Origin: Aureimonas sp. OT7 | GTDB lineage: Bacteria; Pseudomonadota; Alphaproteobacteria; Rhizobiales; Rhizobiaceae | Direction: 5' to 3' | DNA: 64,000 bases | Assembly (NCBI RefSeq): GCF_014844055.1 | Contig: NZ_CP062167.1 | Location: 62,001-126,000 of the forward strand | Part shown: positions 1 to 64,000 of the stretch, in pieces | How the letters are laid out: each line of letters starts with the position of its first letter | How positions within the stretch are numbered: the stretch's first letter is position 1 | The notes under the pieces: generated by a model | Database searches by the model: none | What the model saw: only the letters and a program-made list of their open reading frames with translations | Told to the model about the DNA's origin: nothing | Program-made: the position numbers and the translations under genes

Positions 1-1
1 G

Positions 2-3000
2 ACGCTCACGCTCAGCGGCGCCAATACCTATAGCGGCGATACCAACGTCAATGGCGGCACGCTGGCCGTGAACGGCAGCGTGGCGGGCGACATCTATGTG
101 TATGACGCCGCGACACTGGCCGGCACGGGCTCGGTGACGCAGACGGTGCATGTCCTCTCCGGCGGCACGCTCGCGGGCGCGCAGCCTACCGGCCTCACCA
201 TGGGCGCGCTCGACATGCGGGCGGGCGCCAACATGAACGTCACCCTGGGATCTCCCACGGGCGGCGGCGTGTTCGCCGTGAACGGCAACGTGACGCTGGA
301 TGGCACGCTGAACGTGACGCAGTCGCCGGGCTTCGGCATCGGCATCTATCGCATCGCCAACTATACCGGGTCGCTCACCGACAACGGCATGGATGTGGGC
401 ACGCTGACGGGCGGGCTGCTCGGCGGTGTGCAGACCTCGGTGGCGGGGCAGGTGAACATGTTCGTGGACGATCCGAACAGCCCGATCCTGTTCTGGAACG
501 GCACGAACACCACGCCGACGCAGGCGGTCCTGGGTGGCTCCGGCATCTGGACGGCGGGCAGCCAGACCAACTGGATCAACGCCTCCGGTACCATTTCGCG
601 GGCGTGGAACAGCGGTTTCGCCGTGTTCCAGGCAACCCCCGGCACGGTCACGGTGGACAATGCCGATGGCCAGGTCTCGGCCTCCGGCATGCAGTTCGTG
701 GATACGGGCTACGTGGTCGCCGGCGGGCAGATCCTGCTGACCGGTACCAGCCCCGCAACCATCCGGGTGGGCGACGGGACGAGCGCGGGGGCCTCGACCA
801 CCGCGCGGTTAGACAGCGTGCTCACCGGCTCGGTGGGGATCGACAAGGGCGACCTCGGTACCCTCGTGCTGACGGCGGCGAACACCTATACGGGCGGCAC
901 CACCATCTCGGACGGCACACTCCAGCTCGGCAATGGCGGAACCACCGGGTCGATCCTCGGCGATGTGGTCGACAACGGCACGCTTGCCTTCAATCATTCC
1001 GGCACCACCACCTTCAGCGGCGTGGTCTCGGGTAGCGGGTCCGTGGTGCAGGCCGGCACCGGCACCCTGGCCCTCACCGGCACAAACACCTATGCGGGTG
1101 GCACCAGCATCCGGCAGGGCACGCTGCAGGTGTCCTCCGAGCGGGCGCTGGGAACCGGCGGGCTCACCCTGAGCACGGCGGGAACGCTGCACGCGACCGG
1201 ATCCTTTACGCTTGGCGGCGCAGTGGCGCTGGTGCAGCAGGGAAGCGGAACCGCGGGCACCGTGGAGGTGGATGCCTCCCAGACCCTCGCCCTCGCGGGC
1301 GTGATCTCGGGCGCCCATGGATTGACGAAGACCGGGACGGGCACCCTCGTCCTCACCGGGAACAATACCTATGCCGGCATCACCACGATCTCGGCCGGCA
1401 CGCTGCAGATCGGCAATGGCGGCACCACCGGCTCGATCGCCGGCGATGTGGTGAACAATGCCAGCCTGGTGTTCAACCGCTCCGACACCTACGCCTTCAC
1501 CGGCTCCATCACCGGCTCCGGCGCCGTGACCTTTACGGGTGGCGGGACGGTGGAATTCTCCTCGCCCTATACCGGCACGGTGGCGGTGGATGACAGCACG
1601 GTTCGCCTCCAGGCGGGCACCACCACGGCCTCCCCGTTCACGGTCAATTCCGGCGGCGTGCTCGGCGGCACGGCGACCATCGGCGGCCTGACGGTGAATG
1701 CCGGCGGCACCGCGGCGCCGGGTTATTCGCCCGGCACGTTGACGGTGAACGGTGCGGTCGCGTTCAACTCCGGCTCGATCTATGCCGTGGACGTGACGCC
1801 CGACGGGCAGCACGACCTCATCCTTTCCACCGGCACCGTGACGCTGTCCCCCGGGGCGAGCGTGCAGGTGGTAGCGGTGCCGGGGCGCTACAAGCCCAAC
1901 AGCACCAACACCATCATCTCCACCACGGGCACGGTGAGCGGCACGTTCGGCTCCGTCACCTCCGACTACGCCTTCCTTAAGCCGACGCTTACCTATGACC
2001 AGCAGAACGTCTATCTCTCGCTGGTCTATACGGGCGCCGACTTCCTGGCATATGCGCAGACGCCGAACCAGGCGAACGTGGCCGTCCCCGCCCAGGCGCT
2101 GGGCGCGGGCAACCCGGTATACGATGCAATCTTCACCCTGCCCGACGGCTCGGTGGCCAATGCCTTCGACCAGCTCACGGGCGAGGTCTATGCCTCGGCG
2201 AGCACCGTCATCCAGCAGGAATCCATCTATCTGCGCGATGCGGTGGGCGCGCGGCTGCGCCAGTCCGTCACCGACGGATCCGGCGCGCTCGCCCAGGCCG
2301 CCCGGACGGCGGGGTCGGCCAATACGCTCCTCAGCCAGGACCTGACCCCCACCTTGTGGGTGCAGGGAACTGGAGGCTGGGGCAACAGCTTCGGCAACGG
2401 CAACGCGGCCACCATCTCCTCGTCCGTCGGCGGCTTCTTCGCCGGCCTGGACGTGGCGATCGCCGACAATGCCCGCGCCGGCATCGTCGCCGGCTTCAGC
2501 CGGACGCAGTTCGACGTGGATGCGCGCTCCTCGAACGGCTCCATGGACAATTACGACATCGGCTTCTACCTGGGCGCCCAGTATGGCCCGATCGGGCTGC
2601 GGGGCGGCGTGTCCTATGCCTGGCACGACGTGAATGTGGGACGCACGGTGGCTTTCCCCGGCTTCTCCGAAACCAACGATGCGGATTACACCGTGGGCAC
2701 CGCGCAGGTGTTCGGGGAGGCGGGCTATCGCATCTCCATGGACGCCTATGAGTTGGAGCCGTTCGCGGGCCTCGCCTATGTGAACGTGTCGGGCGCCTCG
2801 TTCGCGGAAAGCGGGCTCGGTGGTTCCGCGCTCCAGGTGGATGTGGGCACTCAGAACACGCTCTACACCACGCTGGGCGTGCGGGCTGCCACTACCATCC
2901 AGGTGGGCGGCCATACGCTGACGCCGAGCATGACGCTGGGCTGGCAGCATGCGTTCGGCGACACCAACTCCGCCGCCAACATGATGTTCGCGGGTGGCGC

Positions 3001-3172
3001 GACGCCGTTCCAGATCCAGGGCGTGCCCATCGCCGAGGATACGGCCATCCTGGAAGCCGGATTCACCTATGCTCTGTCCGACATGGCGACCTTCAAGGTT
3101 AATTATACCGGCCAGATCGCTTCGGAAGCGAGCCAGAACGCGTTCACCGCACAGTTCTCGCTGAAGTTCTGA
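2..3172 (+). CDS. Autotransporter with passenger repeats and beta-barrel (5' end outside window)
   Basis: The reading frame is open back to base 2, so the gene begins before the window. The passenger shows repeated autotransporter-associated beta-strand motifs of the type [18 protein letters not shown], each followed by a [13 protein letters not shown] stretch. About 270 C-terminal residues form the outer-membrane beta-barrel, beginning near [13 protein letters not shown] and ending in FSLKF with the expected terminal Phe. The family exports its own passenger across the outer membrane (type Va secretion). The passenger's role (adhesin or other) cannot be read from the repeats. The large antisense frames opposite it are compositional shadows. 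An IalB-SapC pair follows downstream. Confidence 0.93.
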
Positions 3173-3321
3173 TGGCCGCGCACGCTCGTCCGATCGGAGG
3201 TGGTTCCCGTCTCCGATCATCAAGAGGGGCAATACAGGCCCAACGGCGCCTGCCCAGCGGGCAGGATGGGTCCGGTCCCCTCTTCTGTGTCCATTTCTGT
3301 TTCGAGGTATCCAAAAGCAAA

Positions 3322-3927
3322 ATGATGCGTTCATTTCCCCTGGGAGCGCCCCTCGGCGTCGCCCTCGCCGCCAGTGCGGTCCTGATGGTTGCCGGCTTGC
3401 TGGATATGCCCGCCCACGCGCAACAAACCCAACCGGCACCATCCGCCCGTCCCGCACCCGCGACCTCAACGGTGCCGGCGGCCGACACCTCCCAGCCGGG
3501 CGCCACCACAGCCACCTACCAGGACTGGCTGATGCGCTGCGTGGCGCAGGCGGACAAGGCGCGGACCTGCGAAGTGGTCCAGAATCTGCAGGTCCAGGGG
3601 CAGGGCGTAATCGCCAGCATCGCTGTCGGGCGCCCCGACCCGAAGGCGAGCATGAGCCTCGTTATCCAGCTGCCACAAGGCGTCTGGTTGCCCGCCGGGG
3701 TCAAGTTCCAGGTGAGCGAGAAGGCCAAGCCGCTGCAGTTGGACTACAAGCGCTGCGTGCAGTCCTGCATCGCAGAGGTCCAACTCGACGCGACATCCGT
3801 GCAGGCGCTGAAGTCCGCCACGGAGCCGGGCAGCTTCACGTTCGAGGACGGTGCGCGCAAGTCGGTGACCCTGCCGGTCTCGTTCAAGGGTTTCGGCCCC
3901 GCCCTCGATGCAAGTCTCAAGCCCTGA
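3322..3927 (+). CDS. IalB family (invasion-associated locus B) periplasmic protein
   Basis: The protein is 201 residues with an N-terminal signal peptide (hydrophobic GVALAASAVLMVAG, AHA cleavage region) and a Pro/Ala-rich linker. The IalB core starts at TYQDWLMRCV. Four cysteines (MRC, RTC and the pair in KRCVQSC) match the family's usual two disulfides. I start at the ATG at 3322 because it places the signal peptide at the N-terminus; an upstream in-frame ATG at 3172 overlaps the autotransporter stop and adds a non-signal leader. IalB proteins are exported and linked to host or environment interaction, with unknown biochemistry. SapC follows after about 90 bp, and a second IalB-SapC pair lies at 23,001-24,407. 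Confidence 0.88.
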   Translation: MMRSFPLGAPLGVALAASAVLMVAGLLDMPAHAQQTQPAPSARPAPATSTVPAADTSQPGATTATYQDWLMRCVAQADKARTCEVVQNLQVQGQGVIASIAVGRPDPKASMSLVIQLPQGVWLPAGVKFQVSEKAKPLQLDYKRCVQSCIAEVQLDATSVQALKSATEPGSFTFEDGARKSVTLPVSFKGFGPALDASLKP

Positions 3928-4020
3928 GCCTCAACCTCGAGTCTTGACTGCGCGCCGCTGTCGCCACTTCCGGCTGATAGCCCACAGATGCCTTGCCCAT
4001 CAGAGAAAAGTTTCGCGATC

Positions 4021-4800
4021 ATGTCCACAGCGACCGAGTCCCTCCCGACCCCCACCCCGCTCCCCCCCTTCTATCGCACCCCCGCGCTGCTGCGCTTTCC
4101 AGAGCATCGCCAGATCGGCATACGGGAGGTACCGAACTTCGGCTTCGCTGCCGACGCCCCGGCTCTTCCGCTGGTGATAGGCGAGTTTCTGCAGGCCCAG
4201 CGCAGCTATCCCATCGTGTTCTCCATGGATGCCGGTGCAGCACCCCTTGCCGTCACCAGCTTTGATGCTGGAAAGAACCTGTTCGTGGCGGCGGACGGGA
4301 CCTGGGACAGTGGGCACTATGTTCCAAGCTATGTGCGACGCTACCCCTTCATCGGTATGACCGCCACGGAGGGCAGCACCACGATGCTCGGCCTCGACCT
4401 CTCCGCGCCCCATGTCAGCACCGATGCAGCGCGGGATGCAGCCCGCCCCCTGTTCGCGGAAGAGGGCGCCGCCACCGAGGCCGCCGCTGTCGCCATGGCC
4501 TTCTGCGACGCCTACGCCCGCGAGCACGAGCGCACCCGCGCGTTCTGCGAAGCCCTCGAAGCGTCCAAACTGCTCGCTGCTCGCGAGGCCCGCGTTACGC
4601 TCCCCGATGGAACTGAAAAGCTCGTGCACGGCTTCCGCCTCGTCGACGAAGCTGCCTTCCGCGCCCTCTCCGGCCCAACCTTAGAGACCTTCCATGCCTC
4701 GGGATGGACTGACCTCATCGTCCTCCACCTCGCATCTCAAAATACCTGGCAAACCCTCGCAACACGCGCAAACGCAAACAAAGAAAAAATACCCGATTGA
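4021..4800 (+). CDS. SapC family protein
   Basis: The protein is 259 residues. It shows the SapC family pattern: PPFYRTPALLR near the N-terminus, then RSYPIVFS, GKNLFVAADGTW, YVPSYVRRYPFIG and a C-terminal SGWTDLIVLHLASQ segment. There is no signal peptide or membrane span. SapC was named for S-layer export in Campylobacter, but in alphaproteobacteria its function is unknown. It clearly resembles the product at 23,625-24,407. The start at 4021 is chosen over an in-frame ATG at 3988 because conservation begins shortly after it. Confidence 0.85.
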   Translation: MSTATESLPTPTPLPPFYRTPALLRFPEHRQIGIREVPNFGFAADAPALPLVIGEFLQAQRSYPIVFSMDAGAAPLAVTSFDAGKNLFVAADGTWDSGHYVPSYVRRYPFIGMTATEGSTTMLGLDLSAPHVSTDAARDAARPLFAEEGAATEAAAVAMAFCDAYAREHERTRAFCEALEASKLLAAREARVTLPDGTEKLVHGFRLVDEAAFRALSGPTLETFHASGWTDLIVLHLASQNTWQTLATRANANKEKIPD

Positions 4801-5137
4801 AACAAACTTAACCAAACATCACACCCTTGGACGGGTCGATAAAATTCGTGCCGGACAGCCAAATCTTTGGTTCGTTCCTTACGAACGATCAGATCACCTA
4901 CAAGGTCCGCCCGTATACGGCGCGGCGGTGACGGATTGTAGGGGCCTCTACAAGGCGACCGTGGCGGCCTAAACAGCTGCATCCCGCGTGGTCGGCAGCA
5001 CGTGGCCGACCATGAAGGATCGGAGAGCGTTGCTTACCCGTTACTTAGTTGCAAAACGGGTGGCGACATCGGAGGATTTGCCGCAGTCCAATTTGTGACG
5101 CCTGCAAACGTGCCGTCCGGCGGCAATCCCCTGTCCG
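4801..5137. other. Intergenic stretch with two perfect inverted repeats, no gene
   Basis: I see no convincing gene here. Two dyads stand out: GTTCGT-TCCTT-ACGAAC at 4870-4886 and TGGTCGGC-N8-GCCGACCA at 4989-5012. The first could be an operator or weak terminator after SapC. The second is a strong hairpin without a T run. Confidence 0.4.
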
Positions 5138-6176
5138 TTGAATGGCGTCAGATCTCCTGCCAAACCGTGCCAAATCGCGCGCCGCGCTACGGAAACGAGG
5201 CAGAGTTTATCTATCTCAAATCGCGCGCCGCGCTACAAATGCTTGGTGCTCGCGGCAGCCTCGATGCCATCGGAGGAAATCTCGATCAGGGGCCCGAAGG
5301 GGATTTTCGAGGAACATGGACGAAGGCTGCAGACGCGGACGCGCCGCTCGTCCTGATCATCCCCGGATCGGGCCCCACGGACCGGGACGGCAACAGCCCG
5401 CTGGGGATCGTCGCCGGCACCTACCGTCTTCTGGCCGAGGGTTGGCGCAGAAGGGGATTTCGGCGGTCCGCATCGACAAGCGAGGAATCGCGGCAAGCGC
5501 CGGTGCGGTTCGCGATGCCAATGCCGTTACGATCGACGATTATGTCAGCGACGCCCGAGCCTGGGTGGACGACATCCGGCGCCGGACCGGGACGTCATGC
5601 GTCTGGATCCTCGGACACAGCGAAGGCGGGCTCGTTGCCCTCGCAACCGCGCAGGAAAGCCCGGACATCTGCGGACTCATCCTCGTTGCAACGGCTGGCC
5701 GCCCCATGGGCGACGTGGTGAAGACGCAGCTTCGTGCCCAGCCTGCCAATGCGCCGCTGCTGCCTAAGGCCGACGCCGCAATCAATGCACTGGCGGCGGG
5801 CGAGCGCGTCGATGCAGACGCCGTGCCGCCCGCGCTGGCGCCGCTGTTTGCGCCGGCTATCCAAGGCTTTCTTATCAGCGCGTTCGCGCTGAACCTCGCG
5901 GACCTTGCCGGACGGGTGCAGAAGCCGGTCCTGATCCTGCAGGGCGACGGGGACATCCAGGTTGGCGTCCCCGATGCAACGGCGCTGAAGGCGGCGGCCC
6001 CGACCGCTGAACTTGCCGTGATTCCCGATGTGAACCACGTCCTCAAGGTGGTCTCGTCCGACGACGCCGCCGCGAACATCGCCACCTATGCCGACCCGGC
6101 CCTGCCCCTCGCACCGGGCATCATCGAGACGATCGCGGATTTCCTTGCACGGCAGACCGCCGCCGATCCGTTCTGA
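5138..6176 (+). pseudogene. Alpha/beta hydrolase with two frameshifts
   Basis: The hydrolase is spread over three reading frames. One frame gives a leader-like CLVLAAASMPSEEISIRGP. A second takes over near 5312 with GTWTKAADADAPLVLIIPGS and the PTDRDGN motif. A third takes over near 5446 with GLAQKGISAVRIDKRG and runs to the stop. The nucleophile elbow GHSEGG and the His region DVNHVLK are intact in the last frame. Each switch needs one extra G in a G-rich run (near 5312 and 5446), so this is either a decayed gene or two homopolymer undercalls in the assembly. The 5' end also carries a 20-bp direct repeat. The exact start is uncertain. Confidence 0.75.
5171..5236. repeat. 20-bp direct repeat in 5' part of hydrolase
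   Basis: The sequence caaatcgcgcgccgcgctac occurs at 5171-5190 and again at 5217-5236, 46 bp apart from start to start. It falls in the poorly conserved start region of the frameshifted hydrolase. It may be a small local duplication that displaced the original start. Confidence 0.85.
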
Positions 6177-6303
6177 TCGCACGCAGCCTTGGGGCAGGCT
6201 TGGGCCCGGCGGCAGCGGCGCCTGGCAGAAACGCAAATTGCCAGGCAGGATGGGCGTCGCCGTTAAAAGTCGATGTCGGCGTTCGCCGCCACGCGTATCG
6301 ACG

Positions 6304-7416
6304 CTAGCGCGTATCGCGCCAGCCGCGCCCGAGCACGAAGCGTGCCATGACGGGCACGAGCACGAGCATCAGCAAAAAGCGCCCAAGCTGGTGGACCGCC
6401 ACATAGGCCGGGTCGAGATCCATCATGAAGGCCAGCATGACCATCGCCTCGATGCCGCCGGGTGCGAAGGCGATCATCGTCTGTCCGAGCGGAATGGACA
6501 GGAGGTGCGAGGCCAGCATGGCCGTTGCCCCGGCAACGGCCAGCGCCACGACGAACGCGCCCAGCGAGGCCATCAGATTGCGCGCCACCTCGCGCGGGTG
6601 AATGCCCTGGAAACGCAGGGCGATATAGGTGCCGAGGATAATGAAGCCGCCCTCCATCATCCAGCGGGGCGGACGTCCGTGCACGACATCGGCGCCGTGC
6701 AGCGCGGCGCTGGCAAGAAAGGCGCCCACCAGCGCGCCGGCCGGCAGCTTCAGCCTCACTCCGATGAAGGCGCCGGCCAACCCTGCCAGGAACATGAGGG
6801 TCAGCTCGCCCGCGGGCGGCCCCTGCACCTGCGGCACCGCCGCATGGCCATGTCCGACCATCACGACGATGCTGGGCAGGATGGCGATCAGCAGGAAGAC
6901 GCGCAGGCTTTGCGATTGCGCGACCCGGGCGACATCCCCACGCGCTTCCTGCATGATCGCAAGAACATAGGACAATGCGCCAGGTATGGCCGAGAAATAC
7001 GCCGATTTGCGCTCCCAGTTCATGGCATGGACGAGATAGGCATAGACCGCCAGCGTCACGGCCACGGTGCCCAGTGCCATCAGGGCCAGGCTCAAGGGCC
7101 AGCTATGCGCCTTGGCAAGGGCATCGGGCGTTACGCCGGCGCCCATGGATACACCCAGGAAGGTGAACAGCAGGGTGACGGCCGGTGTCGGGATGCGCGC
7201 GCCGAACCCGCCGAAAAGGACCAGCAGGCCAGCGCCGACCATCGCCCCGGACAGCGACGCCGCCGGGACGCCGACCAGATGCGCGACACCCGCGCCGGAC
7301 AGGGCTGCCAGGGCGATCAGGATCGCAGCCTGCCACCCGTCGCGCGGCAGCGCCACCTTTTCCGATCTGATCTCCTTGATGGACAAACCTGTCTCGATTC
7401 TCGTCTGCGTTGCCAC
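6304..7416 (-). CDS. AbrB-family membrane protein (putative ammonia monooxygenase-like / transporter)
   Basis: The protein is about 370 residues, nearly all hydrophobic, with roughly ten predicted membrane spans. It fits the AbrB membrane duplication family: paired segments such as AAILIALAALSGAGVAHLVG and GFIILGTYIALRF, plus IPGALSYVLAIM and FAPGGIEAMVMLAFMM. The substrate of the family is unsettled; AbrB of Escherichia coli is linked to aidB regulation. I choose a GTG start at 7416. Longer upstream frames would overlap the divergent LysR gene at 7511, which probably regulates it from the shared 94-bp spacer. Confidence 0.85.
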   Translation of the reverse strand: MATQTRIETGLSIKEIRSEKVALPRDGWQAAILIALAALSGAGVAHLVGVPAASLSGAMVGAGLLVLFGGFGARIPTPAVTLLFTFLGVSMGAGVTPDALAKAHSWPLSLALMALGTVAVTLAVYAYLVHAMNWERKSAYFSAIPGALSYVLAIMQEARGDVARVAQSQSLRVFLLIAILPSIVVMVGHGHAAVPQVQGPPAGELTLMFLAGLAGAFIGVRLKLPAGALVGAFLASAALHGADVVHGRPPRWMMEGGFIILGTYIALRFQGIHPREVARNLMASLGAFVVALAVAGATAMLASHLLSIPLGQTMIAFAPGGIEAMVMLAFMMDLDPAYVAVHQLGRFLLMLVLVPVMARFVLGRGWRDTR

Positions 7417-7510
7417 GGGATTGTTGCCTGCCGAACAGGCTATATAACTGTTCCAGTTCCACAGGACTTCTCGTCTGGAGAAGGCCCCATCGCAAGGAAA
7501 CAGGCCACGC

Positions 7511-8431
7511 ATGAACCAGGGCTTCGATGCGGTGACGGCGCAACTGGTTCTGGCGCTGGCACGCGACGGCTCCATCGGACGTACCGCCGCCCGCGAGAAT
7601 ATCGCGCCCTCTGCCGTCAGCCGGCGCATTTCGGAGCTGGAGGCGCGCTTGGGCATAGCCCTGTTCGAACGGCTGCCGCAAGGCATGGTGCTGACCGCCG
7701 CGGGGCGCATCTACGCGGCCGGCTGTCGCCGCATCCTGCGCCGGATCCTGGACCTGGACGCCGAGATGCAGGCCATATCGCAGGGGCGCTCCGGGCTCCT
7801 GCGAATCGCCGCAACCACATCCGCCCTATCGGGTCGCGCCCCCGAGGTACTGGCGGAGTTTGCAAGGATGCATCCGGACATCCGGCTTGAACTGGAAGAG
7901 ATGCCCGCCGTCACCAACCTTGCCGCGCTCGAGGACGCCCGCGTCGACATCGCCATATTGCCCGATAACCACGACATGTCGGCCTTCGATACCGAGCCGT
8001 TCGACGACGACAGGGTTTATGTCATCGCGCCGTCGGACCATGCCCTCGCCCCGACGCTCGTCGCCAGCCGGCCGGTGGCCTTTTCCGATATGCCGTTGGA
8101 GGAGATGGTCGGCTTCCACGAGCACGGAGCCCTCGACAGGCTGCTGACGGAGGCGGCGCGCAAACTGGGTCGAAACCTTGGAACGCGCATTCGCGCCGAA
8201 AGCTTTTCGGCCCTGGTGCGTCTGGTCGAGGCCGGGTTCGGCATCGGGTTCGTCCGGGCGACGGCCTTGCACCTTCTGGCCGGAACCGACGTCGCCGCCG
8301 CGCCGCTTTCCGACGCATGGGCGCGGCGCTTCCAGCTTCTCGCCTGCCGCCGCGCCAGCCAGCCCAACCCATCCGTCGAGGCCTTCCGGGAACTGGCGCG
8401 GCATGGCGCGCCGGTTCCCTGTACGGTTTGA
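7511..8431 (+). CDS. LysR family transcriptional regulator
   Basis: The protein is 306 residues. The N-terminal winged helix-turn-helix contains ARENIAPSAVSRRISELEARLG, split as ARENIAPSAVSRRI and SELEARLG, and is followed by LFERLPQGMVLTAAG. The rest is the periplasmic-binding-like effector domain. It is divergent from the AbrB-type membrane gene, the usual LysR arrangement, which suggests control of that gene. The last about 100 bp belong to the first copy of a 377-bp tandem duplication. The native stop is TGA at 8429-8431, and a diverged second copy of this tail with a TAA stop sits 377 bp downstream. Confidence 0.93.
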   Translation: MNQGFDAVTAQLVLALARDGSIGRTAARENIAPSAVSRRISELEARLGIALFERLPQGMVLTAAGRIYAAGCRRILRRILDLDAEMQAISQGRSGLLRIAATTSALSGRAPEVLAEFARMHPDIRLELEEMPAVTNLAALEDARVDIAILPDNHDMSAFDTEPFDDDRVYVIAPSDHALAPTLVASRPVAFSDMPLEEMVGFHEHGALDRLLTEAARKLGRNLGTRIRAESFSALVRLVEAGFGIGFVRATALHLLAGTDVAAAPLSDAWARRFQLLACRRASQPNPSVEAFRELARHGAPVPCTV

Positions 8432-9084
8432 GGCCGAGGGCCTGGAAATCCGCCGTCATCGGATCCGGCCCGATCCGTCCGCCGCCATCGTCCAGCCCGG
8501 CGATCCGCGCCATGTCCTCTTGCGTCAGTTCGAAGGAGAAGAGATCGAAATTCTCGGCGATGCGGCTTGCGGTCACCGACTTCGGTATGACGACGAAGCC
8601 GTTCTGGACATGCCAGCGCAAAATCACCTGTGCCGGCGTCCGGCCGAGGCGGCTTGCGATCTCCCCGATGGTCGCATCGTCCAGCATGGCGCCACGCCCG
8701 AGCGGGCTCCAGCTTCTCGCCTGCCGCCGCGCCAGCCAGCCCAACCCATCCGTCGAGGCCTTGCGGGAACTGGCGCGGCATTTCGCGCCGGTTCCCTGTA
8801 CGGTTTAAGGCCGAGGCCCTAGAACTCCGCCGTCATCGGATCCGGCCCGATCCGCCCGCCGCCATCGTCCAGCCCGGCGATCCGCGCCATGTCCTCTTGC
8901 GTCAGTTCGAAGGAGAAGATGTCGAAATTCTCGGCGATGCGGCTTGCGGTCACCGACTTCGGTATGACGACGAAGCCGTTCTGGACATGCCAGCGCAAAA
9001 TCACCTGTGCCGGCGTCCGGCCGAGGCGGCTTGCGATCTCCCCGATGGTCGCATCGTCCAGCATGGCGCCACGCCCGAGCGGGC
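8331..9084. repeat. 377-bp tandem duplication of convergent gene ends (LysR / aldo-keto reductase)
   Basis: Copy 1 is 8331-8707 and copy 2 is 8708-9084; a third occurrence of the boundary octamer TCCAGCTT starts at 9085. Each copy contains the last part of LysR on the + strand and the last part of the aldo/keto reductase on the - strand. The copies have no indels but several substitutions. In copy 1 the reductase stop TAG has become CAG, so that tail is free to decay; in copy 2 the LysR tail is the relic. The TCCAGCTT octamer is native to both genes, so the event looks microhomology-mediated. Confidence 0.93.
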
Positions 9085-9649
9085 TCCAGCTTTCGGTCAG
9101 GACGCCGCGCTCGGCGTCGGCCCTGGCCAACGCCGTCTGCTGGAAGCGCGGATGAAGCTCGATCTGGTTCAGCACCGGCGCGATACCGGTTTCGGCGATG
9201 ATCCTGTCCAGGTGCTCCGCCGTGAAGTTGGAGACGCCGATGGACTTTACCTTGCCTTCCTCGCGCAGGCGGATCAGGGCGCGCCACGTATCGACATAGA
9301 GGTCGCGGCTCGGCGCGGGCCAATGGATCAGGTACAGGTCCACATAATCGAGCTTCAGCCGGGAAAGGCTTTCCTCGGCGGCCTTCAACGTCGCCTCGAA
9401 ACCCTGGGCGTCGTTCCAGACCTTGGTGGTGATGAAGATGTCTTCGCGGGCGATGCCGCTGTCGCGCACGCCCTTGCCGACCCCTGCCTCGTTTCCATAG
9501 ATCGCCGCGGTATCGACATGCCGGTAACCGGTCTCGATGGCGGTTCGAACGGCCGTGGCAGCAGCGTCGTCATCCGCCTTGAACACGCCAAGGCCGACCT
9601 GTGGAATACGCCGGCCGTCATTGAGTTCGAGATAGGTCTGGGAGGTCAT
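8819..9649 (-). CDS. Aldo/keto reductase (2,5-diketo-D-gluconate reductase-like)
   Basis: The protein is 276 residues with a complete TIM barrel. The AKR tetrad is visible as D46 and Y51 (HVDTAAIYGNE), K76 (FITTKVWND) and H109 (LIHWPAP). The NADPH-binding end has IPKSV and the SNF motif of GVSNFTAEHL. It should reduce small aldehydes or ketones with NADPH in the cytoplasm. It faces the LysR gene tail to tail, and its 3' end is part of the 377-bp duplication. The functional copy ends at the TAG complementing 8819-8821; the extra upstream tail copy (8432-8707) has lost its stop. Confidence 0.93.
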   Translation of the reverse strand: MTSQTYLELNDGRRIPQVGLGVFKADDDAAATAVRTAIETGYRHVDTAAIYGNEAGVGKGVRDSGIAREDIFITTKVWNDAQGFEATLKAAEESLSRLKLDYVDLYLIHWPAPSRDLYVDTWRALIRLREEGKVKSIGVSNFTAEHLDRIIAETGIAPVLNQIELHPRFQQTALARADAERGVLTESWSPLGRGAMLDDATIGEIASRLGRTPAQVILRWHVQNGFVVIPKSVTASRIAENFDIFSFELTQEDMARIAGLDDGGGRIGPDPMTAEF

Positions 9650-9799
9650 GCGAATATCCGTTTCCTATGTCCCGGCCGGACAGGATGCCCCGGCCCCTGC
9701 CCCATAATTGGGTGCCGGGACGGCATTTCCAACCGCTTCGGGAACGCGTCGCTCGCTATTCCCGTTTCTCCCGCAGGTCTGAACAATCGGGGAAACGCC

Positions 9800-10621
9800 G
9801 TGTCGCCGCGCGCCAATTGGAAGGGATATCTCAAGATCGACGAGGTGGCCTGCCCCGTCGCCCTCTACACGGCGGCCTCCACATCGGACCGCATCGCCTT
9901 CCATACGATCAACCGGTCCACCGGCAATCGCGTCCGCCGCATCTTCGTGGACAGCGAGACCGAAAAGCCGGTCGAGCGCGACAACCAGGTGAAAGGGTAC
10001 GAGACGGGGCCGGACGACTACATCGTCCTGACGCCGGAAGAAGTGGCGGCCGCCGTACCGGAAAGCGACAAGACGCTCGCCATCTCTTCCTTCGTACCCT
10101 GCAGCAGCATAGACGACGTCTATCTGGACAAGCCCTATTACATTGCGCCGTCCGAGCCGCATGCCGCGGAAAGCTTCGTGCTGATCCGCGACGCTCTGGC
10201 GAAGCGCAAGGTGGCGGCCCTGGCGGAGGCCGTCCTGTTCCGCCGCGTCCGAACCCTTCTCATCCGTCCGCATGGCGATGGCCTGATCGCCTCGACGCTG
10301 AACTTCGACTACGAGGTGCGCTCCGCCGCCGACGCGTTCGACAAGATCCCGGCCATGAAGATCAAGGGCGAGATGCTGGATCTCGCCCGCCACATCATCG
10401 AATCGAAGGCCGGGCGCTTCGAGCCGGATACGTTCGAGGACCGCTACGAGCAGGCACTCGCCGAACTGGTCAAGGCCAAGGCGGAAGGGCGCAAGCCCAA
10501 GGCCGTCAAACCCCGAAAGAGCGCCAAGGTCGTCGATCTGATGGAGGCTTTGCGTCAAAGCGCGGGCACGGCAGGCCGGAAGACGAAAGAAAAGCCGGCT
10601 AAGATCAAGAAGGCGAGCTGA
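9800..10621 (+). CDS. ku: Ku protein (non-homologous end joining), paralogue 1
   Basis: The protein is 273 residues and fits a bacterial Ku: N-terminal WKGYLKIDEVACPVALY, then FHTINRSTGNRVRR, YETGPDDYIVLTPEE, DKPYYIAPSE and a Lys-rich tail. Bacterial Ku forms a ring on DNA ends and recruits LigD. I choose the GTG at 9800 (VSPRANWKGYL) because conservation begins there and a GGGGAA ribosome-binding site precedes it. It converges on a second Ku gene with only four bases between the stop codons. No LigD gene lies in the window. Confidence 0.92.
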   Translation: MSPRANWKGYLKIDEVACPVALYTAASTSDRIAFHTINRSTGNRVRRIFVDSETEKPVERDNQVKGYETGPDDYIVLTPEEVAAAVPESDKTLAISSFVPCSSIDDVYLDKPYYIAPSEPHAAESFVLIRDALAKRKVAALAEAVLFRRVRTLLIRPHGDGLIASTLNFDYEVRSAADAFDKIPAMKIKGEMLDLARHIIESKAGRFEPDTFEDRYEQALAELVKAKAEGRKPKAVKPRKSAKVVDLMEALRQSAGTAGRKTKEKPAKIKKAS

Positions 10622-10625
10622 AGCG

Positions 10626-11438
10626 CTACTTCTTCTTTCCCTTGTCGTCGAGGCTCTTGCGAAGGGCATCCATGATGCTGATGACGTTGCCGGCGGCCTC
10701 CGGCGCGGGGCTGGCCTTCTGTTTCCGGCCGGTCGTCCTGGATTTCCGCTTTTTACGACGCGTCTCGATCAGGTCGATCAGCTTGTCCTGTACCGGGTCC
10801 TCGACCATTGCCGGGTCCCAGTTGGTCATGCGGGCGTCCACGAGCTTCAGCATCATCCTGGACAAGGCGGCATCCGCCTTCGGTTTCCCGATCCCGGTGA
10901 AATAGTCTTTCTCCTCACGGACCTCGTCGCCATAGCGCAGGGTCCAGAGCACGATCCCCTTGTCGCGCGGCTCCAGCAGGACGGGGCGTTCGCGCCTGTA
11001 CATCACAACGCGGGACAAGCCTGCCGTCCCGGTCGCCGCCATGGCCTCGCGGATGACGACGAACGCTTCTTCGCCAACCGGATCGCTCGGCATCACGTAA
11101 TGCGGCCTGTCGAACCAGACCCATCCGACCGTATCGCGTTTGACGAAGCGCTCTATGTCGATGGTGCGGGTGCTTTCCAGCCCGACGGCGTCGATCTCTT
11201 CGTCTTCCAGCACGACGAAATCATCTTCACCACGTTGCCAGGCGCGCGCTTCGTCCTCTTCCTTCACGGCCTTGCCCGTCTCCGAGTCGACATAACGGCT
11301 GACGACGCGATTGCCGGTTTGCGCGTTGAGCGTGTGGAAGCGCACTTTCTCCTGGTCGGTGAGCGCCGGCATCATGGTGACGGGGCACGTCACCAGCGAC
11401 AGTTTCAGATAGCCCTTCCAGAATGTGCGCGGCGCCAT
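10626..11438 (-). CDS. ku: Ku protein, paralogue 2
   Basis: The protein is 270 residues with the same Ku layout: FWKGYLKLSLVTCPVTM, VRFHTLNAQTGNRVVSRYVD, RGEDDFVVLEDEE, WFDRPHYVMPSDP, and a basic C-terminal tail ending in DDKGKKK. It is divergent enough from the other Ku (9800-10,621) to be a separate paralogue, not a recent copy. Rhizobia such as Sinorhizobium meliloti carry several ku genes, some acting as heterodimers. This pair could form a hetero-oligomer, which is inference. Confidence 0.93.
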   Translation of the reverse strand: MAPRTFWKGYLKLSLVTCPVTMMPALTDQEKVRFHTLNAQTGNRVVSRYVDSETGKAVKEEDEARAWQRGEDDFVVLEDEEIDAVGLESTRTIDIERFVKRDTVGWVWFDRPHYVMPSDPVGEEAFVVIREAMAATGTAGLSRVVMYRRERPVLLEPRDKGIVLWTLRYGDEVREEKDYFTGIGKPKADAALSRMMLKLVDARMTNWDPAMVEDPVQDKLIDLIETRRKKRKSRTTGRKQKASPAPEAAGNVISIMDALRKSLDDKGKKK

Positions 11439-11516
11439 GATCGACCTTCTCCGAACCCCTCGGGAAACGGCAAGACGTCAGTCACGTTCCACGCCTCTAT
11501 CATCCTGTCGTCCAGC

Positions 11517-12002
11517 TCAAGCCATAAAGGAGCCAATCTGACGCGTCGCTGCAACGACGGCAACGTATCGCGCGGCCTTGGCAATGGTGACGAGCAGGAG
11601 GAAGCTCCAGAGCGGTTCGCGCATGATGCCGGCGGCCAGCGTCAGCGGATCGCCGATCACCGGCACCCAGCTTGCCAGAAGCGACCAGCGCCCATAACGC
11701 GCATACCAGCCCTTCGCCCGCTCCATCTGCTTCGGCGACGCGGGAAACCAGCGCCGCCCTGCGAAACGCTCCACCTGCCGGCCGATTGCCCAGTTGACCA
11801 GCGATCCCAGCACGTTGCCGGCCGTCGCGACGCTGACGAGAAGGAAGGCCGCGTGCGTTCCCGACGCGACCAGCGTGGCCAGCACCGCCTCGGATTGCGC
11901 CGGCAGAAGCGTCGCCGCCACAAAGGCCGCCAGAAACAGTCCCGCCAATCCGGCCAAGCAACGACCCCGCGCAGCAACCCCCGGCATTGCCAAATGTTGC
12001 AC
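11517..12002 (-). CDS. YqaA/DedA-like membrane protein (VTT domain)
   Basis: The protein is 161 residues with about four membrane segments. It resembles the YqaA branch of the SNARE-associated/DedA family: GNVLGSLVNWAIGR near the middle, then ARYGRWSLLASWVPVIGDPLTLAAGIMRE (given in parts WSLLASWVPVIGDPLT and LAAGIMRE). DedA-like proteins act in lipid or proton-linked membrane homeostasis. It is followed by no co-oriented partner. The start at 12002 is the first Met giving a hydrophobic N-terminus; later starts are possible. Confidence 0.8.
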   Translation of the reverse strand: MQHLAMPGVAARGRCLAGLAGLFLAAFVAATLLPAQSEAVLATLVASGTHAAFLLVSVATAGNVLGSLVNWAIGRQVERFAGRRWFPASPKQMERAKGWYARYGRWSLLASWVPVIGDPLTLAAGIMREPLWSFLLLVTIAKAARYVAVVAATRQIGSFMA

Positions 12003-12160
12003 GATAAACTACAAATCAATCGGCCCGATGGGGAGGTGGCTCTCCCACACCGGGCCTAACCATAACGCTCACAGCTAAGGAACAGGAGCATCATGGCTAA
12101 TCCAGCCTCTAACATATTTCCTCCACCGTCTGCATCATTCCTTCCGCCTGCGAAGGGCTG

Positions 12161-12433
12161 ATGCACGTCCGGTTCAAGACCGGCGAATGGAGGCATATCC
12201 CCGGACGTCTCGTCGAGACCGAAGACGGCTATCTCCTGCCGGTGGATGCATTCACGGGCATCGCCCATAGAATCGTTCCCGAAGACCTGCTGACCGTCGC
12301 ACGCAAGCTGGTGAAAACCGCAAGTGAGCGCCGCTGGCAGCTCCGCCAGTCGCAACTCAACCGGATGCGGCTCGAGCTCGCAAGGGAGTGCATCCAGCAC
12401 GCCCTCGCGGATTGGGAAGTGAACTACTATTAG
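12161..12433 (+). CDS. Hypothetical protein, 90 residues
   Basis: I do not recognise this protein. It begins MHVRFKTGEWRHIPGRLVET and has a helical, Arg-rich second half (ERRWQLRQSQLNRMRLELAR) that may form a coiled coil. There is no signal peptide, membrane span or cysteine motif. Codon use resembles the neighbouring genes. It stands alone between YqaA and the IclR operon. It may be a conserved small protein or a chance frame. Confidence 0.5.
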   Translation: MHVRFKTGEWRHIPGRLVETEDGYLLPVDAFTGIAHRIVPEDLLTVARKLVKTASERRWQLRQSQLNRMRLELARECIQHALADWEVNYY

Positions 12434-12710
12434 AGGTTGGCGGTGGGGCGGTTTCGTCCGCGCTTCCGCCCCCTCGCCAAAGCGTACCGGCCGCGGATTT
12501 CGTCGGCCGTGGCGGCCCTTCTCCCAAGTGCGGCACGGCTCCGCGAAGCCGATGCCACCAAGACCCTGCTTGCCTGCTTGCCGCGATGGCGATCCGTAAG
12601 CCCCCCATCCACGATCTATCGAGCTTGCCGGCACGCCCGCCGGACGGGCCATGCAGGCCATTCGAACCTGCGTGCAAGGGCCGCTTGCGCCGGCCTTACC
12701 GGCTCAAGGG
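12434..12710. other. Gene-free spacer upstream of IclR promoter
   Basis: This GC-rich stretch has open frames on both strands but none with recognisable domains, a ribosome-binding site or conserved start. I see no RNA gene. It ends at the strong promoter of the downstream IclR-led operon. Confidence 0.4.
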
Positions 12711-12771
12711 TTGACGCGGATATTGGGTAGGCCTACTATGCATCATAATAAATGCGTTCAAAATAATGAAC
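12711..12771 (+). promoter_or_regulatory. Sigma-70-type promoter and inverted-repeat operator before IclR
   Basis: A -35 box TTGACG (12711-12716) and a -10 box TACTAT (12734-12739) are separated by exactly 17 bp. Just downstream lies a perfect dyad GTTCA-AAATAA-TGAAC (12756-12771), overlapping the expected transcription start. IclR regulators often repress their own genes from such sites, so this is a plausible autoregulatory operator. The ribosome-binding site GGAGG follows before the ATG at 12782. Confidence 0.65.
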
Positions 12772-12781
12772 GGTTGGGAGG

Positions 12782-13540
12782 ATGCCAGGGGTGAGCGGGC
12801 GCGGAGCCGAACGGATACTCGATCTGGTCGAATGGATGGCCGGGCAGGTTGCGCCCGTCGGGCTCGCCGATGCCGCGCAGGCGATGGCTACCCCGAAAAG
12901 CTCCATGCTGCTGCTGTTGCGGATCCTGGTGGATCGCGGCTACGCCGAGCGCCTGCCCGATGGCCGCTACGCATTGGCCCGGCTGCCGGGTGAGATGGGG
13001 TCCACCGGCCGGGCCTGGGGCACATTGCTGCGCGTGGCGGAGCCAAGGCTGCGCGCCGCCGTGGACACCGTCCGTGAAACGGGTTTCGTCGCCGTGCTCG
13101 ACGAGGGCAAGGTGCGCTATCTCAACAAGCTGCTGCCCGACCGCGAGATCCGCTATGACCGGGACATAACGGCGCCCCGCGCACCGCATCAGGTGGCCAG
13201 CGGCATCGCGCTGATGGCATGGATGCCGGCAGCCGAGCGCGAAGCCCTTATCGCCACGCTCGACGCGGACCCTGCGGCGCTGGAGGCCGACCTGGCCGCC
13301 TGCCGGGCAAACGGTTTCTTCTACAATGGCAAGGGCGTCGTCGAAGGGGCGGCCGGCGTCGCCGCGCCCGTCTTCGGAGCGGATGGCCGGGCCGTGGCCG
13401 CCATCAACATCTCCGGCCCCCGCGACAGGGTGGCCGCACAGATCGACAGCCTGTCGCAACAGGCCGTCCAGACGGCGGCGCGCGTGACGGAGGAGTTGCA
13501 GCGCCGCACCCATAACAAACGCATCCCGGGAGGAAACTGA
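12782..13540 (+). CDS. IclR family transcriptional regulator
   Basis: The protein is 252 residues. The N-terminal winged helix-turn-helix spans about residues 8-60 (ILDLVEWMAGQVAPVGLADA, then PKSSMLLLLRILVDRGYAER). The C-terminal effector domain includes HQVASGIALMAWMP, ANGFFYNGKGVVEG and VAAINISGPRDR. IclR proteins bind small organic acids. It is the first gene of an operon with an ABC importer and four catabolic enzymes, so the likely effector is their substrate or an intermediate. The downstream binding-protein gene starts 2 bp after the stop. Confidence 0.92.
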   Translation: MPGVSGRGAERILDLVEWMAGQVAPVGLADAAQAMATPKSSMLLLLRILVDRGYAERLPDGRYALARLPGEMGSTGRAWGTLLRVAEPRLRAAVDTVRETGFVAVLDEGKVRYLNKLLPDREIRYDRDITAPRAPHQVASGIALMAWMPAAEREALIATLDADPAALEADLAACRANGFFYNGKGVVEGAAGVAAPVFGADGRAVAAINISGPRDRVAAQIDSLSQQAVQTAARVTEELQRRTHNKRIPGGN

Positions 13541-13542
13541 CA

Positions 13543-14643
13543 ATGCGCATGTCCAGCATGATCGGCGGGCTCGCCCTCGTCGCGGCGCTCAACGGAGCGG
13601 CTCTCGCCCAGCCCGCGCTGCCCGATTATTATCCCGACACCTACGGCGAGATCGTCGAGGCGTCGCGTGGCGAAGGCGGCCTCGTCATCTATTCCAACAT
13701 GGCCGACAACAACTGGCAGCCGATCATCGCCGGCTTCCGGGAAGCCTATCCGTGGATCAACGTCGAGACGCTGGACCTCGGTTCCGGCACCGTCCATTCG
13801 CGGTGGGAGGCCGAGGCCGGCAGCGGCTCGCGCACCGCCGACATCCTCGTATCGGGTGCCAACGACCGTTGGGCCAGCTACGGCAAGGATGGCCGCATGA
13901 TGGCCTATGACAGTCCGGAATTCGCCCACCTGCCCGACTTCGCGAACCCCTATCCGGGCGTCGCCGTGCTTTCGGCGGACCCGCTCGTCATCACCTACAA
14001 CGCGGCGCTCCTGCCGGAAGAGCAGCGTCCATCCGGCTTTGCCGCGCTGTCGGCCGCCGCCGTGGATGATAAAGGCACCTTCGACGGGCGCATCACCACC
14101 TACGATGCCGCGCGCAACTCGTTCGGCCTTGCCGCATGGTGGGCCTACATGAACGCCAAGGGAGAGGAAGGCTGGCAGCACCTGCGCGCCATCGGCCCGA
14201 TGATCCGCGGCGAGACATCCGGCGGCCCGATGAACGAGAAGATCGCCACCGGCGAGTATGTCATCGGCGTCGCCGTCTCGGGCATCACCATCTTCCCCCG
14301 GCTGGAGCAGCCGGGCGGCGAAATCCTGGGCTTCGCCTTCCCCGATGACGGCACCATCGTGATGCTGCGCGGGCTCGGCATCCCCAAGCAGGCAGCAAAC
14401 CCCAACTCGGCCAAGCTGTTCGTCGACTATGCCCTCAGCAATGCCGGCCAGACGCTGCTGGGCAAGGGCGGGCTGGTACCCTACCGCGACGATGTCGAGG
14501 AAAGCGAGGTGCGCTACACCTACCAGGGCATCGCCGAGCAGATCGGCGCCGACAACGTGATCGAGGCCGGCTTCGACCAGCGCCTGATCACCGAGGCGCC
14601 CGCCTTCGTCGAAAAGTGGAACGCCGCCCTGCAAGGGCGCTGA
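13543..14643 (+). CDS. ABC transporter substrate-binding protein (ferric-type fold)
   Basis: The protein is 366 residues with a signal peptide (MIGGLALVAALNGAALAQ, cleavage after ALA). The mature part begins with EGGLVIYSNMADNNWQPII, typical of the iron(III)/2-aminoethylphosphonate/thiamine cluster of binding proteins. Later motifs include NAALLPEEQRP and VPYRDDV. Members bind oxyanions or carboxylates as well as iron. Its place in an operon with CoA-transferase and lyase genes favours a carboxylic acid ligand over iron, as inference. The iron-coordinating Tyr pair is not obvious. Confidence 0.9.
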   Translation: MRMSSMIGGLALVAALNGAALAQPALPDYYPDTYGEIVEASRGEGGLVIYSNMADNNWQPIIAGFREAYPWINVETLDLGSGTVHSRWEAEAGSGSRTADILVSGANDRWASYGKDGRMMAYDSPEFAHLPDFANPYPGVAVLSADPLVITYNAALLPEEQRPSGFAALSAAAVDDKGTFDGRITTYDAARNSFGLAAWWAYMNAKGEEGWQHLRAIGPMIRGETSGGPMNEKIATGEYVIGVAVSGITIFPRLEQPGGEILGFAFPDDGTIVMLRGLGIPKQAANPNSAKLFVDYALSNAGQTLLGKGGLVPYRDDVEESEVRYTYQGIAEQIGADNVIEAGFDQRLITEAPAFVEKWNAALQGR

Positions 14644-14722
14644 CCGCAAGCGCCGGCGCCGCCGCACGGCGGCGCCCACGGCAGCCTGGGCGCAACACCG
14701 CCCACAACCCGGTGGAAACACG

Positions 14723-16441
14723 ATGTCCCACAGTGCGCCAGCGCGGGCAAACGCCCCCGCGATAGACCGTTCGCGTCTGATTTTCTGGGGTGTATCCCTG
14801 CTGACGGCGGTGCTCGTCATCGGGCCCATCGCCCCGATCGCGGTGCAGGCTTTCCTTGCCGAGCCGCTCTACGCCGACGACAACACCTTCACGCTCACGA
14901 ACTTCGTTCGCCTGCTGGGAGAAGCCGGCATCGGGCGCATCTTCCTGAACACGCTGTATTTCGCGATGCTCACCATGGGGATCGCGCAGGTGTTCGGCGC
15001 CGTCGCCGCCGTAATCATCGGGCGCACCAACCTGCCCGGCCGCACGTGGATGGGCGAATTGATGATCTGGCCGCTCTTCGTCAGCAACCTCGTCATCGCC
15101 TTCGGATGGTTCACCATGTACGGGCCGTCCGGCTATTTCTCGCTGGCCGTGCGCGGCTGGTTCGGCGGCGTGCCGTGGAACCTCTATTCGCTGACCGGCA
15201 TGGGTATCGTGGCCGGGCTCAGCCAGGCTCCGTTGACCTACCTCATGTGCATCGGCGCCGTCACCAAGGCCGACCCGCAGCTTGAATCGGCGGCGCGCTC
15301 GGCCGGCGCCGGCCCGTTCCGCGCCTTGTGGTCCGTGACGGTGCCGATGATGCGGCCGGCGATCATCTACTCCGCCGTGCTCAACTTCGTCATCGGCATC
15401 GAGATGCTCGCCATTCCGCTGCTGTTCGGCGGCCCCAGCGGCATCATGACCATCACCACCTTCCTCTACGACAAGGGCATCAATGCCGCCGTGCAGCCCG
15501 ATTACGGCATCGTCGGCGCGGCCGCGCTGATCCTGCTGGCGGTCGTCGCCTTCCTGGTGTGGCTGCAGGGGCGGCTGATGAAGGATTCCGGCCGTTTCGT
15601 CACCGTGCGCGGCAAGGCCAGCCGACCCCAGATCCTGGATCTCGGGCCGTGGCGCTGGTTCGCCTTCGCAATCGTCTTCGCCTACGTCTTCTTCACCATC
15701 ATCGCGGTGTTCGGCGGCATCTTCATGCGCGCCAGCGTCACCTTCCTGACGCCGCTGATCCCGTTCTGGAAACTCGTCACGACCGCCAATTTCGAGCTGA
15801 TCCTGACATCGAGCAATTATGTCCGCTCGATCGTCAATACGGTTCTCGTGTCCTTCTTCGGCGCCATCATCGGCACCTTCTTCATCGCCGTGGTAACGCT
15901 GATCGCGCGGCGTTCGGACTTTCGCTACGCCCGGCCGCTGGAGTATCTGGCGCTGTTCCCGCGCTCGCTGCCCGGTATCATCGCCGGCCTCGGCTTCTTC
16001 TATGCGCTCGTCTGGATTCCGGGTCTCGACGTCATACGCGGCACGATCTACGTGCTGATGATCGTCTTCATCCTGCGCTACATCCCGGTGGGCTTCGGGG
16101 CCATCGCGCCGGCCCTCTCGCAGATCGGCGACGAGCTCGACAGGGGCGCGCGCATATCCGGCGCGGACTGGTGGACCACCGTCACCCGCATCATCCTGCC
16201 GATCCTGAAGCCGGCGCTCTTCTCGTGCTTCGCGCTGCTCTTCATCCATTTCTTCAAGGAGTACGTCACGGCGGTCTTCCTGTACCAGCCGGGCTCCGAA
16301 ATCATCGGCACGACCATGCTGCAGCTCGTGGCACAGGGCGATAACGGACCCGTCTCCGCCCTCGCAACCATCCAAGTCGTCATCACCGCGGCCTTCGTGA
16401 TCCTCGCGCGCCGCGTCCTGGGAGCCCGGATCTATGGCTGA
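14723..16441 (+). CDS. ABC transporter permease, fused two-domain type
   Basis: The protein is 572 residues with two consecutive binding-protein-dependent permease domains of about six spans each. Two EAA-type loops are visible, one around ESAARSAGAGPFRALWSV (about 190-210) and one around DELDRGARISGADWWTTV (about 470-490). This fused form is typical of FbpB/ThiP-like importers. It follows the binding protein after about 80 bp and overlaps the ATPase gene by 8 bp, so the three make one importer. Confidence 0.93.
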   Translation: MSHSAPARANAPAIDRSRLIFWGVSLLTAVLVIGPIAPIAVQAFLAEPLYADDNTFTLTNFVRLLGEAGIGRIFLNTLYFAMLTMGIAQVFGAVAAVIIGRTNLPGRTWMGELMIWPLFVSNLVIAFGWFTMYGPSGYFSLAVRGWFGGVPWNLYSLTGMGIVAGLSQAPLTYLMCIGAVTKADPQLESAARSAGAGPFRALWSVTVPMMRPAIIYSAVLNFVIGIEMLAIPLLFGGPSGIMTITTFLYDKGINAAVQPDYGIVGAAALILLAVVAFLVWLQGRLMKDSGRFVTVRGKASRPQILDLGPWRWFAFAIVFAYVFFTIIAVFGGIFMRASVTFLTPLIPFWKLVTTANFELILTSSNYVRSIVNTVLVSFFGAIIGTFFIAVVTLIARRSDFRYARPLEYLALFPRSLPGIIAGLGFFYALVWIPGLDVIRGTIYVLMIVFILRYIPVGFGAIAPALSQIGDELDRGARISGADWWTTVTRIILPILKPALFSCFALLFIHFFKEYVTAVFLYQPGSEIIGTTMLQLVAQGDNGPVSALATIQVVITAAFVILARRVLGARIYG

Positions 16442-17510
16442 CCTCGTCCTCGACCACCTCACCATCCGCTACGGCGGCGTCACCGCCGTCAACGACGTCT
16501 CTATCACCGTCCCCTCGGGCGAGTTCCTGACGCTGCTCGGGCCGTCGGGCTGCGGCAAATCCACCACGCTGTTCTCCATCGCGGGGTTGAACAAGGCCAC
16601 GTCCGGCACGATCCGCATCGGCGACACGGTCCTGTTCGACGGCGAACGCGGCGTGGAGGTTGCGCCGGAGCGGCGCAATATCGGCCTCGTCTTCCAGAGC
16701 TACGCGCTGTGGCCGCACAAGACCGTGGCCGAAAACCTCGCCTTTCCGCTGCAATTGCGGCGCATCGGGCGGGCAGAGCGCGACGAGAAGATCGCCGAGG
16801 CGCTGGGCCTGGTGGAGATGACCCCCTACGCGGATCGCTACCCGTTCGAGCTGTCGGGCGGCCAGCAGCAGCGCGTGGCGCTGGCGCGCGCCCTCGTCTA
16901 CCGTCCCGGCCTGCTGCTTCTGGACGAGCCCTTGTCCAACCTCGATGCCAAGCTGCGCGAACGCGCCCGCGTCTGGCTGCGCGAGTTGCAGGAGCGGCTG
17001 GGCGTCACCACGATCTACGTGACGCACGACCAGGCCGAGGCCCTGGCGGTCTCGGACCGGATCGCTGTGATGAGCACGGGCCGCATGCGGCAGCTCGGTA
17101 CGCCGAACGAAATCTACGAGCGGCCGGCCGACGCCTTCGTCGCCGATTTCATCGGGTCTTCCAACTTCCTGTCGGGGCGCCTGCTGGGCAAGGATGCGGC
17201 CGGGGCCAGAGTGGCGCTGGCGGACGGCACGCAGATCAGCACCGGGGCCGGCGACGCGCACAGCGACGGCTCGCTCGTGGTGGCCGTGCGGCCGGAGAAC
17301 ATCGAGATCGTGCCCGGCCCGGCCGAAAACGGCTTTGCGGCCGAGGTGCGCTCCGGCACCTATCTCGGCTCGGTGTACCAGTACGAGCTTGCCGGTGCGG
17401 GAGAAACATTCCGCATCCAGACGACACGACCGGTCACTGAGGACCGCGTCTTCGTGCGCATTCCGCAGGCCGCCACAACCGTCTTCGCCGCCGGGCCGGA
17501 GGCTGCCTGA
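16434..17510 (+). CDS. ABC transporter ATP-binding protein
   Basis: The protein is 358 residues. It has Walker A GPSGCGKST, Q-loop VFQSYALWPH, signature LSGGQQQRVALARAL, Walker B LLLLDEPLSNLD and switch His YVTHDQAEA. The C-terminal about 110 residues form a TOBE regulatory domain with VVAVRPENIEI. It energises the permease encoded just upstream, with which it overlaps by 8 bp. It overlaps no downstream gene; the CoA-transferase ATG is 2 bp after its stop. Confidence 0.95.
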   Translation: MADLVLDHLTIRYGGVTAVNDVSITVPSGEFLTLLGPSGCGKSTTLFSIAGLNKATSGTIRIGDTVLFDGERGVEVAPERRNIGLVFQSYALWPHKTVAENLAFPLQLRRIGRAERDEKIAEALGLVEMTPYADRYPFELSGGQQQRVALARALVYRPGLLLLDEPLSNLDAKLRERARVWLRELQERLGVTTIYVTHDQAEALAVSDRIAVMSTGRMRQLGTPNEIYERPADAFVADFIGSSNFLSGRLLGKDAAGARVALADGTQISTGAGDAHSDGSLVVAVRPENIEIVPGPAENGFAAEVRSGTYLGSVYQYELAGAGETFRIQTTRPVTEDRVFVRIPQAATTVFAAGPEAA

Positions 17511-17511
17511 C

Positions 17512-18738
17512 ATGCCTGAGGCAAAACCGCCCCTCCGCTTCGATCCGGCCCGTACCGGGCCCATGCAGGGAATCCGCGTCGTCGATCTGTCGCGCCTCGT
17601 CGCCGGCAACATGCTGTCGCTGCAACTGGCCGATTTCGGCGCCGACGTCATCAAGGTGGAGCCCCCCGCCGGCGACCCCTTGCGCGATTGGCGCGATGAC
17701 GGGCAATCGCTGCACTGGAAGACCTATGGTCGCAACAAGCGCTCCATCATGCTCAATTTGCGTGACGATACGCACAGGCATGCTCTGCTGGCCCTCCTGG
17801 ATACGGCGGATGTCTTCATCGAAAACTTCCGCCCCGGCACGCTGGAGCGGATGGGCCTTGCGCCGGCGACCCTACTGGAGCGCAACCCCGATCTGATCGT
17901 GGTGCGCATCTCCGGCTTCGGCCAGACAGGCCCGTATGCGCAGTATCCGGGCTTCGGCACCCTGGTCGAAGCGATGAGCGGCTTTGCCGCCCGCACCGGC
18001 TTCCCGGACCGGGAGCCGGTCCTCCCGCCGCTTGCGCTGGCCGACATGATCGCCGGGCTGCAGGGCGCCCAGGCGGTTTCCACAGCACTCCTGGCCCGCC
18101 AGCGCGAGCTTGCCCGTGGACAGGTGATCGACCTTTCCCTGCTGGAGCCCATCTTTTCGGTGCTCGGGCCGGAAGCCGCCATCCACCGGGTGACGGGCAA
18201 GGTGAAGCAGCGGTCGGGCAGCGCCTCCAATACCGTCTCGCCGCGCAACGTCTATCGGTGCGGCGACGACAAGTATGTCGCCCTGTCGGGCTCCACGCAG
18301 GTCGTCGCCTTCCGGATACTCGAGATCATCGGCCGGCCGGATATGAAGTCCGACCCACGCTTCGCCACGAATGCCGACCGCGTGCGCCACCGCGACGAGA
18401 TCGACGCCGCGCTCGGCGCCTGGTTTGCCACGCGTGACAGGGACGCGGCGCTGAAGGAGATGCGCGCCGCCGGGGCAACCGTCGGCCCGGTCTACGATAT
18501 CGCCGATATCGCCGAAGACCCCCACTTCCACGAGCGCGAGATCGTGGTGGAAGTGGAGGATGCCGACAATGGCAGCCTGCCCATGCACAACATCGTGCCG
18601 CGCCTTTCCGAAACGCCCGGCGCATGGCGCCATCCGGCCCCGGCGCTGGGCGAGCATACGGAAGAGATCCTCGCCGAGCTGGGGTTGGAGCCGTTGCCGG
18701 CCGGTCGGGATGCGCACGTGCGGGAGGACAGGGAATGA
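17512..18738 (+). CDS. CaiB/BaiF family (class III) CoA-transferase
   Basis: The protein is 408 residues. It shows the family N-terminus GIRVVDLSRLVAGN, then LADFGADVIKVEPPAGDP and NKRSIMLNLR. The candidate catalytic Asp is D178 in PLALADMIAGLQG. Class III enzymes move CoA from one acid, often succinyl-CoA, to another. It directly follows the importer and overlaps the CitE-like gene by ATGA, so the imported acid is probably activated here and then cleaved. An alternative role is a racemase of the same family, but the lyase neighbour argues against it. Confidence 0.92.
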   Translation: MPEAKPPLRFDPARTGPMQGIRVVDLSRLVAGNMLSLQLADFGADVIKVEPPAGDPLRDWRDDGQSLHWKTYGRNKRSIMLNLRDDTHRHALLALLDTADVFIENFRPGTLERMGLAPATLLERNPDLIVVRISGFGQTGPYAQYPGFGTLVEAMSGFAARTGFPDREPVLPPLALADMIAGLQGAQAVSTALLARQRELARGQVIDLSLLEPIFSVLGPEAAIHRVTGKVKQRSGSASNTVSPRNVYRCGDDKYVALSGSTQVVAFRILEIIGRPDMKSDPRFATNADRVRHRDEIDAALGAWFATRDRDAALKEMRAAGATVGPVYDIADIAEDPHFHEREIVVEVEDADNGSLPMHNIVPRLSETPGAWRHPAPALGEHTEEILAELGLEPLPAGRDAHVREDRE

Positions 18739-19595
18739 TCCGCTCTCTTCTCTACGTGCCCGCATCGAGCGAGCGTTTCATCGCGGGCGCACACAGGCGC
18801 GGCGCGGATGCGATCATCCTCGATCTCGAGGATGCCGTTGCCCCTAATGCCAAGGAAGCGGCGCGCGCCGGCCTTGCCGACGCGGTACCGGACGTCTCCA
18901 AAGGCGGCGCCAAGGCCTTCGTGCGCATCAATGCGGAGCGAGAGCTGATCTTCGACGATGCGGAGGCCGCATGCCGCGCCGGCGCATTCGGCCTTTATGT
19001 TCCCAAGGTAAGGGGCATGGACGTTCTGGCCGAGCTGGCCGACAGGCTCGCGCCGGTCGAAACCACGCTTGGCCGTGCGCCGCTGCGCTTCGTGCCGTTG
19101 CTGGAAGACCCGGGCGCCGTGCTGGATGCGCGGGCCATCGCAAGGGGACCGCGCGTGATGGCCCTGTCGACGGGGGGCGAGGATATCGCCACGGACATGG
19201 GCGCCGAACCGACGCCGGAGGTGCTGCGCCTGCCCAAGCTGCTCGTGCACATGGCAGCCAAGGCAGAACGGCTCCTGTCCTTCGGCCTTTTGCGCAGCGT
19301 CGCGGACTACGCCGACGAAACGGCCATGCGCGCAGCCGCACAGGAGGCGCGGCAGTTCGGCTTCGATGGCGCGAGTTGCATCCATCCGGCCATCGTCCCC
19401 ATTCTCAACGCGGCCTTCGCGCCCACACAAGCCGACATCGCCTGGGCGCGCCGCGTCGTGGCGGCCAGCGAAGAAGCGGCCGGCCGCGATGTCGGGGCCT
19501 TCACGCTGGATGGGCGCTTCATCGACGCGCCCATCGTAACCCGAGCGCGCGCCGTCCTGGCGCGCATCCCGCAAGACAACGGAGCGCAAGCATGA
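18735..19595 (+). CDS. CitE/HpcH-HpaI-type CoA ester lyase
   Basis: The protein is 286 residues with a TIM barrel. It begins MIRSLLYVPASSERFI and has AIILDLEDAV, FVRINAER, FVPLLEDPGAVL and the metal-site stretch STGGEDIATDMG, as in CitE, malyl-CoA and citramalyl-CoA lyases. It would cleave a 3-hydroxyacyl-CoA to acetyl-CoA (or propionyl-CoA) and a 2-oxoacid. The start codon overlaps the stop of the CoA-transferase gene and its own stop overlaps the next start, which indicates translational coupling. The precise substrate cannot be told from sequence. Confidence 0.92.
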   Translation: MIRSLLYVPASSERFIAGAHRRGADAIILDLEDAVAPNAKEAARAGLADAVPDVSKGGAKAFVRINAERELIFDDAEAACRAGAFGLYVPKVRGMDVLAELADRLAPVETTLGRAPLRFVPLLEDPGAVLDARAIARGPRVMALSTGGEDIATDMGAEPTPEVLRLPKLLVHMAAKAERLLSFGLLRSVADYADETAMRAAAQEARQFGFDGASCIHPAIVPILNAAFAPTQADIAWARRVVAASEEAAGRDVGAFTLDGRFIDAPIVTRARAVLARIPQDNGAQA

Positions 19596-20587
19596 CGATG
19601 GGCAAACCGCGCACACGGCGCGTGCTGGTGACGCACAACAGCATCGCACCCAGTGCGGTGGCGCTGTTGAACGCGCACGACATCGACGTCTTCTTCTCGC
19701 CGCCCTACGATCCGCCCGAGGTCGTCGCCGCGCGCATGGCCGACCTTCAGCCGGACGCGCTGATGGTTCGGCAGGGGCGTATCGACGCCTCCGTCATCGG
19801 CGGTTCCGACCGGCTCAGGGTGATCGTGAAGCATGGCGTCGGCGTCGACAATGTCGATCTCGAAGCGGCGGCCGCCCGCAATATCCCCGTGCTGCGCTCT
19901 CTCGGCTCCAACGCGCTCGCGGTGGCCGAACACGCCATCGCCCTGATGGTCGCACTCTTGAAGCAGTTTCCAAGGCTCGATACCGCCGTCAAGGCAGGGG
20001 AATGGCCGAAGCCGAGTTTCATCGGCCGGGATATTGCCGGTGCCCGGCTGGGCCTCATCGGCTTCGGGGCCATCGGACGCGAGACCGCGCGTCTTGCCGG
20101 CGCGCTGGGCATGAGCGTCACCGTCTACGACCCACACGCAGCCGGCGGCGTCGAGGCCGCCGGCCTGGCCTCGACCGACAGTCTGGAAGCGCTCGTCGCC
20201 GACATCGACATCCTCAGCCTGCACTGCCCGCTGACGCGGGAAACGCGCGATATCGTGAATGCCGGCCTGATCGCGCGGATGGCGCCCCGGACGCTGATCG
20301 TCAACACCGCACGCGGCGGCCTCATCGACGAGGCGGCGCTTGCCGCCGCCCTGGCCGACGGGCGTATCGCCGGCGCCGGGCTCGACAGTTTCGCCAACGA
20401 GCCTCCCTCCGCGGACGGCCCGCTCTGGACCGCCCCGAACCTGATCGTCACGCCGCATGTCGGCGGCGTGACCGCAGGGTCGGCCGTTACCATGGCGGAG
20501 ACGGCGGCCCGCCACATCATCAGCGTTCTCGACGGCAATCCGCCGGACGCACGCAGCCTCGCGCTGCCGGCCAGCCTGGCCGCCTGA
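19592..20587 (+). CDS. D-2-hydroxyacid dehydrogenase
   Basis: The protein is 331 residues of the D-isomer-specific 2-hydroxyacid dehydrogenase family. The NAD-binding motif is GFGAIGRETARLAGALG. Catalytic residues are visible in NTARGG (Arg), SFANEP (Glu) and TPHVGG (His). It would interconvert a 2-oxoacid and a 2-hydroxyacid, for example glyoxylate/glycolate or a product of the upstream lyase. It overlaps the lyase gene by ATGA and lies 24 bp before the RraA-like gene. A phosphoglycerate dehydrogenase role is less likely because the context is catabolic and no ACT domain is present. Confidence 0.92.
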   Translation: MTMGKPRTRRVLVTHNSIAPSAVALLNAHDIDVFFSPPYDPPEVVAARMADLQPDALMVRQGRIDASVIGGSDRLRVIVKHGVGVDNVDLEAAAARNIPVLRSLGSNALAVAEHAIALMVALLKQFPRLDTAVKAGEWPKPSFIGRDIAGARLGLIGFGAIGRETARLAGALGMSVTVYDPHAAGGVEAAGLASTDSLEALVADIDILSLHCPLTRETRDIVNAGLIARMAPRTLIVNTARGGLIDEAALAAALADGRIAGAGLDSFANEPPSADGPLWTAPNLIVTPHVGGVTAGSAVTMAETAARHIISVLDGNPPDARSLALPASLAA

Positions 20588-20611
20588 ACCGCATTCTCCC
20601 TACGGAAAGAT

Positions 20612-21295
20612 ATGCCCATGCCCTATGGATTCCGCATCAAGCAGAGCTGGACACGCGTCGATGACGCCATCGTGGCCGCCTTTCGCGAACTTCCCGCCGC
20701 CAATGTCAGCGATTCGATGCAGCGTTTGGCGGCGGCCGGACCGGCCATCCAGCCCATGCATGGCGATGCTGTCCTGTGCGGCCCGGCGCTGACCGTCCGC
20801 TGCCGGCCGGGCGACAACCTGATGATCCACAAGGCCATCGACATGGCCGAGCCAGGCGACGTGATCGTCGTCGATGCCGGCGGAGACCTCAGCAATTCCC
20901 TGATGGGAGAGCTGATGCTGGTCCATGCCATCCAGCGCGGCGTCGCCGGCTTCGTGCTGAACGGCGCGATCCGGGATTCGGCCGCCATCGCCGAGCGCGG
21001 CCTGCCCGTCTTCGCCTGCGGCGTGACCCATCGCGGACCATACCGCACCGGCCCCGGCGAAATCGGCTTTCCCATCGCGCTCGACGGCATGCCCATCGCC
21101 CCCGGAGACCTTGTCCTGGGGGATGCCGATGGCGTTGTCTGCGTACCGCGCGCCGATGCCGCGACCGTGCTGGAGGGAGCACGGAAGAAGAAGGCGGCGG
21201 AAGACCGGCAGATGCGCGACACGCTGGCCGGCACGCTGGACCGGAGCTGGGTCGACAAGGCACTCGAAGCAGCCGGCTGCGAGATGATCGCCTGA
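20612..21295 (+). CDS. RraA-like aldolase / oxaloacetate decarboxylase family protein
   Basis: The protein is 227 residues. It fits the RraA/HMG-aldolase family: PAANVSDSMQRL, CGPALTVRCRPGDN, VDAGGDLSNSLMGELM and VLNGAIRDSAAI with the Arg-Asp pair used for substrate and metal. Family members cleave 4-hydroxy-4-methyl-2-oxoglutarate or decarboxylate oxaloacetate. As the last gene of the operon it probably completes breakdown of the imported acid to pyruvate-level products. Confidence 0.88.
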   Translation: MPMPYGFRIKQSWTRVDDAIVAAFRELPAANVSDSMQRLAAAGPAIQPMHGDAVLCGPALTVRCRPGDNLMIHKAIDMAEPGDVIVVDAGGDLSNSLMGELMLVHAIQRGVAGFVLNGAIRDSAAIAERGLPVFACGVTHRGPYRTGPGEIGFPIALDGMPIAPGDLVLGDADGVVCVPRADAATVLEGARKKKAAEDRQMRDTLAGTLDRSWVDKALEAAGCEMIA

Positions 21296-21418
21296 CCGCA
21301 AGGTTGCATTTCCGCGCCTAACCGGGCGTCTATCCTGGCGCGGCGCCATAGAGCGGGCGCGCCCAAGTCTCGACACCTTGCTTCCCTATTGGTCGTTCTG
21401 TCTTCCTATCCTGGGGTA

Positions 21419-21763
21419 ATGCGACCGTTGGTTGCCCTGCGTGTTCTTCTGATGGTCGTCGTTACGGCGATGTCGCTTCTCGGCCCGGTCGCCGCAGCCG
21501 AGCGGGCGGCCGAACGTGCCGGCAGCCATCAGCATCGCCCCGTCATCGACGTGGCAACCGATTTGGGCGACACATGGTCGGACGAGGCGCGGCTGTTCTA
21601 CTGCCAGGTCGCTTCCAGCATCCTGCCGGATCATGTCCTGCCGCAGCGCGGCAGCGGCAGCCAACAGGATTTCCCGTGCTTCACCGAACGTGCCGTTTCC
21701 CGGCATGTGCCGCCCGGCGACAAGCCCCCCAGAGGCTCGCCCCTTCAGGCCACCCTTTCCTGA
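21419..21763 (+). CDS. Small secreted hypothetical protein
   Basis: The protein is about 114 residues with a clear signal peptide (ALRVLLMVVVTAMSLLGPVAAAERA). The mature part has two cysteines (FYCQVA and FPCFTE) and a Gly/Pro-rich end. I do not recognise a family. It lies 64 bp before the L,D-transpeptidase gene on the same strand and may be cotranscribed with it. The ATG at 21419 gives the best signal peptide; an in-frame ATG at 21389 is also possible. Confidence 0.5.
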   Translation: MRPLVALRVLLMVVVTAMSLLGPVAAAERAAERAGSHQHRPVIDVATDLGDTWSDEARLFYCQVASSILPDHVLPQRGSGSQQDFPCFTERAVSRHVPPGDKPPRGSPLQATLS

Positions 21764-21827
21764 ATGGACCGTCGAAGACCGCGGCGCCCCCCGGCACCGC
21801 GGCGTCGACGATGAAACGAGACACATC

Positions 21828-22604
21828 ATGACAGATCGATCAACCGAAGGCCCGACCGGGCCCGGCAGGCTGACGCGACGCAGCCTCCTGGCCGGCGGCA
21901 GCGCCTTTCTGCTCAGCGGCTGCGTTACGGCGACCCCGGCACCGCCCTTGGCACCGGCGCCGCCGGCCCCACCGCCGCCCCCTGCGATACCCCTGATGTA
22001 CCAGGCGCTGCCGAACGAGCGCTTCCCCGTCGAGGCCGTCGACGTTTCCGCCATTCCGCAACGTCTATGGCGGCAGGAGGTCGCCTTTCCCCATGCGGAA
22101 AGACCGGGCACCGTCGTCGTGGATACGCAGGCCAAGTATCTCTACCATGTCGGGCAGAACGGCATGGCGACGCGATACGGTATCGGCGTCGGCCGCGACG
22201 GCTTCGCCTGGGACGGCCGCGCCGTCATCGCATACAAGCGGGAGTGGCCGCGTTGGACGCCGCCGGACTCCATGGTGGCCCGCCAGCCCGAGCTGGAACC
22301 CTACAGCATCGCCAATGGCGGAATGGACCCGGGACCGCGTAACCCGCTGGGCGCGCGGGCGCTGTACATCCACCAGAATGGCGCGGATACGCTGTATCGA
22401 CTGCACGGAACGTTCCAGCCATGGTCTATCGGCAAGGCTGTTTCATCCGGCTGCATCCGTCTTCTGAACCAGGATGTCATCCACCTGTACGTCACGGTCC
22501 GCGATGGCAGTCCGATCGTCGTGTATCAGGACGGACTGCCCGGCGCGCCTTTGGCAGAGGGCCGGTCAGAGGGCTTGGCGCCACCACCACCCGGCAACGC
22601 CTGA
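21828..22604 (+). CDS. L,D-transpeptidase (YkuD domain) lipoprotein
   Basis: The protein is 258 residues. The N-terminus has twin arginine (TRRSLLAGGSAFL) and a lipobox LLSGC, then a Pro/Ala linker. The YkuD domain includes VDTQAKYLYHV, IAYKREWPRWTPP, and the catalytic motif HGTFQPWSIGKAVSSGCIRL, visible here as HGTF and SSGCIRL with the Cys nucleophile. It would form 3-3 peptidoglycan cross-links or attach proteins in the periplasm. A paralogue lies at 46,236-46,952. The last about 100 bp are part of a three-copy tandem repeat. Confidence 0.93.
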   Translation: MTDRSTEGPTGPGRLTRRSLLAGGSAFLLSGCVTATPAPPLAPAPPAPPPPPAIPLMYQALPNERFPVEAVDVSAIPQRLWRQEVAFPHAERPGTVVVDTQAKYLYHVGQNGMATRYGIGVGRDGFAWDGRAVIAYKREWPRWTPPDSMVARQPELEPYSIANGGMDPGPRNPLGARALYIHQNGADTLYRLHGTFQPWSIGKAVSSGCIRLLNQDVIHLYVTVRDGSPIVVYQDGLPGAPLAEGRSEGLAPPPPGNA

Positions 22605-23085
22605 GCGGTGCCTACATCAGGGACCGGAGGCGCTGCAGCGCGGCGGAAAAGCCGTTGAGCGAGATGGATAGCGTCACCGGCTGGTTGTTCTCGGCGGCGA
22701 TGGCAGTCCGATCGTCTATCAGGACGGACTGCCCGGCGCGCCTTTGGCAAAGGGCCGGCCAGAGGGCTTGGCGCCGCCACCACCCGGCAACGCCTGAGCG
22801 GTGCCTACATCAGGGACCGGAGGCGCTGCAGCGCGGCGGAAAAGCCGTTGAGCGAGTTGGATAGCGTCGCCGCCTGGTTGTTCCCGGCGGCGATGGCAGT
22901 CCGATCGTCGTGTATCAGGACGGACCGCCCGGCGCGCCTTTGGCAGAGGGCCGGCCAGAGGGCTTGGCGCCACCACCACCCGGCAACGCCTGCGGGGTGC
23001 CTACATCAGGGACCGGAGGCGCTGCAGCGCGGCGGAAAAGCCGTTGAGCGAGATGGATAGCGTTACCGGCTGGTTGTTCTCGGCG
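22501..23085. repeat. Three tandem copies of convergent gene ends (L,D-transpeptidase / IalB)
   Basis: Copies run 22501-22696 (196 bp), 22697-22889 (193 bp, with a 3-bp deletion) and 22890-23085 (196 bp). Each starts with the octamer GCGATGGC, which also occurs at 23086. Every copy carries the 3' end of the transpeptidase gene on + and of the IalB gene on -. Only the first transpeptidase tail and the last IalB tail belong to complete genes. The boundary octamer is native to both genes, pointing to a microhomology-mediated event followed by amplification. The copies differ by a few substitutions. Confidence 0.94.
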
Positions 23086-23552
23086 GCGATGGCGCCGAGC
23101 TCGAGCGTCTCTCCGCCGGCAAGGCGCTCGACGTCGCCGGCCGCCAGGGACAGCGGAACGATGCAGCCCGCGGGCAGGCAGGTACGGAAGGCGCGCTGAC
23201 CACCCAGCGCGCCTCCATCCACCTTCAAACTGACGCCCTCGGCAAGGACAAGGCCGAACGGCATGGCCAGCGCGCCCCCGACGACGCCCTCGCCGCTGGG
23301 CGCGAGCTCGATGGCAACGATACGCTGGCGCGACTGCGTGTCGGACTGGCTCTGCGACAGGCTGCATGTCCTGCGGCCGCCCGGAAGCGCACACAGAACC
23401 GTCCAGTCGCCGAAACTTTCCTGCAGCGACGATGCGCCGCCCGGCAGCGTGTCGGCCTGCGGTGCTGCGGCGCCGTCCTGGGCCAGGGCCGGGAATGCCG
23501 GCATCAGCAGTGCGGCGGCAAGGCAAAGATTGCGGGCGACACGGCTAGGCAA
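23001..23552 (-). CDS. IalB family periplasmic protein, second copy
   Basis: The protein is 183 residues with a signal peptide (LCLAAALLMPAFPALAQ). The IalB core starts at SFGDWTVLCALPGG. Four cysteines occur as VLC, RTC and the pair CLPAGC, matching the first IalB (3322-3927). It lies 72 bp downstream of a SapC gene on the same strand, so the order is SapC then IalB, reversed from the first pair. Its 3' end takes part in the tandem triplication with the convergent transpeptidase gene. Confidence 0.9.
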   Translation of the reverse strand: MPSRVARNLCLAAALLMPAFPALAQDGAAAPQADTLPGGASSLQESFGDWTVLCALPGGRRTCSLSQSQSDTQSRQRIVAIELAPSGEGVVGGALAMPFGLVLAEGVSLKVDGGALGGQRAFRTCLPAGCIVPLSLAAGDVERLAGGETLELGAIAAENNQPVTLSISLNGFSAALQRLRSLM

Positions 23553-23624
23553 GGGTAACTCCGGGCAATTGTCGAGGCCGGCCCCGATGTACCATCGCGG
23601 CCGACCGTTCGCAAAGTTCGAGGC

Positions 23625-24407
23625 TCAGGAGAGCGCCTGCGGGGAAGCCGCCGCGATCACCGATTGCCAGCTGAGCTGCGAGGCCAGATGAAGGATGACG
23701 AGGTGCAACCAGCCCTTCGCATGGAACTCGAGCACGACATCCTGCGGAAGTGCCCGCAGCGCGGCCTCGTCGACTACACGGAAACTGCTGATCTCGGCGA
23801 CGATGTCGTCATCGTCGCGCCGGATCTGCGCATTGCGCTCGACCAGAAGCTTGTGCTCCAGCAGCGCGGCGCCGAACTCCTTGATCTGCCGATGCTCGAC
23901 CGCGTAGTTCTCGCATAGGTCGATGGCGCGCTGGCTGACATCCGTCGGGTTGCCGGCATCGTCGAAGAGAGGAAGCGCGTCGACATCGGCGGCGGACGCC
24001 GTGATGCTGTCGCTCTGTTCGTCGAAGCCGAGCATGATTCGCTCCTCGCTCGACAGCGTAATGCCGATGAAAGGATAGCGCCGGATGTAGGCGGGCACGT
24101 AAAAGCCCTGCTTCCAGCGGCCATCCGCCTCGACGAAGAGGCTTTTGCCGGCCTCGATGCCCGTCACGACGACAGGCATCGCCGAGCCGTCATTGGTGAA
24201 CACGATCGGATACTGGCGGCCAGCCGCGGCGAACTCGCTGGCGACGATGGGGATCGCGGTCGCACCGGCTGCAAAGGACGCGGTGGCGTCGCGCCGCAGC
24301 CCGAACCCGGCATGCGCATCCGAACGCAGAAGCGTGGGCTTGCGATAGAAGAGCGGCAGCAACGCTTCAGCGGCCGGCGCTTCGGTTGATTCTACAGTCG
24401 TATTCAT
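23625..24407 (-). CDS. SapC family protein, second copy
   Basis: The protein is 260 residues and aligns along its length with the product at 4021-4800: LPLFYRKPTLLRSDAH, GRQYPIVFTNDGSAMP, GKSLFVEADGRW, YVPAYIRRYPFIG and GWLHLVILHLASQLSW. No signal peptide is present. The function of alphaproteobacterial SapC is unknown. It precedes an IalB gene, so both SapC genes in this window are partnered with IalB. Confidence 0.88.
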   Translation of the reverse strand: MNTTVESTEAPAAEALLPLFYRKPTLLRSDAHAGFGLRRDATASFAAGATAIPIVASEFAAAGRQYPIVFTNDGSAMPVVVTGIEAGKSLFVEADGRWKQGFYVPAYIRRYPFIGITLSSEERIMLGFDEQSDSITASAADVDALPLFDDAGNPTDVSQRAIDLCENYAVEHRQIKEFGAALLEHKLLVERNAQIRRDDDDIVAEISSFRVVDEAALRALPQDVVLEFHAKGWLHLVILHLASQLSWQSVIAAASPQALS

Positions 24408-24769
24408 GGGAACTCCGCAATTATAGATTCAATCGCTGATCAAAACATCTACTAAAAATTGTAGCTCAGGAGATCCTGAACCGAATTCTCGGCGATGATT
24501 TGACTGTATTTTCCTTTAAATGACAATTCAAGATGTATCCTGTCGTTGACGGTTCACCTTGTCCCGATGTCAATCGGCGCGCGACGTGGCCAACCGCGCG
24601 CGAATCACGCAGAGGTTGGCAAACACAATTCATTTTCACGTTATTATATTAATGTATAGGCAGTTTTCTACAAATTTCAGGTGCGGGGCCTGGCCCTGCG
24701 AAAGGCGGGCGAATAAGGCTGGAGGACCGTGCCGGTGATGTGTTGATGCTGCTGCAAGGCGCTGCGGTT
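24408..24769. other. AT-richer intergenic region
   Basis: This stretch is visibly richer in A and T than its surroundings, with a run near 24620-24680 holding TTATTATATTAATGTATAGG. It probably contains the SapC promoter at its left end and marks the change from conserved chromosome to the decayed mosaic on the right. I see no gene. Confidence 0.4.
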
Positions 24770-25054
24770 ACTCGGCGGATTTCCCCTATCGCCAGCGGGT
24801 TCGACCGCATTGGCCACGCCCCGTGCATTCAATGCAAGGATGACCGGCTGGAGGCTCCGGCCGCGTTCCGACAGGTTGTACTCAACCTTGGGCGGAACTT
24901 GCGCTTAGACGGTGCGGATCCCGAAGCCGTCCATCTCCAGTTCACGGAGCTGGTTGGTCAGCATGCGTGGCGTGACGTTCGACAGCCGGCAGCGGATATC
25001 GTTGAAGCGCAGCGTGCCTTGCAGCAGGTGCCACAGCACCATGGGCGACTTGAG
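24770..25054 (-). pseudogene. HxlR-type regulator, truncated and nonsense-mutated
   Basis: On the - strand the HxlR winged helix reads SPMVLWHLLQGTLRFNDIRC, then SNVTPRMLTNQLRELEMDG and RTV, followed by TAA at 24907-24905 where the family has Tyr. The same frame continues AQVPPKVEYNLSERGRSLQP, which is the expected C-terminal wing. So one nonsense change splits an otherwise recognisable domain. The N-terminal about 20 residues are also missing: homology stops exactly where the divergent oxidoreductase start codon begins. The left limit is approximate. Confidence 0.75.
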
Positions 25055-25490
25055 ATGCGCGCCATTCGCTACCAGGCCCCGCCCCCCATCACCGATGAAA
25101 ACTTGCCGGTCGATGTGGATCCGCCGTGGTCGGCCCCTTCGGGCCGTCACCTGCTGGTCGAGATCAAGCTCATTTCCGTCAATCCGGTCGATACCGAGAT
25201 CCGCGCCGGAAGCTTTGATCGATGACCCCGCCACGCTCGACATCAACCCGTTCGAGCGCAAGAGCGTGTCGGTGCATTGGGGAGTTGATGTTCACGCGCC
25301 CGATGTCCGGCACGGCGGATATTGCGGAACAGGGCGTGCTGCTGAACGATGTCTCGCGTCTGGTGGATGACGGCACGCTGGCCGGAGACTTCGGGCCGAT
25401 CAACGCGACGAACCTGAAGCGCGCCTGCGCTGTGATCGAAAGCGGCAGGGCCAGGGCAAGATCGTCCTGGAGGGTTCGCCACCTGACAGG
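25055..25490 (+). pseudogene. Zinc-type quinone oxidoreductase, internally deleted and frameshifted
   Basis: The N-terminus reads MRAIRYQAPPPITDENLPVD and HLLVEIKLISVNPVDTEIRAG, typical of NADPH:quinone oxidoreductases of the zinc-type ADH family. It then jumps to the family C-terminus DPATLDINPFERKSVSVHW, with the nucleotide-binding middle (about 200 residues) missing. A further extra G near 25280 and a missing A near 25452 shift the frame in the ELMFTRPM and GRA...KIVLEG regions. HxlR divergent from such a gene is a common pair, so both partners decayed together. Confidence 0.78.
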
Positions 25491-25529
25491 ACAATGATCG
25501 AACGCGCCGGGTTCACCCCGCAAAGTGCG

Positions 25530-25798
25530 CACGACCTCTGAATAATCGGCGCTTCAAGCCATTGAAACAACCGCCAAAAAAGACAAAACCCGCAGCGGGC
25601 GCTACGGGTTTTCAATTTCAATGGTTGCGGGGGCAAGATCTAATCTTCACTTGCGCCCCGAGCAAGTAAAGATGGTTGCAGGTTCTGGCTATTCCGCCGG
25701 CGCCAGCATAACTCCATCATTCTTAGCTGAATTGGCGAAGCTAATCCATCCCGTGGTTGCCTCGCCCCAAGACGGCGCACTCTTTGCAGCAACGGCCT
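25530..25798 (+). pseudogene. C-terminal remnant of a serine recombinase (tentative)
   Basis: The segment reads AIETTAKKDKTRSGRYGFSI and SMVAGARSNLHLRPEQVKMV in one frame. It resembles the very C-terminus of large serine recombinases common in alphaproteobacteria (GKTTKN...SVVAGAGF). A related but better remnant lies at 43,225-43,525, and the two share DNA similarity. The part around 25592-25619 is a perfect bipartite hairpin (AAAACCCG...CGGGTTTT) that could act as a terminator on either strand. No catalytic domain remains. Confidence 0.4.
25592..25619. terminator. Hairpin with A and T flanks, bidirectional terminator candidate
   Basis: AAAACCCG pairs with CGGGTTTT around an inner AGCG/CGCT stem with a two-base loop. 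The symmetrical A and T flanks would give intrinsic termination on both strands. It sits inside the recombinase remnant. Confidence 0.45.
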
Positions 25799-25925
25799 GA
25801 CAGTCAGCTGCTAACTCACCCGTACAGTCTCATCAAAGGCCATGTCCCCTCTCCTATCAAGACGGCAGCTTCCGACAATCACTTTTTGAAAGCGGATGTT
25901 GAACGGCAACGGGCTGCTCGGTACC

Positions 25926-26246
25926 TCATTCCAAGGGCCGAACCTCCAGGCGCACCTCCGGGAAGTCCTCCATGGCTCCGTCAAGGAGCGGCGATGCGTT
26001 TCCCTTGAGATGGCGGTCGAGCGGCAGCAATTCCGCACCGCTGCGCATGACTTGCAGCGCCGTCATCTGGGCTGATCCGGAATAGACGAAGGCGCTCATC
26101 AACACGGCATTGAGTGCCGATAGCCGAGCCTCGGAGGCCAGGATGCCAAAGACAATCCCGTAAATCAGGACGCCCGGTAGCAGGCTGAATGCGCGAAAGA
26201 AACCATGCCGGAACCCGGCAGAGGTGAACGATGGCTGCGGTTCCAT
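25926..26246 (-). pseudogene. AzlC-type branched-chain amino acid exporter, truncated
   Basis: The first about 75 residues match AzlC: FRHGFFRAFSLLPGVLIYGI, then VFGILASEARLSALNAVLMS and AFVYSGSAQM. After AELLP the frame leaves the family and ends, so most of the expected 220 or more residues are missing. No AzlD partner is present. It is divergent from the CGNR-domain regulator, a frequent partner of AzlC exporters, with a dyad operator in between. Confidence 0.75.
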
Positions 26247-26256
26247 AGGCGGCTCC

Positions 26257-26276
26257 CTAACCCCTTAGCTGGTTAG
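26257..26276. promoter_or_regulatory. Inverted repeat between AzlC remnant and CGNR gene
   Basis: CTAACC-N8-GGTTAG is a perfect 6-bp dyad, with a further CTAACC half-site about 26287-26292. The position between divergent genes suggests an operator for the CGNR regulator. Confidence 0.45.
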
Positions 26277-26355
26277 TTGGACCCCACCTAACCGTTTTGA
26301 CGGTTGCAATCCTCTCCAACACCACATAACTCGATGGAAGACGCCGAGAAGATCC

Positions 26356-26985
26356 ATGCATACCGCTGCCCGATCCTATGCCAGTTCACCCCCAAAGCTG
26401 CTCGGCGGCGCGCTTTGCCTGGATTTCATCAACACGACCACGTGGCGCGGCAATCCGGAACGGATGGCGGAGCGTCTCCATCGCTATGGTGAACTGGTTC
26501 ACTGGTCATTGGGCGCGCAAGCCCTGGATGGCGCTTGTGCGGAGCACCTGTTGCGCTCTGCTGCTGAACGGCCAGAGGCAGCAGAGGCATCCCTCTCAAT
26601 CGGGCTCGCTCTACGCGCCGAACTCGAAGCGGCCTTCGATCCGGCGCGGAAAGAGCAGACCGCATTGCCCGTCACTCAATCGCTGGTGCAGGACCTGCTG
26701 ACCATCGGGCGCCTCACGGGCGGCGGCCATGAGGCAAGCGTCTGGGGGCTGCCAGCATCAGATGCGGACTTGCGGTTTCCATTGCTGCCTATGGCAATCT
26801 CGGCACTGGACCTTGCCGTGTCGTCGCGCCGGCATCTGGTCTGCCGATGTGCCGATCCCGACTGCGGTTGGGTCTTCCTCGATGAGACCCGCAACCGATC
26901 GCGCCGGTGGTGCTCGATGAGCGATTGCGGCAACAGGGCCAAGGCGCGGGCTCACTACGCCAGGAGCCATGCAGCCCGCTCTTGA
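26356..26985 (+). CDS. ABATE/CGNR zinc-finger domain protein, putative regulator
   Basis: The protein is 209 residues. The N-terminal ABATE domain begins GGALCLDFINTTTWRG. The C-terminal zinc finger has two Cys of CRCADPDCGWVFLD and the hallmark CSMSDCGNRAKARAHY. Such proteins are stress or regulatory DNA-binding proteins of poorly known role. It is divergent from an AzlC fragment and appears intact, so it has outlived its likely target gene. Confidence 0.85.
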   Translation: MHTAARSYASSPPKLLGGALCLDFINTTTWRGNPERMAERLHRYGELVHWSLGAQALDGACAEHLLRSAAERPEAAEASLSIGLALRAELEAAFDPARKEQTALPVTQSLVQDLLTIGRLTGGGHEASVWGLPASDADLRFPLLPMAISALDLAVSSRRHLVCRCADPDCGWVFLDETRNRSRRWCSMSDCGNRAKARAHYARSHAARS

Positions 26986-27046
26986 AACGTGCACGGCATG
27001 CTGCGGCATCATGGCAGGACGCGATCGAATCTCATCATTCTCGCTG

Positions 27047-27369
27047 CTATCCGGCGGTAGAAGTTTTGCGAAAGCGCAAGGGTTTCGTTTTCTCTCGAAC
27101 GACAATGCCCTTCGCTTCCAGATCCAGGCGGACCGCTGCTAACCACCATCCGGCCTTTTCCCCTCGGGGGAACAGGTCTGCCGGGAGATTCGGCAAAAGT
27201 GCCGCCTTCGCCTCCGCCTCCGCCTCCGCCTCCGCCTCTGTCAGTCCGGGAGTTGAGTGAGGCAGAACGTCGAGAAAAGCCTGCCGCATCGCATGATATT
27301 TTCCCGATTCACCCGCACGAGGCGGCCAGGTGAACTGATGTTTTCAATCTCAATTTTGTCGTCAGGCAT
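27047..27369 (-). pseudogene. DUF6958-type small protein with poly-A frameshift
   Basis: The N-terminal part reads MPDDKIEIENISSPGRLVRV. The C-terminal part, in another frame, reads MRQAFLDVLPHSTPGLTEAE and then PADLFPRGEKAGWWLAAVRL and DLEAKGIVVRE, as in DUF6958 proteins. Joining them needs one more A in the AAAA run near 27304. Between the halves lies a hexanucleotide repeat encoding repeated Glu-Ala. The function of the family is unknown. Confidence 0.65.
27209..27238. repeat. Hexanucleotide tandem repeat (CGCCTC)x5
   Basis: Five uninterrupted copies of CGCCTC encode the Glu-Ala repeats of the broken DUF6958 gene on the - strand. Copy-number changes would keep frame. Confidence 0.9.
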
Positions 27370-27603
27370 CGATCTTCTCCCCGACCTCAATCTTCGGATT
27401 CCCGAGATCGCTAATTCCGAGGGAGGTACAGTCAGTCGATCTGGGTAGGTCAACTGATCGTCGAGGTCCTGAGCGTAGGCCTGATACCAGCCATTGCCCT
27501 GCTCGGATCGCTGGCCGCCCTGATTTTCGACAGCCATTCATGAAGCCTCTTGCACCATTTTCACAGCTATGGATTGCTCGTACCTCCGTACAGGAGAAAC
27601 GAT

Positions 27604-28242
27604 ATGACCTTTGAACTGTGGCTGGCCTTCGCGGCAGCATCTGCCGTGTTGCTGGCGATCCCCGGCCCGACGATATTGCTGGTAATTTCCTATGCGCTTG
27701 GGCACGGCAGGAAGGCAGCAGGCGCGACGGTTGGAGGCGTTGCACTTGGTGATTTCACCGCTATGACGGCCTCCATGCTTGGCCTTGGCGCGCTGCTTGC
27801 GACCTCTGCCACGCTGTTCACCGCGCTCAAATGGATTGGTGCCGCCTATCTGATCTATCTTGGGATCAAGCTCTGGCGGGCTCCCGTATCGATCGGCGAA
27901 GCCAGTCCGGATACCAAAGCCTTGCCGAGGGAACGCCCGCTCCGGATATTCCTTCATACCTACATAGTGACGGCCCTGAATCCGAAGAGCATCATCTTCT
28001 TCGTGGCCTTCCTGCCGCAATTCATGAACACCGCCCAGCCGATCCTTCCGCAGATGATCGTGTTCGAGGTGACATTCCTCGTACTGGCGACGCTGAATGC
28101 GGTCTTCTACGCATTTTTGGCCTCCATGGCGCGAAAATCAATCCGCAAGCCAAGTGTGCAGCGGGTCGTCAACCGCGTGGGCGGGTCGCTGATGATTGGC
28201 GCTGGCGTACTCGCTGCCAATTGGAAACGCTCCGCGGTTTGA
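27604..28242 (+). CDS. LysE/RhtB family amino acid exporter
   Basis: The protein is 212 residues with about six membrane spans. It begins MTFELWLAFAAASAVLLAIP and has the family motif IPGPTILLVISYALGHGR, then LKWIGAAYLIYLGIKLWRAP (split) and TALNPKSIIFFVAFLPQF. It would export amino acids or homoserine lactones. The ATG at 27604 follows a GGAGAAACG site. Its 3' end lies against a truncated MerR gene on the other strand. Confidence 0.92.
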   Translation: MTFELWLAFAAASAVLLAIPGPTILLVISYALGHGRKAAGATVGGVALGDFTAMTASMLGLGALLATSATLFTALKWIGAAYLIYLGIKLWRAPVSIGEASPDTKALPRERPLRIFLHTYIVTALNPKSIIFFVAFLPQFMNTAQPILPQMIVFEVTFLVLATLNAVFYAFLASMARKSIRKPSVQRVVNRVGGSLMIGAGVLAANWKRSAV

Positions 28243-28262
28243 CGTAGTGTCGCTCGTTGAAA

Positions 28263-28346
28263 AGCCCGGAAAGTCCGATCCGCTCATAGTAGCGGATGGT
28301 GTGGGCCGACAGACCCGAACGCCTCGCCAGCTCGCCGATCTTCATG
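28263..28346 (-). pseudogene. MerR regulator N-terminal fragment
   Basis: Reading on the - strand from 28346: MKIGELARRSGLSAHTIRYY and ERIGL, the complete MerR DNA-recognition helix-turn-helix. Similarity ends after about 28 residues, next to the LysE stop. The rest of the gene is missing. Confidence 0.7.
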
Positions 28347-28468
28347 CGCGTCTTCTCTCGTTACGACGCGTGCAAGGCTACGGGTTAGAGCGCACTCCAA
28401 GTCAAGGAGAAAATGGTGCTTCTGTTGTTCCGACAAATGCGATGGTCGTATGGGCGTTGGAACGCTGC

Positions 28469-29368
28469 TCAGCCGGCCAACCGGCCGCTGAGGAAATCGA
28501 TAAATGCCCTGAGCTGCTTCGGCATCTGTCTCGCACTGGGATGATACAAGTAGAAACCGCCGAACGGGGGTGTCCAGTCAGGGAGAAGCCGCAAGAGGCG
28601 ACCGGCCTCGACGCGCGCACTTGCCTCCACGTCCAGCAAATAGGCAAGGCCCAGCCCTTGCTCGGCGGCATTCAGCATCACGGCGGTATCGTTGGCGATC
28701 AGCGGGCCTTCGACATCGACCTCAATGGCATCGCCCTCCTTCTCGAACTCCCAGCGATAGATTGCCCGTGCACCAGGCCAGCGGAAGCGGATGCAAGGAA
28801 ATCGATACAAGTCAAGCGGACTTTCCGGCCTGCCTAGCCGCTCGATGAGCCCAGGGCTTGCGACCACCATGGACGCCCTTTGGCCGCCCATCCGAATCGC
28901 AACCATATCTCTTTCGAGGGTTTCTCCGAGTCGAATGCCTGCATCGAACCGCCCAGCGACAATGTCCGAGAAGGTGTCTTCTATCGTGATGTCGAGGGTC
29001 ACGGCCGGATGGGCTTGGTGAAACGCTCCCAAATGCGGCGCCAGCAGATACATCGCAGCGACGCGCGAGAGATTGAGCCGCAGCGAGCCGACCGCCTCGG
29101 CACCTTCGGCGGTCAGTTCGGCCATGGCCTGGTCGAAGCCGGCGAAGAGGGGCACGATGTTGTTAAGCAGTGCTTGTCCTTGCTCGGTTAGGGCGACGCT
29201 CCGGGTCGTGCGATTGAGCAGCCGCACACCCAACCGGGCCTCAAACTCGCGCATACGCTGGCTCAATGCAGATGGCGAAATAGCCAGCGTCCTCGCAGCG
29301 GCGGAGAAGCTGCCGCGTTCCGCGATGGCGACGAACGCCTTGAGATCGGCAAACTCGCTCCCGCGCAT
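28469..29368 (-). CDS. LysR family transcriptional regulator
   Basis: The protein is 299 residues. The helix-turn-helix region is ADLKAFVAIAERGSFSAAAR with LAISPSALSQRMREFEARLG following (split here at SALSQRM). The effector domain has GSLRLNLSRVAAMYLLAP and FDAGIRLGETLERDMVAIRM. It is divergent from the SDR gene at 29480 with 111 bp between, so it probably regulates that gene. No damage is visible. Confidence 0.92.
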   Translation of the reverse strand: MRGSEFADLKAFVAIAERGSFSAAARTLAISPSALSQRMREFEARLGVRLLNRTTRSVALTEQGQALLNNIVPLFAGFDQAMAELTAEGAEAVGSLRLNLSRVAAMYLLAPHLGAFHQAHPAVTLDITIEDTFSDIVAGRFDAGIRLGETLERDMVAIRMGGQRASMVVASPGLIERLGRPESPLDLYRFPCIRFRWPGARAIYRWEFEKEGDAIEVDVEGPLIANDTAVMLNAAEQGLGLAYLLDVEASARVEAGRLLRLLPDWTPPFGGFYLYHPSARQMPKQLRAFIDFLSGRLAG

Positions 29369-29479
29369 TATGTATCATTCCCTTCAAGACTATATCATAT
29401 AATAGAGCATTCTCTTCTCAAACGCAGCAAGCGATTTTCCTCACCAAGCCAACACCATGGACAACGGAGGAAGATTGCG

Positions 29480-30118
29480 ATGCGAATTCTTGTCGTCGGG
29501 GCGTCCGGAACGATCGGACGTCCGCTTTGTGCGGAACTCGGGACGCGCCACGAGGTGATCGCCGCCGGCCGCTCGGGCCGCGACGTCTCGGTCGACATCA
29601 CGTCGGCTGAAAGCATCGAGCAAATGTACGAGACAATTGGGCCTGTCGACGCCTGCATCTGCGTTGCCGCGTCTGGCGCACTGGACCGTTTTTCCAAACT
29701 GACCGACGCCGCCCTGCTCGAGAACATGCGCGGAAAACTCTTCGGCCAGATCAATCTCGTGCTGATCGGCCAGCGCCACCTTGCGGACAATGGCTCGTTC
29801 ACCCTGACCAGCGGCATATTCGCCGACGAGGCGTGGCCGGGCGTCACCGGCGGCGCGGTCATCAGCGGCGGCCTGCACAGCTTTGTCCTGTCGGCCGCCA
29901 TCGAACTGCCGCGCGGCCTGCACATCAATGCCGTGAGCCCGACGATGGTTGCCGACTCGACCGAAGATTTCGGCCACCTGTTTCCGGGCATGAAGCCGGT
30001 GTCGATGGATCGGCTGATCGGGGCCTATGTTGATTGTGTGGAAGGCGGCGGCACAGGTGGGATCGTCAAAGCATATGGAACGCTGATCCACCGGCGATCC
30101 GCGCGAGGCAGCGGCTAG
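29480..30118 (+). CDS. Short-chain dehydrogenase/reductase (SDR)
   Basis: The protein is 212 residues, compact for the family. The dinucleotide motif is VGASGTIGRPLCAEL. The central strand has CVAASG, and LTSGIF carries the catalytic-Ser region. The usual YxxxK catalytic pair is not apparent: the corresponding stretch reads GGAVISGGLHSFVLSAAIEL. This is typical of a short SDR subgroup with unknown activity. It is divergent from a LysR gene and its stop overlaps the stop of a LysR/IS3 remnant on the other strand. Confidence 0.85.
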   Translation: MRILVVGASGTIGRPLCAELGTRHEVIAAGRSGRDVSVDITSAESIEQMYETIGPVDACICVAASGALDRFSKLTDAALLENMRGKLFGQINLVLIGQRHLADNGSFTLTSGIFADEAWPGVTGGAVISGGLHSFVLSAAIELPRGLHINAVSPTMVADSTEDFGHLFPGMKPVSMDRLIGAYVDCVEGGGTGGIVKAYGTLIHRRSARGSG

Positions 30119-30327
30119 CCATCCAGCTTTGCCGGCAAGCGATCGGTGAGAAAATCCACGACTGTCCGGACCGCGGGAAGCTGGCCGCGCCGGTGCGGGA
30201 TGAGGATCGTCGTCGTTGCGCCTCCCGCGTACCAGTCGGGCAGAACCCGGCGGAGTTCTCCGCTTGCAATCGAAGGCGCGCAGAGCCCGTGCGGCAAGGA
30301 GGCGATGCCGAGCCCGGCTATCGCGGC
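30115..30327 (-). pseudogene. LysR effector-domain C-terminal fragment
   Basis: Seventy residues AAIAGLGIASLPHG ... LRRVLPDWYAGGATTTILIP ... DFLTDRLPAKLDG match the end of LysR substrate-binding domains. The DNA-binding domain and most of the effector domain are absent. The fragment is joined in frame to a transposase piece upstream, with the change at DQGSQ/AAIAG. Confidence 0.8.
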
Positions 30328-30498
30328 CTGGCTGCCCTGATCGGTATTCATGACCCCGGGCGCGCCGAACCGGTGGATGGCCTCGTTCAGTGCCTCGACG
30401 CAGAAGTCCGCCTCAAGGGTGTTGGATATGCGCCAGGCCAGAACCTTGCGGGTGAACCAGTCCATGATGGCGACCAAATACAGGAACCCCCGCTGCAT
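30328..30498 (-). mobile_element. IS3-family transposase fragment (rve core)
   Basis: Fifty-seven residues match the integrase core of IS3-type OrfB: RGFLYLVAIMDWFTRKVLAW, RISNTLEADFCVEALNEAI and NTDQGSQ, which contains the second catalytic Asp. Both ends of the element are missing. The DNA just upstream shows further IS3-like similarity in other frames. Confidence 0.8.
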
Positions 30499-30521
30499 CG
30501 GGAGATATGCGAAGGCACGTC

Positions 30522-30650
30522 AAGCTTCATCAACTCGTTGACCAAACGTGGCGATACGCTGAAATGCCGTGCCGCCTCCCGGTGCCGATGGCCTTCATCC
30601 ACAAGCGCCGCACCACGCTCTCGCAACGTCATCGGTACCGGCTTTCCCAT
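30522..30650 (-). mobile_element. IS630-type transposase N-terminal fragment
   Basis: Forty-three residues MGKPVPMTLRERGAALVDEG and HRHREAARHFSVSPRLVNEL match the helix-turn-helix start of IS630-type transposases. Translation then runs into the IS3 fragment in another frame. It is a nested or adjacent IS relic. Confidence 0.7.
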
Positions 30651-31087
30651 CGCGGTTCTCTTTCAATCCGCAAGGAATTGAGCAAAATCCTCAACGGAAA
30701 GCCTTAATCTCGTCAGAGGCGACACGCTTTAGATCGGAAGACGGATCAACCGTCTCTGACGGCATTTACGAACGTTCAGTAGTTTACCAACCGATCGGAT
30801 CACCTAAACGTCCCTATTGGTTGAGTCCTTCGACCTATTTGAGGGCGCCTCGGTGCTTTCATCTGGCCGTTGCCGTGCAGGACCTGAAAAAGATGGCCAA
30901 GTTCCACACCGCCAAGTAGCGGATCACGGCGATCCGAGGGCCAAGAACTCTATCGCGTCCTGAAGTCATGAGCGAAGCGGCTTCAACGCCCGTAGGCCGC
31001 GCTAACATAAACGCCCAGTATGATGGTGACTGGATATCAACATATAGGCGGGGAAGCGGCCCTGCCGCCTCCCCTCTATGGTTCATT
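30651..31087. other. Intergenic remnant DNA, no intact gene
   Basis: Only weak traces are seen. A + strand frame ending near 30919 reads FHLAVAVQDLKKMAKFHTAK, which could be the tail of a transposase. Nothing else is recognisable, and this looks like the right edge of the decayed mosaic. Confidence 0.3.
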
Positions 31088-33058
31088 CTACTTCGATTTG
31101 CGCCGCAACGTTTCGCTGAACTGCTCCATCCCGCTGAGGACCGCGCCTGCAAGGGCCTGTCCTCCCTTGTCCAGAAGTCCGTGAAGCTCGCTTATGGCGT
31201 GCGCGTGCGCGGCTTCGTCCTTCTCCGGCAGGGGCGGCAGGACATGGGCGTAGTATGTTTTGCCCAGAAGCCGGTGCAGCAGTCGCTCGCCGGGGAAGGG
31301 CTCGTTGTTGTTGAGCGCTCGCGCGCCTTTCAGGATGTTGCGGATGTCGTACTGGGTCGGGCTGATATCGGCCACCTGCTTTGGCAGGCCGAGCAGCGTG
31401 TAGACGCCGATCCGCGCGGTGCGAACCGAGCTTTCCATCGTGAAAATGACGTCGTTGCTGGTCTCCACGAACTGCCCGACCAGCGCGAGGTTCGCGCAGC
31501 CCTCAGGCACGACGCGCGGCCGGTCGCCGGCTGCGCGCGGCATGAACTGCGCCGTGATATAGGGCATCAGTGCGGTGCGCACCTTGGTGTTGGCCGCGAT
31601 CTCGTCGAGCTGGTCCTCGATGCCCAGATGATAGCAGAGTTCGGCAAGGATTTCGCGCCCGGTGCAGGCGGGCATCGGCTTCTTGACGTGGTTGCCCTCC
31701 TTGTCCATCAGCAGTGCATAGACCCACAGCACCAGCACGTCGTCGGGCTGGTTCGGAAAATGCGGCTGACGGTTGCAGGTGAAGCTCAGCACCCAGTTCG
31801 AGTCGGTGAAGGTGATGACGCCCCCGGTGACGGTCTTGCCCGAATAGGGATCGTTGACCGAAACCTCCTTGAGCTTCTCGACAAGGGGCGAGGGCTTGCA
31901 GGTCAGGGTCGCCGATTCCCACATCGAACCGTCGATGTTACCGTAGAACTTCTCCGGCTTGCCGAACACAGGCGATTTCGCGGCGAGGTTCTTCCACAGG
32001 GCCCAGTCGCTGTCCTCGCCGGGCTCGGCCTTGCCGCGTTGCAGGACCGGAACGGTGTCCATGTCGCCGTAGGCCGTGCCCTCGGTCATCGAGCCGGTCA
32101 GCGCGACGACCACGTCGTCGGGGCCGAGCGCGATCGTTTCGTCCTTGCCGCCTACCTTGCAGCGGATTGCGGTGACGGTGCGCTTGTCCGCCTCCCCGAT
32201 CATGTCGAGATCGTAGGCGCGGGTGTCGAACTGCACCTTCACTCCCTTTTCCTTCAACAGCCGGGTCAGCGGCACGACGAAACTGTCGTATTGATTGTAT
32301 TTCGGGAAAACCAGCGCCGACATGTCCGTCAACCCGTCGATGGCGTCGAGAAAGCGGTGCATGTAGAGCTTCACTTCAAGCAGGCTCTGCCAGTTCTCGA
32401 AGGCGAACATCGACCGCCACAGATACCAGAAGTTGGTCTCAAGGAAGCTTTCGCTGAAATAGTCCTCAATGGCGATGTCGTCGAGTTCCTCCTTGCGCTT
32501 CAGGAGCAACTTCACGATCTCCCACTGGTGCGCCTTGCTAAGGCCGAGCGTCGAGAAATCGCGGATTTCGCCCTGCTTGTGCATCAGGCGCGCTTTCGAC
32601 CAGTTCGGGTCGTTGTCGTTCACCAGCCGGTATTCGTCCAGCACGCTGTAGCCTTCCGGCAGTTCCAGCGCAGGGACGTCTTGGAACAGGTCCCAGAAGT
32701 TGTCGTAGTTCCAGTTCATCTCGCGACCGCCGCGGACGATGTAGCCCTCCTCGGCATTGCCGGCGCCGTCGAGCGAGCCACCGGCGATATCCATCGTGTC
32801 GAGGATGGTGATGTCCTCACCCTTCATCCGCCCGTCACGGATCATGTAGAAGGCTGCGGCGAGGCCGGCGATGCCGCTGCCGATGATCCAGGCCTTGCGT
32901 CCCTCGACCGGTGTCACAGGTAGCGGGCGGTTACGCATGTAAGGGCCCATGGTGTCGGGTGGCGGCAGCGTTTCCAAAGGTTCCTTCCGCCAGAAGGCCT
33001 GCCCGATATTGGCCTCTATCACAGGTGCGGATTTCGGGGCTTGCGGCAAGTCGGACAT
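31088..33058 (-). CDS. ohyA: Oleate hydratase (MCRA family)
   Basis: The protein is 656 residues, as expected for the family. The FAD-binding motif is [20 protein letters not shown], followed by [16 protein letters not shown] and the conserved [17 protein letters not shown]. The enzyme adds water to cis-9 double bonds of free fatty acids to give 10-hydroxy acids, a detoxifying step. The ATG at 33058 has an AAGGAG site; an upstream ATG at 33121 would overlap the palindromic operator region. A 3-hydroxyacyl-CoA dehydrogenase and a TetR regulator lie upstream on the same strand. Confidence 0.95.
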
Positions 33059-33121
33059 AATGTCTCCTTCCGTTGCTTGGGTTCTGGATGCCAGTCGAGC
33101 ATCCGGAATTACAGATATCAC

Positions 33122-33139
33122 ATGTTATTCAGATAACAT
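33122..33139. promoter_or_regulatory. Palindromic operator upstream of oleate hydratase
   Basis: ATGTTAT-TCAG-ATAACAT is a perfect 7-bp dyad about 65 bp before the oleate hydratase start. The size and symmetry fit a TetR-type site. Two TetR genes lie within 2.7 kb. Confidence 0.6.
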
Positions 33140-33371
33140 TTGATATGAGTCAATTCGTCGTTCGAAATCCCCGGCCGGTTGGTCCGCGACTCGAGGAAAT
33201 TGCGTTTCCCAAGGGGACGGAACGGTGGGCGCGCAAAAGCTTGCGCCGGAGGGCAACCGGTGTGGTCGTTACCGTCAAACCCGAGGAAGCAGCGCACGGT
33301 GATGGCATGACGACAGGCGTGATGCCCGCCCCGCCCCGTAATGACGCGCGCGGCGTGGGGTTACCGCCCTA

Positions 33372-34235
33372 TCAGTCGACCGTTTCGTAGGAATAGAAGC
33401 CTTCGCCGGATGCCCTACCTAGCTTGCCCTTGTCGATGTAGTTTTCCTTGAGCCAGGCAGCGATCTTGCGCGCGTTCTCGTCGCCGTTCGACAGGATGTT
33501 GTAGGGCGTGTTCAGGCCGACGATGTCGTAGATCTGGAACGGCCCCATCGGTGCGCCCGTCGCGATGCGCCAGACCTTGTCCACATCGTGAGGATCGGCA
33601 TAACCACCCGCCGCAAGATTGGCGGCCGCATTGAGGAAGGGAACGAGAAGGGAATTGAGCACATAGCCGGCTTTCTCCTTGCGGATCGGAATCGGCACCA
33701 TGCCGATATCGGCGGCAAAAGCGACGAGCGCGTCGAATATCGCCGGGGATGTGTCTTCGGTCCCCATGATCTCGGCGGTATTGAACTTCCAGATGCTGTT
33801 GGCGAAGTGCAACGCCAGAAAGCGGTCCGGCCTTCCGGTCGAATCCTTGATGTCGCTCGGCAGCAGGGTCGATGAGTTGGTGGCGAAGATCGTCTTCTCG
33901 GGAGCCAGCACGCCCAGCTTAGCATAGGTGTCCTGCTTGATCTTCAGAACCTCGGGGATCGCCTCGATCACCAGGTCCGCATCGGCCGCCGCTTGGGCGA
34001 GATCGGTGGTGAGGCGGATGCGTCCGGGGATGGCGGCGGCCTTGCCGCCCGCCGCATCCTTAACCTCGGCCTCGTAGGTTACGACAAGCCCCGCAAATCG
34101 CTGGCGCGCCTGATCGAGCGCTTCTTTTGAGATGTCGTAGGCCGTGACCTCGAAACCGCTCCAGGCGGTCTGAAACGCGATCTGGGCGCCGAGCACTCCC
34201 GTGCCGAGCACCGTCACCTTCCTGATATCCGTCAT
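33372..34235 (-). CDS. 3-hydroxyacyl-CoA dehydrogenase
   Basis: The protein is 287 residues. The NAD-binding motif is VTVLGTGVLGAQIAFQTAWS. Catalytic-region motifs include IEAIPEVLKIKQDTY, FATNSSTLLPSDI and FLALHFANSIWKFN, with the His as expected. The C-terminal domain has GPFQIYDIVGLNTPYNI. It would oxidise 3-hydroxybutyryl-type CoA esters in beta-oxidation. Its start codon overlaps the TetR stop (TAATG), so the two form an operon. Oleate hydratase downstream makes fatty acid metabolism the likely theme. Confidence 0.93.
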   Translation of the reverse strand: MTDIRKVTVLGTGVLGAQIAFQTAWSGFEVTAYDISKEALDQARQRFAGLVVTYEAEVKDAAGGKAAAIPGRIRLTTDLAQAAADADLVIEAIPEVLKIKQDTYAKLGVLAPEKTIFATNSSTLLPSDIKDSTGRPDRFLALHFANSIWKFNTAEIMGTEDTSPAIFDALVAFAADIGMVPIPIRKEKAGYVLNSLLVPFLNAAANLAAGGYADPHDVDKVWRIATGAPMGPFQIYDIVGLNTPYNILSNGDENARKIAAWLKENYIDKGKLGRASGEGFYSYETVD

Positions 34236-34936
34236 TACTGATCTCCCTTCGTTTCTTCATCGGAGCCGTCCCTGCGCCGGGGGTTGGATGTGGAGAGGGC
34301 GGCAAAATACCCATGGACGATCTGCCGGACCTGAGCGCGAAGATCCTCCATCGGATCGTGTTCCGGATGCGCGCCGGTGGAGGCTCGCGATATGACGAGA
34401 TGCGTCACCGCGAATATGGAGCTACCGGCCAGACGCGCGGCGTCGGCGTCGGCTGGCAGGCCCTCGCGGATCGCCTGCCCGGTCAGTCGCGTGCAAATCG
34501 ATTCCTGAAGGCCGGCGATCAGCGCCAGACCTTCCTGTCGATGGGGTTCGCCCGGCGCGCCGAACAACAGTTCGCGCTGATAGGCGCGACCGTTCTCCCT
34601 GCTGGTATCGGAGGCGAGCGCGACCATCGGCGAGATCAGCTTCATGATCGCGTCGACGAGATCGTCCGAATGGCGCGCGCGTTCGGCCCCGCGTTCGAGC
34701 GCGTGGCGCAACTTTTCATTGTAGATCAGCAGAAGAAGCTCGTTCTTCGTCGCTGCGTAACGAAACAGGGTGCCAACGGCGATGTCGGCCCGCTCCGATA
34801 CCTCCTGCGTGGTCACGGCGTGGTATCCGCGTTCATCGAACAGCGCTGTCGCCGCATCGAAAATGCGCCGGCGCTTTTCCCACATGTTCCGGTCGCGACG
34901 CCCGGCGGGAGGCGATGAAAGTGCAGCGGCGGTCAT
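34235..34936 (-). CDS. TetR family transcriptional regulator
   Basis: The protein is 233 residues from the ATG at 34936. The helix-turn-helix reads KRRRIFDAATALFDERGYHA, VTTQEVSERADIAVGTLFRY and AATKNELLLLIYNEKL. The remainder is an all-helical ligand domain. A perfect 14-bp inverted repeat lies 24 bp upstream of the start and is very likely its operator. It is translationally coupled to the 3-hydroxyacyl-CoA dehydrogenase gene, so an acyl-CoA or fatty acid ligand is plausible. Confidence 0.92.
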   Translation of the reverse strand: MTAAALSSPPAGRRDRNMWEKRRRIFDAATALFDERGYHAVTTQEVSERADIAVGTLFRYAATKNELLLLIYNEKLRHALERGAERARHSDDLVDAIMKLISPMVALASDTSRENGRAYQRELLFGAPGEPHRQEGLALIAGLQESICTRLTGQAIREGLPADADAARLAGSSIFAVTHLVISRASTGAHPEHDPMEDLRAQVRQIVHGYFAALSTSNPRRRDGSDEETKGDQ

Positions 34937-34960
34937 AACGTTCCCGGCCTGTAAATGAGT

Positions 34961-34994
34961 GCATTCATTAATGAGTGTAGTCATTAATGAATGC
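34961..34994. promoter_or_regulatory. Perfect 14-bp dyad operator (double TetR site)
   Basis: GCATTCATTAATGA and its exact complement TCATTAATGAATGC flank a 6-bp spacer. Each arm itself contains the palindrome TCATTAATGA, and the two are 16 bp apart. This arrangement would bind two TetR dimers on nearby faces. It sits directly upstream of the TetR gene starting at 34936. Confidence 0.75.
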
Positions 34995-35124
34995 AGGCGC
35001 AATATGCCCGCCCACAAGCTCCGAACGATGATTTCAAGAAATCTGCTCGCGGTTCGATCCCCTGCGATGTCGGCCTCGGGCCATGCGCGAGCGCGGAAAT
35101 CCGACAGCGCGGTCGCAGATGCCG

Positions 35125-35733
35125 CTACCCTTTGCTCACCACCTTGAACACCAGAAGCAGATGCTCCTCGGCCGTCAACATCTCCTGCGGGTGTATCTGG
35201 AGCGTCGCACCCGACCACAGCGCCATCAGCATGGCGGCGAGCTGGTCGGCCGTGATCTTCGGGCTGAGCCCGTGGACCGCGATCAAGTTCTCGGTGACGC
35301 GGGTGAACTCGGCGCGATAGTAACGCTTCACTGGCTCGAAGCGGGCGGCGAATTCCGCATCGCGGCGCGCGTGCAGATGCAGTTCGACGATCATCAGCGA
35401 CAGGGTCGGGTTGCGCGCCAGTTCGGCCATGCGAGACGCCATGCGTTGCAGGCTTGCGTCGAGTGAAAGACCTTTCGTTTCGTCGATGATGGACTGGAAC
35501 TCCGCCGCCAGCGCCGCCGTGTGGTCCTCCACGAGCGCCAGCAGCAACTCCTCCTTGGTCGCGAAGTTCGAGTAGAACGCGCCCTGTGTGAAACCGGCGC
35601 GCTGGCAGATTCCGCGAATGGAAGCAGCGGCTATGCCGCCGGACGAGATGATGTGCAGGGCGGCCTTCTTGAGCTGCGCCTGCGTGGCCTGCTGCATTTG
35701 CCGGCGGGAGAGACGTTTTGGGGCGTCATCCAT
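35125..35733 (-). CDS. TetR/AcrR family transcriptional regulator
   Basis: The protein is 202 residues from the ATG at 35733, preceded by AACGAGG; an upstream ATG at 35787 is possible. The helix-turn-helix is AALHIISSGGIAAASIRGIC with RAGFTQGAFYSNFATKEELL (split). The ligand domain follows. It is divergent from the catalase-family gene at 35891 and probably controls it. The shared spacer contains related half-sites GTTTCAG and CTGAAA. Confidence 0.9.
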   Translation of the reverse strand: MDDAPKRLSRRQMQQATQAQLKKAALHIISSGGIAAASIRGICQRAGFTQGAFYSNFATKEELLLALVEDHTAALAAEFQSIIDETKGLSLDASLQRMASRMAELARNPTLSLMIVELHLHARRDAEFAARFEPVKRYYRAEFTRVTENLIAVHGLSPKITADQLAAMLMALWSGATLQIHPQEMLTAEEHLLLVFKVVSKG

Positions 35734-35890
35734 GAACCTCGTTCCGTTTTCCTGCGATTCCAATGCTTTCGCGGCGGATGAGTTCACATCGTGAATCGCC
35801 CGGAACCGTCAGTGCTACATTTTCGGACACGTTTCAGCAAAATTCCAGATATCGAATGAAACCTGAAATGTCCTCGCGCATTATCCTCCC

Positions 35891-37042
35891 ATGCATCGAG
35901 GAAACGGTGCGCCGGGCGATCTGCCTTGCACGGCGCGCCTTCACCCAGACGAAGGGACCGCAGGTTTGTATATCCCCTATACGGCGGCGACCGAGAAGCT
36001 TCAGCCCGACGAGGACCGCATCGTCCGGGACATCGTGTCCCGTATGGCGGCGGCTCAGGCGCGGAACGCCGAGCATCACCGCCACGCCCACCGCGACGCG
36101 CACGCCAAGAGCCATGCGATCCTCAAGGGACGCATCAGCGTCCACGAAGGGCTCGCGCCCGAGCTTGCACAGGGGATATTCGTCGCCCCGCGCGAATACG
36201 AGGTCGTGGCCCGGCTTTCGTCGGCCCCCGGCGATATCCACAGCGACGACATTCCCGAACCGCGCGGCTTCGCGATCAAGATCATCGGCGTCGAGGGCGA
36301 GCGTCTCGTGCCCGGGCTTGGCGGCGCCAATCAGGACTTCCTGATGGTGAACTTTCCCGTCCTCGCCTTCGGGACAGTGCAGAAATACAAAAAGATGCTG
36401 ACGCTTCTCGAACGCAGGGCAAGGTCGCCCGAAGCGGTCCAGAAGGCTTCGGCCGCCACCGCGCGCGGGGTGCAAAGGCTGGTGCGGGCCGTCGGCGCGA
36501 CGCCGGACGCGACCTTGCAGGGACTGGCCCGCGACAGGGCGCATATGCTGGGCGAGACGTTTCATACACAGGCGGCGATCCGCTACGGCGATTTCGTCGC
36601 CAAGCTGTCGCTTGCGCCGCTGGACGAGGTCGCGGCGCTGGCAGGGCAGGAAATCGGCGACGGCTTTTCCGCCATGGGCGAGGCGGTCGCGGCGCATTTC
36701 GCGCGCGGCGGCGCAACCTACGAACTGCGCGCCCAGCTTCGCACCGATGCCGAAAACATGCCGGTCGAGGATGCCGCAATCCTGTGGGATCCCGAGGCCT
36801 CGCCGCATGTGCCGGTGGCGACGCTGCGGTTCAAGCCGCAGGACGTGCTGTCGCCGGCCCGGCGCGTACACGGCGACGACCATCTGGCCTTCAATCCCTG
36901 GAACGGCGTGGCTGCGCATCGTCCGCTGGGTTCGATCATGCGCGTGCGCAAGGCGGCCTATGAATCCTCTTCCGCGCAGCGTCACCGGCTGAATGCCGTG
37001 CCGCGCGCGGAGCCATCGGCGCTGGCCGATATTCCCGACTGA
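35891..37042 (+). CDS. Catalase-family haem protein
   Basis: The protein is 383 residues, shorter than clade catalases. It has GRISVHEGLAPELAQGIF with a candidate distal His, then VVARLSSAPGDIHSDDIPEP and RGFAIKIIGVEGER, matching the RFST...RGFAVKF catalase region. The proximal-Tyr region is LGSIMRVRKAAY, preceded by NPWN. Such minimal catalases include lipid-hydroperoxide enzymes. It heads an operon with a companion protein and a DyP peroxidase. No signal peptide is present. Confidence 0.88.
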   Translation: MHRGNGAPGDLPCTARLHPDEGTAGLYIPYTAATEKLQPDEDRIVRDIVSRMAAAQARNAEHHRHAHRDAHAKSHAILKGRISVHEGLAPELAQGIFVAPREYEVVARLSSAPGDIHSDDIPEPRGFAIKIIGVEGERLVPGLGGANQDFLMVNFPVLAFGTVQKYKKMLTLLERRARSPEAVQKASAATARGVQRLVRAVGATPDATLQGLARDRAHMLGETFHTQAAIRYGDFVAKLSLAPLDEVAALAGQEIGDGFSAMGEAVAAHFARGGATYELRAQLRTDAENMPVEDAAILWDPEASPHVPVATLRFKPQDVLSPARRVHGDDHLAFNPWNGVAAHRPLGSIMRVRKAAYESSSAQRHRLNAVPRAEPSALADIPD

Positions 37043-37075
37043 CCGACACATTCGACCAAGCAGGAGACCCCACTC

Positions 37076-37774
37076 ATGTCGAACGATACCAAAGACCCGC
37101 GTCTGGACGACGAGTCCCGGCTCGCCGAATTCCGCCGCATCGCCAGGGAGATCGCGGCGGACGCGCCGACGCTGGCCCAGATCAAGATCAACAGCCTGAT
37201 CCGCGACCACAATCCGCTGTTCGAAGGCAGCTCGAAATCCGCAGGGCGCGCCGGGCGGCAGTCGGGCAATGTTTCGGAACTGACGGCGATCGCCGATCTC
37301 AAGCCCGGCGGAGCCGATCGCCTGCGCCGTCTCTTCAACCTGACGAACGGAAATTTCGATGGTGCACAAAGGGTCTCGACCCTGCACAACATGCGCTTCG
37401 TCTTTTTCGACAACGACACGCGTATCATCTTTGCCACCGCCTATGACGGCGACTGGGACACCTATATCAACGATTTCGCGACCAAGATCCCGGAACTGAT
37501 GGACCTGCTCTTCGCCAATGTCGAGGGCTGGCCCGGCATCACCTCGCCCGAGGTGAAGGACTTCATCGCCGAACACCAGATCGACGCGGCAGGCTGGTTC
37601 GTGGCCAATCCGCAGGTCACGGTTGTCGACGTGCGCCGCTATCAGCGGATGGACAAGGCAGTCGCAGAATTCCTCGACGCCATGTCGGCCAATGCCGAAA
37701 TGGACGCCACGACGCGCAAGGCACTTGCAAAGCTCTCCGAGGTCATCGCCGTTCCGCAGGGGGTCGATTACTGA
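37076..37774 (+). CDS. Companion protein of DyP-type peroxidase, unknown function
   Basis: The protein is 232 residues without signal peptide or membrane span. The conserved-looking core is LKPGGADRLRRLFNL, STLHNMRFVFFDNDTRIIFA and AYDGDWDTYINDFATKIP. Proteins of this kind are found next to or fused with DyP-like proteins. Its stop overlaps the start of the DyP gene (TGATG), and it lies 33 bp after the catalase-family gene. A redox role is inferred from this coupling only. Confidence 0.75.
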   Translation: MSNDTKDPRLDDESRLAEFRRIAREIAADAPTLAQIKINSLIRDHNPLFEGSSKSAGRAGRQSGNVSELTAIADLKPGGADRLRRLFNLTNGNFDGAQRVSTLHNMRFVFFDNDTRIIFATAYDGDWDTYINDFATKIPELMDLLFANVEGWPGITSPEVKDFIAEHQIDAAGWFVANPQVTVVDVRRYQRMDKAVAEFLDAMSANAEMDATTRKALAKLSEVIAVPQGVDY

Positions 37775-39150
37775 TGGGCATCCTTAAGCACCTGAAAGAC
37801 CGTTTCCGTCGCGACCGGGTCACGCTCCAGCTTGACGATATCCAGGCTCTGATCCTGCGCTCGCGCCCCGAGCCCTATGTCGGCATTCATGCCATGCTGC
37901 ATGTGGACGAGGCCGAGGGTGGGCGCGGCCTGATCGAACGGCTGGCTGAACACATCCCCTCGGCGCATGACTGGGCCGACGATCTCAGCGCCTGGACCGG
38001 CGTCGCGATCAGCCATGCGGGGCTGAAGGCCCTCGGTCTGCCCGAAGAGTCGCTTAACTCGTTCCCACTAGGCTTCCGGCAGGGCATGGCCGGGCGCGCG
38101 ACCCAGCTTCATGATTTCGGCGAGAACGCGCCCGAAACATGGGAGCCCGCCTACAAGAACAACAACTGCCACATCGCGCTGACCATCTATGCCGCGGACA
38201 AACACGCGCTGGATGCCGCCGTGGAAAAGGCGATGGCCGAACTCGGCGCCTCGACCGGCGTCACGCTGGTGGGCACGCATGAGTTCGGCGCAGACGAGGA
38301 TGCCGAAAACCCGTTCGGCTTCCGCGATTCCATCTCGCAGCCGACGGTCGCGGGCGCCGGGGTCGATCCGCAACCGGGGAAGGAGCGCGCAATCGCGGCG
38401 GGCGAGTTCGTCCTTGGCGAGAAGAGCGAGACCGGAGAGCCCGTCTCGATGCCTTCGCCCGATCCGCTCGGGCGCAACGGCTCCTTCGTCGTCCTGCGCA
38501 AATACGACAGCCGTGTCGGCGCCTTCAACGACTTCCTGCGCGCGCAGGCCGAAGATCCCGAAGCCCGGCACGCGCTGGCGGCGAAGATGTTCGGACGCTG
38601 GCGCTCCGGCGCGCCGTTGCCGCTCTCCCCGGACGGCGACGATGCGGATCTCGGCGCCGATCGCCTGCGTAACAACGATTTCGATTTCAACGACGACGTG
38701 AGGGGCTTCGTCTGCCCGCATTCCAGCCATATGCGCCGGATGAACCCGCGCGGCAGCGACCTGAGCATCCTGACGGACGAGAACATCCACCGCATCATCC
38801 GGCGATCGTCCACCTTCGGCCCGAAATGGACGCCAGATGTGATCGCGGCCGACGACCGGCCGGACGAGCGCGGCCTGTTCTTCATCTTCATCAGCGCGCG
38901 GGCCTATGACACGGTGGAGTTCCTGCAACAGGAGTGGATCAACCGCGGCAACTTCATCGACCTCGGTACCGAGCCAGATCCGATTGTCGGTCTGCATGAG
39001 GAGCCGGGCATGTTCACCATTCCGGCAGATCCGGTGCGCCGCCGCATCGACGGGGTGACGACCTTCAACCGTCTGCGTGGAGGCGAATACATGTTCATGC
39101 CTTCCCTCACCGCGTTGCGCTGGATCGGAAGCAGGGGCTGGGCGGCGTGA
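37774..39150 (+). CDS. DyP-type peroxidase
   Basis: The protein is 458 residues. The usual GxxDG haem motif is GFRDSISQP here, so Gly is replaced by Ser. The proximal His region is CPHSSHMRRMNPRGSD. The C-terminal part has GLFFIFISARAYDTVEFLQQ. DyP peroxidases use hydrogen peroxide to oxidise dyes, porphyrins or unknown lipids. There is no Tat signal or encapsulin tail, so it is probably cytoplasmic. It ends an operon with catalase-family and companion genes. Confidence 0.92.
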   Translation: MGILKHLKDRFRRDRVTLQLDDIQALILRSRPEPYVGIHAMLHVDEAEGGRGLIERLAEHIPSAHDWADDLSAWTGVAISHAGLKALGLPEESLNSFPLGFRQGMAGRATQLHDFGENAPETWEPAYKNNNCHIALTIYAADKHALDAAVEKAMAELGASTGVTLVGTHEFGADEDAENPFGFRDSISQPTVAGAGVDPQPGKERAIAAGEFVLGEKSETGEPVSMPSPDPLGRNGSFVVLRKYDSRVGAFNDFLRAQAEDPEARHALAAKMFGRWRSGAPLPLSPDGDDADLGADRLRNNDFDFNDDVRGFVCPHSSHMRRMNPRGSDLSILTDENIHRIIRRSSTFGPKWTPDVIAADDRPDERGLFFIFISARAYDTVEFLQQEWINRGNFIDLGTEPDPIVGLHEEPGMFTIPADPVRRRIDGVTTFNRLRGGEYMFMPSLTALRWIGSRGWAA

Positions 39151-39160
39151 CCAGCCGCCC

Positions 39161-40321
39161 TTAACCGTGGTTGTGGTCCGTGGCCTGATCCCGAAGCCCG
39201 CGCCTCTCGCAGGCGAGATGCAGCGCCGCAAGGGCGGCGGCGCCGTAGATGGCGGTCAGCGCCCAGAGCATCGCGACCTGGGTTAGCACGTCCTGCCAGG
39301 ACGCCCCCATCTGGTTGACGCGGACCATGCCGGGAATGGCCGAGGTGCTGGGGACGGCAAGCGCGATCCGTTGCATCCAGTGCGGCAGCATCTCGACGGG
39401 CCAGGCCACGCCCGACAGGAAGAAGAGCGGGATGCCCATGGCCATCATGGCGAGGATCGCCCATTCGCGCACCGGCAGGACTGCGGCCAGCAGAAGCCCG
39501 AGGAACGCCGTCGACAGGATGAAGGGAATGCCGAGGATGACAAGATCGAGCAGGCCGCCGATCCGCGGCACGCCGAGAATGGCCGGCAGGAACACCAGAT
39601 AGGCGAACATCCATATGCCGTAAAGCAGGCCGTAGGCCGCCGTTCTCGCGGTGACGGCGGTGAACGGCCGTTCGCTGTAGCGCGCGTTCGCCGCCCCGGT
39701 GTTGAGCAGCGCAACGCCCATCAGGAGGGTTTGCTGCAGGATGAGAACGACCGCGGCGGGGACGACATAGCTGGCATATCCGCCCTGGGGATTGAACAGG
39801 GGGACCGCCGTCACCGTCATGGGCTGGATGCCCGCCGAAGCCTGCGCCCCCCTGCCCTGCTGCACCATCCGCGCGGCGGCGATCTCCGCCCCCATCTGGC
39901 GGGTCGCCGAAGTCACGACGGTCATCGCCGAATTGTAGAGCAGGAAATAGCTCGCATCGCCATAGGCGGCCACGGGCGCGCTGCGCCCGGCCAGAAGGTC
40001 GCGCTCGAAGAATTCGGGGATCACCAGAATCGCGAAGGCCCGCCTTTCCTGAAGCGCGCGGCGCGCGGCCACCATGTCGGGCACCGAACCGGCGATCTCC
40101 ACCGTGTCATGGGCGTCGATCCGGCGCAGCAGCTCCCGCGAGGTGGCGGAATTGTCCTGATCGACCACCACGACGGGCGCCTCGCGCACCACCTCGCCCA
40201 GATAGGGCTGAGGATAGAGCAGGCCGTAGACGACGATGGCCAGCACCATGACCGAAAAGGCGGCCCGGTCCGTGAAGATGGCGGCGAACGCGTCCCGGAA
40301 CTCCGCGAGCCAGGTTCTCAT
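39161..40321 (-). CDS. ABC-2 type transporter permease
   Basis: The protein is 386 residues with one N-terminal span (AFSVMVLAIVVYGLLYPQPY), a large extracytoplasmic domain, and about five C-terminal spans. It contains VVVDQDNSATSRELLRRIDA, typical of YhhJ/YbhR-like permeases. It overlaps a second permease gene by ATGA and follows an HlyD gene. No ATPase gene is adjacent. It likely exports a hydrophobic or toxic compound. Confidence 0.9.
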   Translation of the reverse strand: MRTWLAEFRDAFAAIFTDRAAFSVMVLAIVVYGLLYPQPYLGEVVREAPVVVVDQDNSATSRELLRRIDAHDTVEIAGSVPDMVAARRALQERRAFAILVIPEFFERDLLAGRSAPVAAYGDASYFLLYNSAMTVVTSATRQMGAEIAAARMVQQGRGAQASAGIQPMTVTAVPLFNPQGGYASYVVPAAVVLILQQTLLMGVALLNTGAANARYSERPFTAVTARTAAYGLLYGIWMFAYLVFLPAILGVPRIGGLLDLVILGIPFILSTAFLGLLLAAVLPVREWAILAMMAMGIPLFFLSGVAWPVEMLPHWMQRIALAVPSTSAIPGMVRVNQMGASWQDVLTQVAMLWALTAIYGAAALAALHLACERRGLRDQATDHNHG

Positions 40322-41520
40322 GCCGCGGCCTCCATCTTCGGGGAGGCGCCGCGGGGCCGCCGGACGGCCAGCAGCAGCGCGGCGAGGCCCGCATAGGCCA
40401 GCACCGCCCAGCCCAGGACCCCCAGCGATGCCAGCGAGAGATCCACCGGCACGCCGCGCAGCATCTGGTCCACGCGCAGGTCCATATACCAGGTCAGCGG
40501 CAGCAGCGCGCTCCAGAACGTCGCGAAGCCGTGCATGGCGAGGCGCGGGAAACTGACCCCGATGAAGCCGAAGGCCGGCGCGGTGAAGATACCCGCCATG
40601 CCGAGCGCCATCGGAACCGTAGGAGATGCCAGGCCGAAGGCCACGCCCATCATCTGATAGGCGAGGATGAAGAGCAGTCCGCCAGCCAGATGGATCGGCA
40701 GGCTGCCGTTGAACGGCATGTCGTAGACCCGCAGCAGCAGCGCGTCGCCCACGGCGAGAACGGTGGCGAAGATGACGGTATAGGGCAGGAGCTTGCCCAG
40801 CATCGCCGGAACTACCCCGCCGCCGATCCGCGCCATGATCCGCAACCCGCCCGGCCTCGACCGTTCGAGCGCGATGGCGTTGGCGGTCGCCGCGCAGATG
40901 AAGATCTGGAGCGCGGCGGGCATCAGGGCGGCCAGAAGGAAATGGACATAGTCCAGGGTGGGATTGAAAAGCGGGCTTTGCTGCACCGGAATGGGGTTGA
41001 CCGCCGCAGCGGCCTGATGAGCGGCCTCGCCCCGCGCGACGCGCATCGAGACCGCGATGCCCGCGTTCACATTGGCGAGCGCGGTCTGCACGCCGCGCGC
41101 CACGGCGCTGCCCGGGGTCATGAACTGGTTGTTGTAGAACAGCACGACCTCGGGCTGGCGCCCGGCGCGCAGGTCGCGCTCGAACTCCGCCGGGACCAGC
41201 ACGACGCCGTAAGCCCGCCCGCTCAGGACCAGATGCCTCGCCTCGGACAGATCGAGCGGACGCCAGGCGACCGCGACCTCGGGCGCCACATCCACCGCCT
41301 GCACGATCTGGCGCGAAAGGCTGCTGCGGTCGAGATCGAGCACGGCCACCGGCAGATCCGTCGGCACGCCCGCCCGGAAGATCGAGGCCAGCACGAGAAA
41401 GATCAGCAGCGGAAAGGCCAGCACGAAAAAGGACAGGGCGGGACGGCGGGCGATGCGGCGCAGCTCGCGCCGGGCGGCCAGCGCGACTCCCGGCCGCATC
41501 GGCTTTTCAGCGGCCGGCAT
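40318..41520 (-). CDS. ABC-2 type transporter permease
   Basis: The protein is 400 residues and resembles its neighbour: N-terminal RRPALSFFVLAFPLLIFLVL, then VAVLDLDRSSLSRQIVQAVD, and C-terminal spans including GKLLPYTVIFATVLAVGDAL. With the gene at 39161-40321 it would form a heterodimeric exporter membrane unit. It overlaps the HlyD gene by 14 bp. The nucleotide-binding subunit is not encoded nearby. Confidence 0.9.
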   Translation of the reverse strand: MPAAEKPMRPGVALAARRELRRIARRPALSFFVLAFPLLIFLVLASIFRAGVPTDLPVAVLDLDRSSLSRQIVQAVDVAPEVAVAWRPLDLSEARHLVLSGRAYGVVLVPAEFERDLRAGRQPEVVLFYNNQFMTPGSAVARGVQTALANVNAGIAVSMRVARGEAAHQAAAAVNPIPVQQSPLFNPTLDYVHFLLAALMPAALQIFICAATANAIALERSRPGGLRIMARIGGGVVPAMLGKLLPYTVIFATVLAVGDALLLRVYDMPFNGSLPIHLAGGLLFILAYQMMGVAFGLASPTVPMALGMAGIFTAPAFGFIGVSFPRLAMHGFATFWSALLPLTWYMDLRVDQMLRGVPVDLSLASLGVLGWAVLAYAGLAALLLAVRRPRGASPKMEAAA

Positions 41521-42496
41521 GGCCGGTCCGCCAGTCGATGATGGCGCTCATGCCCGGGCGCAGGCCCAGGGCCGGTTCGACCGGGCGGGCGCGGATGCGG
41601 AAGGTGCGCAGGTCGAAATCCCCCGTCGCCCGCGTCGCCCGCCAGTTGGCATAGGCGCCGAGCGCGCTGATCGAGGTAACGCGCAGTTCGACATCGCGCC
41701 CGCCGATGGCGGGAACCCGGGCGTGCAGCCGGTCGCCGACCGTCAGGCCGTCCAGCAGATCCTCGCGCAGGTTGAAGGTGAACCAGACATTGTCGAGATC
41801 GACGATGGACAGCAGCGGCGCCCCGGCGGCGGCGAGCGCCCCGACCTCGGCGACCCGGCTGACGACCTCGCCGGAGATCGGCGCGGAGATGGACAATTCG
41901 CCGACATCGGTACGGGTCTGATTGAGGGAGGCTTCGGCTTGCTGGACTTGAGCATCGGCGACCGCCCGCTCCTCGGAGCTCGCTCCGTCGATGGCCAGCG
42001 TCAGGTTCGCCTCGGCGGCGGCTACGGCGGCCTGCGCTGCGGAGAGCGAATTCTCGGCGCTGTCGAGCTGTTGCTGCGAGGCAGCCGAGCGCTCGGTCAG
42101 AACCGAGACGCGGTCATAACTTTGCCTGGCCAGAACGAGATCCGCCTCAGCCTTTTCGAGTTCGGCCCGGCGTGCGGCGATGACCTCCGGACGGGTGCTG
42201 TTGATCCGCGCGCGATCGGCGCGCGCAACCCCGGCCGCAGCTTCCGCTGAAGCGAGGCCGGCCATGAGCTGCGGGCTTTCGAGCTCAACCAGAAGCGTGC
42301 CCGCCTCGACGCGCTCGCCTTCGTTGACATGCACCGCGGCGATCTCGCCGGAGACCTTCGGCGCGATGTCGACTCGCGTCGCCTCCACCTCCCCCTGAAC
42401 GAGGACGGCGGCGGGAGCCAGCGAGGCCCAGATCGACAGGGCCGCAATGCCTGCAAGGGCGACGACGGCGATGATGAGGGCGATTCTCGATTTCAT
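41507..42496 (-). CDS. HlyD-family periplasmic adaptor
   Basis: The protein is 329 residues with an N-terminal membrane anchor (IALIIAVVALAGIAALSIWA). The lipoyl-like halves are VSGEIAAVHVNEGERVEAGT and ISAPISGEVVSRVAEVGALA, with a long Ala-rich coiled-coil hairpin between. It connects an inner-membrane exporter to an outer-membrane channel. It is the first gene of the exporter operon and is divergent from a TetR gene over a palindromic operator. Confidence 0.92.
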   Translation of the reverse strand: MKSRIALIIAVVALAGIAALSIWASLAPAAVLVQGEVEATRVDIAPKVSGEIAAVHVNEGERVEAGTLLVELESPQLMAGLASAEAAAGVARADRARINSTRPEVIAARRAELEKAEADLVLARQSYDRVSVLTERSAASQQQLDSAENSLSAAQAAVAAAEANLTLAIDGASSEERAVADAQVQQAEASLNQTRTDVGELSISAPISGEVVSRVAEVGALAAAGAPLLSIVDLDNVWFTFNLREDLLDGLTVGDRLHARVPAIGGRDVELRVTSISALGAYANWRATRATGDFDLRTFRIRARPVEPALGLRPGMSAIIDWRTGHAGR

Positions 42497-42528
42497 GACG
42501 GTGGCATCCTTGACCCGATGCAGATAGA

Positions 42529-42542
42529 TATCAATTGATATT
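42529..42542. promoter_or_regulatory. Palindromic operator between HlyD and TetR genes
   Basis: ATATCAATTGATAT is a perfect 14-bp palindrome in the 96-bp divergent spacer. It is the obvious site for the TetR regulator at 42593, controlling both itself and the exporter. Confidence 0.65.
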
Positions 42543-42592
42543 TAGATGTCAAGCGGCATATAATTACGAAGGCACCGATCGGGAAGACGACC

Positions 42593-43168
42593 ATGAAGCA
42601 CGCCGACAGAAGGCAGATTACACGCGAGGCGCTGATTGCCGCAGCGACCGCAGAGATTTTCGAGAACGGGATTTCCGGCGCTTCACTGCGCCACATCACC
42701 GAGCGAGCGGGCTACACGCAAGGCGCATTCTATTCCAATTTTTCGACGCGGAACGCTCTCTTGGAGGCGGTGCTTGAAAAACTCATGCGGGGCCGGCTAG
42801 ACCGGATGGAGGCCATTCTGCTTGGGGAAGGACCACTCGAAACCACCATCGAGCGGCTGGGCGAATGGCTGAAATCCATGCAGGACGATACGGCCGGCAC
42901 GCTGGTGATGCTCGAATTCCAGGTCCACGCGCTAAGAGACACCGGGTTCGCAACGAACTATAATCGATGGCGCGCTGCCCAGCATGCTCTCATTGCCCAC
43001 GCAATAGAAACGATTCGAAAGCACCATGGCGTGGAGACAAAACTGCCACCGATGCTGATGTCGCTAGGATTCTCTGCCCTTTGGTCTGGCTTCGCGCTGC
43101 AGGGGCGGCTTCCCGAGGACATCGAGGTCGACGATTTGATTGGGTCGTTCATGCGGGCGTTGGTCTGA
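42593..43168 (+). CDS. TetR family transcriptional regulator
   Basis: The protein is 191 residues. The helix-turn-helix is EIFENGISGASLRHITERAG followed by YTQGAFYSNFSTRNALLEAV, close to that of the TetR at 35125. The ligand domain has LVMLEFQVHALRD. It is divergent from the HlyD-ABC-2 operon and is its probable repressor. The start at 42593 gives a standard length. Confidence 0.92.
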   Translation: MKHADRRQITREALIAAATAEIFENGISGASLRHITERAGYTQGAFYSNFSTRNALLEAVLEKLMRGRLDRMEAILLGEGPLETTIERLGEWLKSMQDDTAGTLVMLEFQVHALRDTGFATNYNRWRAAQHALIAHAIETIRKHHGVETKLPPMLMSLGFSALWSGFALQGRLPEDIEVDDLIGSFMRALV

Positions 43169-43218
43169 ATGTAATATCGGTCGGAACAGGATGGACCGGC
43201 GAGGCTGATTAATTTCCT

Positions 43219-43525
43219 AGCGCATCAGCCATCTATGCGAAGAAGGTCGCGGTGCTCGCCGGCGCGCTGGATCGGCCCGACGAACGGCCGCAGGCGGCCG
43301 AAGCTTTGCGGATGCTGATCGAGAAGATCGTGCTGACGCCGGGGCCCGAACGCGGGGGGCTCTACGCCACTCTGCATGGTGATCTGGCGACGATCCTCGA
43401 ATAGACGGAGCGGCAAGTCATTGGAAAGACGTCTAAAAACGAAAAAACCGCAGCGGATGCTACGCGAATGTCTGAATCGGTGGTTGCGGGAGGGCGCACC
43501 CATCATAACTTGCTGTTTCGGGCCG
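43219..43525 (+). pseudogene. Serine recombinase C-terminal relic with nonsense codon
   Basis: One frame reads AKKVAVLAGALDRPDERPQA, AEALRMLIEKIVLTPGP and LYATLHGDLATILE, then TAG where the family has Trp (ILEWTERQ). It continues TERQVIGKTSKNEKTAADAT and SESVVAGGR. This is the C-terminal end of large serine recombinases common on alphaproteobacterial islands. The catalytic and DNA-binding domains are gone. It abuts a tRNA 3'-half relic, as expected at an island border. Confidence 0.8.
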
Positions 43526-43531
43526 CCGCAT

Positions 43532-43583
43532 AGCAACCTTGCCAAGGTTGGAGTCAAGGGTTCGAATCCCTTCGCTCTCTTCA
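43532..43583 (+). pseudogene. tRNA 3'-half relic (GCC anticodon), possible attachment site
   Basis: The sequence folds as an anticodon arm (CAACC-TTGCCAA-GGTTG, anticodon GCC at 43541-43543), a short variable region and a T arm (AAGGG-TTCGAAT-CCCTT). A 3' acceptor strand CGCTCTC and a T discriminator follow. The D arm and the 5' acceptor strand are absent. Anticodon GCC would be glycine. Integrases often recombine within this half of a tRNA gene, so it may be an att duplicate. The ending TTCA is not CCA. Confidence 0.5.
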
Positions 43584-43612
43584 GATTTCTAAAGGAAATC
43601 AAAGGATTGAGT

Positions 43613-43644
43613 AAGGGCCATCTTCGGGTGGCCCTTCCCTTTTT
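43613..43644 (+). terminator. Rho-independent terminator after tRNA relic
   Basis: AAGGGCCA pairs perfectly with TGGCCCTT around an 8-base loop, followed by CCC and a run of five T. It lies about 30 bp after the tRNA relic and may be the original tRNA terminator. Confidence 0.7.
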
Positions 43645-44060
43645 GGGCTTGGCCAACACCTGGTCAACACGAATGACGCCTGAGCAGGCAGGACGGGATG
43701 ATCGCCTGAACACCAGCCGGACGATGCCTCGGCGAGCCGAACTGATTCGAGTCCGTCTCCAATGCGCATTGCCCAACTGGCTCGGGCAGACAAGTGGACC
43801 CGCGTATCGTTTCAGGCCGGGCGAGTTCCTTCACCGCGACCAGCAACAGCCCGATGGACAGGAGGGCCGGAATGACGGGTACACTGCCGCCATGCCAGCG
43901 TTTTGTTTCGGCGCTGGGCTGGAGATGCCCATAAGGATCAGGGCGAGAACGGCGTTTTTGCCGGCGCGATTCCAAGTCTCGAAGACGTCCGACTCTTGGC
44001 TCAGGTAAGATGAGGTACATCACAGGCGCCCAATCCCCGAACGATATCGAGCGCGCTCAA
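43645..44060. other. Gene-free stretch before the two-component system
   Basis: Open frames exist on both strands, but none shows a recognisable domain. A - strand frame has a short hydrophobic piece (KNAVLALILMGI), perhaps a membrane protein relic. It may be leftover island-border DNA. Confidence 0.35.
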
Positions 44061-44068
44061 GTTCGATC

Positions 44069-44096
44069 CTTAAGGCTGCCTTAAGCCTCGTATAGA
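44069..44096 (+). promoter_or_regulatory. PmrA-like box and promoter of the response regulator gene
   Basis: Two CTTAAG hexamers start at 44069 and 44080, exactly 11 bp apart, followed 5 bp later by a -10-like TATAGA (44091-44096). The spacing of one helical turn fits tandem binding by an OmpR-type regulator. The same motif occurs at 47007, 47171 and 47815. Enterobacterial PmrA recognises CTTAAG-N5-CTTAAG-like sites. Confidence 0.75.
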
Positions 44097-44125
44097 AATG
44101 CGACCTGGAACCTCGGGTGATAACC

Positions 44126-44788
44126 ATGCGCGTGCTGATAGTCGAAGATGATGCCGTCCTCAGAGACGGATTGACGGTGGGCCTTTCGATTGGCGGCTTC
44201 ACCGCCGATGCGGTCAAAACCTGCGAAGAAGCCGGCGCAGCTCTCACGAACCATGAGTTCGATGCGCTGGTGCTTGACCTGATGCTTCCCGACGGTTCCG
44301 GCCTCGACGTGCTGAAATCCCTGCGGGAACGGCAGGACGCCACGCCCGTCCTCCTCCTGACTGCGCGTGATCAGGTCGCCGACCGGATTCACGGACTGGA
44401 TGCGGGGGCCGACGACTATCTCGGCAAGCCGTTCGACCTCGACGAGGTCGCGGCGCGGCTGCGCGCGCTCGTCCGCCGTGCCGCTGGCCGGCCGCAGGCG
44501 CTTATCGAATGGCGCGGCCTGCGGCTCGATCCTGCAAACCAGAATGTCGAACACCAAGGCGAACCCATCCGCCTGTCGCGGCGCGAATACTCGATTTTGC
44601 ATGCCCTCATGATCCATCCCGGCCGGATCCTGTCGCGGAGCCAGATCGAGGAGAAGCTTTACGGCTGGCAGGAGGAGGTCGAGAGCAATGCTGTCGAGGT
44701 CCACATCCATCATCTTCGCGGCAAGCTGGGACCGGGCATGATCCAGACCGTCCGTGGGATCGGCTATCGCCTCGGAGACGAACCGTGA
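44126..44788 (+). CDS. OmpR-family response regulator (PmrA/QseB-like)
   Basis: The protein is 220 residues. The receiver domain has EDD acidic residues near the start, the phosphoacceptor D51 in LVLDLMLPDGSG, and KPFDLDE with the conserved Lys. The winged-helix output domain has LSRREYSILHALM, and the C-terminal NAVEVHIHHLRGKLG typical of PmrA/QseB/TctD regulators. The ATG at 44126 is chosen over a GTG at 44117. It overlaps the sensor kinase gene by TGATG. CTTAAG repeats before this and three other genes are its likely targets. Confidence 0.95.
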   Translation: MRVLIVEDDAVLRDGLTVGLSIGGFTADAVKTCEEAGAALTNHEFDALVLDLMLPDGSGLDVLKSLRERQDATPVLLLTARDQVADRIHGLDAGADDYLGKPFDLDEVAARLRALVRRAAGRPQALIEWRGLRLDPANQNVEHQGEPIRLSRREYSILHALMIHPGRILSRSQIEEKLYGWQEEVESNAVEVHIHHLRGKLGPGMIQTVRGIGYRLGDEP

Positions 44789-46128
44789 TGCCGTCGATCT
44801 CCAAACGGCTGTTCCTGATCCTCGCCCTGACCACCGGTCTCGTCTGGCTGTCGGCGGTCGTCTGGATTTTCCTTTCCACGCGCGCGGAGGTGGAACGGGT
44901 TCTCGACGCGCGGCTGATGGAAGCCGGCCGGATGGTTTCCTCATTGATCGTCAGCCAGGAGATCGCCATCGATCCGACGCAAACGATCACGTCCGATCTG
45001 CCGGTGCGCGGCCACAGCGCCTATGACCGCCAGCTTTCGTGCCAGATCTGGTCGCTGCAGGGGACATTGATCGGGCGATCGGATGCGGCGCCCGATCAAG
45101 CAATGTCGGAGCACACCGACGGGATCTCCGAAACCGTGATAAATGGTGAGCGGTGGCGGGTTTATGCAATCACCAATACCGAGCGCGGTGTTCGCGTTCT
45201 GGTCGGCGACAATCTGAGTATCCGTAACGGGTTGGTGAACGACGTCATCCGCGGTCTTCTCCTGCCGGTCCTGCTGATGTTGCCGGTTCTTGCTGTCCTG
45301 ATCTGGCTCAGCGTCAGGCGCGGCCTTGAGCCGCTAAGGAAGATCGCAGGCGACCTGGAAGCACGACCCGCCTCCGACCTCAGCCCGATCGAGGACGTGC
45401 AGACCGCGAAGGAGATTGCGCCGGTCTTGCAGTCGCTCAACGGATTGTTTGCACGCGTGGCCGGGCTTCGGGAACGCGAGCGCAACTTCACCGCCTTTGC
45501 CGCCCACGAACTGCGCACGCCGTTGGCCGGCCTCAAGACGCAGGCGCAGGTCGCGCTTGCAAGCGGCGATGGCACGATCCGCGAGCAGGCATTGCGTCAG
45601 ATCATGGTTGGCGTAGACCGCACCGGCCGGCTCGTTCGGCAATTGCTGGATATGTCGGCGGTTGAGGCGCTCGACCAGGGCGAGCGTAGTGGGAAGGTAT
45701 GGCCCGGGAGTATACTGAGAGCGCTCGCGGACGAATTAGCAGATCCGACCAGGGGCGTTGCGGTCGAGGTTTCCCCTGATCTTGACCGCATCGAGCTGGA
45801 CATCGAGCCGGATCTGTTCGCTCTTGCTGCCCGGAATCTGATGGAGAACGCTGTGAACCATTCGCCGCCCGGAGGCGTCGTCAGGTGTCGTGTGGCCGGC
45901 CCCGCCGAAGAGGGCCAGATGATCATCGAGGATGATGGTCCCGGTATCCCCGAGGAGGAGTTGGCCCGCGTCACCGAACGCTTCTTTCGCGGCCGCAACA
46001 AAGTACCGGTCGGCAGCGGTCTCGGTCTCGCGATCGTCGAACTGGCGCTCGGGCGGAGTGGTTGGCACCTACGACTTCAGAATCGCGATTGCGGAGGGCT
46101 GCAAGCGGTGATGGCGAACGCCGCGTGA
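44788..46128 (+). CDS. Sensor histidine kinase (QseC/PmrB-like)
   Basis: The protein is 446 residues. It has two membrane spans (about 7-30 and 155-178) around a periplasmic domain of about 120 residues, which contains a single Cys (RQLSCQIW). The HisKA domain has FAAHELRTPLAG with H240. The ATPase has NLMENAVNHSPPGG, EDDGPGIPEEE and GSGLGLAIVE. It phosphorylates the response regulator encoded just upstream. The signal is unknown; envelope or metal stress is suggested by the likely target genes. Confidence 0.95.
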   Translation: MPSISKRLFLILALTTGLVWLSAVVWIFLSTRAEVERVLDARLMEAGRMVSSLIVSQEIAIDPTQTITSDLPVRGHSAYDRQLSCQIWSLQGTLIGRSDAAPDQAMSEHTDGISETVINGERWRVYAITNTERGVRVLVGDNLSIRNGLVNDVIRGLLLPVLLMLPVLAVLIWLSVRRGLEPLRKIAGDLEARPASDLSPIEDVQTAKEIAPVLQSLNGLFARVAGLRERERNFTAFAAHELRTPLAGLKTQAQVALASGDGTIREQALRQIMVGVDRTGRLVRQLLDMSAVEALDQGERSGKVWPGSILRALADELADPTRGVAVEVSPDLDRIELDIEPDLFALAARNLMENAVNHSPPGGVVRCRVAGPAEEGQMIIEDDGPGIPEEELARVTERFFRGRNKVPVGSGLGLAIVELALGRSGWHLRLQNRDCGGLQAVMANAA

Positions 46129-46235
46129 CCCGTTGCACATACATGGTGCGGGGCGCAGCCAACTCATCTTCAAGAAGATGGAGTGCCAGCAGGATGCGCC
46201 AACGCAGGGAGTGATCTTCTCGCCGCGCGACGAAG

Positions 46236-46952
46236 CTATCCCACCAAAAGATGCCCCATAGCCGGATCTGCTATCACAACCAGCGGGCTCCCGTCGCGAA
46301 CGTTGTCGGCGAGGTGGATGACATCCTGATTGATCATCCGGATGCATCCTGATGAAACGGCCTGGCCGATGGTCCAGAATTCCGGGTTTCCGTGGATGCG
46401 ATAGATCGTGTCCCGGTTTCCTTCATGAATGTAGAGGGCGCGTGCTCCAAGTGGATTTTTCAGCCCCGGGTCCATGCCGCCATTGGCGATTGAGTAGGGC
46501 TCTAACTCGGGTTGGCGCGCAACCATTTCATCGGGAGGTGTCCAGCGCGGCCATTCCCGCTTGTATGCGATATGACGCCCTCGACCAGCCCACGAAAAAC
46601 CGTCCCTGCCGACACCCACACCGTATCGGGTTGCGCGGCCGTGAGGCTGAACGTGGTAGAGGTAACGGTTTGGCGTATCGACGATGACGATTCCGGCTCG
46701 TTCATCGGTTGGATAGTCGACTTCCGTCCGCCACCATTTCGGATCGACCTTGGAAACGTCGACTTCCGGGATCGGGAAGCGCTCGTTCGGCAGTGCGTAG
46801 TACATCGGGGGCGTCGGCGGCGGAGGAGGCATCGAGACCGGCTGCGCGACTTGCGGTGTTTGCCTCGTGGAAACGCATCCGGCGAGAGTCATTGCGCTGG
46901 CGCCAATGAGGAAAGCGCGTCGCGCGATTGCGGGTGTCGGTAGCTTGCTCAC
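46236..46952 (-). CDS. L,D-transpeptidase (YkuD domain) lipoprotein, second copy
   Basis: The protein is 238 residues from GTG 46952. The N-terminus has ARRAFLIGASAMTLAGC, combining twin Arg with a lipobox, then a Pro-rich linker. The catalytic domain has IAYKREWPRWTPPDEMVARQ, YRIHGNPEFWTIGQAVSSGC and IRMINQDVIHL. It is closely similar to the product at 21828-22604. An ATG at 47006 is rejected because it directly follows the CTTAAG repeat that should be promoter DNA. It is probably controlled by the adjacent two-component system. Confidence 0.93.
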   Translation of the reverse strand: MSKLPTPAIARRAFLIGASAMTLAGCVSTRQTPQVAQPVSMPPPPPTPPMYYALPNERFPIPEVDVSKVDPKWWRTEVDYPTDERAGIVIVDTPNRYLYHVQPHGRATRYGVGVGRDGFSWAGRGRHIAYKREWPRWTPPDEMVARQPELEPYSIANGGMDPGLKNPLGARALYIHEGNRDTIYRIHGNPEFWTIGQAVSSGCIRMINQDVIHLADNVRDGSPLVVIADPAMGHLLVG

Positions 46953-47006
46953 GTTTCGTACGCTCTCTGCTTTGCGATCAATCAGGCCGCACAGCACGAT
47001 GCCCAT

Positions 47007-47023
47007 CTTAAGAGCAGCTTAAG
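47007..47023 (-). promoter_or_regulatory. PmrA-like box upstream of L,D-transpeptidase
   Basis: CTTAAG occurs at 47007-47012 and 47018-47023, 11 bp apart. Since CTTAAG is its own complement, the site reads the same on both strands. It lies 54 bp before the chosen GTG start. Confidence 0.72.
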
Positions 47024-47170
47024 GTAAGCGCGGCCGAAGATAGCGAAGCGGCGGGGACTTCAGGCGCCGGCCTGCGGCTCAAGTGATCCGGCCGAACAGG
47101 TTTTCGATTGGGTGGGGGCACTTTGTTGGAAACGCGGGCTTGCGTCGCAGGCGAGGAGCACTTTTCCGCC

Positions 47171-47187
47171 CTTAAGCGGGCCTTAAG
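47171..47187 (+). promoter_or_regulatory. PmrA-like box upstream of thioredoxin-like gene
   Basis: CTTAAG occurs at 47171-47176 and 47182-47187, again exactly 11 bp apart. It is 40 bp before the ATG at 47228. Confidence 0.72.
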
Positions 47188-47227
47188 GAACGCCCGCTTT
47201 GCCGCCGGTCCTGTGAAGGAGACGAGG

Positions 47228-47767
47228 ATGCGGACGCGACTTTTAAGAAACAACGCCGTAGCGTCCGCGGAAGGTGTTGGATGCGGCATCGATGCTGATG
47301 CTCGACGCAAGAATGACCAATGGACCCGCCGCGAGCTTCTGCTCGGGGGCCTGGTGGTGCCGGTAGGATTGTTGGCGACTCCCAGCGGGATGGCCGCCGC
47401 CAATCCGGCTGCAATGGTCACGGACGTCGCTTCCTACCGGGAGAGACTGGAGCAGATCGCACGAACACATAGCTTCGCGCTCATCGACATCCGTGCGGAT
47501 TGGTGCGCGGTGTGCCACCGCATTGAGCGGGAAATCCTCGCCCACCCTGCTGTGCTGCAACACCTTGAGGCTGTCCCTCTCGTCAAGGTGGACGTCACGG
47601 CGATGGACGAGGGAAACCGCCAGCTCCTCTCCCACCTTCGAGCGAGCGGCCCGCCGACATTCTTCGTCGTGGATGCAGCCACCGGACAGGAATACAACGG
47701 CACCCGTTCGGTCGGACCGTTCAGCAGGCGCGATCTCATGCGGCGGTTGCGGCCGTTCACCCGATAG
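47228..47767 (+). CDS. Exported thioredoxin-like protein
   Basis: The protein is 179 residues. The N-terminal region has WTRRELLLGGLVVPVGLL, a likely Tat signal. The thioredoxin domain has DIRADWCAVCHRIEREIL with CAVC as redox centre and the cis-Pro region SGPPTFFVV. It resembles the C-terminal domain of DsbD, which carries DWCVIC in this cluster. It probably acts on periplasmic disulfides. The ATG at 47228 follows GAAGGAGACGAGG. A CTTAAG box precedes it. Confidence 0.85.
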   Translation: MRTRLLRNNAVASAEGVGCGIDADARRKNDQWTRRELLLGGLVVPVGLLATPSGMAAANPAAMVTDVASYRERLEQIARTHSFALIDIRADWCAVCHRIEREILAHPAVLQHLEAVPLVKVDVTAMDEGNRQLLSHLRASGPPTFFVVDAATGQEYNGTRSVGPFSRRDLMRRLRPFTR

Positions 47768-47814
47768 TCCGGAGTCAGGATAAACTGCCGTCGCATCTTC
47801 GGCTCAATGCGGTC

Positions 47815-47831
47815 CTTAAGACTGTCTTAAG
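47815..47831 (+). promoter_or_regulatory. PmrA-like box upstream of dsbA-dsbD-tlpA operon
   Basis: CTTAAG occurs at 47815-47820 and 47826-47831, 11 bp apart, before the DsbA-type gene. This is the fourth copy of the motif within 3.8 kb. Confidence 0.72.
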
Positions 47832-47881
47832 CTCGGGAGAGTGCGCTCGCTTCAATATCCATGATCTGGAGCTTTGAGACC

Positions 47882-48562
47882 ATGCACGATCGGCGCCTCT
47901 GCACACGTAGACCTCATCCTTTCGCTATGGGTAGGCCGCCGTTCCGCGGTGCATTGAGTCGGCGGACCTTGCTCTCGGGCCTGGCGGCGCTCGCTGCCGC
48001 CGGCTTTGCCATGCCCGTGCGTGCCGACGACATGTCAGCCGAGATGATCCTGAACGACCCGGAGGCGCCGGTCGGCGGCAACCCGAACGGCGACCTGACG
48101 ATCGTCTCGTTCTTTGACTATAACTGTCCTTTCTGCAAGCGCACCGTCGAGCCGCTGAATACGGTGCTGGAATCGGACGGCAATGTGCGTCACGTCTACA
48201 AGGACTGGCCGATCCTCGCGCAGTCTTCGGTCTATGGCGCAAAGCTGGCGTTGGCGGCCGGGTATCAGAACCGCTACGAGGAAGCCTATCTGGCGTTGAT
48301 GGGTATCGAAGGGTCGCGGGTGCCAGAAGAGCAGATGCGACAGGCATTGGAAGGTGCCGGCTTCGACACGGCGGGTCTCGAGACCGAAGCCAACCGCCGC
48401 GACGCCGAGATCACCGCCTTGCTTCAGCGCAATAACGCGCAGGCCGAGGGGCTCGGTCTGCGTGGCACGCCCGTGTTTCTGATCGGTCGGTTTCTCGTCG
48501 CCTCCGCCCTCGACGAGGACGGCTTCCGCCAGGTTGTCGCAGACGCTCGCGAAGCGTCTTGA
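47882..48562 (+). CDS. DsbA-family thiol:disulfide oxidoreductase
   Basis: The protein is 226 residues from the ATG at 47882; an in-frame ATG at 47861 is possible. The signal region is SRRTLLSGLAALAAAGFAMP with ARA-type cleavage. The thioredoxin fold has IVSFFDYNCPFCKRTVEPLN with active site CPFC, a helical insertion, and cis-Pro in LRGTPVFLIG. It resembles Com1/BdbD-like disulfide enzymes. It heads an operon with DsbD and TlpA-like genes under a CTTAAG box. Confidence 0.9.
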   Translation: MHDRRLCTRRPHPFAMGRPPFRGALSRRTLLSGLAALAAAGFAMPVRADDMSAEMILNDPEAPVGGNPNGDLTIVSFFDYNCPFCKRTVEPLNTVLESDGNVRHVYKDWPILAQSSVYGAKLALAAGYQNRYEEAYLALMGIEGSRVPEEQMRQALEGAGFDTAGLETEANRRDAEITALLQRNNAQAEGLGLRGTPVFLIGRFLVASALDEDGFRQVVADAREAS

Positions 48563-48594
48563 TGCATCCCGATCGCGATCATCCGAGTAATTTC

Positions 48595-50412
48595 ATGTCC
48601 TCAATGCCCATACTCCGCCTCCTTGCTGGCCTGTTCTTCGTCTTCCTGTCGCTGCCCGCCGCGGCGCAACAGGAGGATCTCCTGCAAGCCGAGGAAGCCT
48701 TCCGTTTCTCGGTTGAGCGGAATGCGGATCAGCAGATCCAACTCCGGTGGGAAATCGAGGAAGGCTATTACCTCTATCGCGATCATCTGGAAGCGAAGGA
48801 TGCCGCGACCGGCGAGCCGATCCCGCTGTCGACTGGACCGGGCGTCGTGGAGACAGAGGATGCCAACTTCGGTCCTTCGGAGGTCTATTATCTTGAAGCG
48901 GTGGCACGTCTCGGCACTGAAGCGCCCGGGCAGGTCGCAGTCACCTATCAGGGCTGCAAGAAGGATTCGATCTGCTATCCGCCGCTGACCCTGACGGTCA
49001 ACACGGCAAACCTTCAGGTTTCCGAACCCGTTGTCGGCTTTGGCATAGGTCCAACTCCGGCCGCCCCTGCCGGAGGGACGGGAAACGGCGGCTTCAGCCT
49101 GGCTGAGGACACGCAGGACGGCGGCATGGTCGGCTCGCTTCTCGCCAGCGGCGGTGCGATCTGGGTGATCGTGAGTTTCCTCGCCTTCGGGCTGTTGCTC
49201 GCCTTCACGCCCTGCGTGCTGCCCATGTATCCGATCCTGAGCGCGACCCTGGCGCGCGAGGGCGAGGCATTGACGGCCCGGCGCGGCTTCATCCTGTCTT
49301 TGGCCTATGTGCTGGCAATGGCCGCAGCGTTTGGCCTGCTTGGCGTGGTTGCCGCGTGGTCCGGCCAAAACCTCCAGATGGTGCTGCAATCGCCCTACGC
49401 CATTGGCGCCGTCGCAGCGCTGTTCGTCGTGCTGGCGACGGCGATGTTCGGCCTGTTCGAACTGCAACTGCCGACCACCTGGGTCAGCCGGATGGCAGGG
49501 GTACAGGCCGGCACGCGCGGCTCGGTGGGCGGAGCCGCCGGAATGGGCTTCCTTTCCGCGCTGATCGTCGGTCCCTGCGTCACCGCGCCGCTCGCCGCGG
49601 CACTTCTCTATATCGCACATACGGGCGATGCCTGGATCGGCGCGAGTGCGCTGTTTGCCCTCGGGCTCGGCCAAGGCATTCCGCTGATCGCCTTTGGCAC
49701 GATGGGGAGCCGCGCTCTGCCGCGTGCGGGGGCGTGGATGGTGCAGGTCAAATACGCGTTCGGCTTCGTCTTTCTCGGCGCGGCGATCTGGATGGTCTCC
49801 CGAATCCTGCCGCCGCAAGTGACGCTGGCGCTTTGGGCGGGCCTCCTCTTGATTGTTGCGGTCTTCATCGGCGTCGCTGATCGGCTCCTGGCCGATGCGG
49901 GTGCCTGGCCACGTTTCCGCAAAGCCGCCGGACTTGGGGTTTCCCTCGGCGGCGTCATCCTGGCGATCGGGGCGGCGTCGGGCGGGACCGACCCGCTACG
50001 TCCGCTCGCCCACTTCGTCATGACCGGTTCGGGCCAGCAGATCGCCCAGTCCGAGATGACATTCATCGAGGCAAACTCGACGCCGCAGGTCGAGCAAGCG
50101 ATTGCCTCTGCCAACGGACGTCCGACATTGGTCTATTTCACGGCCGACTGGTGCGTCATCTGCAAGACGATCGAACGCGACGTCTTTTCGAGCACGGAAA
50201 TCGTTGCCGCACTGAACGACTTCCAGCGTGTCAAGGTGGATCTGACCGGACTGGATGAGGCCAGTCAGGGTCTGATGCGCGATCTTGCTGTGGTCGGCCC
50301 ACCGACCATGATCTTCTTCAACCGAAATGCCTCGGAGGCAAACGGCTCCCGCCTCATCGGCGATGTGACAACCGATACGTTGCTGACATCGGTCTCTCAG
50401 GCGAGGCAGTGA
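48595..50412 (+). CDS. dsbD: DsbD protein-disulfide reductase
   Basis: The protein is 605 residues with the full three-part layout. A signal peptide (LLAGLFFVFLSLPAAAQ) leads the periplasmic alpha domain with TYQGCKKDSICYPPLT. The eight-span beta domain has FTPCVLPMYPILSATLA and GPCVTAPLAAALLY with the two membrane cysteines. The C-terminal thioredoxin domain has YFTADWCVICKTIERDVF. DsbD moves electrons from cytoplasmic thioredoxin to the periplasm. It follows the DsbA-type gene by about 30 bp and the next gene starts 1 bp after its stop. Confidence 0.95.
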   Translation: MSSMPILRLLAGLFFVFLSLPAAAQQEDLLQAEEAFRFSVERNADQQIQLRWEIEEGYYLYRDHLEAKDAATGEPIPLSTGPGVVETEDANFGPSEVYYLEAVARLGTEAPGQVAVTYQGCKKDSICYPPLTLTVNTANLQVSEPVVGFGIGPTPAAPAGGTGNGGFSLAEDTQDGGMVGSLLASGGAIWVIVSFLAFGLLLAFTPCVLPMYPILSATLAREGEALTARRGFILSLAYVLAMAAAFGLLGVVAAWSGQNLQMVLQSPYAIGAVAALFVVLATAMFGLFELQLPTTWVSRMAGVQAGTRGSVGGAAGMGFLSALIVGPCVTAPLAAALLYIAHTGDAWIGASALFALGLGQGIPLIAFGTMGSRALPRAGAWMVQVKYAFGFVFLGAAIWMVSRILPPQVTLALWAGLLLIVAVFIGVADRLLADAGAWPRFRKAAGLGVSLGGVILAIGAASGGTDPLRPLAHFVMTGSGQQIAQSEMTFIEANSTPQVEQAIASANGRPTLVYFTADWCVICKTIERDVFSSTEIVAALNDFQRVKVDLTGLDEASQGLMRDLAVVGPPTMIFFNRNASEANGSRLIGDVTTDTLLTSVSQARQ

Positions 50413-50413
50413 G

Positions 50414-51214
50414 ATGAACGCAGTCGCCATCGGGCCTTTCGTCTTCGCACCCGACCGCTTCGCCGCGATCCTCGCCATCGCCGCCTTTCTCCTGCTGAGC
50501 GAGATCCTCGCCCGCAAGGTCGATCAGCGCTTTTCGTCCTGGGCCTGGGGCGCGACCGTCGCTTTCGTGGTCGGCGCGCGCGTCGGGCACGTCATCCAGC
50601 ACGCGAGCAGTTTCCTCGCCGAGCCGCTGCGCGTATTCTACATGTGGCAGGGCGGCTTCATGATCGAAGCCGGCATTGCGCTGGCGTTCGCCTACACGTT
50701 CTTTCGCTTCCGGCGCGAATTGCGGCTCACATTGTGGACGGCCCTGCCGAGCGCCGCTGCGGCCTATGTCGCGTTCTTCGTACTGCAGCTCAGCGCCGGC
50801 GTGCCGGCGACACCGCTGCCGACCGGAGACATCTACCGCACGCTGGCCGGAGAACGGTTCAATCCAAGTGAACTCGAAGGTCAACCTGTGGTCATCAACC
50901 TGTGGGCGACGTGGTGCCCGCCCTGCCGCCGTGAAATGCCGATGATGGCGGACGTTGCCGCAAATACGGACGCTGCCGAACTTGTCTTCGTCAACCAAGG
51001 TGAAGGCCAGGAGATCATTCAGCGCTACCTCACAGCCGAGAATCTTGAGCTTGAGCATGTGGTGCTCGACGGACTCGGTGAGTTCGGTCGTCATTACGAG
51101 GTACCGGGCCTGCCGGCTACGTTGTTCCTCAAGAGCGACGGGACGCTGCAATCGGTACACATGGGCGAGATCTCAAGAGAAGCCCTCGTGAGCGGCATTC
51201 AAGGTCTCGAATAG
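50414..51214 (+). CDS. Lgt-like membrane domain fused to TlpA-type thioredoxin
   Basis: The protein is 266 residues. The first about 130 form four or so membrane spans with a pattern recalling part of prolipoprotein diacylglyceryl transferase (WGATVAFVVGARVGHVI, FYMWQGGFMIEAGI). The second half is a TlpA/ResA-like domain with PVVINLWATWCPPCRREMPM and cis-Pro LPATLFL. It would be a membrane-tethered reductant fed by DsbD. The gene lies 1 bp after dsbD. Catalytic Lgt residues are not obvious, so the membrane part is probably an anchor. Confidence 0.85.
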   Translation: MNAVAIGPFVFAPDRFAAILAIAAFLLLSEILARKVDQRFSSWAWGATVAFVVGARVGHVIQHASSFLAEPLRVFYMWQGGFMIEAGIALAFAYTFFRFRRELRLTLWTALPSAAAAYVAFFVLQLSAGVPATPLPTGDIYRTLAGERFNPSELEGQPVVINLWATWCPPCRREMPMMADVAANTDAAELVFVNQGEGQEIIQRYLTAENLELEHVVLDGLGEFGRHYEVPGLPATLFLKSDGTLQSVHMGEISREALVSGIQGLE

Positions 51215-51345
51215 CCGCCGCAGGTCCGGCACGGCTGGCTTTTGCTGACGACCGTGACGAAGCTGCGACCATCCTCATGATGTTTTGTCATGCAATCCTC
51301 ATTGAGCCTGCCATTCTCGGACGCTATTGGGCAAGGCAACAGGTC

Positions 51346-51849
51346 TTAGGGCCTTTGATCGAGACGAGCCTTAATTGTCTCCATCTGCTCGATCTCGCTG
51401 CGCTGGGCTGCGATGATTTCTTCGCAAAGCGTCAGCAATTCAGCATCGCGCAGGTCTGCTTCCCGGCACATGAGGATCGCGCCCGAGTGGTGCGGGATCA
51501 TCGAATCGATGAACTGCCCGTCACCGATCAGGGTTTGGCTTCGTGTGGCTGCGAATGAGGCGATCGTCAAGACGAGGAAGACGGCGTAGAGGGTGATATT
51601 GAGCCCTTTTCGCGGAAACATGCCGGGCATCGTTGCCAGCATGAAGATGCCCATCGGCGCCCACATGGTCACGGCCATGTAGAACATGTTGAGATTGTTT
51701 CGGAAATCTTGAAATCCGTCGATCATCGAGAACATGACGACGTACATGACGATCAGGCCGAGCGCCATGTTGATCCAGAACATCAGGTAGGGACGTCCTT
51801 CGCCGTGATCGGCGTGTTCGTGCTTGCCATTATGGGACGATTGGGTCAT
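51346..51849 (-). CDS. Membrane-anchored DUF305 protein
   Basis: The protein is 167 residues. A His-rich start (NGKHEHADHGEG) is followed by three spans (FWINMALGLIVMYVVMFSMI and others). The DUF305 motif is FIDSMIPHHSGAILMC. DUF305 proteins are common in copper-resistance clusters and may bind metal through the HH pair. It is the last gene of the CsoR-led operon, 22 bp after the glutaredoxin-MauE gene. Confidence 0.88.
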   Translation of the reverse strand: MTQSSHNGKHEHADHGEGRPYLMFWINMALGLIVMYVVMFSMIDGFQDFRNNLNMFYMAVTMWAPMGIFMLATMPGMFPRKGLNITLYAVFLVLTIASFAATRSQTLIGDGQFIDSMIPHHSGAILMCREADLRDAELLTLCEEIIAAQRSEIEQMETIKARLDQRP

Positions 51850-51871
51850 CTCGTGGCTCCTTGGTTTTCGC

Positions 51872-52639
51872 TTAATGTCCGAGACCGATGCCCATGGGCT
51901 TGAGTAGCATCCAGATCGCCATTCCGACCATCATCAGGTTCTCCGTCAGCGAGACGAAGCCGAGCGGAACGTTGCTGTCACCGCCAACGCAGGCGCATTT
52001 GAGTTCGCGCTTGTCGATATAGACCGCCTTGAAGACCGATACGGCTCCGACAGTGCCGATGAAGAGGGCAACGGGGATCGACAGCCACATCAGCGCGCCG
52101 GCCATCATCAGGATGCCCGCCAGCGCTTCGGCGAACGGATAGACGTAGGAGTAGCGCACCCAGCGCTGGGCGAACAGATCGTAGTTGAGGAACATGGTAG
52201 CGAAGCTTTCCACGTCCTTGAGCTTCTGCAGGGCGAGCAGACACATGGCGATGGCAATGAACCATTCTGCCGCCGCAACGGTCGCAAGGGTACCGAACGC
52301 GGCCCAACTCGTCGCTAGCGCCATCAACGCAGCCATCGCGAACAACGCGATCACCGGCGTATAGGTGGTGGCGTCCTTGTCCTTTACCTCCTTGCCGAAG
52401 AAGGCGAGAAGATCGTCGTAGCCGCCGATGCGATTGCCGCCGATAAAGGTCTGCGGTGTGGTGTCGACGCCGTGCGTTTTCTTGAAAGCATCGATCTCGG
52501 CGCGCGACGTCAGCTCATGATCGTTGACCTCGTAGCCCTGCCGTTTCAGGAGGTCGAGCGATTTGAGACCGTAGGGACAGGTATGTTCGTGGGTCACCAT
52601 CCTGTGCAGGTCGGCGCGTTTTGCGGTGGAAGTGGCCAT
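51872..52639 (-). CDS. Glutaredoxin-MauE fusion membrane protein
   Basis: The protein is 255 residues. Residues 1-85 form a glutaredoxin-like domain with HTCPYGLKSLDLLKRQGYEV and TTPQTFIGGNRIGGYDDL; the usual CPYC centre is CPYG, so it is monothiol. The rest has about four spans of the MauE/DoxX type, including RWVRYSYVYPFAEALAGILM, and a C-terminal CACVGGDSN cysteine pair. It may pass electrons between a thiol and the membrane. It is cotranscribed with CsoR and DUF305 genes. Confidence 0.88.
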   Translation of the reverse strand: MATSTAKRADLHRMVTHEHTCPYGLKSLDLLKRQGYEVNDHELTSRAEIDAFKKTHGVDTTPQTFIGGNRIGGYDDLLAFFGKEVKDKDATTYTPVIALFAMAALMALATSWAAFGTLATVAAAEWFIAIAMCLLALQKLKDVESFATMFLNYDLFAQRWVRYSYVYPFAEALAGILMMAGALMWLSIPVALFIGTVGAVSVFKAVYIDKRELKCACVGGDSNVPLGFVSLTENLMMVGMAIWMLLKPMGIGLGH

Positions 52640-52657
52640 GTCGTCAGTCCTTCGATT

Positions 52658-52933
52658 TCAGAGTTTTGCTTTTGCGAACACCTCGACCAACTCGCTGAAT
52701 TTGCGGCGTTGCGCGTCCGCATCACCTGCCGCTATCGCTTCCTCGACACAGCAAGCGGCGTGGGTCTTGAGGATTTCGGTCTCGACCTTGGCCAGCGCCG
52801 CCTTGATGGCGTGGATCTGATGCAGGATATCGATGCAGTAACGGTCATCGGCCACCATCTGGCTGACCCCTCGCACCTGTCCTTCGATTCGCTTGAGCCT
52901 CGCGCGGAGGGCTTTGTTGTCCTTCTGGCACAT
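52658..52933 (-). CDS. csoR: CsoR-type copper-sensing repressor
   Basis: The protein is 91 residues and all-helical: LRARLKRIEGQVRGVSQMVA is the family N-terminus. The copper ligands of CsoR are at the right spacing: C33 (DRYCIDIL), H58 (LKTHAACC) and C62. Cu(I) binding releases CsoR from DNA. The ATG at 52933 is chosen because longer frames enter the operator. A CsoR-like dyad lies 10 bp upstream, so the operon is probably autoregulated. Confidence 0.92.
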   Translation of the reverse strand: MCQKDNKALRARLKRIEGQVRGVSQMVADDRYCIDILHQIHAIKAALAKVETEILKTHAACCVEEAIAAGDADAQRRKFSELVEVFAKAKL

Positions 52934-52942
52934 GGCCGTAAA

Positions 52943-52959
52943 ATACCCCGTATGGGTAT
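52943..52959. promoter_or_regulatory. CsoR operator
   Basis: ATACCC-CGTAT-GGGTAT is a perfect 6-bp dyad immediately before csoR. The TACCC/GGGTA halves match the known type of CsoR/RcnR-family sites. Confidence 0.75.
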
Positions 52960-53055
52960 ATTTAAGGTTCGAGAGCCATCTTGGTTCCCTCCGATCAAAA
53001 AATCTCGCCGGCGCTTTCTGTCTGCTTTGCACCATTGTCGCGATCATCAGTGGGG

Positions 53056-53086
53056 TTGACCTTCCAATGGTTGGAACCCTCATCTT
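53056..53086 (+). promoter_or_regulatory. CueR-type promoter 1 (before 58-residue ORF)
   Basis: A -35 TTGACC (53056-53061) and a -10 CATCTT (53081-53086) have a 19-bp spacer holding the dyad TTCCAA-TGG-TTGGAA. Long spacers with this dyad are the mark of MerR/CueR-activated promoters. Confidence 0.8.
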
Positions 53087-53111
53087 GGAGGGCCAAACGA
53101 AGGAGATGGAC

Positions 53112-53288
53112 ATGAAGATCAGAGCCGAGAATCTGATCGCCGCAGTTGGAGAGCTTCGGGTCGGGTTGCTTGCGGTCAGGGATCTGGCCGATACGCTGTT
53201 ATCCCTGGTCGAGGCCCGCGGACGCATCACCATTTTCGAAACAGGGTTCCAGACGTGGTTCAGCGTCCACGCGAGCCGTTTGCCTTGA
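53112..53288 (+). CDS. Small unknown protein under a CueR-type promoter
   Basis: The protein is 58 residues, MKIRAENLIAAVGELRVGLL and so on, ending FQTWFSVHASRLP. It has no Cys and one His. An amphipathic helix is likely in the first 35 residues. The ATG at 53112 has AAGGAG six bases upstream; an ATG at 53106 is too close to it. I do not recognise a family. It is the only frame downstream of CueR-type promoter 1, which supports a copper-related role, as inference. Confidence 0.55.
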   Translation: MKIRAENLIAAVGELRVGLLAVRDLADTLLSLVEARGRITIFETGFQTWFSVHASRLP

Positions 53289-53362
53289 CCGAAGGCGCAC
53301 CGATGGGGCGCTTGTCGCCTTCGCGGTGGCAACCGTCCTCGTGCTGATGACCGGCAAAGGAA

Positions 53363-53385
53363 AAGGGCGGAATTGATCCGCCCTT
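53363..53385. terminator. Bidirectional terminator
   Basis: AAGGGCGGA pairs with TCCGCCCTT around ATTGA. On the - strand it is followed by TTTT, so it terminates the copZ-DUF305 operon; it could also stop the small + strand gene. Confidence 0.75.
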
Positions 53386-53392
53386 CACCGTC

Positions 53393-53797
53393 TCATTGGC
53401 TGCGCTTGGCCAGCCATTCCTGCATCTGCGCGATTTCCGCCTCCTGGGCGGAGATGACCTCCTCAGCAAGTGCTCGCACCTCGGGGTCTGATCCGTGTTC
53501 GAGAACGACACGAGCCATGTCGATGGCGCCCTGGTGATGGGGGATCATGCCGCGCATGAAATCCTCATCCGCATCGCCCGTAAACTCGATCGCCATATCG
53601 GCATGCATCTTGTCGTTGACTTGCTGGTAGGCGCGAATGACAGGGTTATCCGAAGGCGCGGTGGCGCCGTGTCCGGCATGTTCGCCGTGATTCATGGTCG
53701 CTCCTTGGCCTTGCTCGTCCATCTGAGACTGTGCGTAGGCGAGTCCGCCAGCAATGACGAACGCGCCGGCAATGAAGATCGGGGTGAGCTTGTTCAT
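53393..53797 (-). CDS. Secreted DUF305 protein
   Basis: The protein is 134 residues with a signal peptide ([18 protein letters not shown]). A His-rich stretch [10 protein letters not shown] precedes the DUF305 domain, whose hallmark is [20 protein letters not shown]. It is a probable periplasmic copper-binding protein. It lies 14 bp after copZ in the same operon and ends just before a strong terminator. Confidence 0.9.
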
Positions 53798-53811
53798 GAC
53801 ACAGCTCCTGG

Positions 53812-54006
53812 TCAGTTTACAGTTGCAGGATAGCCGGCTTCTTCGAGAACCTGCTGAATAGCCCCCGCACTAGCAGTCGTCTCAACCTTGACCGCCCGCG
53901 CCTCCGGATTCGTCTCCACCCTGGCGGTGGGGTCGACTGACTGGATCGCCTTGGTGACGGATTTTGCGCAGCCACCGCAGGTCATGTTCTCGATTCTGAG
54001 TTCCAT
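53812..54006 (-). CDS. copZ: CopZ-like copper chaperone (HMA domain)
   Basis: The protein is 64 residues, a single heavy-metal-associated domain. The metal motif is [14 protein letters not shown] with CGGC in place of the common CxxC spacing CASC. It would carry Cu(I) to CopA in the cytoplasm. It is divergent from copA, each gene having its own CueR-type promoter in the 159-bp spacer. Confidence 0.93.
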
Positions 54007-54038
54007 GAGAATTCTCCTTGTTTGGTCTCACGTTGCCA

Positions 54039-54069
54039 AATGTGGGGCTTCCAACCATGGGAAGGTCAA
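54039..54069 (-). promoter_or_regulatory. CueR-type promoter 2 (before copZ)
   Basis: On the - strand, TTGACC (54069-54064), a 19-bp spacer with the dyad CTTCC-N7-GGAAG, and CACATT (54044-54039). It drives copZ and the DUF305 gene. Confidence 0.78.
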
Positions 54070-54094
54070 TGGCGATTTTTCTCTGTTTGTCCTC

Positions 54095-54125
54095 TTGACC
54101 TTCCCATGGTTGGAAATCCCATCTT
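54095..54125 (+). promoter_or_regulatory. CueR-type promoter 3 (before copA)
   Basis: TTGACC (54095-54100), a 19-bp spacer holding TTCC-N7-GGAA, and CATCTT (54120-54125). The -10 is identical to that of promoter 1. A good AAAGGAGG site and the copA ATG follow. Confidence 0.8.
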
Positions 54126-54165
54126 CTGTCCGAACTGGAATTTCGGGACAAAAAAGGAGGCGGCT

Positions 54166-56724
54166 ATGAATGCCCCCGTTCGAGCAACAGACCTGTCTGG
54201 AACGATATCACTCCCCATTGAGGGGATGACCTGTGCATCCTGCGTAGGTCGTGTCGAAAGAGCCCTCAAGGCCGTGCCTGGCGTCGCCGATGCGGTCGTC
54301 AATCTGGCGACCGAAAAGGCGAGCATCACCACGAACGCTGCGGTCGATCCTGCCACTCTCGTCAAGGCCGTGGAGGATGTAGGCTATGAGGTTGCGGCAA
54401 GCTTCTCCGCGCCGACGGCAGCCTCGCTTGAAGTGGCGATCGAGGGCATGACCTGCGCATCCTGCGTGGGACGCGTCGAAAAGGCGCTCAAGGCCGTACC
54501 CGGCGTCACTAATGCCGTCGTCAACCTCGCGACCGAGAAGGCCACGATCCAGGGCAGCGCCGATGCGGCGGCTTTGGTGGCTGCCATCGAGGGCGCGGGA
54601 TACGACGCCAGGGTGATCGCCACGGCGGCAGGAACCAGCCAGGGCGAGACGGATGATCGTACCGAAAAGAAGGAAGCGGAACGTCGTGAACTGACCCGCG
54701 ATTTCACCATCGCGGCGGTGCTGACGGTGCCTGTCTTCATCCTGGAGATGGGCTCACACGTCATTCCGGGCATGCATGACCTGATCGCTTCAACCATCGG
54801 CATGCAGACGAACTGGTATATCCAGTTCGTGTTGACGACCATCGTCCTGTTCGTTCCGGGTATCCGCTTTTACGACAAGGGGCTGCCCGCCCTGTGGCGG
54901 CTCGCCCCCGACATGAACTCGCTGGTCGCGGTCGGCACGCTCGCCGCCTATGGCTATTCGCAGGTCGCGACCTTCGCGCCCGGTTTCCTGCCTGCCGGAA
55001 CGGTGAACGTCTATTTCGAGGCTGCCGCCGTCATCGTGACGCTGATCCTGCTCGGCCGTTTGCTGGAGGCTCGTGCCAAGGGACGCACCTCCGAGGCGAT
55101 CAAGCGTCTCGTCGGCCTTCAGGCCAAGATGGCGCGCGTGCGCAGGGACGGCAAGACGATCGAACTGCCGATCGACGCCGTGCTGTCGGGAGACATCGTC
55201 GAGGTTCGTCCCGGCGATCGCATCCCGGTGGATGGCGAGGTCATCGAAGGCCAGAGCTATGTCGACGAATCGATGATCACGGGCGAACCGATCCCGGTGT
55301 CCAAAACGAATGGCAGCGAGGTCGTGGCCGGAACGGTGAACCAGAAGGGCGCCTTTGCCATCCGTGCGACGGCGGTCGGCGGCAACACGGTGCTGTCGCA
55401 GATCATCCGCATGGTCGAGGAAGCGCAAGGCTCAAAGCTACCGATCCAGGCGCTGGTCGACAAGGTCACGATGTATTTTGTGCCGGCGGTGTTTGCGGTA
55501 GCGATCCTCACCTTCGCCGCATGGATGTGGTTCGGCCCGTCGCCCGCGCTGACCTTCGCTCTGGTCAATGCCGTCGCCGTCCTGATCATCGCCTGCCCCT
55601 GCGCCATGGGTCTGGCGACGCCGACCTCGATCATGGTGGGCACGGGCCGCGGTGCGGAACTGGGCGTGCTCTTCCGCAAGGGCGAAGCGTTGCAGCTGCT
55701 CAAGGACGCCAGGGTCGTCGCCGTCGACAAGACGGGCACACTGACCGAAGGCAAGCCTGCGCTCACCGATCTGGAACTGGCCATCGGATTCAACCGGGCA
55801 AATGTCCTCGGTTTGGTTGCGGCCGTCGAAGCGAAGTCGGAGCATCCGATCGCCCGTGCGATCGTGGATGCGGCCGCCGGGGAGGACATCCCGCTGCCGG
55901 CCGTGTCGGACTTCGAGTCGGTGACGGGTTTCGGCGTCAAGGCCATGGTCGGCGGCAGCCAAGTCGAGATTGGCGCTGACCGCTACATGGCAGACCTCGG
56001 CCACGACGTAGCTGCCTTCGCCAAGATTGCCGAACGTCTCGGCAATGAGGGCAAGTCACCGCTCTATGCCGCCATCGACGGCAAGCTCGCGGCGATTATC
56101 GCCGTGGCCGATCCGATCAAGGAGACGACGCCCGCAGCGATCAAGGCGCTGCACGATCTCGGCCTCAAGGTCGCGATGATCACCGGCGACAATGCCCGCA
56201 CGGCAAAAGCCATCGCGGCTCGGCTGGGGATCGACGAGGTGGTGGCGGAAGTGCTGCCGGACGGCAAGGTCGACGCTGTACGCCGCCTCAAAGCCCAGCA
56301 TGGCAAGGTCGCTTTCGTCGGCGATGGCATCAACGACGCTCCGGCGCTGGCCGAAGCGGATGTGGGCCTTGCCATCGGCACGGGTACGGACATTGCCATC
56401 GAGGCAGCCGACGTGGTGCTGATGTCGGGCAGCCTGCAAGGCGTGCCGAACGCGATCGCACTGTCCAAGGCGACGATCGGCAACATCCGGCAGAACCTGT
56501 TCTGGGCCTTTGCCTACAACACGGCTCTGATCCCCGTTGCCGCCGGTCTGCTCTATCCGGCCTACGGCATCCTGCTGTCGCCGGTCTTTGCCGCCGGCGC
56601 GATGGCCCTGTCGAGCGTCTTCGTCCTCGGCAACGCGCTGAGGCTCAAGACCTTCCGCGCGCCCGCGCAGGCGGAAAGCGGCGCAGTCCGGCCCCGTCAG
56701 CCTGAACTTGCGCCTGCGGAATGA
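54166..56724 (+). CDS. copA: CopA-type Cu(I)-exporting P1B-ATPase
   Basis: The protein is 852 residues. Two N-terminal metal domains each carry GMTCASC (Cys 23/26 and 97/100). Eight spans follow, with the membrane metal site CPC in [11 protein letters not shown]. The ATPase has TGEPIPV, the phosphorylation motif [20 protein letters not shown] with the HP motif, and [14 protein letters not shown]. It pumps Cu(I) out of the cytoplasm. The ATG at 54166 has AAAAAGGAGG. It is divergent from copZ and under a CueR-type promoter. Confidence 0.96.
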
Positions 56725-56730
56725 GAAACA

Positions 56731-56756
56731 GGCGAGCCTGCTTCGGCAGGCTCGCC
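56731..56756 (+). terminator. UUCG-loop hairpin after copA
   Basis: GGCGAGCCTGC-TTCG-GCAGGCTCGCC is a perfect 11-bp stem with a stable tetraloop. No T run follows, so it may be an mRNA-stabilising or processing element instead of a full stop; the next gene begins 20 bp later. Confidence 0.55.
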
Positions 56757-56776
56757 ACATGTAAAGGAATGAAGCG

Positions 56777-57040
56777 ATGACCAATACGGGAACTCCGTCA
56801 GTGGTGCTGTATACCACGCCAACCTGCCCCGATTGCCATGCCGTCAAGCGATGGCTTGCTGACCAGGGTGTCCCATTCGAAGAGCGTGACCTGTCAGATC
56901 CGCAGATCGCCGAAGAGGCGAAAGCGCGGACCGGCGTGCGCGTTGCCCCGATCACGATTGTCAACGAACAGGTCTTCTATGGCACCTTTGCTGACCAGAA
57001 ACCTCGTCTGGCGGAAGCCCTGTCATCGGGCGCCGCCTGA
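56777..57040 (+). CDS. Glutaredoxin-like protein (NrdH type)
   Basis: The protein is 87 residues with TTPTCPDCHAVKRWLADQGV, a dithiol CPDC centre, the cis-Pro part RVAPITIVNEQVFYG, and no signal peptide. It is a cytoplasmic thiol reductant. It is placed between copA and a ferredoxin reductase, so it may help handle Cu(I) or glutathione. The ATG follows AAAGGAATGAAGCG. Confidence 0.88.
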   Translation: MTNTGTPSVVLYTTPTCPDCHAVKRWLADQGVPFEERDLSDPQIAEEAKARTGVRVAPITIVNEQVFYGTFADQKPRLAEALSSGAA

Positions 57041-57051
57041 GGGAGATTGTC

Positions 57052-58068
57052 ATGGGAAGACAAATCGAAATTCGGCAGGCGGGGCGCATCATCGACGTGC
57101 CGGATGGCCGAACCATTCTGGAGAGAGCGCTAGAAGAAGGGATCGCATATCCTCATGGATGCCGTTCGGGCCGCTGCGGCTCGTGCAAGTCCCGACTGGT
57201 CAGCGGCGAGGTCGATCTTCTGCCGCACACGCGCTTTGCCCTGACGGACGATGAGCGGTCTCAGGGACTGATCCTTGCATGCCGCGCGCAGCCGCTCACG
57301 GATTGCACGGTCGCATGGCTCGATGAGGAGGAAGAACAGCTTGATCTTCCCGTCCGCACCTATCGCACGCGGGTTGTCGCGATCGATGACGCAACCCACG
57401 ACATCCGGCAAATCAGGCTGGAGGTCGAAACGGGAGAGGCCGTCGCGTTCAAGGCGGGCCAGTATGCGCAGGTGACGTTCGATGGCGTTCCGGCGCGCGA
57501 CTATTCGATGGCGAACCAGCCGGGTCGAGACCATCTCGAATTCCACATCAGGCATGTGCCCGGTGGAGCGACGAGCGAACACGTCGCCAGGTCACTCAAG
57601 GTCGGCGACGAGGTTTCGGTTCGCGGGCCGCTCGGCAGTTCGTTTCTGCGCGAACAGCATACGGGTCCAATTCTGGCGGTCGCCGGCGGATCGGGACTGG
57701 CGCCGATCAAGTCGATTGTCGAAACGGCGCTGGCAAGCGGCCTGCGGCAGCCGATCCATCTCTATTTCGGGGCACGGACGGAACGTGATCTCTATCTCGT
57801 CGATCATTTCAGTCTTCTGGCGAGCACCTACGACAACCTCACCTTCATGCCCGTGCTTTCGGAGGTGAGCCGATCCGATCACTTCCGAACCGGCCTGGTA
57901 ACGGATGCGATCGTGAGTGACGTGCAGGACCTCAATGGCTGGAAGGCATATATGGCCGGACCGCCTGCCATGATCGATGCTTCCGGCATCATGCTTCGCG
58001 AACTGGGCTTGCGCGGCGAGGACATACATGCGGACGTGTTTTTTACGCCCGAAGAAGCGCCTACATAA
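57052..58068 (+). CDS. 2Fe-2S ferredoxin-NAD(P)H reductase
   Basis: The protein is 338 residues. Residues 1-90 form a plant-type ferredoxin with CRSGRCGSCKSRLVSG and a fourth Cys in LILACRAQ. The FAD domain has RDYSMAN, and the NAD domain has GGSGLAPIKSIVETAL and YMAGPPAMIDASG. This is the layout of reductase components of oxygenases such as phenol hydroxylase. No oxygenase lies nearby. It follows the glutaredoxin gene by 11 bp, so its partner is unknown. Confidence 0.92.
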   Translation: MGRQIEIRQAGRIIDVPDGRTILERALEEGIAYPHGCRSGRCGSCKSRLVSGEVDLLPHTRFALTDDERSQGLILACRAQPLTDCTVAWLDEEEEQLDLPVRTYRTRVVAIDDATHDIRQIRLEVETGEAVAFKAGQYAQVTFDGVPARDYSMANQPGRDHLEFHIRHVPGGATSEHVARSLKVGDEVSVRGPLGSSFLREQHTGPILAVAGGSGLAPIKSIVETALASGLRQPIHLYFGARTERDLYLVDHFSLLASTYDNLTFMPVLSEVSRSDHFRTGLVTDAIVSDVQDLNGWKAYMAGPPAMIDASGIMLRELGLRGEDIHADVFFTPEEAPT

Positions 58069-58088
58069 GTCGAAGAAAGGAACCAGCG

Positions 58089-58604
58089 ATGAACATCGGT
58101 AAAGCAGCGGCGGCATCAGGCGTCTCGGCGAAGATGATCCGCTACTACGAATCGATCGGATTGATCGCGGAAGCGTCGCGGACGGATAGCGGATACCGGG
58201 ATTACTCCGATAAGGACGTGCATACGTTGCGTTTTATCAGGCGTGCGCGCGATCTCGGTTTCTCGGTCGAGAAAATGACGGAACTGCTTGCGCTCTGGCG
58301 AGACCGAGACCGGGCGAGCGCGGACGTCAAGCGCGTGGCGCTCGAGCATGTCGAAGAACTTGAACGGAAGGCGCGTGAACTCAGGGAGATGAGCATGACG
58401 CTCAAGCACCTTGCCGAGAACTGCCGGGGCAATGCCCGGCCGGACTGCCCGATCATCGATGAGTTGGCGACGACTGATGACCCTGAGACCAGCCCCACAC
58501 ACACCCGCGATCGTTCCGGCGCGACAGGGAACAGGTTCGAGCACACGAGGCCCGTCGTGTCGGCGAAGGCGGAAAGAAGCGGTCACGGTGCCAGGGAGCA
58601 ATAG
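58089..58604 (+). CDS. cueR: CueR-type copper-responsive MerR activator
   Basis: The protein is 171 residues. The MerR helix-turn-helix is MNIGKAAAASGVSAKMIRYY followed by ESIGLI. The Cu(I) ligands C112 and C120 are in ENCRGNARPDCPI at exactly the CueR positions. A tail of about 45 residues beyond the metal loop is longer than in E. coli CueR and looks disordered. It should twist the 19-bp-spaced promoters found before the small ORF, copZ, copA and the second ATPase. Confidence 0.93.
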   Translation: MNIGKAAAASGVSAKMIRYYESIGLIAEASRTDSGYRDYSDKDVHTLRFIRRARDLGFSVEKMTELLALWRDRDRASADVKRVALEHVEELERKARELREMSMTLKHLAENCRGNARPDCPIIDELATTDDPETSPTHTRDRSGATGNRFEHTRPVVSAKAERSGHGAREQ

Positions 58605-58606
58605 CC

Positions 58607-58813
58607 ATGACGCTTGCCGGCGAAATCCTGCACCTGTTCAAACGGGCATGTTCGGACGGCGACATGGAAGTTGCCGAGAAGCTATTGCAGGCTCTTGAAC
58701 TGATTGATGCGCGAGGGCTCGGCGTCGCAGCTTCGCACAAGCCGTTGTCTCAAGCTTATCTGGCTATCGGAGAACTTCCTGTGCCTCCGAAAAAATGTCA
58801 GCGGCATCACTAG
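58607..58813 (+). CDS. Small hypothetical protein after cueR
   Basis: The protein is 68 residues starting MTLAGEILHLFKRACSDGDM and EVAEKLLQALELIDARG. The first half looks helical, like a TPR-type pair of helices. Its ATG lies 2 bp after the cueR stop, so it is probably translated with cueR. I do not recognise a family. Confidence 0.5.
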   Translation: MTLAGEILHLFKRACSDGDMEVAEKLLQALELIDARGLGVAASHKPLSQAYLAIGELPVPPKKCQRHH

Positions 58814-58919
58814 GACATCATCCGTTCAATGAGGCCCAAGGATGGATGAGCCGGAAACGGGACGGGTCAATGCCGACTTCGCAGGTCAACAACTGCCCGC
58901 GTAGGCGGGACTCCGAAAC

Positions 58920-59390
58920 TCAGCGGCGGCGGGAGACCTCCTCCTGATATCCGCGCTCTCGTTCCGGCCAAGTACTCTTAATAAAAGCGAGGACAGCCCG
59001 GATCTCGCCGTCGCTCAGGGCATCGGCAAAACCAGGCATGTCGCTCTCATAGCTCCCTCCGACGATGGCCGCTGTACCCTCCTTGACGATGCGGAACAGC
59101 ATCTCATCGGCATGGTGCCAGGTGTGGCCGCTCTCGTCGTGCGGCGGTGCGGGCAGCCGACCGGAGGGAGGCGGCGAGCGCCAGTCCGGCTGCCCTTCGA
59201 GATTCGCACCGTGGCAAGACGCGCATTGATCCGCATAGACTTGTCGGCCCTGCTCGACGACCTCCGCTGATGCCGCAGCGATGGATTCGGAACGGGCGTA
59301 ATGCCACCCAGCCAATGTCGCCACGATCGCACCTGCGAGGAGCGACCCTGCCCAGAATGTATTTAGGAGCTTCTTTCGCATGGCACGCAT
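58920..59390 (-). CDS. Cytochrome c, class I
   Basis: The protein is about 156 residues from 59390 (or 153 from an ATG at 59381). A membrane anchor or signal is seen in TFWAGSLLAGAIVATLAGWH. The haem motif is CASCHGANLEG and the Met ligand is in YESDMPGFADAL. It is periplasmic. It is divergent from a small Cys-containing secreted protein and near a multicopper oxidase, so it could accept electrons from copper oxidation, as inference. Confidence 0.9.
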   Translation of the reverse strand: MRAMRKKLLNTFWAGSLLAGAIVATLAGWHYARSESIAAASAEVVEQGRQVYADQCASCHGANLEGQPDWRSPPPSGRLPAPPHDESGHTWHHADEMLFRIVKEGTAAIVGGSYESDMPGFADALSDGEIRAVLAFIKSTWPERERGYQEEVSRRR

Positions 59391-59496
59391 GTTCAGTAAC
59401 GAGGAATTGCAACGCACGAGATGGCAAGGAGGATTTGCCAGTGGTGCGACACCATTTGCAATAGACATTCCGGTGAGTAGTACCTATCGTTCCAGT

Positions 59497-59856
59497 ATGT
59501 TTGCGCGCGTTGTCTCCATGCTTGCCATAATCGGCGTCGCCGTCATGACGATGGCATTCTCCGCGCACGCGGCACGAATGAGCATACCGCCGGAACAGGC
59601 TGTGCATGTGGGCGAGATTACAAACTCTGCAGCCGGCATTGAGCCTGCATGCACCAGCAAACACTGCGGATCGGCAGACATGGATGCGGGAACCTGTGAA
59701 CTGGTTTGTGCAGGTTTTTCAATCTTTCTCGTATCACCGAGCGGTGGTTCTGGAAACCAATACACGTCAACCGCCTATGTTCTGCCGCCTGATGCCAGCA
59801 TTCCCGGTCGGGCGCTCGGACTGAACGAACGCCCTCCGAAGATCCGTCTCCTCTGA
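59497..59856 (+). CDS. Small secreted Cys-containing protein
   Basis: The protein is 119 residues from the ATG at 59497. The signal peptide is VVSMLAIIGVAVMTMAFSAH with AHA cleavage. The mature part has four cysteines, CTSKHC and CELVC, and two short hydrophobic stretches. The cluster CTSKHC might bind metal. I do not recognise a family. It lies 73 bp before the multicopper oxidase gene on the same strand. Longer in-frame starts overlap the divergent cytochrome gene. Confidence 0.6.
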   Translation: MFARVVSMLAIIGVAVMTMAFSAHAARMSIPPEQAVHVGEITNSAAGIEPACTSKHCGSADMDAGTCELVCAGFSIFLVSPSGGSGNQYTSTAYVLPPDASIPGRALGLNERPPKIRLL

Positions 59857-59929
59857 TCGCGCCCGGGCATTCGGCCCGCGGCCTTCCGACAGCTTTGAGG
59901 AACGGGACTGCGGTCCCGAGGAGACGACC

Positions 59930-61438
59930 ATGAATACCCTTTCACGACGCGGCTTTCTCGCCGCTGGCGCGGCCATGCTGGCCTACGCTCAGGTGCCCCG
60001 GATGGCGGCAGCGCAGGACGCCACGCCGCTATCGCTTCGCGCCGCCAGCCGCACGCTCGACATCGACGGACGCGCCGCCACTGTCTGGGGCCTTGCCGGG
60101 CCATCCGGACAGGGCCTGACACTCGATCCCGGCATGCCGTTCCGGGTGGATCTAACGAACGAACTCGACACCGCCACACTGATCCACTGGCACGGCCAGA
60201 TCCCGCCCAATGCGCAGGATGGCGTGCCCGACATGCCCTTGCCGATGCTCGCCCCCGGCGAGACTCGCGCCTATGACTTCGCACCGCTGCCCGGCACCTA
60301 TTGGATGCACGCGCATGTTCCGCTGCACGAGATGCGCCTTCTGGCCGCGCCCCTGATCGTGCGCAGCGCCGAGGATGTCGCCGCTGACCGGCAGGAGGTG
60401 GTACTGTTTCTGCATGATTTCTCATTCAAGGCACCCGAAGAGGTGATGGCGGAGATCAAGTCCGGCCATGGTGCCACGGGCAATCACGGAAGCGGCACAG
60501 GCACAGGCACGGGCGGAATGTCAGGTATGAACCACGGCGCGATGGGAAACATGCCGATGACTGGCATGGATCACGGCGCCAAGGGCGGCATGATGGGAAT
60601 GGGGACCATGGACGGCATGACGATGGACCTCAACGACTACGACTGGGACGCCTATCTTGCCAATGATCGTACGCTCTCGGACCCGGAAGTGGTGCAGGTC
60701 GAGCGCGGCGGGCGTATCCGCCTGCGGGTCATCAACGCCGCTGCGGCGACGGTGTTCTGGCTCGACACCGGCGAAGCGCAGGCCCGGCTCGTCGCGGTTG
60801 ATGGCCATGCCGTTCAGCCGCTCTCCGGCACGAGGTTCGGTCTGGCCATGGGCCAACGGCTCGACCTTGAGATCGACCTGCCTTCGGAGGGCGGTGCCTG
60901 GCCGATCCTCGCGCTGCGAGAAGGCGCGCGGGAGCGCACCGGTCTGATCCTTGCCACTCCGGGCGCCGAGATACGGCACATTGATGCTTTGGCAGAGACC
61001 GAAGCACCGGCCTTTGACACCGACCTTGCGCAGGAGACGCGCCTGATCGCTTCCGAATCCTTGCCGGAGCGGCCGGTGGACCGCAGCCACATGGTGATGC
61101 TGGGCGGCTCGATGCAGCCCTATGTGTGGACGATCAACGGTGCCGTCTGGGGCCAGCATCGCGCGGTTACCGCGAGGCGCGGCGAACGGATCGTGCTGTC
61201 CTTCCACAATATGTCGATGATGGGTCACCCGATGCATCTCCACGGCCATGTGTTCCAGGTCGTCGGGCTGAATGGACGTGCGGTCACGGGCGCGCAGCGG
61301 GACACGGTGTATGTGCCGCCGATGTCGATGGTCGACGTGGCACTCGATGCCGGAGAAGCCGCGCGCTGGATGCTGCATTGCCATCACATGCCGCATCTTG
61401 AAACAGGCATGATGACCGAATTCGCGGTCAGCGCATAG
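59930..61438 (+). CDS. Multicopper oxidase (CueO/CopA-like)
   Basis: The protein is 502 residues with a Tat signal (SRRGFLAAGAAMLAYAQ). The four copper motifs are present: LIHWHGQIPP, YWMHAHVPLH, GHPMHLHGHVFQV and LHCHHMPHLETGM, the last giving the type 1 site with Met. A Met/His-rich insert lies around residues 185-230, as in copper-tolerance oxidases. It oxidises Cu(I) to the less toxic Cu(II) in the periplasm. Confidence 0.95.
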   Translation: MNTLSRRGFLAAGAAMLAYAQVPRMAAAQDATPLSLRAASRTLDIDGRAATVWGLAGPSGQGLTLDPGMPFRVDLTNELDTATLIHWHGQIPPNAQDGVPDMPLPMLAPGETRAYDFAPLPGTYWMHAHVPLHEMRLLAAPLIVRSAEDVAADRQEVVLFLHDFSFKAPEEVMAEIKSGHGATGNHGSGTGTGTGGMSGMNHGAMGNMPMTGMDHGAKGGMMGMGTMDGMTMDLNDYDWDAYLANDRTLSDPEVVQVERGGRIRLRVINAAAATVFWLDTGEAQARLVAVDGHAVQPLSGTRFGLAMGQRLDLEIDLPSEGGAWPILALREGARERTGLILATPGAEIRHIDALAETEAPAFDTDLAQETRLIASESLPERPVDRSHMVMLGGSMQPYVWTINGAVWGQHRAVTARRGERIVLSFHNMSMMGHPMHLHGHVFQVVGLNGRAVTGAQRDTVYVPPMSMVDVALDAGEAARWMLHCHHMPHLETGMMTEFAVSA

Positions 61439-61450
61439 GCAGCGTGCTGG

Positions 61451-61480
61451 CAGGAGGACGCCGGCACCGGCGTCCTCCTG
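61451..61480 (+). terminator. Strong hairpin between oxidase and CDF genes
   Basis: CAGGAGGACGCCGG pairs with CCGGCGTCCTCCTG, a perfect stem with a minimal loop. No T run follows. The next ribosome-binding site starts 7 bp downstream, so it may shape mRNA decay or translation instead of ending transcription. Confidence 0.5.
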
Positions 61481-61501
61481 TGCAACAAGGAGGTGAACCC
61501 T

Positions 61502-62473
61502 ATGTCAATGTCTCACGGCGGTCATGCCGGCCACATGCCGGCGAGTGGTGATCGCAAAGCGCTCGTCATTTCGGGCTGGCTTACCGGCCTTTACTTCATC
61601 GTGGAACTCGGGATCGGCATCTGGACGGGCTCAGTCGCCGTCATGTCGGATGCCTTCCACACCTTCTCGGCCGTGGGCGGCGTGCTCATTGCGCTGGTCG
61701 CCATGCGTCTGGGTGAGCGAAAATCCAGCCCCTCGCGCACCTTCGGCTACATTCGGGCGGAGATCCTGGGGGCCCTCTTCAACGGCCTCTTCCTCGTCGC
61801 CATGGCTCTCTACGTGCTGTGGATGGGCGCGATGCGCCTCATGGAGCCCATCGAACTGGCCACGACGCCGATGTTGATCGCCGCAGCGGGCGGCATCGCC
61901 ACCGAGCTTGTCGCGCTCTGGCTCATGTACGAGCGCCAGAAGGACAACCTGAATATGCGGGGTGCGTATTGGCACATCCTGCAGACCTTCGTCGGCAGCT
62001 TCCTCATCATCGTCTCGGCGCTGGTGATCCGATTCACGGGCTTTGTGGCCATCGATCCGCTGCTTGGCATGGCCTTCGGACTGCTGCTGCTCTGGGCTTC
62101 CTGGGGTATTATGCGCGAGGCATTGCACATCCTGCTGCAAGGCACGCCCGAAGACCTCGACTTGGAGGCCGCCATCGAGGCCATACGGCAGCTAGAGGGG
62201 GTTACCGACGTGCACCACGTCCATGCCTGGAGTCTGACATCCGGGCGCAATGTATTCTCAAGCCACGTCTGCGTTGGGGACTTTCAGGAAGGCGAACGGG
62301 TGCTGCGACAAGCAAGCAATCTCCTGCGCGAGCGTTTCAACATCTACTTCTCGACGTTGCAGATCGAGGAATACTGCCTCGACGGCGAGGACTCTGCGGC
62401 CGAGATTGACATCATGCAGTCTCAGACGGGGCAAGAACGGACCAGCATCGGAAAGATCCACGACAATCACTGA
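61502..62473 (+). CDS. Cation diffusion facilitator (CzcD-like)
   Basis: The protein is 323 residues from the ATG at 61502, which has AAGGAGGTG upstream. It has a short His-rich N-terminus (SHGGHAGH), six spans with SVAVMSDAFHTFSAVGGVLI carrying the HxxxD-type site in variant form, and a C-terminal cytoplasmic domain with HHVHAWSLTSG. It exports divalent metals such as zinc or cobalt. The first spans have DAFHTF where zinc transporters have DAxHxxxD, so the metal is uncertain. Confidence 0.9.
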   Translation: MSMSHGGHAGHMPASGDRKALVISGWLTGLYFIVELGIGIWTGSVAVMSDAFHTFSAVGGVLIALVAMRLGERKSSPSRTFGYIRAEILGALFNGLFLVAMALYVLWMGAMRLMEPIELATTPMLIAAAGGIATELVALWLMYERQKDNLNMRGAYWHILQTFVGSFLIIVSALVIRFTGFVAIDPLLGMAFGLLLLWASWGIMREALHILLQGTPEDLDLEAAIEAIRQLEGVTDVHHVHAWSLTSGRNVFSSHVCVGDFQEGERVLRQASNLLRERFNIYFSTLQIEEYCLDGEDSAAEIDIMQSQTGQERTSIGKIHDNH

Positions 62474-62503
62474 TTGGCAGGAACCCCGGATTCCGATCAC
62501 CTC

Positions 62504-62534
62504 TTGACCTTCCAACGGTTGGAAGGCGCAGAAT
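62504..62534 (+). promoter_or_regulatory. CueR-type promoter 4 (before second P-type ATPase)
   Basis: TTGACC (62504-62509), a 19-bp spacer with the dyad CCTTCCAA-CGG-TTGGAAGG, and CAGAAT (62529-62534). The 8-bp arms are perfect, the best of the four sites. Confidence 0.82.
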
Positions 62535-62578
62535 AGGCGAAGAGCAAGCTTAGGATAAGACGCCGAGGAGGCGTGAAA

Positions 62579-64000
62579 ATGGCCAGCAAGACCGAACACG
62601 ATCACCAGAATCAGAGTCACGCTCATTCCGCCCAAGGTCATGCGCATGATCACGGGGCCGTCGCGCAGGACGACACGCACAAGGTCAAGGACCCGGTCTG
62701 CGGCATGATTGTCGATCCCCACACGGCCCAGCACAAGGCCGAGCATGCGGGCCGGCCCTATTATTTCTGCTCGGCCGGGTGCCGCGCGAAGTTCCTGGCC
62801 GAGCCCGAAAGCTATCTCGATCCGGCGGCGGCGGAGGTAGTACCGATTCTCGAGGGGACGGTCTATACCTGCCCGATGCATCCTGAGATCCGGCAGGACG
62901 GCCCCGGATCATGCCCGATCTGCGGCATGGCGCTGGAGCCGGTACTGGTCAGCCTTGAGGCCGAGCCCAATGTCGAACTGATCGACATGACACGCCGCTT
63001 CTGGATCGGCCTCGTTCTGGCGATCCCGGTGTTCATTCTCGAGATGGGCGGGCATCTGTTCGGGCTGACTCATGCCATCGGGCAGCAGGTCTCGAACTGG
63101 CTGCAACTGATCCTCGCAACGCCGGTCGTTCTCTGGGCGGGCTGGCCGTTCTTCCAGCGTGGCTGGCAGTCGCTCGTCAACCGCAGCCTCAACATGTTTA
63201 CACTGATCGCCATGGGCACGGGAACGGCGTGGATATACAGCGTCGTCGCCACGCTGGCGCCGGGCATCTTCCCAGATGCATTCCGCCAGCATGACGGCTC
63301 GGTCGCGGTCTATTTCGAGGCGGCCGCGGTCATCACTGTGCTCGTGCTGCTCGGGCAGGTGTTGGAATTGCGGGCGCGCGAGAGCACCAGCGGCGCGATC
63401 CGGGCGCTGCTCGACCTCGCCCCCAAGACCGCCCGGATCATTCGTGACGACGGCACCGAGGAGGAGGTTCAACTCGACACCGTTCGGGTCGGCGACCGCC
63501 TGCGGGTGCGTCCCGGCGAGAAGGTGCCGGTCGATGGCGAAGTTCTGGAAGGACGCAGCGCCGTCGATGAATCGATGGTGACTGGCGAGTCGATGCCGGT
63601 CACCAAGGAGGTCGGCGCCACCGCCATCGGCGGCACCATGAACCAGTCCGGCGCGCTGGTGATCGAGGCGAAGAAGGTCGGCCGCGACACCATGCTGTCG
63701 CAGATCGTCCAGCTCGTCGCCGAGGCGCAGCGTAGTCGCGCGCCGATCCAGCGCCTCGCCGATCAGGTGTCGGGCTGGTTCGTGCCGGCGGTGATCGTGG
63801 TCGCAATCCTTGCCTTCATAACCTGGTCGATCTGGGGTCCGGAGCCGCGCTTCTCCTTCGGTCTGATCGCGGCGGTTTCCGTGCTGATCATCGCCTGTCC
63901 CTGTGCGCTCGGGCTGGCAACGCCGATGTCGATCATGGTCGGCGTCGGGCGTGGCGCACAGGCGGGCGTGCTGATCAAGAACGCCGAGGCGCTGGAGCAT
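62579..64000 (+). CDS. Heavy-metal P1B-ATPase, CopB/SilP-like (3' end outside window)
   Basis: The reading frame stays open to the window end, giving 474 residues. A His-rich start ([20 protein letters not shown]) is followed by a YHS domain ([22 protein letters not shown]) and a heavy-metal-binding domain ([16 protein letters not shown]). Membrane helices, the TGES motif and [11 protein letters not shown] follow. The DKTGT region lies beyond the edge. It should export copper or silver. A CueR-type promoter precedes it. Confidence 0.95.

Follow-up and report, generated by a model that had tools for sequence, protein, structure and literature searches.

A conserved CTTAAG-N5-CTTAAG box joins a QseB/PmrA-like two-component system to L,D-transpeptidase and disulfide-reductase genes in Alphaproteobacteria

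The DNA analyzed here (the window) is a 64,000-nt stretch of Aureimonas sp. OT7 (assembly GCF_014844055.1, contig NZ_CP062167.1, forward strand, 62,001-126,000). It contains a module comprising a response regulator and sensor kinase, an L,D-transpeptidase (LDT), a thioredoxin-like gene and dsbA-dsbD-tlpA, with copies of CTTAAG-N5-CTTAAG ahead of them (table 1). The gene identities proposed in the initial annotation agree with Pfam, apart from small corrections of gene starts. The start of the thioredoxin-like gene was corrected from the sequence to 47228, and for the LDT the GTG at 46952 is a more probable start than the ATG at 47006, so that Box 2 would sit 54 bp upstream of the gene, matching the other boxes. 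The boxes at 47007 and 47171 have one divergent intergenic region in common.

Table 1. Boxes and genes of the module, with positions in the window
Feature	Position	Strand	Description	Basis
Box 1	44069..44085		CTTAAG-GCTGC-CTTAAG, 40 bp upstream of response regulator start	sequence
Response regulator	44126..44788	+	QseB/PmrA-like, OmpR family (receiver and winged helix)	Pfam, PDB, NCBIfam
Sensor histidine kinase	44788..46128	+	QseC-like (2CSK_N), single periplasmic cysteine Cys85	Pfam, NCBIfam
L,D-transpeptidase (YkuD)	46236..46952	-	probable lipoprotein (LAGC lipobox), catalytic SSGCIR	Pfam, sequence, nearest PDB
Box 2	47007..47023		CTTAAG-AGCAG-CTTAAG, upstream of L,D-transpeptidase	sequence
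Box 3	47171..47187		CTTAAG-CGGGC-CTTAAG, upstream of thioredoxin-like gene	sequence
Thioredoxin-like protein	47228..47767	+	signal-like N-terminus, closest to C-terminal domain of DsbD	Pfam, NCBIfam
Box 4	47815..47831		CTTAAG-ACTGT-CTTAAG, upstream of dsbA-dsbD-tlpA	sequence
DsbA-fold thiol oxidoreductase	47861..48562	+	CPFC, Thr-Pro at cis-Pro position, probable Tat signal	Pfam, sequence
DsbD, protein-disulfide reductase	48559..50412	+	DsbD_N, membrane and thioredoxin parts	Pfam, NCBIfam
TlpA/ResA-like thioredoxin	50414..51214	+	N-terminal Lgt-like membrane part	Pfam, NCBIfam

All four boxes are exact and lie where the initial annotation had placed them, and the observation is stronger than was claimed. 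Eight of the ten CTTAAG hexamers in the window belong to the boxes, and across 100 shuffles of the window, with up to two mismatches permitted, matches averaged 0.29 and no shuffle reached four (0/100). The whole genome (4,181,223 bases) holds four exact sites, every one within this module, versus none for a reversed control motif, so the genome scan proposed by the annotation finds the motif not to be frequent elsewhere. Relaxing the search to at most two mismatches gives 16 sites versus 77 for the reversed control, with a single 1-mismatch site at position 2,561,950.

PmrA-type regulators bind tandem CTTAA-type half sites with an 11-bp period. The regulator has BasR as its nearest PDB sequences, a recognition helix similar to that of BasR/PmrA (ESNAVEVHIHHLRGKLG and TNTLEVHIHNLREKIG), and D51 (the phospho-acceptor Asp), T79 and K101 invariant in 20 sequences; its NCBIfam scores, 234.8 bits for QseB (cut-off 345) and 234.5 bits for PmrA (cut-off 330), are both under cut-off. 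Its partner kinase is closest to QseC and scores 260.7 bits, under the QseC cut-off of 475. The PDB neighbors, NCBIfam scores and Box 1 together bear out the annotated PmrA/QseB-like system with its own box. The module is like PmrAB and QseBC (PreAB) in its regulator and kinase families, recognition helix, tandem CTTAA-type box of 11-bp period, local targets and probable self-regulation. Self-regulation and local targets are described for PreA, and a DxxE motif for PreB, in an excerpt of PMC2653508. Unlike these systems, the module scores under the curated QseB, PmrA and QseC cut-offs, its kinase carries Cys where most comparison kinases carry Phe, conserved periplasmic columns of the module kinases hold no acidic DxxE-type pair, and the targets are ldt and dsb genes and not ygiW, mdaB or pmrAB.

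The kinase cysteine is conspicuous. Cys85 is found in 45/45 module kinases, whereas 31 of the 51 comparison kinases have Phe at this position and one has Cys, this exception (locus L090) being itself a module locus. The residue is also present in 117 of the 120 nearest database homologs, the remaining three being without that part of the protein, and the window kinase and those 117 homologs have one periplasmic cysteine each. Across the 45 module kinases the periplasmic part contains one conserved Met and one conserved Cys, and no [DE]xx[DE] pair among columns conserved in at least 90% of sequences. In the predicted structure (mean pLDDT 79, pTM 0.51), Cys85 would take the second position in the opening strand (84-89) of the sensor domain, following a disordered loop (58-80). 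Judged on these alignments, the invariant periplasmic cysteine of a QseC-like kinase is a new finding here. From the invariance of this cysteine we infer a narrower signal than the envelope, metal or thiol stress of the initial annotation, namely thiol/redox stress, which the kinase may sense through Cys85.

A lone cysteine also appears to characterize the LDT. Among window-type transpeptidases (at least 57% identity), 16 of 17 rows contain, past the signal part, only the lipobox Cys and the SSGC[IV]R Cys; the remaining row (L051) is a run-on frame without the motif. The lone non-lipid cysteine of the mature protein is thus predicted to be the catalytic one, which is likewise new here. A second transpeptidase type (37 rows) is mixed, the catalytic pattern being unmatched in 11/37, and an additional cysteine is present in L041 and L043. 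Among the disulfide proteins, DsbD scores 498.7 bits against NCBIfam PRK00293 (cut-off 330), and the thioredoxin-like protein matches positions 457-570 of the same model at 66.6 bits, far under the whole-DsbD cut-off. The nearest solved sequences to the DsbA protein are 3gyk and ScsC-type proteins.

To compare relatives, 80 loci were picked by regulator protein alone and a box was scored if exact and no more than 200 bp from the regulator. The box was present in 24/25 loci with a partner gene versus 3/55 without, and spacings of 3, 4, 6 and 7 and reversed hexamers gave 0/80, so that the proposed target set of L,D-transpeptidase and disulfide genes, and the box ahead of it, are conserved in relatives. 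A clade of 27 of these loci has the box in 26, LDT in 22, DsbA in 21, DsbD in 16 and TlpA in 7, and LDT together with DsbD or DsbA in 18; the 53 comparison loci outside the clade gave 0/53 for the box and for each partner gene at the same thresholds. Within the clade, LDT was not found near the regulator in 5/27 loci and DsbD in 11/27, flanks being under 8 kb in 6/27. All nine plasmid loci examined have an exact box upstream of the regulator, and the DNA matches by which they were selected start beyond it. The box typically lies 33-54 bp ahead of the regulator's own start, often between divergent genes, and in relatives boxes also stand ahead of separate LDT, DsbD, DsbA, TlpA and Trx promoters and, in L027 and L049, of dsbG. 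The spacer between hexamers is conserved too (80 distinct boxes); no -10-like element was found at a fixed distance behind the boxes compared, and Sphingobium L090 has degenerate boxes only.

The history of these traits and their genome-wide totals bear on how the counts are read. Tree reconstruction gives three changes for the box, one for the cysteine and three for the module, all three traits falling in one alphaproteobacterial clade of QseB/PmrA-like regulators. Their co-occurrence therefore reflects conservation after an apparent single origin and not repeated independent gain, and an independent-pairs test of box versus module had only 2-3 usable pairs, the traits falling in one clade. 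Over 151 genomes the motif occurs at 45 sites versus 41 for the reversed control, so the idea that the motif itself is enriched genome-wide was rejected and its placement alone is informative. In ten of the 151 genomes there is one box, and no module gene begins inside 300 bp of it.

The existence of a regulon is well supported by this comparison of sequences. With a probability of roughly two in three, we consider it a stand-alone regulon that answers redox/thiol stress in the cell envelope of Alphaproteobacteria and unites LDTs with the DsbD chain that would keep their catalytic cysteine reduced. The state of the single periplasmic cysteine would be what the QseC-like kinase reads, and the phosphorylated regulator would bind CTTAAG-SCWGS-CTTAAG, a site whose conservation is seen, and presumably switch on its own gene and the targets, namely the LDTs and a periplasmic reducing chain. 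In this chain DsbD is predicted to feed the ScsC/DsbG-like DsbA protein, TlpA and thioredoxin, which may re-reduce oxidized transpeptidases, as suggested by the action of DsbG on such enzymes, and perhaps the kinase cysteine too, closing a feedback loop. Lone-cysteine periplasmic enzymes such as LDTs need to stay reduced in an oxidizing compartment, and a dedicated regulon making transpeptidases and reductases under a one-cysteine kinase would, if true, represent direct sensing and management of thiol oxidation. Because the box, the genes and the unusual sensor cysteine recur together in relatives, they suggest a switch that keeps cell-wall enzymes working under envelope oxidation. Sensing of periplasmic thiol oxidation thereby becomes testable by one point mutation, and the defined box could be used to predict other targets among rhizobia, methylobacteria, Paracoccus and their relatives.

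Three known systems resemble parts of the module. Escherichia coli HprSR-MsrPQ is also a two-component system driving repair of oxidized periplasmic proteins, but it repairs methionine and its box, CATTACAAAATTGTAATG, differs from the module box (excerpt of PMC9302797); the module regulator scores 151 bits versus the HprR cut-off of 353, and no MsrP or MsrQ domain was found among the ten window proteins searched with Pfam. E. coli DsbG shields single-Cys transpeptidases from sulfenylation, the same pairing of such enzymes with a Dsb reductase, but the excerpt of PMC3526765 mentions no common dedicated regulator, whereas the module genes share one box. The Scs proteins likewise include a DsbD-like membrane reductase, a TlpA-like protein and, in ScsC, a thioredoxin fold with CXXC and Thr-cisPro (excerpt of PMC8900818; for the module, from sequence only). 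Unlike Scs, the module attaches a transpeptidase and a kinase pair and its copper genes are not conserved; membership of Scs was rejected, as DsbD scores as canonical DsbD when compared with the DsbD model only. No two-component system for L,D-transpeptidase and DsbD is described in open PMC titles or abstract starts among the matches listed.

It is unlikely that the module is a QseBC/PmrAB-type system sensing a metal or cationic signal, with dsb and ldt genes as chance local targets and the cysteine as a structural residue or metal ligand. The regulator's equal scores for QseB and PmrA, the kinase's closeness to QseC and the metal/copper island adjoining the module in the window, where a CsoR gene was confirmed, are consistent with such a system. 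However, no acidic pair is found among well conserved columns of the kinase periplasmic part, which conserves one Met and one Cys, the comparison kinases mostly have Phe at the cysteine position, although the cysteine might still play a structural part, and copper genes are not conserved neighbors. The last point rests on a search for homologs of nine copper-island proteins in stretches around 53 module loci, near-copies included, which found them in 9/53; six of these are ATPases at ~30% identity, and high identity was limited to a MauE-like protein (72%, L048) and a multicopper oxidase (50%, L027). Copper as the unifying conserved signal was rejected on this count, and the exact-site scan of this genome found no box ahead of any copper gene, so the copper link drawn in the initial annotation is not supported. 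These results also make an Scs-like copper-stress regulon, in which thiols are oxidized or ligated by copper and the cell responds with Scs/DsbD and transpeptidases, decidedly unlikely, even though the island is adjacent and copper reportedly inhibits L,D-transpeptidases, to go by the title of a 2018 study by Peters. The DsbA protein's nearest solved relatives do include ScsC-type proteins, and Caulobacter ScsC binds Cu(I) (excerpt of PMC8900818), but the module DsbD is above the curated DsbD cut-off.

Some exact boxes in relatives precede respiratory genes, suggesting that the regulon may be wider or serve a different purpose. Such boxes lie 59-100 bp from COX1 genes in L032, L062 and L073 and others near cytochrome c and DoxX genes, and blh-bigR adjoins the module in the Agrobacterium K224 and Rhizobium X9 plasmids, with the same order in Rhizobium Q54. 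A regulon serving enzymes of respiration or sulfur metabolism, through oxidase or cytochrome maturation or through sulfide detoxification, with the transpeptidase incidental, is nevertheless improbable, given that LDT occurs more often than any other partner and in many loci stands behind a box of its own, whereas respiratory and sulfur genes were noticed, in passing, in a few loci. That the box is chance or inherited sequence without function, such as a methylation or restriction site, is a negligible prospect: CTTAAG is a rare palindrome here and the 151-genome totals are near the reversed control, but exact spacing is kept in 26/27 clade promoters versus 13/27 for the commonest hexamer outside the box, and rearranged target genes carry separate boxes.

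Extending the thiol-stress reading, we tentatively propose, at rather less than even odds, that a Phe-to-Cys change converted a QseC-type kinase into a one-cysteine periplasmic thiol sensor whose cysteine would be acted on by the DsbD-fed reductases that also protect the LDTs, so that the closed loop would measure and restore the reducing capacity available to the crosslinking enzymes, and that this self-contained module moves between species. The island that carries the module in the window is ~99.98% identical in another species.

The four tandem CTTAAG-N5-CTTAAG boxes (11-bp period) that the initial annotation interpreted as a two-component regulon for envelope and disulfide genes are all exact and lie where it placed them (see table). 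They are the only exact sites in the 4.18 Mb genome, with none for a control carrying reversed hexamers; when up to two mismatches are allowed, the genome contains 16 box-like sites versus 77 for the reversed control. Pfam agrees with the proposed gene identities, namely a regulator, a kinase (2CSK_N, HisKA and HATPase domains), a YkuD L,D-transpeptidase (LDT), a thioredoxin-like protein, DsbA, DsbD and TlpA, together referred to here as the module.

Features of the window and of compared loci (window positions unless an L-numbered locus is named)
Feature	Position	Remarks
Left edge of stretch shared with sister species	25507-25622	identity jumps here
Integrase-core (rve) remnant	30118-30498	fused in frame to LysR-type piece
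Box	44069	
Box	47007	serves leftward LDT; likely LDT start, GTG at 46952
Box	47171	serves rightward thioredoxin gene
Box	47815	
DsbA protein	47861-48559	twin-arginine-type pattern near N-terminus
TlpA/ResA thioredoxin domain	50414-51211	behind membrane part similar to prolipoprotein diacylglyceryl transferase (Lgt); other module loci have full-length relatives
Copper/metal island	51346-62473	two DUF305 proteins, MauE-glutaredoxin fusion, CsoR-type metal-sensitive repressor, heavy-metal (Cu-type) P-type ATPase, MerR-type regulator, multicopper oxidase, cation-efflux
Exact box near COX1-type gene	L032:15997, L062:4428, L073:13473	59-100 bp from start of oxidase subunit I gene
Exact box before dsbG	L027:13563, L049:13864	one-mismatch box instead in L028 (behind genes annotated blh-bigR) and L063
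Overlapping tandem boxes upstream of regulator	L133:2302-2340	11-bp period; four half sites in row, first inexact

The box, the gene set and a cysteine of the kinase are conserved together. Named genomes were scanned with an alignment of 20 regulators. The 80 top-scoring loci, out of at least 588, show an exact box no more than 200 bp from the regulator in 24 of the 25 that include a partner gene and in 3 of the 55 that do not, bearing out the expected conservation in relatives. Spacings of 3, 4, 6 or 7 and reversed hexamers were absent within 200 bp of the regulator (0/80 loci). Two of the three box loci without a partner gene (L088 and L117) belong by tree to the same clade as the module, and the third (L133) has a betaproteobacterial regulator. 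A DNA search of plasmids returned 584 records, and all nine examined, from 20 matches listed, have an exact box directly before the regulator; the matches start beyond the box, so these records were not selected for it. The regulator-kinase pair faces dsbD-tlpA-ldt and dsbA genes in the annotated records (Rhizobium, Agrobacterium, Paracoccus), the remainder being unannotated (Ensifer, Sinorhizobium, Paracoccus, Shinella).

The regulator tree unites box, partner genes and kinase cysteine in a single 28-row group that contains the window (SH-aLRT 98); across the tree the box changes three times, the partner genes three times and the cysteine once. Because this is a single clade, the 24/25 versus 3/55 contrast should be read as conservation after an apparently single origin, and the co-occurrence does not look like repeated gain. 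The exact box is kept in 26 of the 27 clade loci other than the window, the exception being a Sphingobium locus (L090) in which two degenerate versions remain; outside the box, the most frequent hexamer occurs in 13 of 27 clade promoters. Partners within 8.5 kb comprise LDT (22 loci), DsbA (21), DsbD (16) and TlpA (7), with LDT accompanied by DsbD or DsbA in 18/27, counts that include six loci with under 8 kb of flank. At the same thresholds none of these partners was found in 53 comparison loci, and a looser threshold gave three weak matches (LDT 32%, L114; DsbD 27%, L120; TlpA 28%, L137).

Gene order varies between loci and the boxes travel with the genes, standing before dsbD, ldt or dsbA alone, before tlpA or dsbG, and between ldt and trx. 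Within 54 module loci (near-copies included) there are 84 exact boxes with an open frame behind them; a target was identified for 72, and 46 of these lie between two divergent targets, most commonly regulator/dsbD (22), regulator/ldt (8) and regulator/dsbA (8). The half sites are palindromic, and 80 distinct boxes give a spacer that comes close to symmetric (SCWGS), a symmetry that would suit a two-way operator. No -10 element at a fixed distance from the box was found in module-locus promoters. A motif-first census covered 40 of 41 boxes from 25 other genomes and placed 26 within 300 bp of a module gene start; the other 14 comprise one before COX1, one before a dsbG homologue, one elsewhere in another Aureimonas species (G013), one contig-end repeat of the stretch upstream of dsbA and 10 solitary boxes whose genomes have no module gene at that place. 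Across 151 genomes the motif total is close to that of the reversed control (45 vs 41).

Among proteins of solved structure, BasR (PmrA) is the closest to the regulator and has a similar recognition helix; the regulator scores equally with QseB and PmrA models, under both cut-offs. The kinase resembles QseC. Hydrophobic segments near residues 7-31 and 149-180 bound its periplasmic stretch, in which the only cysteine is Cys85 (in RQLSCQIW); a predicted model puts this residue where the first sensor strand begins. All 45 module kinases (the window and 44 loci leaving out most near-copies) have cysteine at position 85, compared with one of 51 comparison kinases (L090, itself a module locus), 31 having phenylalanine and five no residue; no kinase frame was obtained at three further loci, and the comparison omits L066 as a copy of L056. 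Among the best 120 of 2068 database homologues, the cysteine is present in 117, and the remaining three lack the corresponding region. In the window kinase and in those 117 it is the only cysteine of the periplasmic stretch. A conserved acidic pair is not visible in this stretch of the 45 module kinases.

Beyond the signal part, 16 of 17 LDTs of the window's type have just two cysteines, that of the lipobox and the catalytic one (SSGC[IV]R), the 17th being a run-on frame without the catalytic motif. A second LDT type (37 rows, starts untrimmed) is less clear, with 26 matching the catalytic pattern and an extra cysteine in L041 and L043. The CXXC motif of the DsbA protein is invariant (36/36), and at least 90% of these proteins keep the Thr-Pro; by sequence, the closest solved structure is 3gyk, followed by ScsC-type proteins. 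Caulobacter ScsC is described as having Thr-cisPro and being kept reduced by ScsB (PMC8900818). All six cysteines of DsbD are conserved (31/31). E. coli DsbG is reported to interact with periplasmic transpeptidases that have one cysteine, which becomes a sulfenic acid when oxidant is present (PMC3526765), and the same enzyme-rescuer pairing occurs here under one box. The twin-arginine-type pattern is present in 30 of 36 module DsbA proteins, suggesting Tat export of this thioredoxin-fold protein.

We propose that oxidation of Cys85, or mixed-disulfide formation, would alter kinase activity, that the regulator would bind the box and activate, and that the DsbD chain would reduce the transpeptidase and possibly also the kinase. 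The component parts are already known at the family level; among the matches listed in the open full-text literature, we found no description of the regulon, the two-way box or the cysteine kinase.

The suggested link to the neighbouring copper island is not conserved: homologues of its genes occur in only 9 of 53 module loci, and the whole-genome exact search found no box in the island. The module itself lies within at least 38 kb of recently shared sequence, given that identity to G013 rises from 85-92% in matching pieces of 6293-25507 to 99.98-100% from 25622 to 64000. A second genome (G011) is 99.97% identical from 48765 onward, where its contig begins. Of 21 genomes of the genus, four show a strong DsbD match, in one case with 50% identity.
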